From Cylindrobasidium torrendii FP15055 ss-10 (taxonomy: Eukaryota > Basidiomycota > Agaricomycetes > Agaricales > Physalacriaceae): a DNA stretch of 45,571 nt. The notes under the pieces were generated by a model. The model was not told the origin of the DNA, ran no database searches, and worked only from the letters and a program-made list of their open reading frames with translations. Each line of letters starts with the position of its first letter. Positions within the stretch are counted from its first letter, which is position 1. Positions 1-45,571 of this stretch are shown piece after piece. The translations under genes and the position numbers were made by a program. The DNA lies in the NCBI GenBank assembly GCA_000934385.1, contig KN880627.1, positions 1 through 45,571 on the forward strand, read 5' to 3'.

Positions 1-1690
1 CATAACTTGTTCCGGAGCATCAATGCACGGATGCTCACCGCATTCATTGAGTAGGACGTGGAAAGAGTTTCTCAAGTCCTGCTTGCGACCATGCTGCTTG
101 CTTATATTCCATCACTGGAAGCACTGCAGCTATGGAGAGTTCCGCAATTCAAGCAAGCTAACTCAAGGTTTGGGTGAATCAGGCCTTCACTATTGTCTTT
201 CGAGTGCTATTAATGACACTGCAACGATGACTTTCAAACGAGGTGAATTTTTCGCATTATACTGACTAATTCTACAAGTCCGCACCGCGTAGACACCGTA
301 TTACACGGTAGGAACACGGTACACGGTCACCGTGTACCGTCCGTGAAGAAAGCTTAAACACCGTGTCACCGTCCGTCACCGTGTTACCACCGTGTCCGTC
401 CGTGTCACCGTGAAAACACGGTACGGTTCGGAGCCCTACAAGAGACTGATAAGTAGCCTTCTAGTGCGGCCACGGTTCAAAGCCCCACTGCGAAATTCGT
501 ACGTTCGTCATGGATCACATACTCAGACCTTGTTCAGAGCACAGTCACAGATTTTGCTGTTTGTGCAGCTTGCTTCAGATGAGGGCAGGCTAGTCCTCGG
601 ATCGCTAGGCATTCATTAGTATTATTCACATACCACTATGCATATTACGACTGTCTCGTGGGCGACAAGCTTGTTTAGGGACATCCTTCACATGTTCACC
701 CAGATGGCCGAACATCCTGCAGGCATCTGTCCCTTGAGCGCGCTGCCATAAGTTACCAAAGCGCTCATATGTTCAGAATCACCATCTTCTCCGGCGCCGT
801 CTTGTGGGACTTCTGGAGCAGTGCGTCCGCAGAAAGCATGCACTGTGCTTTTCGATGTCCCACACCACCCAACCTTTGTCCGGTGAATGAGTGTGAAAGT
901 GTGGAGGCAGTGTGGTGCATGGATAGCGGAGTCGATACCTAGGTCAACTGCTCTCAATCGACACACTCATTCTGCGTGTCATTCGGCGACACTTCTCTTT
1001 CCCTCGCTTGCTATCTGACATGCACGTTTCCGTGAGATGTGCTGTTTTGCGTCGTCGAAATTGAGCCGGGGAAGACATCTCATTCACAGTGGCGTATCAC
1101 GGGACCCTGTTGTCGAAGAGTCTTCAAGCCAGATGCTGAGTGCGTCCAGTCTACGGCCTACAGACCTTTGTTCCGGTTCGGCGTGCTGCACTCATTGTGC
1201 ATTCGGAACTTGAAATCTGCGGTGAGTCTGCGGGCAACTCATTAGGATAACTTCACAATGAGTTGTGATGAGGTTTGCGCCGTTTTGCGTTCGAATAAAC
1301 ATGTGCTGCACTGGATCGATGCATCACACAAGAGGCGGTACGTCGACCGATGCGGATGACCGCTATGGCGGATAAGCGCCGAGGGTTCGAGCACACAGAA
1401 TTGAGAAAATGAATTTTCAATAGAATGGGCCGCTACAATGTTTTTGGACGACCTCATATCTCCTTGGCTTTTTCCCACGCACCCCGGGCGATGAGATTCG
1501 ATCTGTTCCAGACCCTGTGCAGGTGCTGCGGCGTCTATCCAGTTATGACGCGTTTCGTAGACGCCCACTCTTGACTTTTGACCATCACTCTGTTCTGTAC
1601 CGCAAATCGGCGTTCTCTCATTCTGACCATCAATATCGACGCGCTTCGAGTCATTATAACGAACTGTCTCCAGCAGGCGACTCTACACCA
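1..1690. other. Gene-poor left edge
   Basis: No supportable gene is visible. Open frames here are short, lack family resemblance and overlap one another on both strands. The only clear structure is a run of CACGGT/ACCGTG hexamers near 279-433, listed separately. The 3' part of this stretch must contain the promoter of the kinase-like gene that starts at 1691, but I see no convincing TATA box. Confidence 0.5.
279..433. repeat. CACGGT/ACCGTG hexamer cluster
   Basis: About 150 bp contain more than ten copies of the hexamer CACGGT or its complement ACCGTG, some overlapping in palindromic form (CACGGTCACCGTG). Copies are irregularly spaced on both strands, so this is neither a simple tandem array nor a CRISPR. 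It could be a decayed minisatellite or a clustered protein-binding site. It lies about 1.25 kb upstream of the kinase-like gene. Confidence 0.6.
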
Positions 1691-3923
1691 ATGGATGAGC
1701 ACGCGTATACGTTGATGGACGGAGACCAAGAGACCACTGACGACTTCGAAACGTGGCTTTCGGACCTTCAAAGCGCGCCGTCCGGGAGCCCAACGAAACG
1801 GAAACGGCCATACGCCGTTGCTTTCACGGAGGGAAACTCGGGTGAACAAGAGGATGGTGAGTCGCCGTGCATTCACGATATCAATTTTTTTTTTCAATGA
1901 TGTGAGCTGTAGATCGTCGTAGTCCCAGATTCTCAGTCCCGCACACTGTTGGTCTGGTCACAGACTCTTTCGAGGAGATGGCCTCTGGCCAGCAGCACGT
2001 CGGCGAGAACGGGCCTCAAATCCAGACTACAGAGCACAAAGATTTTCACATGAGTCCACAGGACCTCATAGACGCTTACCAAGAGGTAGCGGCGAACCTC
2101 TTCATAACGCGTACCATTCATATTTCTCTAGTTGTTGGATCATTGGCCACCTGAAAACACTGAAGGGCGGCGCGAATGTCTGCATATGGTTCTACGCTTA
2201 GCGAAAATGGAGTCTGTCTTTCCTACGTCAATGTACTGCCCTGGATTACGAGTCGATGATTCGCAGTTGTGCGGGGAAGGTGGATTTGCGGTATGGCATC
2301 TACATACACCCATCTCCGACAGCATCTCAATGGTGTCTAGTACGTATACAAAGGGGTGTACGATGGCAATGCCGTCGCAGTCAAGGCCCTCAAGCAAACA
2401 ATTGGCAGAACGGAGCGATTGTGGAAGGTGAGCTGGTACTAAGTTCGACGCATCAAGTAGTCCTAACATCCAGTGAAGACATGCGCCAAAGAGGCTTTGT
2501 TGTGGAGACAGCTTAAGCATTCAAATATTCTAACATGCTACGGCGTAAACGAGATCTGGATTCGCGGCCACTCATCACTTTGCCTCATATTTCCCTGGGT
2601 TCCAAATGGGGATCTTCGTCATTACATTCAGGATAAGGTGCCGTTCGGGGAGAACGACAGTTTCCCTTTGCAGGCAGTGAGTGACATTTCTAGAGGTTGA
2701 TGTATGATATCTTGCTGAAATCAACAGCTCAAGGACATTGTATGTGGTCTCGAGTACCTTCACGGGCACGATCCTCCAATCGTGCACGCAGATATCAGAT
2801 GCGTACGTGTATCTCAGGATCAGCTCACTTCTCCCCGACTGACTGTACACTCATAGGCCAACGTGCTTGTAATGGATGACCTGTCGTGCTGTATCTCGGA
2901 TTTTGGGCTGTCATTCCCTACTGAATTCACCCTCACGTCACACGGAGGCGATGTTCCGGGAACTATTCGCTTTATGGCCCCAGAGATCCTTTCTCCCCCT
3001 GATGGAGCCCAGCGTGCGACCTACGATACTCCCTCACGCGACGTATACTCATTTGGATGTCTCATTGCAGAGGTACTTGGTCGCATTGAAAAGGTATAAG
3101 TCAAGTATTGACTTCATGGCTCGTATAGGTCTTTACCGCTGAGGATCCCTTTTCCTGGCTGAGGAATTCCAGCCAAGTCGTTCTTGCTATTGGGCGTTTC
3201 AAATGCCCATGGAACCTGCCCGTCTTTATTCCAGAACCATTGAGTTCGCTAGCTATGCGCTGCTGGAACCGTGACCCCGGGGAACGGCCAAGAATGCAAG
3301 ATATCACTGTCTTCTTCAGCTTACTCGAAGCTGAAGCGACTGACATTGCCTACGGCAGGCTTCCTGTCGGTTATGACAATCCAGAGGGGCTTATTTCTGC
3401 TGTTGACGCTCTTGGTTTTGCTCCTGTCATGGTTTGGAGTTTCGTCTACTCTCAGTCTGATCACATCGACTCTAATGTGGAACCGACTCCGCATTTCCTC
3501 GACACTTGGCATTTTGAAGTGACAGTTCGCGGCTTTCTGGAGCTGATAGAAGCTGCCCGGGATCGGGTTCTTTCTAGCGGCTACGAACCACCGTTCCAAC
3601 GGATAGGTTCAGAGACCATCGACTGGCTCACCTACATGGCCTTCACCAACTTTCAGCGCCGTGGCTGGCTCAACCTGTCGGATGTTGATGTTTTGACCAT
3701 TCACGGTTCCGTGAAACCTTTGTTTGCAAAGATTCAGGCGGACCAAGACGACGCCGGTGAAGTCCGCTCTCCACCACTAAACGAGATTGAGGGTATAGCC
3801 TTGCAGCCTGCCGTATACCCACCTGAATGGCCGCCGTTTCCTGCTCCTACTTGGGCTGAGGCGTGGGAAAAGACAGAACGTTCCAGTCATTACGAAAATT
3901 GGCATCCGATAACTTTTTTTTGA
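1691..3923 (+). CDS. TKL-type protein kinase fused to a DUF6535-derived C-terminal tail (possible pseudogene)
   Basis: Proposed exons are 1691-1856, 1913-2085, 2132-2290, 2341-2427, 2474-2676, 2728-2802, 2857-3072 and 3129-3923, giving about 624 residues. The kinase fold is complete: glycine loop GEGGFA (about residues 161-166), beta-3 lysine in AVAVKAL (K181), alpha-C glutamate in KEALLW, catalytic loop HADIRCAN (D285, N290), DFG (D303) and APE. This matches the large Agaricomycete family of tyrosine-kinase-like Ser/Thr kinases. Bases from about 3390 to the stop are homologous to the C-terminal part of the DUF6535 gene at 20328-22828, ending in the shared motif EWPPFPAPTWAEAW. One problem: with the only good splice pair (gtgagc at 2428, ccag ending at 2473) the next codon is TGA, one base out of frame. 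Either splicing is unusual there, the sequence has a one-base error, or the gene is dead. The other junctions keep frame. Confidence 0.75.
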
Positions 3924-6391
3924 TCCGCACCACCACTACGCGCGATCGGCCAAGCAATAGTCGATTCGTGATAGAGGACTGGTACTGAACGCGGACAATA
4001 GCCGGCAAAGAGTAAAACTAGAACCTGTAAAAGCCCGTACAAACCACAAAAGAAATACACTGTGAAGAAAGAATGGAAGAGCCAGACCCTCCCACGGGAG
4101 ACATAGGCACCGCAGATCGCCAGGAACGAAAGAACCGGGCCATAAGAAGGTACGAAGAAGCGAGGAAAAAAGTGACTGAACAAATGACAGCGGAGGGGAT
4201 GGTGAAGAGTGATGGGCGACGACAACGCTGTAATGCAATTGTTTCCACTCGAGAGGCAAACAGACATGGTAAGGTAAGTAGCCGGGTCGCGGTCAGCGCA
4301 AGAATGAAAGAGAGATCCAGACGACGCACCCTCCAACGGCCACCTCACATCATTGCAAGGCGCCAGGTAGGCAACGAAGTGGCCAAGTCAAGCAGGAAAG
4401 GCCGCCTACACCGGTTTTGTCGTCGGCATTTGGGTATTGCTCTTGCTAGACGCGACCTGCTTCCCGGGCTATAGCGCGAAAGAGCACACGTCCATACGAA
4501 CGTTGGGTAAGAACCTGTTGCCTTGTAAGCATCGAGCGAGACAAGAAGTCGAAGAGGTTCACCTGCATCAAGGTGCATCCTCCTCTTTACTTGGCCGCTC
4601 GACATTCGTCGCGTATGCTGGCAGGAAGAAGACTGTGTTCGGAAAGCGCCAAAGGCTAGTCGTTCGTGTTCAATAGTTCCGCGCACTCGGCGCTGTCGTC
4701 CTTATTCACTATCTTGCAGTTGATGAGGGCAGCTTGAATCCTGCCAGCGACGAACACTTTTCGCCCAGGTCTTATGCACGTTCGAGGTGGAAATGGTCAT
4801 TGTGGTAGAGATACGGAGATTATCTTGAGGGGAGCAGACTAGTCCGAGATGCAGGGCCGGATGCTGCAGTCGAGACGCTCACCGCGAAGGGGTTGTCCCA
4901 GTCGGCGCGGATATTGCGGTTGTGATACTGGGCTGTGCTCGAATTGAGTGCAGAAAAGTCTGAAGCGAAAAAAATCTTGTCGATGTGCGTGGGGTATGCG
5001 CTGCCCGAGAATCTGGTCGGCTAAAGGAGGTCGGTGATGAGTCCAGTACATGGCTCGCGGGGTTGGGGTTGAGAGCGGAGAGTTGATGCTGGATTCAGTA
5101 TCACAGGTTTGACGGTCAGAGCGCGAATGTTCGGGGCGGGTACTGGAGGGACGCGGTGCAATAATCGATTGTATAGGAGCGCGTAAATTGATAAATTCGA
5201 AGACGCAGGTAGTACAAATAGCGTAAGTGAGAGTGAAATACTCTGTATCTGTGGCCAAATTGAGCATGAGACTAAAGGAAAGCGAGGGGCGGCGCACTGT
5301 GTATAGAAAGAACGTAACTCCCCATCTAATCCTAAATGTTCTTCTCGGAACTGCTTGCCGCCTGTCGAGTACGTCCTATGGATTCCTTGTTCTACGTCCG
5401 GGTCGGCGATCACAGACGACGAGCACGGCACCGGCGTTGGATGGCAGCGAGAAGAAGTGAAAGGAGCTACACAGCCACCATCAATCGGCACCACTCTGTG
5501 ATCGACGCCATGTGGGCATGCCTGTGCCACTGGCCGCACCACTGAGCGCGATTTGCCCGCCACCTACAATGTGCTAGGCACGGAAAGCAAATAATGATAC
5601 GCAAAATATGAAATTCTTACACCCAGCGCCAAAAGAGCGCCAAATTTTTGAAATACCGCCTGGGAAAATATGAAGGTGACTGAAAGCACTACTTCTCTAA
5701 GCTCGTCAATGCCCTCATAGTAGTAATTTAAAGCGTAACTCCACATAATTTCGGCCATTCAAACTCTGCTGTCGTCACCTTTCTTGTAGTCGTGCTCTGA
5801 ATCTGCCCTTGTCACTTCAAGTGATACGACAATGAAGGCTGAGCGTTTGATGTTTTGTTTTGTTAAAGTACTGATTGTCTCATAGAACCAATATTTGTCA
5901 CTCAGAGAGCGCATTACTAGGACCGTTTCTGGACTCTGGCGCTCAAAGCCAGTCGTGAGAGCCCGCCACTCAGTCCGAGCTTCCGCGTGCGCGCGATCAA
6001 ATTCTCGATCGCTTGGGCCGATATGACTTGCTGGCAACAACCACCTTCGCACTCATTTGCACTCATTCGCACTCGCCCTTTGCCTTGATGATGTTCATGT
6101 CGAAGCGGTCACTGGAGAACTCGCGCAGATTTATGGCGCACACAACTAGGGATAGCTCAAAGATCTTGGCCGAAAATGTACGCTGGACGACCGTGGGAAA
6201 TGCGTGATTGGAGGAAGAGGCAAAGGTGCGCTTCCGAAGCTGCGCTCGAAACCTATACCAATTCCTCTCAGTGGCCTCAAAGACTCCATACTACTCATCA
6301 GGATACGTCGTGCTGTCGAGGATTGTGTCGACAGCAAAATAGCAAAAGAGCATTGTTGCGCATTGTGCTGACGTTGTATTCCGCTTAATCT

Positions 6392-6427
6392 CACTTCCAT
6401 TCCACTGCGCACTTCCATTCCACTGCG
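6392..6427. repeat. 18-bp tandem duplication
   Basis: The unit cacttccattccactgcg occurs twice in direct succession without a mismatch. It lies in noncoding DNA and shows no link with a gene. Confidence 0.85.
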
Positions 6428-7342
6428 CACGTCTATCCTCGACGCACCATCCCGCACCCTTCACACCTGCCCCCATCTATGGCTCCGCGGCTGCTGGTGG
6501 TAGCGGGCTTGAAAATGGCCTTCCAGCGACGGACGCTGTGTGCGCGACCAGTATGTTCGTTTTCACTCGCGTTGGAGAGTCACACTCAAGCCTGGCTCCG
6601 CATGACAGCACACCGCGGCCGTGAATGTACACTTGTACTCGGCGGGCCCATCCTAGAAATTGAGACGAGGGCAGGGCACTGGATACCACGTCCTCGATGT
6701 CTCTGGACCCATCACGGAGTAAGCGGGAAATAGCATCCTCCGCACATCATCGAATGCTCCCATGGTCACTCATCTTTGTCTTACAGTGATGACCGTCTCA
6801 TCCGACCTTCAGATTCTGCCTCTATACTGTTCCCCCTGATGTTTTAGGGTATGCAAGCATTTTAGCGATTTGACGTGGATATACCTAGGTCGACTATTCT
6901 ATCGCACTTGCAATACATCTGTCATTCACTGCTTTGCTTATCTTGCTGTTGTATTCTTTCCATGGAGTTGCCCAGACGCACTCATATGTGCCATCCTGCG
7001 ACGCTGCGGGCCCACCTCATCCTTTGCTAAGTCCGTCCTCATGCAAGCTGGATTGCGCGACTTGTGTAGTCGTTGTGGAATCTATTGACGAGGCTGCGTC
7101 GCGGGCGTGTAAGTGTGCCCTCTGAACTGGCACCGCCTGACTGGGGCGCATAGGGTTCATTCCGTTCCAGCGTACTGTTGTGCACCTGCAATAGCTGTTC
7201 ATTGCGATATCTGCGTCCGTAGTGGTGGCGTAGCAAGAGGTGGTGTTGTACCGTGTCTCAGCAACCACCCCCGTTGACGCCTCGCTGAGGGTTCGAGTGC
7301 ATGAAAGTGTGAAAATGTATGGTTGGAACGCACGACCGCCGT

Positions 7343-7361
7343 GGTCCATCTCATCCTTTGT
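7343..7361 (+). promoter_or_regulatory. 19-bp motif shared upstream of both DUF6535 genes
   Basis: The string ggtccatctcatcctttgt is found here, about 200 bp before the DUF6535 gene start at 7565. The identical string is at 20069-20087, about 240 bp before the paralogue start at 20328. It is either a conserved promoter element or a relic of the duplication that made the two genes. Confidence 0.45.
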
Positions 7362-7564
7362 CATTGGAATTGCAGATCCACGAAAAGCCCGTCTCTTACA
7401 CGTTCCTTCCATTCTTTCAAACACAATTGAAGTTCAACCATCTAAGGCTTACTGAGCGTCCATCCTTTCACTCATCACAGACGACGGACGTATATGTAGT
7501 CAAGGTGTATTGCAGACAACTGACCTTAACTCGCAACGACGACCCTCCGCTTATACACCACACA

Positions 7565-10204
7565 ATGGACGATAATGATGCCACATCAAATAAGTGGGAG
7601 GAGAGAACATCGTTCTGTACCAGCTCGTACTCGCAGTGCCCGTTCAATTCGATTGGTATGTCAGTATTGCACCCGGAAATATTAGCATTGACTTGTGTTT
7701 TGTAGACGAAATTTCTGTGAATCTTCTCGAAAGTCTCGCGCGCAACATTGGGACAGCTGTGGAGCAATTATCCGACGAGGAAAATGGAGGTTTGTTGTAT
7801 ATGACAGTGCCGGTGACCATTATCTTATACCTCGAAATTGTAGGCAACAACAACGATCATGCGCACGCCGATAGCGGCAAGATTTTCTCCCAGCCACAGC
7901 CATCTCAACAGATCATGAAAATACTCTTTGGGCTTAAGAAATGGGTGATGTCAGGAACACAGAAAGAGACAGAGTCGAATGAGGCGCAGAAGCTCCCCGG
8001 TGCCTATAGCAGTGCGTCGTCCGCATCATATGCCACACACGAGCTGACTATTTCATTTGTAGTGTCCGACTATGAGAAGAAGTATCCGCCAGACCCACGG
8101 CACAAGGAGCTTTCCGACAACGCGCGCGTATGGTGGATGTACAATGATGAGGCCGCTATATTCGATGCGGACATGGTCGGCGAAGCAGCAGACAGTCTTG
8201 ATATCTTGCTGGTATTTGTGCGTTGCGGATCGCACTTCATCTGGGAACATTGCTGACCTATGATCGAAGGCTGGTCTTTTTTCGGCGGTCCTCACAACGT
8301 TCGTCGTGCAGACCTCGCAGTCGCTTGCGCCGGACAACGCAGCAATCACTGTTGCGCTCCTCGTCCAGATAGCGGCAGTCCAGCATGCCATGGCTACAGG
8401 CGCATCGCTGGACGGCATTGCGCCCGTAGACCTTGCGCCGCCAGTCTCACGTTCGGACGTCTGGGTCAACGCCTTGTGGTTCACCAGCCTCGCGTTGAGC
8501 TTGTCGTCTGCGCTCTTCGCAGTGCTTTCCAAACAGTGGCTTCGACAGTACACTTCATTCATCTCTGGCTCGGCTCGCGATCGTGCACTGATTCGTCAGT
8601 TCCGTTTCGACGGCTTGGAGAAGTGGGCCGTCCGCACCATCATTGGACTGCTCCCTACCATCCTCCATCTAGCCCTTGGGCTGTTTCTACTCGGACTGGT
8701 CATATTCTTGGTGCCGCTCCAACGGGGCATTTCCATCATTGTCGGCATCATTTCTGGCACTGCGTGTGCGCTATACCTCTTGTCCATCGTGGTCGCAGTG
8801 ATAGACGTCCAGTCGCCATACAGGACGACGTTCTCCGACATCCTGTCAACCATACTTCGGCGGACCTTTCCGTTCTTCTACAATCAAAAAGAAGACGAAG
8901 ACGAAGATACCACCATTCGCCCAAGTACAAAGCTTGCGGAACGAGCTGCCGCGATTGCAGAATACAATGAGGACTTACATCCATTGGCGAGCCAGGCATG
9001 CAACGCTCTCGTCTGGGTGACCACAGTCACAGATAGCGAATCAGCCAAATCCCTAGTCAGGCAGGCTATTGGGGCATTCCCTTCTGGATTCTTCCAACGT
9101 TATAATCTTGACGACCTTCGATCCCCTTATGCTTTCCGGGAGCAAGAGTTTCGCCAGCTCTTCGACTACAACGACGATTTGATGCACTACCTGCGCAAGG
9201 GTGTGGTGCAGGAGGCAGAGTCAAATCACCCCGCACACCGTGACAGAGCGGAGCGTCATTTGCGCGCCCTAGCATTTCACCCAGACAGACGTGATTTTGA
9301 TACTGCTTTCATCTCGTTCGATGACACGGCGGATCCGGAGATGCTTGCAACTAATGCCCAGGCTACGCTTAGCGATTATCTGGGGGGCAGGAACGAATTA
9401 GAGTGCACAGAGGAGGACCACAAGGCTATCATGGAGCTCGAAAATTGCGGATTCGATGTGCACCTTGCCAGGTTCATGCTTACCAGACAACAACACAACA
9501 ACCACCCTGATACGACCGTGCAAGGAATGCCCTGCATTCTTGACGAGCTCCCTTGGTTCTCTGCAGCGACATGGGGTTTGATACTTGTCGACGGTTTTGC
9601 ATTTCTTTCTCCTGAAGATGTAGCCAATGACCAGCGGGACCAGCTTGCCGATCTCGATCAATACCCACGCATGCCTAGAGAGAACGTGGATATCAGTGGG
9701 TTGGGATATCTCGGCGTAGTATATTGGGTGGCCAGCCAATCTAGATCCCGCGTAACTTTTCCGCTAGGCGACCCGATTCCTCTGTGGCACTTCTTGAGGC
9801 CAATTTTCCAGGAGCTAGGGTGGTTTTCTACAAGTTCGACGCGCTTTGAAGGAATCTATGGCTATGTTGATACTCTGTACCATCCTTTACTCCAGGAACA
9901 CTATCCGGAAGTCGAAGACATACCCTGCCGAGCTTACCTTCGAAAGAAGACTCTGTTTCGAGGAGGAGGTATATGGGAGCACATCAAAGCACTGCGAGAC
10001 AGGAAAGGCGTAAAGAAGGAAGACACAATTCCTTTGACGCGACGTGGATCACAAGATTCCCAGGATGCTAACGCGCTACCTGGTTCACCATTGCTTCCCA
10101 CCCATTTTCAGTGGGCCGAGGCATCGGATGCTGCCGAGAGCGAGACAGAGTCTTTTTTTGTCGGGACAATGCGAGTCGCAGCAAAGCACACGCCCGTCGG
10201 ATGA
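7565..10204 (+). CDS. DUF6535 domain membrane protein, copy 1
   Basis: Exons by splice signals and comparison with copy 2: 7565-7655, 7706-7789, 7844-7999, 8063-8217 and 8270-10204, giving 806 residues. The introns at 7790-7843 and 8000-8062 are multiples of three, so retention would stay in frame. The conserved core begins at VWWMYNDEAAIFDADMVGEA and runs into four predicted membrane helices at about residues 159-182, 228-250, 285-310 and 316-340. A charged loop between helices 2 and 3 holds SKQWLRQYTSFI, the hallmark of DUF6535, an Agaricomycete-specific family of unknown function. A long soluble C-terminal part follows. The 155-bp fourth exon has the same length and phase in copy 2 (20774-20928). 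Copies 1 and 2 are on the same strand about 13 kb apart. The N-terminal exons are less certain than the core. Confidence 0.88.
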
Positions 10205-11372
10205 TCGGCCCGTAGCGGTGATCGACAGCTTCAAGCCTGCGAGAGGCTTTGGCGATTGGAGCTTAGAGGGTTCGATAGATGTTTGAGTTGAATTTCTGAG
10301 TGTGTAGGTTGTAATTGAGATTTATTTTACGCGCAGGCGCCATGGCATTGCGATATTTATGATTTTTGTTGACCTATTTAACGATCCCAATTTACCAATA
10401 TCCTCACGACCTGGAATCGAACAGACGATGACTCAAACGGCTGCTGATCTAGTCAAAGGGGAGGAACGACTCTTCGGGTAGATCGAAGTTTGCGGGCCAA
10501 ATGAGAAAAGACAGTTTCTCCTGTCGAGGACTCACTTCAATTGAGCAGTTCTCAGTTTATATCACTCATTAGCGCACTTCGTAGCCTGTGGTCATGAGCC
10601 GATGTATTTTCCCGTGAACCCGACAACGACTTAGACACCACCCCATCCACTCACTGTTCTGCGATCACTCTACTCGATCGACACTGGCATGCTTGAACTC
10701 GAGTCGTTTTTTAGCGAGTCGAAAAGGAAAAACCACATATTCTCATCCGCCGTGCCCTTTTCCTAAACCAAGAATGGACTGGGGCACTGTTAACGGGCAG
10801 GTTGAATTTGATTGGCAAAATAACATGGGCACGGATTCCTCATTGAGACGACCGTACAATCATGGCTGTACTAGTCTGCTATCCTCTGATTGTCGCTGAG
10901 TCCCTTGCCCATCGTACTGTCCTACAACCCGTGTTTATCTTATCGACCATGCAGACGCCGAGATAATTGACCGTCGATACCACTAGCCCCTCCGAGATCA
11001 TTGCGCTCTTGCTTTATTCCGCGTGAGTCCATCCTCGTGCATCCTAGTGGTCATTGTAAAATTCCCACACCCACCCGTCGAGCTCTCAGACCGGCCAGAA
11101 CGAAAGGATCCAGCGAGCGGTGGAGGGAAGGAGAGGAACTTGAAGCCGCACACACCGCTCCTCATGCTAACATACAAGGGTCCCCGGCTGGTCTCTTTTG
11201 GCGTGAGTTATCTTCTGAGTGTAACGCGAACAGTACGAGGACCAAAGACTGTATTGAAGGATGAACGTTAACAACAAGAACGAAAGGGTACATGCATCGC
11301 AAAATGGCTTTCACTGCCTACGCCATGGGTCTCTGGCGTACGAACAACGCAACTTGAAGCCACGGGGCTATA
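10205..11372. other. Intergenic, no gene seen
   Basis: Contains the 3' region of the first DUF6535 gene and the 3' side of the minus-strand secreted protein gene. Only short frames without recognisable content are present. Confidence 0.5.
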
Positions 11373-12351
11373 CTATGCGGATTCGAGACAGCATTGAACA
11401 GACACATGCTGATTTCGCACGTCTCCTCTTTCCTGATTTCGCTTAGCATAAGCTGTGCACGCACGACGTGAGTGGTACGGACGATGAAAGAAACCCAACA
11501 ACGAAGATGCAGACATCTCCGGCTTTCCTTCGCCATCGCCAATAGCATACAACAACGGCTGGTCGTCCTGCAGCGTTGCTGTTGCGCCCCCAACATCCGG
11601 CTCGCTCGAGAAAACGATGTCAAGCGGGTACGTCCAATCGTTCGGGATATCGAGACGAGGCTCCTTGCCCGTCGTCGTGTTCGACTGGCCTGATGCATCC
11701 GTGGCGGTAATGGTGAACGTCGTCGGCGTGCGGCAGTAGTTGAACTCGACAGCAATGTAGCGCGCAGACCATGGGATCTGGTTGAAGGAGCCATCCTGTC
11801 CCAAGTCAGCCGAGGTCGAAAGAGCAAGTAGGGAACACGCACAAAGACTTCGGAGCCCTCAGCGCGCTTGGCGACGGTAGTGGAATCTGTGTAGGTAACC
11901 TGTGCCGTAGAGTCGATGTATCCGTTGAGCGGGAGAGCGCCTTCTGGCGTGCGGATATCCATATCTAGCGCACTTGGAATCGACGCGTTGTATTTGAACG
12001 CAATCGTAGTACTATCATCTTCGCCATATCTGCACAAATGAGTTTAGAGACGCAGAACGAATGTGCAATGCTCACCTCCAGGCTGTCTTGGTGACATTGG
12101 TACCCGCTTCGCCCATCCAGACCGCGGAGTCATAGTTCCAGTCCTTGTTGGGCTTTTGCCATCCACCGTCGCCTGAGCTATTCACGTCGCGTGTGTAGAG
12201 CTTGGACTGGACGAGTTCAGAAGATAGGAAGAGGGCATAAACAGAGACGCACCAGCGTGTCTCCATTCTTGAGTATCTTTGGCCCATAGCTGGCATTGAT
12301 AGCAGACACAGATGCGGGGAGAAGTGCCAGGACGAGCACAAGGAAGGCCAT
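11373..12351 (-). CDS. Secreted protein of unknown function, left copy (C-terminus altered)
   Basis: Read on the minus strand, the exons are 12253-12351, 12076-12206, 11843-12029 and 11373-11795, giving 279 residues. The first three exons match the copy at 19032-19927 in length (99, 131 and 187 bp) and phase. The protein starts with a signal peptide (MAFLVLVLALLPASVSA) and continues with a strongly conserved extracellular region holding N-glycosylation sequons and the motifs WMGEAGTNVTKTAWRYGEDD and RYIAVEFNYCRTPTTFTITA. After GKPE the sequence stops matching its partner. The partner ends soon after in CIEPDDD, whereas here a short deletion shifts the frame and adds about 35 unrelated residues. 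Function is not recognised. It lies in the left arm of an inverted duplication, and its promoter is homologous to that of the partner. It may be expressed with an aberrant tail or be on the way to decay. Confidence 0.75.
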
Positions 12352-13060
12352 CGTACTTTTGCTTGGAGAAAGGGAACCGCGGTGTTTTATTGCGAACCCT
12401 TCGTGCGATATTTATCCTTCCGTTCGAAACCCATGTCTTTGCGTCCATTCAGAGTGTTGAAACGACGAAGCTCCATACTGTGATATCCATGCGGTGCAAC
12501 GGTGGTGGTAAGTGTACAAAACGCAGGCAAAATCATGTACACACACATCACGGGTCAACGGTCCGATTCCCGATGCCTTCAACCTGGTAGCGAAGTCGTC
12601 GGTTTTCTTGCTGAGGTGTATCATGGCCTTCTGCCTTACAGTCTCGGATACTCCGCCAAGCCTTCTAACTTTCTCCGAACGTCTGACCATCCTCTACGCA
12701 ATACCGGCGCGATACGCTCTCCATTTCGTTCTAGTTACCAGCAACCGTGACGCTGCCGAAATTATCGAATGGAACTACCGCCAACCGGTTCCTCCGTTCG
12801 CTCCTCTTTGACTGCGCGACACGATTCCCTGGGCGGAAGCGCGAATGAAGAGCCGTAGGACATAGAAGATTCTTGCTCGAGAAGGCGCATGTGAAGACGG
12901 ACAGATGCGAGGTGCGTCAGATAAAAGGCATCCAAGCCCCACGCTGACATTACTGTCCTACTACCTACAGGCAGCCCTACACCACCTCTACCTGTGAAGA
13001 AACATGGCATGCATAGAACCGCACGACGAGCGCTGTCGCGACACTCCTGGATCCCTCCTC
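11500..13060. repeat. Left arm of a large diverged inverted duplication
   Basis: The reverse complement of this region aligns with about 18215-19900. Alignment covers the secreted protein gene, its promoter (ACGGAAGGATAAA followed by ATCGCACGA in both) and about 700 bp further upstream, for example CGCACCTCGCATCTGTCCGT in both arms. Arms are about 1.5-1.6 kb and the spacer about 5.2 kb. Noncoding parts are clearly diverged, so the event is not recent. Edges are approximate. Confidence 0.8.
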
Positions 13061-15140
13061 TATTTGCTTGCTCCATCCATTCGCAAACCATGGATCTCAT
13101 CAGCGTCGGACTCACGAATGTCAATTTGAAGCAGACATTCCCTAGCTTTCACACACCTGTGTTGCGCATCGCCGGAGAGCTGCTCTACGGACGGTTGATT
13201 AGTATGTCACGCGCACGTTTGACCACTGGATATGCCCCTGCCTTCGAAGACTTGTGGACCAACTTCGACCGAGCACCTGGAATTCTTCTGCCCAGCAAGC
13301 CATTTTTCACACTCGAGGACGAAGATCTATCCCTGCACGGGCTCCTCCCCCATCAACTTCGACTTTCGGCGCGCTTCCATTGTCGGATAGGGGGAACGCT
13401 GGAGGAGACAGAGCCTCGGGGCCAGGTCTCCAAACCTGCATGAAGACAACATCGATTCGTCGTACATAGGTCAGTCGTCATTGTCCTTGAATCTTGACCG
13501 CGTCTCATTCTCACTTTGCTTCAACAGTCTACTCAATCATCAGATGTGTACTGCGCTGCCTCCAACCTCAACGTTAACTATCTAACTAGGAGGTGAATGG
13601 TCTTAAAAGTGAGTGACCAAGGTTATCTCCCTTACATCTATCCTCAATCACGTTTGAAGACCCCAGTGACCTTCCAGAATCGACGGTCACGGTGCGGGCG
13701 ACAAGCTCGTGTCGGACGACTGGCCAAGGTTCTTCGACATTGGTCCACGGAGTGCACACTTTTCCCGAAAACGATATCTATAGTGTTGGTCGTGGGGAGG
13801 AATTAGTCTGCTCAGGCGTACCAGTCGATCCTACACACGCCTATTTCTTTCGTACATTCCCCAACCAGTGCTATCCCGACGCCCATCATCTATCACTATC
13901 TCCGCTTTCGTTTTCATAACAAAAGAGGACCAGTGTGTTGTGATGAATATTTACCGCGCTACTTTTGATGCTTGCGAAAGTGCACTGCGTGTGGATGAGC
14001 GCCGCGTGCAGCCCTGTGGGGTGCCAGTGCACGCTGAGTGCGTGGCCTTACTTATTCCTCCGAACACTGTCGATGCATGACCATGGCCACCGTTTCCAAC
14101 TCCTACTTGAAGCGGACGCATGGCGCCCTGCCGAAGTCAACTGTGAATCCCAGGACGACGCTCAAAAAGATGAAAGATATAGGGGGATGCCCGAAGCTGT
14201 ATCCGGGGGGAGAGTTGGGCGCAGGATGATTCCAAAGGCCATTTGCGAGAGGCTTTGCGGTGGCGACGCAACAAAGAACGACGCGAATGAGACAGTTTGA
14301 TGGTCGTCCAGTAGCTAGGAGACTGACCCTACGCATAGTAGGCGCTGGTAGCTGGAATTCAGGTTGTTAACATGTAATTCCTCGAAGCTACCAGTGTACT
14401 ATCCAATTAATGATTACACACTGGCACGAGCGTTGGGAAGCTAGTAGCCTCAACGCGGCGCTCGCCTTCTCCAATCCAGTGACGAGCAACTCTCAGCCAG
14501 CACCAACTCTGTGCGGGTCAATGCGCAGTGGCATCTGATGGCATGCTTACGTACAAGGATGTCGCGCTGTCGGATCAATCCACGCCGCTAACCTTATTGA
14601 TTCACATAACTGTACAGGAGATCGCGATCGTTGCGGCCGCTGCCGCTGCCTCCCTATAAAATTTCGCGTTACCCCTCAGAAACCACAAGACTTTTGGTAG
14701 CGACCACCATCCTTCCATCCGTCTTCTGCTCGACACCGTCCGGAAGTTCCATCGCGAGCCCGCCGCCGTCGTTGAGCACGCCGAGTAACATACAATCTAT
14801 TCCTGTTAAAGAACAACTTGTCGCATAGAGGATCCAGACATTATAGGTTGTTCTTTGAGGACTTAGCTTGTTTGTTGGCACAGAGAAAAACCCCCCGTGA
14901 AAAGACGCATCGTGGACTAGATAGGCCTGTTTGCTATTACATCGTCGTCAGTAGTGCATCGAACAGTCTTCGAAGAGCAATCCTCGAGAGTTCTGTTTGT
15001 CACAACTGTGGCTGTAACAACTACAGTTCAAAAAGCTCAAGACGACGTCTCTTTGTCGTCGAGGCAGAGAATCTCTTCGACAAAAGACTTAGTCAAGCGG
15101 TGTGCAAAAAGAGCATAATAAAACCAAAGCTATATCATCC
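13061..15140. other. Intergenic, no supportable gene
   Basis: Lies between the inverted-repeat arm and the gene at 15141. An open frame at 12994-13443 on + reaches 149 codons but has no recognised motif, overlaps the repeat arm and has no convincing exon continuation. Nothing else stands out. Confidence 0.45.
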
Positions 15141-16076
15141 ATGAAACGAAGCGTAGATACCTCTCCAACGGGGTCCTATCATCGCCTTCACCAGCGTGAC
15201 ATCCTCTTTCGCGTCGTCGACGGTGGAAACAGGACGCCAAAACGTCCACCACCGCTCAAAGACAGAAGTGCTACAGACCTCCGTCCCGCGTATCTGGCCC
15301 CCGGCCGATACAATGGCCACCTTCCCCCTGTCGGGCTTTCCGCCACCTTGCGTGCCGTCGCCTCGCACATCGAACCTCCCGCCTCCGAGTCGGGCCTCGA
15401 GAAATTCCACAACCCCAAGTCGCCATTCCTCTCTACCACCACGTCGTTCGTGTGGGCACTATGGGAAGCCGCTCGCCGCTCAAAAATCGGCATCCAACAT
15501 GTCGCTATCCTCATCATCAACGCGAAACCGCTAGCGCAGAACGACATGTTGTGGCAGCCCAACCTGCCTGGGGCTCTGCCCGATCCGAAATACTATCTCA
15601 CGACAAAACAACGGAGCCGTGCGCAATACTCTAGTGAAGTTCTCGTCAAAGAAGGCATACCGGCGTACTACGTGATGGCTGAAATCGAGTGGACGGACGT
15701 GGCGAGCGTTCTGCGTGACAGTGCTGTGTTCAACAATCTTCACACACATACTACGTATGCGGAGGCTTGCGAAGCGTATAGAGAGTCGGCGGGATGTACT
15801 ACGATGGAGGCATTTGTGCGGACTGTGTACGAGCTCTTTCGGAAGGCGAAGTTCCATGGGGACCTCAAGGGAAGGGGAGGAGCGGAAAAGGACTTGTTCC
15901 CGCTGCTTGCTGCACATCTTGCATGTCGGATGAGCGCGCGCTGTGACCTCAGAAGGATGGAGTCTGGTTGTGAGTCTAGTCTTCGAGTTCACAGCTTCTG
16001 GGTTTATTGATGCGCGTTATTGCAGATTGCAGCCTTCACGGGGTTCTGTGCTGAACGGACATGTCTGGATTTATAA
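15141..16076 (+). CDS. Fungal hypothetical protein (possibly DUF7587-like)
   Basis: The start is the ATG at 15141. Exon 1 runs to 15969 before gtgagt; the most likely second exon is 16033-16076, giving 290 residues. If the intron is retained, the frame stops at 16010 with a similar length (289 residues). The protein begins with a basic stretch and DILFRVVDGG, followed by a Pro-rich segment, FVWALWEAARRS and a predicted alpha/beta region with VKEGIPAYYVMAEIEW. No signal peptide or membrane helix is evident. The opening pattern (an LFRV-type strand, then a region resembling ADP-ribosyltransferase-like folds) recalls fungal DUF7587 proteins, but I cannot confirm this and no function is assigned. 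It sits alone in the spacer of the inverted duplication, convergent with the gene at 16486-17718. Confidence 0.65.
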
Positions 16077-16485
16077 CTACGCAAAAGTGAGTATCCATCC
16101 TGTGGATTGGCGCGGGCTGGTGTGACTTACATGGATTTCGTAGAACATGTTCACAACTATCTACCTATATGCTTCTCATTACTTATCCTCTTTTTCTTTT
16201 ACTATCGTTCCGTTCTCTAGAATTCCAAAAGACAAGTACATATACGCTATACGTATTTCAAAGATGTCCATCCGACCAATTAGAGCTAGGGTTCCTTTCC
16301 ATATAGACTACTTACAACCTCGCGGGCTTGGTACGCCTTCTTGGGCTTCGTGTTTGGACTCATTCAAGATTTGAATCCTTTGAACTACGTCTACTTCGCA
16401 GCGTCAGTCAACATTCCTTCGCAATTCTGCAATGAATAAGGGAAAACAGACATAGTCTTCAAGATGAAATGCCCGACAACAACAC
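16077..16485. other. Convergent intergenic region
   Basis: About 400 bp between two convergent genes, expected to hold both 3' ends. It is AT-rich in part, and no gene is seen. Confidence 0.5.
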
Positions 16486-17718
16486 TTAAGTAAAAACTCC
16501 AACTGAAAAGTACGCCAAAAACTCATCGGGAAGCACTCCCTCTCCGCGTCGCTTGTACAGCTTTAACTCCTTCTGCACGCAGATCAAGCTAAATGTCGTG
16601 CCATGTCCCTCAAGAACCCTCCTTTTGACGAGCCCACGGACGTCTACCAGCGCATCGACCATTTTCCGCAACCCTGGCTGGCTCTGCTCCTCGTGCGCCA
16701 TTGCCAGCTCTTCCTTTGAATATTTCGATATGTCATGAAAAATGCCTCCCTGGTGGATGCCGAGATACAGAGCGGGGATCTGTCCAAGAAACATTTGCTC
16801 GTACCGCGGACCCCAAGGTCCTAGATGTCCGCCGCCATCCTGCCTCAGAGACTTAGTCTTTAGCTCAATGAGATCTTCTGCTGGGGTGATGCACGCAATG
16901 TCGTCGTAAAAGGCGTCAAGCAAGGGTGTCTTGAGGATTTCGAGTGTGCGAGATGCGCTGTGACCGGAATTTGGCTCGGTGGCCTGGAGGCTGGCGTCGA
17001 CCTCGAAGCGGACGACGCAGTGTAGCCCGCCCATGTCCTAAGGTGCGTCGTGTCAGTCTTAGAGGTAGTACGCGGAGAGAGCGACGCACATACGCAGCGA
17101 CACGGTGGTACTGCCCCGGCACGCTGTTTTCCTCCCCTGGGGGCGCGGTCGTCGTAGCATGTTCGAATCCCACGCCAACGCTACGGGGGTCCATACGAAT
17201 GGGCGTGCCAATGGGCGGAGAAAGAATAAGCGTGTCGGCGCCAGCAAGGTCGATATCGATGCGGAAGTCCTCTCTGCCGCCACCGCCGGCCCAGCCAAGA
17301 AGTCGGCGGAGGGCCCATCGGTCGGTCAGGATATCGACACTTGGCCATTCGAACGTTTGTGGGACGGCCAGCATGATGGGAAGGAGATACATCTTTGCGA
17401 GCCGGTATTCTCTCTTGTCGATGGTTGGGTTATTGACGTCTGCGGGGACTTGGAGAGGGAGGGAAGGTTCTGTCCAGATGCGGGGAGCGCCTGGTTCTTT
17501 CGTTCAGCCAAACGTCGGAGGTGACTGACGCAGTGTTAAGACTGACCTGGGACAAGGATTGTTGGCTTCGAAGCCGTCCTTTGCCAACTGTATGAGCCGA
17601 TGGTCTTGAAGTTCTCTATGCTGATGTGAGGCTCTCCGAGAGCTGTGGAAGGACGAGGAGGAATGATGTCCGGTGTGACCTGCTGCAGCACGTCCGTATA
17701 CATGTTCGGGCTATACAT
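16486..17718 (-). CDS. Conserved fungal protein with Rai1/DXO-like ELK..Q motif (family often mislabelled GGPP synthetase)
   Basis: Minus-strand exons are 17547-17718, 17090-17490 and 16486-17037, giving 374 residues; all joins keep frame. The start at 17718 is the first ATG of the frame, and 17703 is an alternative. The sequence follows a widespread fungal pattern: SYSW..., PTILVPG then APRIW, DILTDRWALRRLLGW, VGVGFEHAT, then QYHRVAAYDMGGLHCVVRFE. The C-terminal half has LIELKTKSL followed about 25 residues on by YEQMFLGQIPALYLG. An E-x-K strand followed by a helix with Q and a strand ending in G is the layout of PD-(D/E)XK-related Rai1/DXO decapping nucleases. I infer a nuclease-like fold; activity is unproven. 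Homologues are often database-labelled geranylgeranyl pyrophosphate synthetase, but no DDxxD prenyl-transfer motif is visible here. Confidence 0.78.
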
Positions 17719-17905
17719 TTCTGCACGGTTAGTGATGGCAGGAGAAAGAAACTGTGTAGTGCTTGCAGGTGAATTCAGGCGTACAACAAGCTCAAGCGCC
17801 CAGACTGTGTAAGTCCGCGTTACTGTATGTGTCTCTGACGTTCTTCCAACTCCCGCGTCATCAACGCTAAAGAAGGGGTGGTGATAAGCGCGAGCCTAAT
17901 GAACG

Positions 17906-18274
17906 ATGTATGCCATTTCCCCTCATTCGGGTCCCAAGCCCGTGTCCGCAAAGTTTATGGAGTCAGATGGAATAGAAGGACGCGTCGAATTATTTGCAAT
18001 GGAGGGGGGTAGACAAGACCAGTACTGTAAATTGAGGTCAAGGATAGGGAGAAGAGTCGTAAAGACAGACCATCCAGGGAGCAGCTCCTTGGCAATGCGA
18101 ACGCAACATGTGTGGTCGAAGAAACGACCGCTTCGGATTGGTATGGTGAGTGCGAGTTTGACATCTTCATGGCTGATGAGTTTCGTGCTTTGCCGACGTA
18201 TACAGTCAGACGGCCACAGGAGGAATCTGTTCTGGACACTGGCGACAATGCCCGTTGCGCAGTTCTATGCCTAG
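17906..18274 (+). pseudogene. Possible remnant of an unrecognised gene (3' end)
   Basis: Splicing gtgagt at about 18145 to acag at about 18204 would join HVWSKKRPLRIGM to SDGHRRNLFWTLATMPVAQF and end at a TAG. The terminal peptide looks coding-like. The matching place in the left inverted arm (minus, about 13010-13060) still reads ATALVVRFYA, so a gene end was apparently part of the duplicated block. Upstream parts contain stops and no clear exons. No family is recognised. Confidence 0.3.
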
Positions 18275-19900
18275 TAGATTTCATGGTGCCAAAAGACAGC
18301 TTGTAGTGCCTGTAGCAGAACAGTAGCCTATGTCAGTGTGGGGCTTGAATGGACTCTATCTGGCGCACCTCGCATCTGTCCGTCTTTACTGTTATCCACA
18401 CCAGAAATCACTTATGTCCTACGTGTCTCTATTGGCGCGTCCGCCCGGGGAATCGTGTCGTGCAGTCCAAAGGGAGCGAATGCGGAGACCAATTGGCAGT
18501 ATTTCCATTTGATAATTCCTGCAGCGGTTCTAACAACCAGAACAAAATAGAGAGTGTATTGCGCCGGTATCGCGTAGCGGATGGTTGTCGGCGGCAAGCC
18601 GCCGCCGCGAATGCGAACGTGATGCCGATCCTCGGCCGAGTGGCGTGTGGCGTGCGCACTCGGGGTCCTCAGAGAATATGAACAGGCTTGGCAGCGCCTT
18701 TCATAGAACGAAGATACTTAAACACAGAAGACGATGTGAGATACAGCTCGGCAAGAATACCGAAGACTTCACTACCAGATTGATGGAGTCGGTAGTCGGG
18801 CCGTTGAGCCGCAACATCTGCACATGGATTTCCCTATGTTTCGTACGCTCACCACCACCATTGCACCATATGGATGTTACACTATGGCGCTTCGTCGTTT
18901 CAACACACCGCGCGCGTTTCTGAATGGGCGGATAAACGACGAGGGCATCATGAGTTTCAAACGGAAGGATAAACATCGCACGATGGGTTCAATATAAGCC
19001 GCGATTCCTCTTTCCCACCTGCAAACCCATCATGGCTTTCCTTCCGCTCGTACTGGCACTCCTCCCTGCGTTTGTGGCCGCCATAAATGTCAGCTATGGT
19101 CCGCAGATAATCAAGAATGGAGACACACTGGTGCGTCTCCTGCTTTTGCGTATTTTCCCTTTTCTCATCTTGCCTAGTCCAAGCTGTACACACGCGACGT
19201 CAATAGCTCAGGCGACGGCGGCTGGCAGGACCCCAACACGGACTGGAACTATGGGTATGCGGTCTGGATGGGCGAAGCAGGCACCAATGTTACCAAGACA
19301 GCCTGGAGGTGAGTATTGCACATTCGCTTGCTACACAAAACTCATTTGATGTAGATACGGTGAAGACGATAGCACGACGGTTGCGTTCGAATACGACGCG
19401 TCAATTCCAAGTGCGCTGGATATGGAAATACGCACTCCCGAGGGCGCTCTCCCGCTCAACGGATACATCTATTCCACCGCACATGTTACCTACTCCGATT
19501 CGACCTCCGTGTCCAAGCGTGCTGAGGACTCTGAAGTCTTTGTACGTTCTCCCTTCATACTTCCCTTTCTTCCTTTGCTAACTCGCGGTAGAATGGCCCA
19601 TTCAACCAGATCCCGTGGTCCTCGCGCTACATTGCTGTCGAGTTCAACTACTGCCGCACGCCGACGACGTTCACCATTACCGCCACCGACGCGTCAGGCA
19701 AGTCGAACACGACAACTGGCAAGGAGCCGCGCCTCGATATCCCGAATGACTGGACATACCCACTTGACATTGTTTACACGAGTGACCCGGATGTCGGGGG
19801 CGCGACGGCGACGCTGCAGGGTGACCAACCGTTGCGGTATGCAATTGGGGAGGGTGAGGGAAAGCCAGAGTTGTACGCGTATTCGTACGTCGGGTTGTAC
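18215..19900. repeat. Right arm of the inverted duplication
   Basis: Aligns with the reverse complement of about 11500-13060. It contains the intact secreted protein gene at 19032-19927 and about 800 bp of upstream DNA. Edges are approximate because the arms have diverged. Confidence 0.8.
18993..18998 (+). promoter_or_regulatory. TATA-like box of the right secreted protein gene
   Basis: TATAAG lies 39 bp before the ATG at 19032. The left copy has a recognisably homologous but altered sequence at the same place (AATAAAA). Confidence 0.45.
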
Positions 19901-19927
19901 CCCTGCATCGAGCCGGACGACGATTAG
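19032..19927 (+). CDS. Secreted protein of unknown function, right copy
   Basis: Exons 19032-19130, 19178-19308, 19355-19541 and 19592-19927 give 250 residues. An N-terminal signal peptide (MAFLPLVLALLPAFVAA) is followed by INVSYGP. Four potential N-glycosylation sites are seen (NVS, NSS, NVT, NTT). Conserved blocks include WMGEAGTNVTKTAWRYGEDD, IPSALDMEIRTPEGALPLNG, FNQIPWSSRYIAVEFNYC and DVGGATATLQGD; the protein ends in CIEPDDD. A beta-rich extracellular fold is likely. The family is not recognised by me and no enzymatic motif is visible. This copy looks intact and probably represents the ancestral form. Its partner in the left inverted arm is about 80% identical in the matching part by eye. 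Confidence 0.85.
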
Positions 19928-20327
19928 TTCAAGGGGATGTGGACTCCTAATACACGCTTGTCTTGACCATCAAGATACACTGTCCCTCACTGTCCATCTT
20001 TGTGTTTGTGTTTGAATTGAGAATCAGTAAGGAGTATACCAACTCAGACTGTGACTTTCGAACCACCGGGTCCATCTCATCCTTTGTTAAACCTTCCATG
20101 AACTCCGTAGTCACCCGGGCGCTAATACTGCAATTCAATCATTCACATAGTCGCATTTGGACTGCGACTTCTTGGGCGTCCATGCGGCTTGTCACAGACT
20201 GATGCGTGCACCCTGGGCGCCTAAGTAGTCTTGTCTTGCACCATCACGGTCCCTCTGTTCTTTCAGCGCACGTTCTAACCCTTGCGTTTACCACCACTAT
20301 CGAGACATTTTTGGCACCGGGAACGAC
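19928..20327. other. Intergenic and promoter of DUF6535 copy 2
   Basis: About 400 bp with no gene. It carries the 19-bp string at 20069-20087 shared with the region upstream of DUF6535 copy 1. Confidence 0.5.
20069..20087 (+). promoter_or_regulatory. 19-bp motif shared upstream of both DUF6535 genes
   Basis: ggtccatctcatcctttgt, identical to 7343-7361, about 240 bp before the ATG at 20328. Confidence 0.45.
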
Positions 20328-22828
20328 ATGGCATCGAAGGACGCCGAGCCCAGCACCGAGGAGCCGCGCAGCGGTGTAGACAACCAACGTGACCAAGACG
20401 GTATGGACGACGACGAGCTGGTCACTCCGGGGGCACAGACCGCTCAGTCAGAAGGCTCGCACTCTGAGCAGGCATCGCTTGATCCTTCGGCAGAGGATGA
20501 AGAACTTCCGGTCGAAGAAGAGAAGCGTGAGCTTCATGAGCACTATAAATTGGGCTTTGCTGACAAACGTTGGTTGTAGCGCGTCGAAAAGGCTTATCTC
20601 GTGGGTCGAAACCAACCCCTGCGGCCTCTACGGCATTCAAAAAGACGAGGTTTGGCTTGGAGAACGACCAGACGAGTGGAAGGAAGAAAGAAAAAGAGCA
20701 GAACGAGCCACAGAACTTCTCAAGTGCGTCGTGCAATGCGTCTTATTTGCGTAGCACTCATGTAAGCTTATAGCGTTTGACTACACGACAAAGTATCCGC
20801 GCGATAAGCGCTACGAAGAACTTCACAACGAAGCTCGCGTCTGGCTGACGTATAACGACGAGGCTGCAATTTTCGATATGGACATGGTCGGCGAGGCCGC
20901 CGACAGTCTCGATATTCTTCTAGTCTTTGTAGGCATCCTAAGTCGGACTGGTTGTCTTGAATCTAATGGAACATATACAGGCTGGTCTATTCGCAGCGGT
21001 CCTCACAACATTCGTTGCGCAGACATCTCAGTCACTGTCGCCAGACAATTCTGCGGTCACCGTCTCGCTCCTTGTCGAGCTGGTAGCCGTGCAGCGCGCA
21101 GCAATCACAGGTTCATCGCTCTCGGACATTGCAGCTGCAGACGTTGCACCGGCCATCGATCGGACAAGCATCTGGGTTAATGCACTTTGGTTCACCAGCC
21201 TCGCACTGAGCCTGGCGTCCGCCTTGCTTGCAGTTTTGTCAAAGCAGTGGTTACGCCAGTACACCTCATTCATCGCTGGCTCGGCTCGGGAGCGCGCGCT
21301 AATCCGTCAATTCCGATATGATGGGATGGAGAAATGGGCGGTTCGAACCATCATTGGGCTTCTCCCTACAATTCTTCACCTTTCTCTCGCTTTTTTCCTG
21401 AGCGGACTCGTCGTTTTCCTTGCACCGCTACAGCGCGGTATTGCCATTTCGGTCGGAATCATCTCCGGGGCGCTTTTTATCGCATACATCTCCTCCATCG
21501 TCATCGCTGTGGTCCATGTCAAGTCTCCTTACCGCACAACGTTTTCCGATGTCCTCTCAACTACTCTTCGTTGGATCTTCACTGCCGTTTACCCCGTATT
21601 CGAGCGAAATTTCGGTTTACCTCATGTTGCGCTGGCGCCCACTACTCGAGCTGCTGAACAGATGTCGGCAATAAATCTAGAGGAAAAGACTGGAGCTGAG
21701 CAAGCCTGCCACGCTCTCGAGTGGCTTCATAACACGACAGGGAGTGTGTCTGCAAAAACCCTGATTATGGAATCCCTGTGCGCATTCCCCCTCAATTTCT
21801 TCGACGGAAAACAGGACGTATTCATCCGACTCAGCAATGGGTGTGGTCCGGACCGTCTCCAATTCTTGAACTGGGTGGACGAGCGGTCTGTCAATACAGT
21901 TCAGGAGTGGGAAATCCTGTTGAGAACCATTTGTTTGTCTGGCTATGGCCCGTTTCCGGTCTTCACGGACGTGGTCAGCCGCCGTTATGAATACAACCTC
22001 AACTCTGATGTGAGCCTTGCAGTGGTGTATTCTGCGTCCAGCCATGTCTATTACCCTGAGTCACAATATCCACAGAAAGGCAGTGATATCGAGTTTGACA
22101 CCCTGCGCGGCCTTTTCTCAGCATCTACTGCCCTCACTTTGAACCGTCTTTCACTCGACCACAAAAATAAGCCAGCATCACTTGTCACCACCTTCCTAGC
22201 CCTTGGCCGCGTTCAAGTTCCCCCCATAGTGTGGAATAGCCTGCTTCGTCAACGAGAAGGGCTCACATCCATGTCTCCGCATCACCTCGACAATTGGCCA
22301 TCACACATCAGCCTTCGAGACTATTTGAGCCTCGCAGATTTCGCCAAAATCTATCACTCTTTGCCTGCACGTACATCTGTTTTCCAAAATCCCATTGGCC
22401 TCTTTCAGTTCACATACCCCATCTTGGAGGAGCTCGGATGGTACCGTACAGACTCTGCGAACCACGGAAAGGACTTCCACAATGCCGTGAAACCTCTCGT
22501 TCTCCAACTTCCCGAGCCCTGGCGCCTCTCGGCCGAGGAGGAACTCGAGCCCTCACCGCCCGACGAGGACGCAGTCTGGGAGCCAGCCGTATACCCATCG
22601 GAATGGCCACCTTTCCCCGCTCCCACATGGGCCGAGGCATGGCAAGCTGCCGAGGACAAGTACAAAGCTGATGAGGAGGAGCCTGAGCGTGCGAGGAATA
22701 GGAAGGCGCTGGATGCTGCTGAACATGTGTCTGTGGGAAAGGCTTTGAGCAGCGGGATCCGAAAGCTTGTCCGTGGGAGGCTTTGCAGTGGTGATGAGTC
22801 GGTGGGTGAGACTGGTGGGATGGTTTGA
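20328..22828 (+). CDS. DUF6535 domain membrane protein, copy 2
   Basis: Exons 20328-20526, 20580-20723, 20774-20928 and 20981-22828 give 781 residues. The N-terminus is acidic and disordered (many E, D, S). The conserved core starts at VWLTYNDEAAIFDMDMVGEA and contains four predicted membrane helices (about residues 163-186, 232-255, 289-314, 320-345) with SKQWLRQYTSFIAGSARERA between helices 2 and 3. The C-terminal part ends in a Pro/Trp motif (EWPPFPAPTWAEAW) that also closes the kinase-like gene at 1691-3923, then an acidic/basic tail. The family is Agaricomycete-specific and of unknown function; membrane location is inferred from the helices. The core is closely similar to copy 1, while the C-terminal parts diverge strongly. 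Confidence 0.9.
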
Positions 22829-23415
22829 TATAGGGCGGTGCAATTGACAAACATTTCCGATGTTTTCTTATTTATTTACTTCTGCGACGATCCCAATTCA
22901 CTGATATCTGCTTGCATATGAGAAGCGAGCCCAATTCATATGTATGTCCACCGACGATGGGGGCCGGACGCGCTCAAGCAAGAGGTAGACTTGGTAACGG
23001 CCTCTCAGTCAGCCGTCTCGAAACGAAAATTTTGGACACATAGACGTCGTGAAGCTGAACGAAGCCGACATCAAAGCGGAGATTAAATAGTCTGATGGCG
23101 GGTCAAAGTGATCGATGACGCTTTGGTGACGCATCGCCTTTCGAGCTGCGTCGTAACTGCGAAAACGCTAGCAGTATGAGAAGACTCGACGTTCACTGCT
23201 GTATCGCACTTTTTCGGTATTGAAATCAAGTGACATTAGGATATGCTTGTATTGGTGGTCGCAGGCGCTTGGGCCGCATGGCCATGAAGGTGGTCTGTTA
23301 TAACGTTCTATGGCCCGCGCCGTTCATGCAGCCAGCAGCACGTCCATTTGGCGTAAAATCCCGACGGCCAGGCTACATGCGGATAGGACAACAGAGCCAA
23401 ACAGCTTGCGGGGGG

Positions 23416-23446
23416 ACAATGGGGGGGGACTATTGTGCTGACAAAG
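23416..23446 (+). promoter_or_regulatory. HMG-box-like motif cluster upstream of pheromone 1
   Basis: ACAATG at 23416, ATTGTG at 23432 and ACAAAG at 23441 lie within about 30 bp, 155-185 bp before the ATG. HMG-domain regulators of fungal mating genes (Prf1-like) recognise ACAAAG/ACAATG cores. The role is inferred from motif and position. Confidence 0.4.
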
Positions 23447-23467
23447 CACAATCAACCTCTGCATTAG

Positions 23468-23473
23468 TATAAG
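23468..23473 (+). promoter_or_regulatory. TATA-like box of pheromone 1
   Basis: TATAAG, 133 bp before the ATG at 23601. Confidence 0.5.
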
Positions 23474-23600
23474 GCTACGCCAATGCGCAACGCTTTGACA
23501 ACAGAGCTCCATCTGCCTTCAGCTTCGTTTCAACTCACACGCTTGACACCGTTCACAACCTACACGCACTCAGCGCCTTTCTTTACAACCAACCGCTGCA

Positions 23601-23789
23601 ATGGACGCCTTCTACGAACTCCCCTGCGTTATCCTCGAGGATGTTCCCGCAATTTCGCCCGCGGATGCCTCTGAGAAAGAGATGTTTGAGGTACCCCAAA
23701 TTAGTCGGTTCTCTCCCGACTACGACGGCGATGTGACCGACGCCGAGCGCCATGACGACTCTACATCATATACGTGCATTATTGCATAG
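23601..23789 (+). CDS. Lipopeptide mating pheromone precursor 1 (CaaX CIIA)
   Basis: A single-exon gene of 62 residues beginning MDAFYELPCVILEDVP, the same opening style as the other three precursors here. It ends in the CaaX box CIIA. An E-R pair precedes the final HDDSTSYTC segment, so the expected mature product is about nine residues with a farnesylated, carboxymethylated C-terminal cysteine. Basidiomycete precursors of this kind are short, acidic in the middle and CaaX-ended, and are secreted through an ABC transporter after prenylation; they activate STE3-type receptors of compatible mates. The gene sits 1.0 kb upstream of receptor 1 on the same strand. It differs most from the other three, which share TAYTC before or at the box and an E-H instead of E-R. 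Confidence 0.9.
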   Translation: MDAFYELPCVILEDVPAISPADASEKEMFEVPQISRFSPDYDGDVTDAERHDDSTSYTCIIA

Positions 23790-24568
23790 TCGGTGCGTGC
23801 ATCCCACTTCCCGCTGCCAGCAACTCACGAATATATCCAGGCTATACACACGCCCAAACCACCATTAGACTGCTTGTTCCCTCGCCATCGCCCGCGAATG
23901 CCACCTGGCGTGACACTTGCAAGGGCAGTGCTTATGCTTTCCATCCCGGTACATTTCCTTCACCCTCTCCTGCGCCAGAAGTTGATTCCTTATAGATATC
24001 ATTCCTCTATATGCCTCTCTACATTTCTATACGAATCCGTATCCCTGCTTCGAGAACCCATAGGTCCAGCGAGACTGGACCTCTACGCTCCTTATGCCAC
24101 GATACGATACCCATTCACGACATATCTTTATCCAAGGTATTTATGTACATCTTAGCTTGTACTTTCTGGGCCCAATTGGCGTCGATAAATGGAATTGTTT
24201 GTACCAATAACCCAATATTCTTAAACGCAAGCGATACATGTGGTGCAAACTAATTCCGAGTAATGGGAGTGCTGTGGCGAAATTTTCTGTAAGCTTACTT
24301 GAGATGGAAAAATGGGAAGGATATGGCCAGATGAGATTTTTGCGCAAAGCTTGACTCTGAGTCTGGTAATGCGGGGTCCTATTCTTCGACTGATGGGGAA
24401 ATCCTTTCTCACGGTCCCAGCCTGCTTCATCCTCGAACTATTCTTCCAAAGTCCTGTCTGAAATTTCTTCAAAAATGGCACAGAGGACTTTCGATAAGTT
24501 AGCAAGATTACTGAGCTCGCAGGATGTATGGAATCAAGCGCTTGGGTGCGCTTTGGAGACACGTGGCA

Positions 24569-24660
24569 ACAATGGGCTTATGACGTCACACGACAAACAA
24601 TGGCCAATTGCCAAACACGAGGACGAACAATCGGCCGTCCCTCGCTTTGTCCTCCATTGT
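24569..24660 (+). promoter_or_regulatory. HMG-box-like motif cluster upstream of receptor 1
   Basis: Four cores occur within 92 bp: ACAATG at 24569 and 24597, CTTTGT (ACAAAG on minus) at 24645 and CATTGT (ACAATG on minus) at 24655. They precede a TATA box at 24677 and the receptor ATG at 24793. The density suggests control by an HMG-domain mating regulator; binding is inferred. Confidence 0.45.
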
Positions 24661-24676
24661 TCCTTTGACCGACATG

Positions 24677-24682
24677 TATAAA
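24677..24682 (+). promoter_or_regulatory. TATA box of receptor 1
   Basis: TATAAA, 116 bp before the ATG at 24793. Confidence 0.55.
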
Positions 24683-24792
24683 TGCTTTGAGGATCCGGAC
24701 CGGGCTTCTGCCTCCCTTTTCTCCTCTAACGACGCCGACCCACGTCCTTTCACGACTGCCGCTCATCCTTTCTCGACGGCTTATACGACACA

Positions 24793-26475
24793 ATGGCCGA
24801 CGCTTACTACCCTTTGTTCCAAATTTTTGCCGTCCTGGCCATCGTTTGCATTCTCGTCCCGCTTCCATGGCACCTTCAAGCGTGGAATACCGGCACTTGC
24901 ATGTTCATGATATGGGTCGCGCTTGCCATTCTTAACTTCCTGGTCAACACGCTCGTCTGGAAGAATAACGTAGCGGATATGGCGCCCATCTGGTGTGATA
25001 TATGTGCGTGCTTTGTCGCGCGCGCTTTTCTTTCATACTGACCTTTCATGCTTTGCAGCTACACGTATCACCTTGGCCTCCAGTGTCGGGATCAGCGCGG
25101 CCTCTCTATGCATCAACCGCCGCCTGTATAAGATTGCAGCCATCCAGTCCGTTTCCTCCAGCCGCGAAGACGTGCGTCTGCGCCTTTTCTTTCATGTCCA
25201 GTGCTCATGATGCTTGCAGAGGCGACGCGACATCATTGTGGACTTGGTAATCGGCGTTGGCATCCCGCTTCTCCAACTCCCGGCCCACTTCGTTGTCAAT
25301 GGACACCGCTATGATATCGTGGAAGATGTTGGGTGCATGGTCGCGACCTTCAACACTCCCCCCGCGTACCCTTTGACGTTCCTCTGGCCCAATGTCCTAT
25401 GTCTTGTGTCTGTCATGTATTCCAGTATGTGGCAGCATTCTATCTCTCATTGCCAGTCGCTGACAGATGCCATAGTCCTCACCATCCGGGCGTTCCTCCA
25501 GCGTCGCGCGCAGTTCAACCAATTCCTATCCAGCACGTCAGGCATCAACCGTAACCGGTACTTCCGCCTGCTCGCTCTCGCCTCGGTCGAGCTCCTGGTA
25601 AACATCCCCGTCTCAAGCTTCGGCCTTTACCTCAACACTACCCGTGGTTCAATACACCCGTGGGTTTCCTGGGAAGACACGCACTACGACTGGTTTGCGG
25701 TCCGCCAAGTCCCTTCGTTCGTCTGGCGCGCGGACTCTAGCATGGTCACCGTCGTCGAGCTGCAAAGATGGGCTCCAGTCTTCATTTCCTTCGTATTCTT
25801 TGGCTTTTTCGGCTTCGCCGACGAGGCCAGGAAAAGCTACAAGGCCGCTCTCACACGCGTCGGGTGCGTTCATTCCAGGTCTGTTGAAAGCTCTTGTACT
25901 GAACCTCTTTCAGTATACTTTCGAAGCAGTCTAACAAGAAAAATCTGCAACTGCCCTTCCACAACAGCAAGTTTATTCGCACTGTTGGTGGCAAGCCATC
26001 TTTCAGGAAACCTGTCCGCACCGACTCCTTGGCTTCATCCACGGTTGTCTCGTCGCCCACCAGCAAAATATCGCCTTCCGAGATAGACGCAAGCTTCGGT
26101 GCCCACAAACGCTCCGGCTCAGTCGACTCTATCGCCTGGGCAGAAAGCACTTATGCACCGCCTGCGACATGGCCCACATGCCCGGCGCCCCGACCGACAT
26201 CCGTCAGCTCTGTCAGCGCATGCGTCTCATCCCCGTCTGTCGATAACATCCCTCTGTCTCCTATCGAACACTCTATTCACACCATACCGTCGCTGAGCGC
26301 ATTCCCCGAACCACCAACAATTTCGGACGCACCTGGTCGCCCCGAATCACAACGCCGCATCCAGGATCTTGTGCAAGTAACAAGAATACCGGAATCAAGC
26401 GAACACGTCCTACATCTGGTTGAGCCAGAACGAGCGCGCTCTCCGGTCGCGCGGCCATTCTCGACGCTCTACTAG
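24793..26475 (+). CDS. STE3: STE3-like pheromone receptor 1 (GPCR)
   Basis: Exons 24793-25003, 25059-25171, 25220-25424, 25476-25863 and 25914-26475 give 492 residues; the junctions keep frame. The protein has the layout of the fungal STE3 class (class D GPCR): seven membrane helices within the first 300 residues, then a long Ser/Pro-rich cytoplasmic tail. Landmarks are the LPWHLQAWNTGTC turn after helix 1, WCDISTRI before helix 3, INRRLY at the end of helix 3, TIRAFLQRRAQF in the third cytoplasmic loop, and FGFADEARKSYKAAL after helix 7. It detects farnesylated pheromones at the plasma membrane and signals through a G protein and MAP kinase cascade to control nuclear migration and clamp fusion. 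Pheromone genes lie on both sides, so this is the likely mating-type-specific receptor of the locus. The intron at 25425-25475 is a multiple of three and could be retained, adding residues in the third loop. Confidence 0.93.
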
Positions 26476-27313
26476 TTTGCGTCGGCCACCTACCTATCCA
26501 TCCACAGATATACACTTCGCATTTCTTGATTCTTATCTTTATTTCATTTTCGTTCGACGTTCATTCATTCTACTATCACGATTTGGGCTTGCCCGTTGGG
26601 TGCACACGTACGACTACACACCATTCCTTCTTGTATTATACCTGGTTTTGGGACTGACTTTGCTATGACTTCGTCTACTCTCGAGTAGTCATTTGTAACA
26701 CCATAATGATAGAATACTTTGATGAATGACATGATACACATTGGCCTGTAAAACGGTGGACATCCAGCAAAGTCGACATTGCCAGTTCCGAGACGCAATC
26801 TGTCTTGCTCGCAACACTTGCTCTTGTCAGATGTTTTCTGAGTGAGCACTGCTTCGAGTGCACAAAAGGACGTCCAATACCAGCATGGCCCCATACATAC
26901 TGGTACAAAGAAGCGTCAAAATAACCATGGTAGGCGCTGCAACGGAGTGTGCGGGCTAATGGACAATAGCTGGACAATAGGACACCACTGTGGCGTCCAC
27001 AGGTCCTTCACCTCAGACAGGTCTATCAAGTCTGGAACATCCCATCGAACCTTCGAAGTCTCACAATTACTGTGTATCAACTTTTTCTTTGATTCCTTTC
27101 GACTTTCTACGAAGCTATTCACAACTTCATTATTTAAACCGATTGTGATACAATCGATCGAACAAAGAGCCTTCATTGCAACAGCGATGCAGCACATGAA
27201 CAATGCCCCCACAGCGCGTCTATATAATATCCCGGTGGCTCTTCGAGCCCTTCAGAGATTTCATCCTTCGTTTCACCACCACAACCTCAAATCACTCGAT
27301 TCTACGCAGTACA
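26476..27313. other. Intergenic between receptor 1 and pheromone 2
   Basis: No gene seen in about 840 bp. The last 150 bp are the pheromone 2 promoter, with ACAAAG at 27162, ACAATG at 27200 and a TATA box. Confidence 0.5.
27162..27227 (+). promoter_or_regulatory. Pheromone 2 promoter: HMG-box-like sites and TATA box
   Basis: ACAAAG (27162-27167) and ACAATG (27200-27205) are followed by TATATAA (27221-27227), 93 bp before the ATG at 27314. The arrangement resembles that upstream of receptor 1 and pheromone 1. Confidence 0.45.
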
Positions 27314-27505
27314 ATGGACGCTTTCAACAACCTTCCATGTGCTATCTTCGAGGACATTCCGGCGTCCGAAGGTGGGCTTTTGAAGCACCAGTCAGAAAAA
27401 ACTAGCCTTTTCAACCTTGACGCCGAACACCACAATGCAGAGAGTGCACTCGCCGACATGGAGCACCGTGACGAAGGTACGGCGTACACCTGCACGCTCA
27501 TGTAG
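27314..27505 (+). CDS. Lipopeptide mating pheromone precursor 2 (CaaX CTLM)
   Basis: A single-exon gene of 63 residues, MDAFNNLPCAIFEDIP at the start and CTLM at the end. The E-H pair precedes RDEGTAYTC, giving a predicted nine-residue mature lipopeptide. It is the only one of the four ending in Met; CaaX boxes ending in A or M are both typical farnesyltransferase substrates. The start is the first ATG; the frame is open further upstream, but that part overlaps the TATA box and is not expected to be translated. It lies 0.84 kb downstream of receptor 1 on the same strand. Confidence 0.92.
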   Translation: MDAFNNLPCAIFEDIPASEGGLLKHQSEKTSLFNLDAEHHNAESALADMEHRDEGTAYTCTLM

Positions 27506-28254
27506 AGCGTCTCACGATGCCCATGTCACTTATCTATTTGCACAGTAACTTTTATTCATATTTTATTCTTCGACTTCTACCCAAACGGTGAGAGTGTCTG
27601 TCACACTCGGCCACCGAACCCTCCCTCTTGCTTTCGACTTCTCTGGGAGGGCTTCAAAGCAATCTATTCTACTGGCGACATCCTTGCTAGTTCTATCACA
27701 ACGAAATGTATACGTATGGAATCTTTCTATGGATCCTTCACCTGTCTGCCATTCAAGCCACGCATGGCACCGCTGGATGCATCAAACTTGGATACGCATT
27801 TCATTCGGTCGAGTGCCCAATTCCTATGGCTTTTACGACCTCGCACAGGTAGGCTTCAACATTTTCCTATGGTTTTTCAGTCTGCTATCAATGATTTGGG
27901 CGCACTTGTGACTCGGCGTCTGTCATTCGTGACTCAGGTATAGCTGGATGGAAACCCCGGGTGGGAGTCTCATATTGCCGGAGTTGTCGGGTTGAGACAG
28001 GCTGATTCAGCAACAATAACCTGAAATGTGAATTTCACATATGCTGTGAAATTGTGCCTTGCAGAAAAGGTATAAAAGGCATGTCTCTTGGGCGTTGTGC
28101 TTCTGCCCCCCCTCACCAAACCCCATAACACCCTCACCGAATTTGCATCGCTACTGCGAAGCTACTATCGTCACCCTCACGCTTCGCGTGCCCCCGCGCA
28201 CCCCCGCGCATTGTAACACCACCCGCACCACACCCTACCCATTGTTGTACTATT
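27506..28254. other. Intergenic between pheromones 2 and 3
   Basis: No gene seen; an open frame at 27588-27911 has no recognisable features. A small inverted repeat (TGTGAA T TTCACA, 28027-28039) lies just before the TATA box of pheromone 3. Confidence 0.5.
28071..28077 (+). promoter_or_regulatory. TATA box of pheromone 3
   Basis: TATAAAA, 184 bp before the ATG at 28255. A pyrimidine-rich leader of about 180 bp follows. Confidence 0.55.
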
Positions 28255-28452
28255 ATGTCAGGCATCGATAGCTTTAGCGAGCTGCCTTGCGCCATTTTCG
28301 AGGACGTTGCTTCCCTCGCGCCCGACGTCGCTGTCGCGGACGCCAAGGTCACCATGGATGTCCCTACCACCCTCATTCTCGGTGACGCCGAGGACACCAT
28401 CGACAGGGAGCACAGAGACGGAGGCACCGCCTACACCTGTTGCATTGCCTAG
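28255..28452 (+). CDS. Lipopeptide mating pheromone precursor 3 (CaaX CCIA)
   Basis: A single-exon gene of 65 residues, MSGIDSFSELPCAIFEDVA at the start and CCIA at the end. The E-H pair precedes RDGGTAYTC, so the predicted mature peptide differs from that of precursor 2 at one residue (G for E). The CaaX box has a second Cys at the a1 position. Its opening (MSGID) and general sequence make it the closest relative of precursor 4, which lies 1.3 kb away on the other strand. Confidence 0.92.
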   Translation: MSGIDSFSELPCAIFEDVASLAPDVAVADAKVTMDVPTTLILGDAEDTIDREHRDGGTAYTCCIA

Positions 28453-29717
28453 GCCCGAAGGGTGCGTTCATCGTCGTCCTCTCTCCCTTTCATCCAGTAC
28501 TGACCATGGCTCTTTAGGCATCCACTCATTTAGTCGAAACCAAACCAAACACAACACGCTGCCGTTTTTATTTCCCCCCTCGCGTTGTATGTACCATAAC
28601 CTATTGAAACCTTCTATTACTCGCAGCCGTTAGAGTCGGTCGTGCGCGACTCTCGATGCGGCGGCATGGCCCACTTTTTTTTACTCTTCTACTGGCCATG
28701 CCGATATTCTATCGCCATCTTATCTATTGATAACCCAACCCTCATTCCATAACTAGCTAGGACCACCCTCCTTCACTACACGCCGTAGCTAGGCCAAACC
28801 TGTGTATGTGTACAATCCAAAGTCATCTGTTCGTGTAAATCGTCCGAAAAAGGATAAATGAATCTGAGGGTAACGAAGTTCCCTGCGAACACGCTGTGCG
28901 GTGGCCCGGGCTAGTCTGCCATAAACCGTCGAACTGGCCCTTCTGCTAAGCGTAAAGTGCCCAAATGCGCAGTCATGCGGTCCGATACCGGCTTAGTTGT
29001 GACAATGCACAATCTACTTGGAACTTATAGGCCATGAGGGACCCAAAAGTAGGGAGCGCGGGGTTACATCGAGAGGCACCGCATGCCTCCGTCGTCGTCT
29101 CTGGGCAACAAAAAGCCAAAGATGCTCCATTGCTTATCTCCAGCGCGCCGCCAAGTGTCTGCTGACTGAAATATTGGGAAAATCGAGGACCTTTCCGCGC
29201 TTAAAAGACGTAAGTATTATCAAGAATTTATTCTGGTCTGCTCAAATGTCGCGATGCGAAGACGGAAAGAGGGGCGCTGGAGTCTCGTTACCGCCAGTAA
29301 CTCATCGATAGAGTAACGGGGCACAGAAAAGGCCTGCCCTCAGAGCCGCTACTCTCGGAGATCGTCGCGGCATGCTTTTTTTGACGAAGAGCCTCTGTCT
29401 GTGACTCTGTGCGCTATGAATTGTTATGTTTTAATTCAAGGCATTTAATACGGAGGGCATTGGATGAAGAGGCGGCGTATGATTGTGGGCCGTATGGCAT
29501 AAAAGCATAAGCAACGACACCGCCTATGTGGTGCACGGAGCGAAGGATATGTGGCGACGGCTAGGGTCAAGTAAGGGGAGCATATGGTTCCAATGAGGGA
29601 TAAAGAGGGTGCATAGTATGAGAATAACGGCCTCAAATCGGTGTTGGTAGAGCGCAGAGCAGCTGACAAGATCATGAGTGAGCAAGCCGGATGGAAATTG
29701 ACGACGAATGCGCACGC
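28453..29717. other. Intergenic between convergent pheromone genes 3 and 4
   Basis: About 1.26 kb with no supportable gene; includes the 3' ends of both pheromone genes. Confidence 0.5.
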
Positions 29718-29918
29718 TTAGGCGATGGAGCAGGTATATGCAGTTCCTTCGTCGATGTGCTCCATTTCGACAACGGATGTTGATGAACCGCCTGGAAGAG
29801 TGGTTGGAATACTGGTGGTAGCTCTGCTGCAGTCTGCAGAAACAGCGTCGGCCGCAACGCCAGCAACGTCTTCGCGGATGACGCAGGGAAGGCTCTCGAA
29901 GTCGTCAATCCCAGACAT
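29718..29918 (-). CDS. Lipopeptide mating pheromone precursor 4 (CaaX CSIA)
   Basis: A single-exon minus-strand gene of 66 residues, MSGIDDFESLPCVIREDVA at the start and CSIA at the end. The E-H pair precedes IDEGTAYTC, giving a predicted nine-residue mature lipopeptide in which Ile replaces the Arg of precursors 2 and 3. It is convergent with precursor 3, suggesting an inverted duplication followed by divergence. A TATA-like box lies about 130 bp upstream. Confidence 0.92.
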   Translation of the reverse strand: MSGIDDFESLPCVIREDVAGVAADAVSADCSRATTSIPTTLPGGSSTSVVEMEHIDEGTAYTCSIA

Positions 29919-31852
29919 AACAACGCTTCATATCGAGTGGATGCGTCTCCGGTAGTGCTGTAATCTCGAATGCAAATGCCAGAAGACGGGGGAAAGGCTG
30001 GCTGGTAGTAGTCGTCGTTAAGAAAGGTAGCCTCCCAAGCGGAGGCGGTGCTTATATGTCCCAGCGATAAAATATAAGGTAATGAATATTTGCAAATCAT
30101 CGCTTTCAGATATGCCGGCGAGCCACTGCAGCCAAGGTCGCTGGATTGACGCAGACGGCAGATTCACAAGAGCTGTTGTCGTCCTGTGAATTTCTGCAAG
30201 GCACGCTAATGGAGTACTGTCATCGCCATATTGTCAGAGTTATGTTTCCACAGTTAGGTCAGGAAAATAGTCACGTTCAAATAGTGGTCAAAGGGTCTCA
30301 GTAGCAGCCATATTGACGCCACCAGACACGAACCGACATTGCGCAAGATATACGACACATCCAGGCATGCATTCCTCAATTTTTCGAGGTTTTGGCGATG
30401 GTAGTTGGACCAGAGCGTCGCAACGCCATCGGCGCTGTGGCTATTGTACAACAGCGCAGTGCATATCCTATAACCTATGAGCACCTGCGGATTTATGAAG
30501 AAACGGCTTGGAAGCAAGCAAAATGTTCAGAAGCGCTGTTGAATTTTTGTGGAGACATTTTCGACTACAACCCGAGCAACAGACTCCAGAGGCATGGTCC
30601 GGTCGTGACGCATGCCCTATGCGTAACAAATGATACGGCTGCATAGAAGAAAGAATTGAGGTCAGAGAAAAAAGAAACGCACGAAGTGTTTTGGAGAGAC
30701 AGACAAGTGCGACAACACCTGGAGACAGATTGCTCAGTTCGAGCTTCGAACAATGAAGAGTCGGCACCTGATAGGCGCTTATCCGACGTTGAACTTACGA
30801 TTAAGTTGTCGGAGGAGGCCACTGGAGGTGATTAATCACTCGTAGGTTGCGTGTTGCAATGCCTGTACTGACACTCAGTTGTCACTGCTAACATGAGTGT
30901 GCACGAACAACGTCTTGTCGTTTGAGGACGCGGTCTCGACAAGCAGGTATGTCGAGGGGTAGCGATTCATGTCAAATGAAACTCGAATATTCCTAGTAGC
31001 ACATCATATATTGCCAGCAGATTCATGATGAACATCTACTCACAACGGTCTTGTGGCAGCGATATTGACCAGGAACGAGGAAGATCAAAACTATCGGCGC
31101 AAGGAAAGTCCAGAATTTGTGTTGAATTCCAGATTCAGTCTGTATGACTGTATGAGCAATGATGCAATTCGAAAGAGGGAAGTTGGAGTTGAAAGTAAGA
31201 AGACAAGCCTTGCTGATGATCGACGGGATTATCCGGCCTAGGCGCCACGATATGGAACTACGATGATGTCGCGGTGGTGTTGTAGCATTGAAAGAGACCG
31301 TTATTCTGACCCAGAGATCATGGGCTGCTGGTATAGCACAAAGGTGACTGTCTGCCAGTTCTGAACCGACCGCATCAAGCCATCCCATCATGTTCTACAT
31401 GTTCATTACACTTTCGTTGGCCATACGCTAATTCATGAAGAAAATCTGTTCAAAGGCTCGCGTTGCATCGAAGCGCCCGTAGGAAACCTAGTACATTCAC
31501 CTGTCGGTCACACGTATAGTAGTATATACGTATTGACATTGTTACGTCGCCGCGCCTCAACTACAACACCCTGTACTTATTTTTCGAACTTTATAGAAGA
31601 TTTCCAAGAGCCATCAAATGCACATGTATTTACGTCTGGAAGTTTGACGGATGTTCAGACATCTTTGGCGATCTGTAAGGTAAATACTAGTGGCAGTCGC
31701 CGCCGTATACTAGGCGCGAACGTCTGCCTCACATGCGATTGCAACTAGTGTAGGCAGGTGTAGGCAATGATGATAACGCTGGATGTTTTCGAATGGAATG
31801 CTAGGTGCATAACTCTTATTGACGCACTCATTCTCATTCCGTGACCGTAAGC
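29919..31852. other. Gene-poor stretch right of the pheromone cluster
   Basis: About 1.9 kb without a supportable gene. It begins with the pheromone 4 promoter and ends at the target site of the retroelement. Minus-strand frames at 30254-30517 and 31023-31391 contain hydrophobic stretches but have no recognisable family and no clear exon joins; they could be relics of a membrane protein gene. Confidence 0.45.
30051..30056 (-). promoter_or_regulatory. TATA-like box of pheromone 4
   Basis: TATAAG on the minus strand, about 133 bp before the ATG at 29918, the same box and nearly the same spacing as for pheromone 1. Confidence 0.5.
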
Positions 31853-31857
31853 AACAT
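31853..31857. repeat. Target site duplication, left
   Basis: AACAT, repeated perfectly at 33109-33113 on the far side of the LTR element. Confidence 0.85.
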
Positions 31858-32020
31858 TGTAAGAAAACCTCCTTTTACGCACGGCAGAACTTGAACAACG
31901 TAGTATTCAGTGCTGCTAGGCGACAGTAGGAGGAAAAAGACTAACTACTACGGGTAATTGATCGAGATACATAGACCCCGTAGGTGGCGCAGAGGCGCCG
32001 GTAAATACGAAACCCTTACA
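31858..32020. repeat. Left LTR
   Basis: 163 bp, TGTAAG...CTTACA, identical to 32946-33108. Confidence 0.9.
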
Positions 32021-32540
32021 TACCCCCCAACTAGAATCCACCATAGGATTCTACAACCAAAACCAAAGAACATTCACGTAGAATGATGGGAATGTTGACC
32101 ATGGTTCATTGAAGTTGGGAACGGCAATTAGTTGGATGGCTTCACCCTAAATGGTGAAGCAATTAAGTTTGATTGTTGGACATAAAGTCTAACAAGTATT
32201 GATACAAGCACGTCTTCCATTGGAAGTGCGGTGCTAAGTATGTTGTTGCTATGGTCGGAGACGCAATGAGCAACGTAGCCCTGCACGGCGCACATGTATG
32301 CGGGGAGCGCAGCAATTTCTTGGGCAGTACAGCAAACCGAATTGGCTACTTGTACTTGTTTTGTCGGCCGTGCGCTTGGACAGCGCTTGAACGACTCGGG
32401 ATATATTGCCGCCGGGATTGAACCTGGGATGGCACTGATTCTGACTCGAAATTGACGTCATGATCGTAGCACGAGGCTATCGATCGAAAATTTGCATGAT
32501 CCCACTTGACTTGTTCGAGAAGTGGGAGAAGAATTGGGTC

Positions 32541-32710
32541 GGACACAACATAGTGTCCTTGATGTAGTCCTCCGACTTGTGAGGCCGGAGTAAAGCATGG
32601 GTCGGACACGCAACAATTGGTTGCATGTCCTGGGTTTGGTTCTCGGTCTCGCGCCTTGCGCGGAATCCAGAGGATAATTTGGTCGGACAGCTTGTTGTAC
32701 ATAGCTGTCC
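32541..32710. repeat. Three hairpins with a shared GTCGGACA start inside the retroelement
   Basis: Hairpins at 32541-32558 (GGACAC/GTGTCC), 32604-32630 (GGACA-GCAAC/GTTGC-TGTCC with one mismatch) and 32685-32710 (GGACAGCT/AGCTGTCC). Each stem opens with the string GTCGGACA, spaced 63 and 81 bp. Stem bases differ but complementarity is kept, which suggests selection on RNA structure. Confidence 0.6.
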
Positions 32711-32945
32711 TAGATTTGGTGCTTCGTCTTGTATAAGAGCGAAGCGGGGATTTGAGCGGACACGACAAGGTATCCTAGCGAATTGTCGAAAGTACTGCGT
32801 ACTAACGTGCTCGTCGCCTAACGAGTCGGGATTGTGCAGACACCTCGAGGGTATCCTAGGCGATGTATTGCTAGTGCGGGGACTAGTCGCTCGTCGCCTG
32901 GCGAGCTCGGATTCAGCACCGAACTAGGAGTATAGTTCAAAAAAG

Positions 32946-33108
32946 TGTAAGAAAACCTCCTTTTACGCACGGCAGAACTTGAACAACGTAGTATTCAGTG
33001 CTGCTAGGCGACAGTAGGAGGAAAAAGACTAACTACTACGGGTAATTGATCGAGATACATAGACCCCGTAGGTGGCGCAGAGGCGCCGGTAAATACGAAA
33101 CCCTTACA
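32946..33108. repeat. Right LTR
   Basis: 163 bp, identical to the left LTR; followed by the target duplication AACAT at 33109-33113. Confidence 0.9.
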
Positions 33109-34215
33109 AACATCGTGGTAGTCCCGGATGTGAAGGCACAGGCCTCGCTCGCGGCATGAACGCCCCCGCGTTCAATTTTCGTTTCTTGCGGCGCTGCTCT
33201 TGGACTAGCTCTGCGAGACGAATCTATGGCAAATAAGTTATACCGGGCGTTTGTTTGAATCAGGCGGGGCATCAGGTGAAATACCGTGATGTCCCTAAGC
33301 GATTGGATGGACAGCATAGACTCACCTCCATACGCTTGAGTTCAATCTTCTGCTGGATCCAAAACCAGAACGGACAAAAGGAAAGGCGCGAGTAAGCGTG
33401 AGTACCTTCAGCAATTCGATCTCGTCATCGCGGTCGACGTCAACTTTGAAGAGCTGGTCTGTCTAGCTCACTCTCACTATCCGAGCCCAGAACTTCGATA
33501 ACTTGATGCTTGGACGGCGCCTTGCGTTTCTTGGATGGTTCCGTCTCCCCTTGCGTTCATTGTGCGGATTTTTCTCTTCTTTTGCGGGCGGTGGAGTGGG
33601 AGCAGGTGCGATGCCACGAGCTTGGAGGTCTTCTACCCAGCTGCATGAGAAGAAAGGCAATACAGAGCAAAGAATACGGACCAAGTGGTCGGTAGCAGAA
33701 AACGATGGTGATCAAATGTTCGACGTCCTTTTCGTGAAGGATACGCTGACTGTTCCACAAACTTAGCTGTTCGAAGAGCTTGGATCAGAGTCAGAGACGT
33801 ACCGTGGCGGACGTGACGTGTGAGAACGTCCGCGACTGGACCAGGTTGTGCCAGGTAATCGGATGTGAGGCTGGAATGTATCCGGGAGTACATTGATGCT
33901 CCAGTGCTCAAGGCAAATTTCTCCTTCCTCTGGTAGGGGCGTGGCTACACGCAGCGCGTCTACTTGGTCGTTGGTACATCGGTCCAGCTGGCACGATTGA
34001 AAAGTGCACATTTCTATAATATAAACTCGCAGCTTTGTCCTTTCCGCACTGTAGCACGGCTCAGGAAGTTCTCGAAGAAGCCTTAGGCGCCAGTGTCCAG
34101 CGTGGGGAGCATGATGAAATCCATTACACTGCATTATCGCACAGTCTAAAAACTTGTCGTACATTGGGATCAGAGCTGAACGGAGAACAGGTTCACAACC
34201 GTTCAAGTCTTCCAT
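33104..34215 (-). pseudogene. Decayed DUF7918-like gene, 3' end interrupted by the LTR element
   Basis: Minus-strand exons matching the paralogues are exon 3 (ending at 33803, with GEICLEHWSINVL), exon 4 at 33682-33761 (LITIVFCYRPL), exon 5 at 33406-33632 (EDLQARGIAPAP), the 27-bp exon at 33326-33352 (QKIELKRME) and exon 7 at 33104-33223 (LAELVQEQRRKKRKLN). Exon 5 is broken: a one-base loss in the G run at 33547-33550 shifts the frame just before SKKRKAPSKHQVIEV, and a second shift is needed near 33441-33450. Exons 1 and 2 are not clearly found; the frame up to 34215 is only weakly similar. The reading frame of exon 7 runs into the right LTR, and its TAA stop (33104-33106) is LTR sequence, so the insertion cut off the original end. 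The intact paralogue lies next to it at 34224-35715. Confidence 0.75.
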
Positions 34216-34223
34216 TTGAACTA

Positions 34224-35715
34224 CTAGCTCAAGTTCCCTTCGAGCGTCGTCTTCTCCTTCTTAACAGGTGTCATCCTCTCCTTCTTAATGGGCGTCGCTT
34301 TCTCCTCCTTGACAGGCGACGCTTTCTCCTCCTTGATAGGCGACGCTTTCTCCTTCTTGGTAGTCGTCGCCACCTCCCTCGCAGATGCCACCAATGCGCG
34401 CGTCGCGCCCTGCGACCCAGACGCCTCCCCGTTCAATTTCCTCTTCTTGCGATGCTGCTCCTCGAGGTCCGCGAGGCGAAGCTGAAGTGCGCATTAGTGA
34501 GAGCATTGGAATAGCGATGCAGGGAATAGAGAGCGGTTCAATGTGGCTGGGACGAGTTCAGGGATGCCACAACTTCAAGTCCAGAATTCGGAAAGTAGCG
34601 TGAGACAACTCACTTCCATGCGCTTTATCTCTAGTTCGGCCTATAGGGAAGGGTCAGAAAGGTCGGGAAGGCTGGCGTGGGTGAGAACAAGTACCCTCAG
34701 CCGGTTAATCTCAGCCATATCATCGTCGCCGCCGTCTTGGCTGCCGCTGCCGCTAGCGGCCGGCTCGCTCTCCGTGTCACAAATGTCGATAACTTCGGGC
34801 ACGGGTGATGCCCTACGTTTCTTGAGAGGCCTGGAAGGTTTCTGCGGTCTTGCCTCTGCCGTGCGCTTATCTTCATTCGTGGGAGGTGATGTAATTGGAC
34901 GAGGGGGAGCCGGACGAAGAGCGATACAACGGGCTTGTAGGTATTCTGCAGGAATGGATCAGAGAAGGGATAAAAGGCCAAAGAGACGAACCGAGTGGGC
35001 GGTAGTGAAAAACAATCGTGAGTAAACGCTCAGCGTCTCTATGTAGATTAATCGAAGCTGTAGAAGGCGGAAAAACTTGCTCTTCTCCGAAACTGACGTA
35101 AAAGTCAGTTCCATGATGTCGCACGGTTGTCAATATTCACCATGCAATATGGGGGACAGGCTTTGCGCTCTTGTGAAATATTTCGACAGGGCTGACGACA
35201 AACGTTCTGGGTGGTCCCCTGAGGCGCTGGAGCTTCTCAACTCCCCAATGCTCAATGCGAATATCCCCTTGTTCTGAAGGGACCTTGGAACTAAGAAGCG
35301 TGACATCGTCTACCTCACTTAGTAAAAAGAAACGAAAATCAAACAGAGATTTACCTGTCACAACAGTCTTCGCAAACAAAAGCGGACAGCGGGTAGTGGC
35401 TGAGGTTATAGCTCCGTCGCAGAGCAAGGTGCGTGTGTCGTGCTTCCATCTGAAGGAGTTTTGGATGGCTCTTCCATCTACACGAAACAAAGCTCGACTG
35501 TGATAGTCAGCGCCATCTCTGCGAAAACGAATCTGGAACTCCTATATTTGGAGTTAGGGGTGTTCAGAAATGGGCGTCTCAGTCACTACCTTCCCAGCCT
35601 CCGAAGGAATCCAACACGACAATTCGTTCTTTACAGTATTAAACTTTGTCAAGTACTCGGGCAAGTCGGCGCCGTCGACAACAACACTGGCGGTATAACC
35701 ATCGTGACGAACCAT
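34224..35715 (-). CDS. DUF7918-like protein, copy A
   Basis: Minus-strand exons 35590-35715, 35355-35541, 35141-35309, 34992-35092, 34695-34945, 34614-34640 and 34224-34481 give 372 residues with all joins in frame. The N-terminal domain has ASVVVDGADLPEY, CWIPSEAGK, DYHSRALFRVDG, EQGDIRIEHWGVEKL, FGEEQVFPP and LLTIVFHYRPLEYLQA, matching the beta-sandwich-like fungal DUF7918 domain of unknown function. An acidic linker, a 9-codon exon (AELEIKRME) and a basic coiled-coil region (EEQHRKKRKLN) follow. The C-terminus holds five 8-residue repeats of the form K-[KE]-E-[KR]-x-[ST]-[PT]-x. Four relatives lie in this window, two here (one dead) and two at 39.4-42.9 kb. The lysine-rich basic segments suggest a nuclear protein, by inference only. 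Confidence 0.87.
34236..34360. repeat. 24-bp coding minisatellite
   Basis: About five imperfect 24-bp units in the last exon of DUF7918-like copy A encode 8-residue Lys/Glu/Ser-Pro repeats. The number of units could vary between alleles. Confidence 0.7.
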
Positions 35716-36246
35716 GGTAGTTTGATAATGAAACTTGGTATCAGTACCGTGCCGGAACGCGATCGGCACGGCCGATGATGCCATCATTTACGCCACGCTG
35801 ATGCCCATTCTATCCTTCTCTCCATCATGTTGAGTCTGTTGACTCGCAGTTGCAATTCATCACCCTCCATTCTTGTCTTGAAAAAACCTCTTGTTGGATT
35901 GTGGCCGGCAGATACCGCTCTCTCGCATCACAGCGTACAAAAATGCTTCACCCACTACAACCTCGACTATTCCTCGAGGCCCGACGCGCTCCCGTGACCT
36001 AAATTCCCCGGACCGAATCGCTGAGGTGTCCGTACTCGTGCTTTCCCACTCGGTCCGGGACACCAGGGCACCAGTATCAGCACGACTATCCCTCGAAGTC
36101 CTCAGGTATTGAGGTACCGGAAAATAGACTTCACTCACACGCAGAGTATCTTGCGCGATTCTTGCGAAGGATATATAAGACCTCAAGTCTGCTTTTCTCA
36201 TAACCTTTTCCAGGCCCTTGAGTCATATCTTTACCTATCCTCAGCC
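35716..36246. other. Divergent promoter region
   Basis: Lies between the DUF7918-like copy A (minus) and the esterase gene (plus). The part next to copy A (35740-35787) contains the block conserved upstream of the other copies. A TATA-like tatataag occurs at 36172-36179, 75 bp before the esterase ATG. Confidence 0.5.
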
Positions 36247-37143
36247 ATGCGTGTATCCCTTTCCAGTGGCCTCTTGGGTCTGGTCGCGGCTGTACATGCC
36301 CAGACTGTCTACCTAGCGGGCGATTCGACAATGGCAGCCACTGGTGCGGCTGATGGAGATACTGCCGGTACGCCTTCATGTCTTTTCTTCTCTTATCCTA
36401 CCTAGATACTTCAAAGAATCAACGTTTTCTCACATCCCACACAGGTTGGGGTGCATACCTCACAAACTACATCTCCCTCTCCGTCGCCAACAGAGCCATC
36501 GCCGGACGCTCCGCACGCAGCTACACACGCGATGGCCGCTTCGACCAGATCAAAGCCCTCGTCAAATCCGGCGACTTTGTCGTTATCGAATTCGGCCATA
36601 ACGACGGCGGGAGCCTCGCCACGTCCGACAATGGCAGGTCAGATTGCGAACCGGTGAATGGAGACTACAGTACGACATGCACCACGACATACAAGTGCGT
36701 CTTCTTCCTTCCTCCTTCCTCTCAAACCTCAAGAATTACACACTAACTCGAATTTTGCTCGCAGCGGCGTAACCGAAACCGTCCTCACATACGAAAAATA
36801 CCTCGCCAACGCAGCCAAAGCCTTCAAAGCCCTCGGCGCAAACGTCATCATCTCCTCCGCCACGCCCAACAACGTCTGGGAGACCGGCACCTTCACATAC
36901 TCCGCCAACCGCTTCGTCACCTACGCGCAGGACGCCGCCACCGAGGCTGGAGTCACCTTCGCCGACCATGGCATATACACTGCGTCTTTGTACAAGAACC
37001 AAGGCGCGGATGTCGTTAATGCGTATTATCCGAATGATCATACGCATACGAGTCCGGCTGGAGCGAATGTGGTCGCACGGGCGTTTGTGTTGGCTGTTGA
37101 AGCGACGAGCTCGACGTTGAATAACTACATTACACATGATTAG
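36247..37143 (+). CDS. Secreted rhamnogalacturonan acetylesterase-like SGNH hydrolase (CE12)
   Basis: Exons 36247-36367, 36445-36694 and 36765-37143 give 249 residues. A signal peptide ([18 protein letters not shown]) precedes [12 protein letters not shown], the block I serine motif of SGNH hydrolases. Block II is seen as [12 protein letters not shown], block III as EFGHNDGG, and the catalytic Asp-His pair as [11 protein letters not shown] near the C-terminus. The size and motifs fit fungal rhamnogalacturonan acetylesterase of carbohydrate esterase family 12, which removes acetyl groups from the pectin backbone outside the cell. Neither neighbour is related. The gene looks intact. Confidence 0.92.
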
Positions 37144-37539
37144 GTTGTACCTTCAAGGGTATGCACTACAGAAATGTGACGCGATTGTCCTGGAGCCCAA
37201 GAACGTTGACCTGCACACTTAAAACTCTGTCCTTCCAAATCGCTGAAACAAGTTCAATAATACAATCTACACTAAGTAAAAATGGATAAAAAAACGAACG
37301 CATAAAGCCAAATCAACAAGATAAACGGAAGGAGGGTATGTAGTAAAATACACAGAAACAGCATAACAATTGCAAATCAGACCAATCGAAAACCCTTCCC
37401 CTGCCCGCACAAATGATATGAGTATTGATGGGTCTCTGGGTCAACCTAGGGAGCCCCTCGAGCATGATATTCGAGAATGCTTCCCTCACTCAGACGCACG
37501 GCATCCTCGGGGAACATACCAACGAGGCGCCATACCATC
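37144..37539. other. Convergent intergenic region
   Basis: Holds the 3' ends of the esterase and the coiled-coil membrane protein genes; no gene seen. Confidence 0.5.
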
Positions 37540-38969
37540 TTAATCCCTCCTCCTCGCCCCAAACACAACCTGCATGGTCAACCTCATCGGCAGCGTCGCC
37601 AGCCCCCACACGCCTTTCACAGCACTCCCAGCAATCCTCACAGGCAACGTCACGCTCGTCTCAACCACAGACGCACACTCTGATAGCACCCCATGCTCCG
37701 GGATAGACTCCAGCCTGTCAGACGACTGCGTGAACGAATACATGGAGTACTTCGGCGACGCGCTCGGCGGGTACTGTAGCTTTGTCTTTGGTGGCGAGAC
37801 CTGTGATGGGAATAGATAGTCCCACACCCTGCTAGCCTTCGACGTTGACTTGAGGTTAAGCGGACTGAGCGGCATGCGTTTAAGCTTGCCCTTCAGCGTG
37901 TCCACAACCACCTCCAAATCACGCATCCGCTGCTCATTTTTGTCACATCTCTTCTCATGCCGCTTCACGTTCTTCTCCGTGGCCTCGATAGCCTCATCAA
38001 TGTAGTCGTAGGCGTCGTCGGTCTCCTGTCGCGCCTGGAGAACAGATTTCTGCAAAGCTTCGACCTGGGCACGTAAATCGGCAATTTCTTGCGCGTGACG
38101 CTGTGAAGGTGGTGGCACAATATGCACGATGTCATGTAGGGCGTCAACACGATTCTGGAGCCTGTCCAGGACTTGTGACCATGGGCGCATGCCAGTAGCG
38201 AGAACAAAGAGTGTGGTGCTGAACCATGAAAGAACGTCGCGTCCAGCGATGGCCAGGAGCACATGGCGCAGCAGGTATGCGCCGATGAATGGAGAGAGTG
38301 TGGTGCACAACAGAAAGAAGACTTCGATGCGATGGAGTTCAGATTCTGCCTTCTGTCTGTAGAGAATTTCGGTGGGGGAGGCATCTGGAGGAAGAGGGGA
38401 TGGGTGGCGACGGGGCCTTGCGCGGTGGTACATATCCCATGGCGCTGCGCAACCAGTCAGTTAAGCTTCATATGTGATATGCAAGGTGACCACACACCTT
38501 CCACGACCTGGTGCAGGTAGAACAGCAGCAACAGCACATACACCAGGTTCTTGACCAAATCTCCACCCGTCAAGAGGTTGCCCAGAGGCGATATAAGGGC
38601 AATGATGACAGCCATGTCGAACTGGTACCACTTGCGCTTTCTTGTCGCTCGCCGCTGGAGCTCGTCGAGTGAGTCCTCCTCACTATCATTGAAGTGAACG
38701 CCTTTGTGCATGGTGGGAGATGGAGGGGGACTTGTCGCCTGGGTCGTATTCGCCTCTGCATCGGAGTATTCGGTCGAGCCTGACGCGCTCTCATCGGTCA
38801 CGTAGTCGTCGTCCTCGACCACAGCGGGCCGTCTGCCTCGCTCGCTGTACGGCGGGCTTCCTGCTTGGGCAGATAAGCTAGAATGGTTGGACATATTGGC
38901 GGCGTGAGCGCGTTCCAGGACGTGCATCCGCCGGCGGAGGGGGCTGTCTGAACCTGGATTGGACCCCAT
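37540..38969 (-). CDS. Coiled-coil membrane protein, fungal hypothetical
   Basis: Minus-strand exons 38498-38969 and 37540-38444 give 458 residues. The N-terminal 110 residues are polar and disordered, with acidic Ser-rich stretches and a basic patch RRATRKRKW. Two pairs of hydrophobic helices follow: FDMAVIIALISPLGNLL and LVKNLVYVLLLLFYLHQVV, then VFFLLCTTLSPFIGAYLL and VLSWFSTTLFVLATGM. A long charged heptad region (IADLRAQVEALQKSVLQARQ to DLEVVVDTLKGKLKRMP) is a clear coiled coil. The C-terminus ends with a hydrophobic, possibly amphipathic segment and RRRD. Similar four-helix coiled-coil proteins are common in Agaricomycetes; no function is known to me. An organelle or ER membrane anchor with a cytosolic coiled coil is the simplest inference. 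Confidence 0.88.
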
Positions 38970-39354
38970 ATGCCGCCGTTACGTCGAGGACAATCTTGAG
39001 CCTCCGCGGTCGCAGATAAAGTTAAAGCACCGTGGTGGTCGGTTGGTAAGTCGTCTGACCGCCGTCTCAGAAAATGACAGATGAATCTGGGGAAGCGAGC
39101 ATGACGCGCGATCGTCGGCGATTGCCGTTGCGTGGCGCTGAGCCTCAAGAACACTGGACAGTGAAAGGCGGTACTTCCCACTTGCCGCGCGAGTCTACAC
39201 AGGCCTTCCAATGACTATCATCAATGAAAATTGAAGCCAATTTTCTTTGTCTTCCGCTACGGGGTCAAGCATTCAGCGCGCGGTTATGTAAACGGGTGGG
39301 CTCGGCATCAACGGCGCAGTCGATCGCGTCCCGACGCGCTGCCTCCATACTACC
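38970..39354. other. Divergent promoter region
   Basis: Between the coiled-coil gene and DUF7918-like copy C. The last 55 bp carry a weaker version of the conserved upstream block of the DUF7918-like genes. Confidence 0.5.
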
Positions 39355-40807
39355 ATGGTCCGCCACGGTAGTATTTCCGCGAGTGTCGTTGTCGACGGCG
39401 CCGACTTACCTGAATACAAGTCGCGCTACGATAGCAGGAAGAGGGTGTTGTCATGTTGGATTCCGTCAGAGGCTGGCAAGGTAAGACGCGCGATTAACTC
39501 GTCCTGCTACTATGTAACCATGGATGCCAGGCGTTCAAGATTCGTCTTCGAGCAGATAGGACTGACTACCACAGTAACATTGTCTTCTACGTTGATGGCA
39601 GGCTTCTCCGAGATGTCGTCTGTTGGAAGCACGAGGCGCCCGGCTTTACCTGCAACAGTGCAAACACGTCCGCCAACACTGAAAGCCCACTGTTGTTTGC
39701 AAATAATGTGGCAGTAAGTATCACATTCATTCAGCTTTACTGTGTTGTTCTCATCGGTCAGGCCAAAGATCACTCACTGCTTGGGGCTCAATCCCCGTCA
39801 GAACAAGGGGAAATTCGTGTGAAGCATTGTAGGGTCGAGAAGCTCGAGCGCATTAAGGAACATCAAGAACCACATATATACGAGCCTCCTGATATCTTTG
39901 ACGAGGGTTCGAAGCCTGTCCCTCATATTACATCGTAAGCCACGAGATACCTGATGTATCGTTGGTCTCACATTCTACTCCAGGGTTGGAAAAAAGCGGA
40001 CTTGCGCACCTGTAAAGATGGCGTCCCATGATACCAGGGAAATCAAGCACATACTCACAGTTATATTTTACTACCGCCCAATTGGTCTGCCTCCCTCTGT
40101 CCTGGACTCCATCTCATTCCGCTGACTGTCTGGCTAATAGAGCACCTCCGAGCTCGCGGTATCGCGCCTCCAGCCCCACCTCCCCCTCCCACAGAGGTAG
40201 ACGCTGAGGATTCGGAGGATAACGAGAGTGCAGAAGATTACGAGGGTGAATACGACGATGAGGATGAAGAAGACGACGAGGACGCAGAAGGCGACGAGGG
40301 CGTAGAAGATGACGAGAGTGCAGAAGATGTCGTGGCATCAAAACGGCCAGCGTCGTCCAAGAAACGCAAAGCATCTTCCGCATCAAGTGAGAGCGAGTCC
40401 GACAGCGATGGTGAAGAGATGGTTGAAATCAGACGACTAAACGTGCTTAATTTCGTCTATTCCTTGACTTTTCTCCATTTTGATCCTCATCGCAGGCTGA
40501 GATAGAAATCAAGCGTTTGGAGGTGAGATTTTTTTTGTCCATCTGTGAAGCATTCAAGATCATTGAGCCCGTCGTTCTTTGCGGTTCCACTCCCTTTGAC
40601 TTGCCCTTCCCTTCCCGTTCCTCATATGTCTCGTTTCTAAAACTAATCATATCTTGACGGCAGCTTCGTGTTGCAGAACTCAAGGAGCAGCGGCGTCGCA
40701 AAAAGCGGAAACTGGAGACAAAGGCTTCCAGGACGTCTGAGAACCAGCGCGATTCGGCAACGCCTGTCAAGAAGAAGAATTCGTCTATGAGAAGGAAGAC
40801 AGGATAA
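39355..40807 (+). CDS. DUF7918-like protein, copy C
   Basis: Exons 39355-39480, 39531-39713, 39762-39934, 39984-40084, 40141-40442, 40496-40522 and 40664-40807 give 351 residues, all in frame. Domain landmarks match copy A: ASVVVDGADLPEY, CWIPSEAGK, DYHSNIVFYVDG, SEQGEIRVKHCRVEKL and ILTVIFYYRPI. The middle exon encodes a Pro stretch and a very acidic linker (long runs of E and D), then SSKKRKASSASSESESD. The 27-bp exon encodes AEIEIKRLE, and the last exon a basic coil with EQRRRKKRKLE and a Lys-rich end. The acidic and basic blocks suggest chromatin or nucleic acid contact, by inference. Copy D lies 0.7 kb downstream with identical lengths for exons 1, 4, 5 and 6 (126, 101, 302 and 27 bp). 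Confidence 0.88.
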
Positions 40808-41527
40808 TGAACATGATGAAGGTGACGCAGCAAAATCTTCGTGAGTCTCTACTCCTCGGGATCGCAGTAAATATTCTGATGCCTCACCGAAGCCAACCTT
40901 TTTATCTTGTTAAGCTTAGACTTACGAATTACGAAGAGGAACACCTTATTTACGAATACGTATCTCTTTTTCAGACTAGCTCCTAGATCATACTACCATT
41001 CAATACTAATGCTTGATTATTTGGACGTCGTGAACAGCCTGCTGTTTATGCAGTATCTTATTCGGTCAGAAGATTCTGAGACCTGGGATACCAAGAGAAT
41101 AGCGAGCAGGGACGTCGCTTGCTCGACAAAAAGACAAGATTTCGATAACCAAAGCGTCGCTCGGCCCAGGAATTTTCAGGTCGCACAAGCGCATTAGGCC
41201 TCGGGGAGTATTCGATGTTGTAAGCAATGGGAGAAGCTTTTATTCCGGTGCCCTGCAAATCTTAATAACTGAAGTGGTTCAATCGTGGCTGCGAGTCAAG
41301 TCAAAGTCAAGCCGCCTCGAGCCGTGCGCTATAACTATCAGACTGCGTCCTGGATATTGTAGAAGCATTTACCTTTGTCAACGGCTTGATATCAATTCTT
41401 ACTCGAATAGCTGAGTTGTCCTGTCTGGATATCAAAGTTTGTAGCGTAAGTATTGCATGCCGCACTTGATGGCATCATCGGCCGAGCCGATCGCGTTCCG
41501 ACACGCTACTTTCATTAACAAACGACC
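40808..41527. other. Intergenic between DUF7918-like copies C and D
   Basis: No gene seen. The block at about 41465-41505 is nearly identical to the region upstream of copy A. Confidence 0.5.
41465..41510 (+). promoter_or_regulatory. Conserved block upstream of DUF7918-like genes
   Basis: A stretch of about 43 bp beginning TGATGGCATCATCGGCCG and containing GCCGATCGCGTTCCG is almost the same as 35740-35787 on minus (copy A); copy C has a weaker version near 39300-39345. In copy D it is out of frame with the start codon, so protein coding does not explain its conservation. It may be a promoter or leader element. Confidence 0.5.
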
Positions 41528-42913
41528 ATGGTCCGGCACGGCGGCATCACCGCGAGTGTCGTTGTCGACGGCATTGAATTGCCCGAATACGCAGTCGACT
41601 ACGACAGCCAGAAGAACGTGTTGCTATGTTGGATTCCATCGGAGGCTGGCAAGGTAAGATGCGCAGGCCAATTTTGCTACTCCATCCTAACCACCAATCC
41701 CAGAAGTTCGGCATTCGCCTTCATATAGATAGAGCTGATTACCACAGTCGGACCACGTTTTACGCTGACGGAATGTGGCTTGACAGTACCATTGTCTGGA
41801 AGCATCCCGGGTCGTCCCTTGTTTCCTGCAACAGCGCGAGAACATCCGTCAATACTGCAAGCTCGCTGCTGTTCTCAAGAAATGTGGCAGTGAGAATACC
41901 TTCTTTTTTTCTTTTCTCTCGTTCGTACTAACTGCTCAGGCCGAGAATGTCGTGGCGCAGCCCTCTTCACAGAAAGGGTGCATTCGTATCGCGCATTGGA
42001 GCGTCAAGAGGCTCGAGCGCCTGACGGAACACCAGGAGCCATCTATCTTCGAGCCTCCCAGAGCTCCCAGCAGGGTAGAGGACGTCCCCCATATCACATT
42101 GTAAGCTTGCACGAACGTACTTCACACTTAGCCTCACGCCACGCTTCACTCTAGGTTCGGAAAAGAGCAGATTTGCCCACCTCGGCCACTTGCATCGCAT
42201 AACATTGAAGACATAGAGCGCCTAATCTCATTCGTCTTTTTGTACCGCCCAATGGGTTCGCCGTCCCGTCCTTTTTTTCTGTAATCGTGTGCTGACCGTT
42301 GGCCGTGTTATAGAATATCTCCAAGCTGTCGGTATCGCGCCTTCGCCTCCGCCACCCGTCGAGGAAGTTGTTGAGACTGCCGAGGATGAAGATGGTTCGG
42401 ATGATGAGTATGTGGACGACGGGGATGCAGTGGATGAGGAAAGCGCAGAATATACCGACAGTGTAGAAGGTGACAAACTATCAAGGCGGTCCAAGTCATC
42501 CAAAAAACGCAAAGCATCATCGGAGGATGGGACAAGTGAGAGTGAGACCGACAGCGACAGTGAAGCGGTTGACACGGCCGACGAAGATGACATGGCCGAA
42601 ATGCAACGGCTCAAGGTGCTTTCTCTCACCTTCTTCTGCTCTCATTCATACTGATTCGCTTCCAGAGAAAAATCAAGATCCAGGAAATGAAGGTAGGCAG
42701 AGTTTCCATTATGGACCGTTTCGCTCCTAACATATCGAACATTGAGCTTGTATTTCTCCATCTTCTCCGCCCTCCGACCCTCGTCGACAGCCACCTTCTA
42801 TTCTGTGCCTTCCCATCCTCAAGCTGATTGTATTCTTTTCATAGCTTCGTTTCTCAAAGCTCAAGCAGCGTCGCAAAAAACGAAAACTAAACCGAATAGC
42901 GCCAATTTCTTGA
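41528..42913 (+). CDS. DUF7918-like protein, copy D
   Basis: Exons 41528-41653, 41704-41889, 41940-42100, 42155-42255, 42314-42615, 42666-42692 and 42845-42913 give 323 residues, all in frame. Landmarks are ASVVVDGIELPEY, CWIPSEAGK, DYHSRTTFYADG, IRIAHWSVKRLERL, FGKEQICPP and FVFLYRPMEYLQAVG. An acidic linker, SKKRKASSEDGTSESETDSD, the 9-codon exon RKIKIQEMK and a short basic end (KQRRKKRKLN) follow. The last exon is shorter than in copies A and C, so the Lys-rich tail is missing. It is a tandem copy of gene C. Confidence 0.87.
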
Positions 42914-43237
42914 TTTGGTTAGGTTTACACTTGGGATATTTTGGTTGCGAACGAGCTACTTACGTTTCTGAGTACAATACTATCCCCCAAATGCTTGATT
43001 GTTCCAAACTCGAGAAGACATTTAGTATATTCTTCAGATACTAATTACTAGTAAACAAATGGCAGTCATGGAGGGTATGAGAAACTATTGATACACAGGT
43101 GCGCTTACAGGCGCGGTGTAATTCGAAACAAACACAAACACGTATGTAGTAAGAGACAGTCAAACCAAAAAGTGCGACGCATTATGCACTGAGAAAAGAG
43201 TGAATGAGAAGAACCAAGAATCGAAACCCAGGCAGTG
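42914..43237. other. Convergent intergenic region
   Basis: Between DUF7918-like copy D and receptor 2. No CaaX-ended small frame was found here. Confidence 0.5.
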
Positions 43238-44810
43238 TTACACGATATCGGGCGAATGGTGGAGAGGAATGGTGGATGCGCGACGCAGCGAGGAGATTTC
43301 GATATCCAGGGCGTCGCTGGGGCGGCGCTCGCTTGTAGGAGACACGGCAGCAGGCGCCGGAGCCACGAGATATGGACTCGTAGGCTCGACCTCCTTGGAT
43401 GCGGGCTCTGCTAGTGCGCCGCCAGCATCGACGAAGTCTACACCACCGAACGAGACATCTCCTCCGAAGGTCGAGATAGGACCGAAGGATCTATCCTTCT
43501 CGGTAGTAGATATGTCGGTGAAGGAGTCCAACGTATCGCGACGTTTGGGTCGTGACCTCGAGGTCGGCTCGCGAAGATAGACGGGCACACGATTGCCCGC
43601 GCTGTTGAGCATCGTACCCTGGGATGAACTAGACATAACCCGTCAGAACAGCGAGAAGAGGCAGGAAAAGTCAAAAACGAACCTTCCCATACTCGAACCC
43701 CAGAACTTCCCCGACGACACACCAATCTTCGTAGTCACAAACGACAGCGCCTTCCAATACTTCTTCCTACTCTCCTCCGCGAACCCGAACAGCGCAAAGA
43801 AGAGGAACGCAGCGAGAGGGTTGTACCACCGCTGTACCTCAAGGAATGCGCCTAGAGGGAATGCATGCCAGAAGATCGCAGGGAACTTGTCGATGCGGTT
43901 ATAGTCGAGATGCACGATGTCCCAGCTTCCCCAAGGCCCAACGTTCCGCGCATTGACGACGAGCATGACGAGGGAAAGAGGGACGACGCAGAGAACGTCG
44001 GTGCCAGCCATGACCATAAGCCGGATGTAGCGTCCGCCGCTGAGGTTGCTGTGGGAAGACAGCAACTCTTTGAACTGGTGGCGACGTCGGTTGAATGCTA
44101 ATACCGTGCGGACTGGGTGAGATTGGGATTAGGTTGTTTTGAAGGTAGAGATGATGCAAAGGGCGTACTGGAGTAACTCGCTGAGACGAGACCAATGACA
44201 AGAGGCCAGGCTTGGAATAGGAAGAGCGTAGGGACAGAGTCTATCATGGCAGGAACGCAACCGATGTTCTCGTATACCCCATATCGATTCGCGGTCACCA
44301 CGTATGCTAAAGTATATTAGACGACATGCCCATGCACAGTAAACAGAGTACTCACCAATGGCGACCTGGACGAGAGGAACCACAGTGCACAAGAGAATAT
44401 CAAATATCATCCCACGTCGCTTGTCCGTCGGGGAATTCGTGACCGTATCCGAGGACGCAATGAAATATAGACGGCGGTTGATGACGAGCGAGCATATAGC
44501 GATGGACACGTTCTCCGCGATAATAATTCGTGTCGAGAGATCGCACCAGCCCGGTGCCCAGTCGATGATATTGTGGTTCCAGACGATGGAGTTGATGAAC
44601 GCGTTAAGGCAGCCTGCGCCTACCCAGAACATGTACATGCACGTTCCCACATTCCAAGCTAGACAATCAGCTCAGCACACCCACTCGACAAAGGTAAAGC
44701 AATGGAGACGCACCTTGGAGATGCCATGGAAGCGGGATAGCACACGCCATGAAGCCGAGAAACGCGAACACCGAGAACAGCTCGTTCGGAGGATAAAGGT
44801 CTGCTGCCAT
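43238..44810 (-). CDS. STE3: STE3-like pheromone receptor 2 (GPCR)
   Basis: Minus-strand exons 44714-44810, 44356-44658, 44169-44306, 43683-44112 and 43238-43628 give 452 residues with all joins in frame. Seven membrane helices are predicted. Landmarks shared with receptor 1 are IPLPWHLQAWNVGTCMYMFW, WCDLSTRI, INRRLYFIA, SIRTVLAFNRRRHQFKELL and FALFGFAEESRKKYWKAL; the cytoplasmic tail is Ser/Pro-rich with a basic SRSRPKRRD. Intron positions differ in part: this gene has an intron right after the HLQ turn, absent from receptor 1, and lacks the one after WCD(I/L). The third-loop intron is shared. No pheromone precursor is seen within about 13 kb, so it could belong to a second mating sublocus, or be one of the non-mating-type STE3-like receptors often found near agaric MAT-B loci. 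Confidence 0.92.
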
Positions 44811-44891
44811 GATACCGACCGAACTTGGATGGAAGACCCGGGGGGAAGGGGGATGCAAGAAACCAGGCATTCCATACCTTTCCTCCGCGCT

Positions 44892-44899
44892 CTTATATA
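44892..44899 (-). promoter_or_regulatory. TATA box of receptor 2
   Basis: TATATAAG on the minus strand, 82 bp before the ATG at 44810. Confidence 0.55.
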
Positions 44900-45320
44900 C
44901 GCGCCTACCTCTGTCCGTCAAACAGACGCCTATATTGGCATGCTAGCTTGTATTATGCCTACGGCGGACCCTGAGAATCGTGTCATCGAGGACCCGGATG
45001 TCGGTGGCCATGCATTTCGAGAAAGCCTAATGTGGACGTTGCCTTCACGAGTGCCAAATGGGGAAGTTTTTCCCACGAGGGAGAGGACCTGGTTTGTCTT
45101 CTGGATTCTATTGCAGACCTTCTAGGTCTCGGAATCACGGGCTATCAGCTTACTAGAATGCTTTTGGAACAAGGCCTCAAAGGCACCGGGGACCCAGTCC
45201 TTGTCGCCACAGAAGACTCGGATACCATCGATTCGTGCAAGCTGCATTCGTGATAGGGAAACTTCGCAACTACAACAGACTTATGTAGTTGACGACGGGT
45301 TTCCACAATCATACAGTGAT

Positions 45321-45356
45321 CACCCGGCCACTGAGACACACCCGGCCACTGAGACA
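45321..45356. repeat. 18-bp tandem duplication
   Basis: The unit cacccggccactgagaca occurs twice in direct succession without a mismatch, in noncoding DNA. Confidence 0.85.
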
Positions 45357-45571
45357 AACTCGAATTTTGCGACCACAATGTGGTATAACTGGCCGAGTTG
45401 GACTCCATTTGATAGATAAACATTGTAGGTAGAGTATATGATTTTTCCCGACCACATTTCTGGGTGTTCTCGAGGATGGTGAAGTGGCCGACGGATTTGG
45501 CAGCCAAAATGAAACTTAGATGAGATATATTGAACCATGCATTATAGAGAGGATTACAGGAATTTGGCATA

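What the first reader, a model, noticed from the sequence alone, without database searches (positions are those of the whole stretch)
23601..29918. MAT-B type mating locus: four pheromone precursors around one STE3 receptor
Seen: four single-exon frames of 62-66 codons, each with a MDAF or MSGID opening, an acidic middle, an ER/EH pair and a C-terminal CaaX (CIIA, CTLM, CCIA, CSIA), within 6.3 kb of a complete STE3-type receptor gene. Known: this layout defines basidiomycete pheromone/receptor loci. Such short genes are usually missed by automatic annotation.
Basis: partly seen in the sequence, partly recalled or inferred. Interest (0 to 1): 0.9.

Follow-up and report, generated by a model that had tools for sequence, protein, structure and literature searches.

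The report
Mushroom pheromone and receptor mating locus
This is an ordinary mushroom mating-compatibility locus, one receptor gene with four small pheromone genes that do not appear in the protein databases searched, and a second such locus lies on another piece of the same genome.

Summary
In detail: four single-exon ORFs (62, 63, 65, 66 codons; CaaX ends CIIA, CTLM, CCIA, CSIA) flank a complete five-exon STE3 receptor. The window is a whole contig of Cylindrobasidium torrendii FP15055 ss-10, Physalacriaceae: the receptor model is 100% identical to its public protein. Word-based protein searches with gene 3, and with a profile of all four, returned no pheromone.

Two corrections. A second complete STE3 gene lies at 43238-44810, minus strand, probably a non-mating receptor-like gene. 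And contig C122 holds another receptor with seven pheromone ORFs of the GG-(x)-C kind. The window's tails (ERHDDSTSYTC, EHRDEGTAYTC, EHRDGGTAYTC, EHIDEGTAYTC) resemble the peptide at Flammulina velutipes PR-a (ERHGQGMAYTC); C122's resemble PR-b (ERAGDPTFRGGAC).

Verdict: new member of a known kind, a PR-a-type B sublocus with four pheromone genes where Flammulina has one. Enrichment of upstream ACAAT(G/A) sites at both subloci is a modest extra.

The parts
23601..23789 (+). Pheromone precursor gene 1 (62 aa; predicted cut near ER; tail ERHDDSTSYTC-IIA)
   Evidence: weak PF08015 match, E 0.11, below cut-off
24793..26475 (+). STE3 pheromone receptor gene 1; exons 24793-25003, 25059-25171, 25220-25424, 25476-25863, 25914-26475 (492 aa)
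   Evidence: gene model; PF02076 E 1e-105; 100% identical to the C. torrendii public protein P0001; seven hydrophobic segments by a crude window scan of its first 310 residues
27314..27505 (+). Pheromone precursor gene 2 (63 aa; tail EHRDEGTAYTC-TLM)
   Evidence: no Pfam match
28255..28452 (+). Pheromone precursor gene 3 (65 aa; tail EHRDGGTAYTC-CIA)
   Evidence: no Pfam match; no candidate in the protein database
29718..29918 (-). Pheromone precursor gene 4 (66 aa; tail EHIDEGTAYTC-SIA)
   Evidence: no Pfam match
43238..44810 (-). Second STE3 gene, probably a non-mating-type receptor-like gene; exons 44810-44714, 44658-44356, 44306-44169, 44112-43683, 43628-43238 (452 aa)
   Evidence: PF02076 E 3.6e-96; sister of the C181 receptor in the tree; no ORF with the pheromone leader or strict tail near it; no ACAAT(G/A) from -300 to -50
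24569..24682 (+). Upstream region of receptor 1 with three ACAAT(G/A) sites (from -224, -196, -138) and a TATA box (-116)
23416..23473 (+). Upstream region of pheromone gene 1 with two ACAAT(G/A) sites (-185, -170), one ACAAAG (-160) and TATAAG (-133)

Best explanation
The block 23601-29918 is one sublocus (PR-a type, equivalent in kind to Flammulina velutipes PR-a) of the B mating-type locus of the agaric Cylindrobasidium torrendii. Each small gene encodes a precursor that should be farnesylated at the CaaX cysteine, trimmed and carboxymethylated, and cut near the ER/EH pair to release a lipopeptide of about ten residues ending in [AS]YTC. The secreted peptides should activate the STE3 receptor of a mate carrying a different allele of this sublocus, starting nuclear migration and dikaryon formation, and should not activate receptor 1 of their own sublocus. 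A second sublocus on contig C122 (one receptor, seven pheromone ORFs) works in parallel. The second STE3 gene in the window is probably a receptor-like gene outside mating-type determination. Shown here: gene structures, motifs, class resemblance, receptor kinship, enriched upstream sites. Inferred: processing, secretion, allele specificity, the self/non-self rule, and that the two blocks belong to one B locus.
For: Four paralogous CaaX ORFs far above chance, with a protein-coding substitution pattern. Complete PF02076 receptor between them. Receptor 1 groups with Flammulina velutipes and Armillaria receptors at 100/99, and with Flammulina at 99/93, within a 28-row group (90/99, inner order open) that also holds Coprinopsis Rcb3 and Pleurotus B receptors. 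The tail class ([AS]YTC after ER/EH) matches the published F. velutipes PR-a mature peptide ERHGQGMAYTC, while C122's seven resemble the PR-b class. Searches of the genome with genes 3 and 1 ring at the four window genes; the only other hits, two on C15 at E 0.013, have no CaaX end. The upstream regions of 13 pheromone and receptor genes at the two subloci hold 21 ACAAT(G/A) sites against about 4 expected in GC-matched windows (0 of 20,000 draws as high).
Against: No transcript, peptide or allele data. Three of the four precursors have no Pfam match and the fourth is below cut-off, though F. velutipes FvPp genes scored E 0.0013 to 0.45. No homologue in the protein database, so conservation between species rests on one published peptide. 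Only one strain is available. Linkage of C197 and C122 is unknown. Four of the 13 promoters have no ACAAT(G/A) site, including pheromone gene 4, and the shorter words ACAATG and ACAAT are not significant after correction.
Confidence: 0.87

Rival explanations
1. The cluster is a fixed, non-allelic pheromone/receptor set (a former B sublocus that no longer decides mating type), and only the C122 sublocus is discriminating.
For: Only one strain is known here, so polymorphism cannot be seen. The F. velutipes authors suggest that PR-a might be inactive in one cross. Three of the four predicted tails differ from one another by only one or two residues, as if redundant.
Against: Receptor-like genes outside mating are published as lacking pheromone genes, whereas this one has four. 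Receptor 1 groups with mating receptors, not with four of the other STE3 genes of this genome (C181, C344, C54, C159), though three of those sit on long branches. It shares the upstream site enrichment of the C122 genes.
Confidence: 0.1
2. The C197 and C122 blocks are two alleles of one locus from a dikaryotic or mixed assembly, not two subloci of one haploid genome.
For: They lie on different contigs, so linkage is not shown. In F. velutipes one sublocus can hold receptors of different main groups.
Against: The strain suffix ss-10 suggests a single-spore isolate (inference). The receptors share only 49% identity and the pheromones are of two classes that coexist as PR-a and PR-b in F. velutipes. 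Shared flanks were not looked for, so this is not excluded by test.
Confidence: 0.04
3. The four small ORFs are chance CaaX frames near a receptor gene.
For: Short ORFs ending in CaaX occur by chance: mean 1.76 of 40-80 aa per shuffled window.
Against: Four share a leader and a tail not found elsewhere in the window. The strict rule averages 0.05 per shuffle. Relatives of one another at E 1.4e-14 to 1.9e-6. Third-position bias.
Confidence: 0.01

Closest known systems
Flammulina velutipes PR-a (matBa) sublocus: FvSTE3.1/FvPp1 and FvSTE3.4/FvPp4 (PMC5100862, PMC3140503; passages seen)
   Same: One STE3 receptor with a pheromone whose predicted mature sequence is ERHGQGMAYTC, same length and ending as the window's four tails; a second sublocus in the same genome with GG-x-C pheromones. 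Same family, Physalacriaceae: looked up for C. torrendii, recalled for Flammulina.
   Different: One pheromone gene there, four here. Receptor 1 is 56% identical over 90% of its length to the nearest Flammulina protein (A0A1B2U701), whose sublocus I could not confirm. FvPp1 carries an extra Trp after CaaX; none of the four does here.
F. velutipes PR-b sublocus (FvPP3/FvPP6, ERAGDPTFRGGAC)
   Same: Resembles contig C122 of this genome: one receptor, pheromones with ER and GG-(x)-C.
   Different: Two pheromone genes there, seven ORFs on C122. A different pheromone class from the window's.
Coprinopsis cinerea B locus (Rcb3 receptors)
   Same: Receptor 1 falls in the broad group that holds Rcb3.
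   Different: Receptor identity 51-56% to the four Rcb3 proteins listed. The subgroup layout of the Coprinopsis locus is recalled, not tested.
Hypsizygus marmoreus P/R locus (PMC8686365; passages seen)
   Same: Receptors, receptor-similar genes and CaaX pheromone genes together, as with the second STE3 gene here.
   Different: There three receptors, two similar genes and three pheromone genes lie in 22 kb; here one receptor and four pheromone genes in 6.3 kb, the second STE3 gene 17 kb on.

Membership tests
Basidiomycete PR (MAT-B) mating locus | STE3-type receptor gene, complete PF02076 | tested here: met
   Profile positions 1-292 of 292, E 1e-105; five exons
Basidiomycete PR (MAT-B) mating locus | One or more 40-100 aa pheromone precursors with CaaX end close to the receptor | tested here: met
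   Four, in a block of 6.3 kb with the receptor
Basidiomycete PR (MAT-B) mating locus | Charged pair (ER/EH) 10-15 residues from the C-terminus | tested here: met
   ER, EH, EH, EH at residues 14 and 13 from the end in all four; criterion
Basidiomycete PR (MAT-B) mating locus | Precursors match Pfam PF08015 | tested here: not met
   One at E 0.11 below cut-off, three without match. Not treated as defining: FvPp2 scored E 0.45, and only 1 of the 11 genes of both subloci passes the cut-off in the whole-genome search
Basidiomycete PR (MAT-B) mating locus | Alleles differ between mating types and segregate with them | not testable with these tools
   Only one strain held
PR-a type sublocus as in Flammulina velutipes | Pheromone tail of the class ER/EH...[AS]YTC | tested here: met
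   All four against published ERHGQGMAYTC
PR-a type sublocus as in Flammulina velutipes | On the same chromosome as a PR-b sublocus with GG-x-C pheromones | tested here: inconclusive
   Such a block exists on C122 but linkage is unknown because both are separate contigs
Non-mating-type receptor-like gene (STE3.s), for the second STE3 gene | STE3 gene without pheromone genes next to it and outside the mating-receptor clade | tested here: inconclusive
   No ORF with the strict pheromone rule within 13 kb in the window, but the contig ends 0.8 kb upstream; sister of the C181 receptor, 68% identical, outside a 41-row group (91/98) of mating-type-like receptors, whose reference rows were chosen by likeness to receptor 1

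The most novel reading that the evidence does not exclude
Mushroom pheromone and receptor genes of both B subloci are co-regulated through clustered ACAAT(G/A) elements about 85-265 bp upstream, bound by an HMG-box pheromone-response factor, and this element separates mating-type STE3 genes from receptor-like STE3 genes by sequence alone. Together with four pheromone genes, three of them with near-identical mature peptides, at one sublocus, it would give a sequence-only test for which STE3 genes decide mating type.
Probability: 0.35. Interest if true: 0.4.

Novelty: new member of a known kind. Interest (0 to 1): 0.22.

Why it matters
It supplies four pheromone genes that the protein searches did not return and seven more ORFs on C122 (not searched there), suggests that the two-sublocus PR architecture of Flammulina exists in another genus, and offers a simple candidate promoter element that could help tell mating-type receptors from receptor-like ones. 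It changes no basic idea about mushroom mating.

Tried and rejected
Weak hits to pheromone gene 3 on contig C15 (2 hits, E 0.013) were read and rejected: the frames through them do not end in CaaX. The PF08015 hit on C156 (E 1.05) was rejected: long open frame, no CaaX end. Loose CaaX frames not counted as pheromones: in the window 4839-5051 - (strict rule, ends CISD), 19791-20015 + and 11162-11293 - (loose rule), and 43256-43414 + and 42727-42816 - near the second STE3 gene, which carry a loose CaaX only; on C181 a 44-aa frame at 1078-1212 + ending CFLN with an ER, 14 kb from that receptor and without the leader (L029); on C122 a 93-aa frame at 49633-49914 - ending CGAP (L021). They look like chance; I did not test them further.

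A linked homeodomain locus was looked for: no Homeobox_KN or homeodomain match lies on C197 or C122; candidates on C21, C26, C55 and others were not resolved into a MAT-A locus. The Mating_N search rang nowhere, controls included, so it says nothing. M3 peptidase matches (MIP candidates) lie on C102 and C104 and PBD matches (CLA4/STE20 candidates) on C264 and C331, none on C197 or C122. A solved structure of a relative was sought by sequence; the best of 4 listed chains had E 0.058 and none is a pheromone receptor. Structure prediction was not run because the full-length Pfam match already settles the receptor family. No tRNA and no Rfam family was found in the window. My guess midway that the window's divergent pheromones made it something other than MAT-B was dropped.
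Full report
WHAT IS THERE. The window is the whole of contig C197 (45,571 bases) of a 29.3 Mb genome in 494 contigs. Four single-exon ORFs end in CaaX: 23601-23789 + (62 aa, CIIA), 27314-27505 + (63 aa, CTLM), 28255-28452 + (65 aa, CCIA) and 29718-29918 - (66 aa, CSIA). They share a leader D-x-F-x-x-LPC-x-I-x-ED and a tail E-[RH]-x-D-x-x-T-[AS]-YTC-aaX. A six-frame scan of the window for pieces of the leader and tail finds only these four. Between them lies a STE3 gene with five exons and four GT-AG introns, full-length PF02076 at E 1e-105, and seven hydrophobic segments by a crude scan.

CHANCE. A strict rule (40-80 aa ORF, E[RH] followed 5-11 residues later by CaaX) is met by 5 ORFs in the window, against a mean of 0.05 and a maximum of 1 in 100 dinucleotide shuffles. 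Four of the 5 are the genes above; the fifth, 4839-5051 -, ends CISD and has no leader, so it is probably chance. A looser rule is met by 7 against a shuffle mean of 0.28. In 16 other stretches of the same genome the strict rule is met 7 times, all in the 3 stretches of contig C122, and 0 times in the other 13. Pairwise among the four genes, differences at codon positions 1, 2, 3 number 23, 27, 51 in the tail and 19, 18, 43 in the leader, with 27 and 32 synonymous codon differences. The middle of the precursors is barely alike (0 to 11 identical of 30 to 33), while the leader (8 to 10 of 14) and the last 15 residues (6 to 11 of 15) are kept. This is what selection on the processed peptide and on a precursor signal would leave.

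WHOSE GENOME. The 492-aa receptor model is 100% identical to the public STE3-domain protein of Cylindrobasidium torrendii FP15055 ss-10, on a contig of 45,571 bases. The species is in Physalacriaceae, Agaricales. Next best of the 120 listed are Flammulina velutipes (56% over 90% of the query) and Armillaria novae-zelandiae (60% over 74%). Pheromone gene 3 found no candidate in the protein database, and the profile of all four found 19 candidates of which none scored E 10 or better. So the receptor has a public protein and the four pheromones appear to have none. The search reaches only relatives that share short exact words.

SECOND RECEPTOR. A second complete STE3 gene lies at 44810-43238 on the minus strand (five exons, 452 aa, PF02076 E 3.6e-96). 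It is 43% identical to receptor 1 and 68% identical to a STE3 gene on contig C181. In a tree of 46 rows (7 from this genome and 39 that I picked from the 120 listed homologues of receptor 1) it pairs with C181 at 100/99, outside a 41-row group (91/98, not starred) that holds receptor 1, the C122 receptor and all the reference rows. The references were all found by likeness to receptor 1, the root is at the midpoint, and the tool warned of long branches for C159, C54, C344 and C122, so this tree cannot name its family. No ORF that meets the strict rule lies near it in the window, but the contig ends 0.8 kb upstream. I take it as a receptor-like gene of the kind published in F. velutipes, which lack pheromone genes.

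SECOND SUBLOCUS. A six-frame search with PF02076 places STE3 genes at seven spots: two in the window and one each on C122, C181, C344, C54 and C159 (models of the seven-helix part of the last five; C159 is very divergent). Around the C122 receptor (54548-55588 for that part) lie seven further pheromone ORFs, starting at 47791 -, 51050 -, 52937 -, 53555 +, 57109 -, 58504 + and 59460 +. All seven carry ER and a GG-(x)-C-aaX end. In the fetched stretches around the other four STE3 genes (28 kb of C181, 20 kb of C344, 30 kb of C54, 25.5 kb of C159) no such ORF was found; one loose frame, C181:1078-1212 +, ends CFLN and lacks the leader. Pfam PF08015 sees only two of the eleven genes in the whole genome, one of them above its cut-off, and a search with one C122 pheromone found only itself and two other C122 genes.

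COMPARISON. I saw passages, not the whole text, of two papers on F. velutipes. Its PR locus has two subloci 177-181 kb apart. PR-a pheromones FvPP1 and FvPP4 have the predicted mature sequence ERHGQGMAYTC (FvPP1 with an extra W), PR-b pheromones FvPP3 and FvPP6 ERAGDPTFRGGAC (PMC5100862; PMC3140503). The window's four tails, ERHDDSTSYTC, EHRDEGTAYTC, EHRDGGTAYTC and EHIDEGTAYTC, are of the first class, C122's seven of the second. Receptor 1 groups with the Flammulina and Armillaria proteins at 100/99, and with Flammulina at 99/93. I could not confirm which Flammulina sublocus that protein comes from. A search for the letters AYTC with pheromone and receptor found 11 papers, of which 10 were listed; by title PMC5100862 was the only one on a fungus. 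A search for C. torrendii with pheromone and mating found 6 papers, none by title on its mating loci; one for Cylindrobasidium with mating and tetrapolar found 2, neither by title on it. The genome paper (Floudas 2015) was seen only in a reference list.

HOW IT LIKELY WORKS. Inferred from the family: farnesylation at the CaaX cysteine, removal of the last three residues, carboxymethylation, a cut near ER/EH, export, and binding to the STE3 receptor of a mate with another allele. Own peptides should not activate receptor 1. Three of the four tails differ from one another by only one or two residues in the eleven before the aaX, so they may be partly redundant; gene 1 differs more and is the one that begins ERH, as in Flammulina.

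UPSTREAM ELEMENTS. An open k-mer scan of the region from -300 to -50 of 13 genes (11 pheromones, 2 receptors, from both subloci) gave TATAA in 12 of 13, and, among 7-mers, GAACAAT in 6 of 13 against a background of 0.019 (Bonferroni 1.6e-4), AACAATG in 6 of 13 (0.0027) and ACAATAG in 5 of 13 (0.0028); CAAAGCG, TCAAAGC and CCCACCC also fell below 0.05. Among 6-mers ACAATA passes (0.025) but ACAATG does not (1.1), and the 5-mer ACAAT does not (6.9). Sites of the form ACAAT(G/A) number 21 in the 13 regions; 9 of 13 have at least one and 7 have at least two. In GC-matched draws the mean is 4.0 and none of 20,000 reaches 21; 24 of 20,000 reach 9 genes. With TATAA also required the mean is 3.7, again none reaches 21, and 15 of 20,000 reach 9 genes. 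Among the five other STE3 genes, 1 of 5 has a site; the start codons of four of these are approximate. By sublocus: 7 sites against 1.4 expected in the window, 14 against 2.2 on C122. Genes without a site are pheromone gene 4 and three on C122. Smuts use ACAAAGGGA, bound by the HMG-box factor Prf1 (PMC3248468, passages), and Cryptococcus uses an element bound by the HMG factor Mat2 (PMC3744442, passages). That ACAAT is a typical HMG-box core is recalled. Two searches for such an element in mushrooms listed 6 and 2 papers, none by title on point, which is not proof of absence from print.

VERDICT. It is a new member of a well-known kind.

Noticed in passing
C122:47666-59621 (L028, L021, L022): Probable second B sublocus of the same genome: one STE3 receptor with seven CaaX pheromone ORFs of the GG-(x)-C kind.
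   Followed up: yes
window 11501-12950 and 18330-19886: An inverted duplication in seven matching pieces, 81-87% complementary, 5.4-7.7 kb between arms; frames in both arms have no Pfam match.
   Followed up: no
window 8264-10204 and 20942-22828: Two DUF6535 genes in direct orientation 12.7 kb apart, 71-75% alike in DNA in the matched pieces, one ending 0.8 kb before pheromone gene 1.
   Followed up: no
window 31853-32023 and 32941-33111: A 171-base repeat, 98% identical, whose ends look by eye like short inverted repeats (TGTAAG...CTTACA); three further copies at 82-90% on C490 and C117. Possibly a small mobile element next to the pheromone block.
   Followed up: partly
window 35140-35541 (-), 39498-39938 (+), 41578-41931 (+): Three frames that look related by eye (...DYHS...DG...WKH...), without Pfam match, with DNA repeats around them.
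   Followed up: no
window 36354-37143 (+): GDSL lipase/acylhydrolase matches in two overlapping frames, probably one spliced gene.
   Followed up: no
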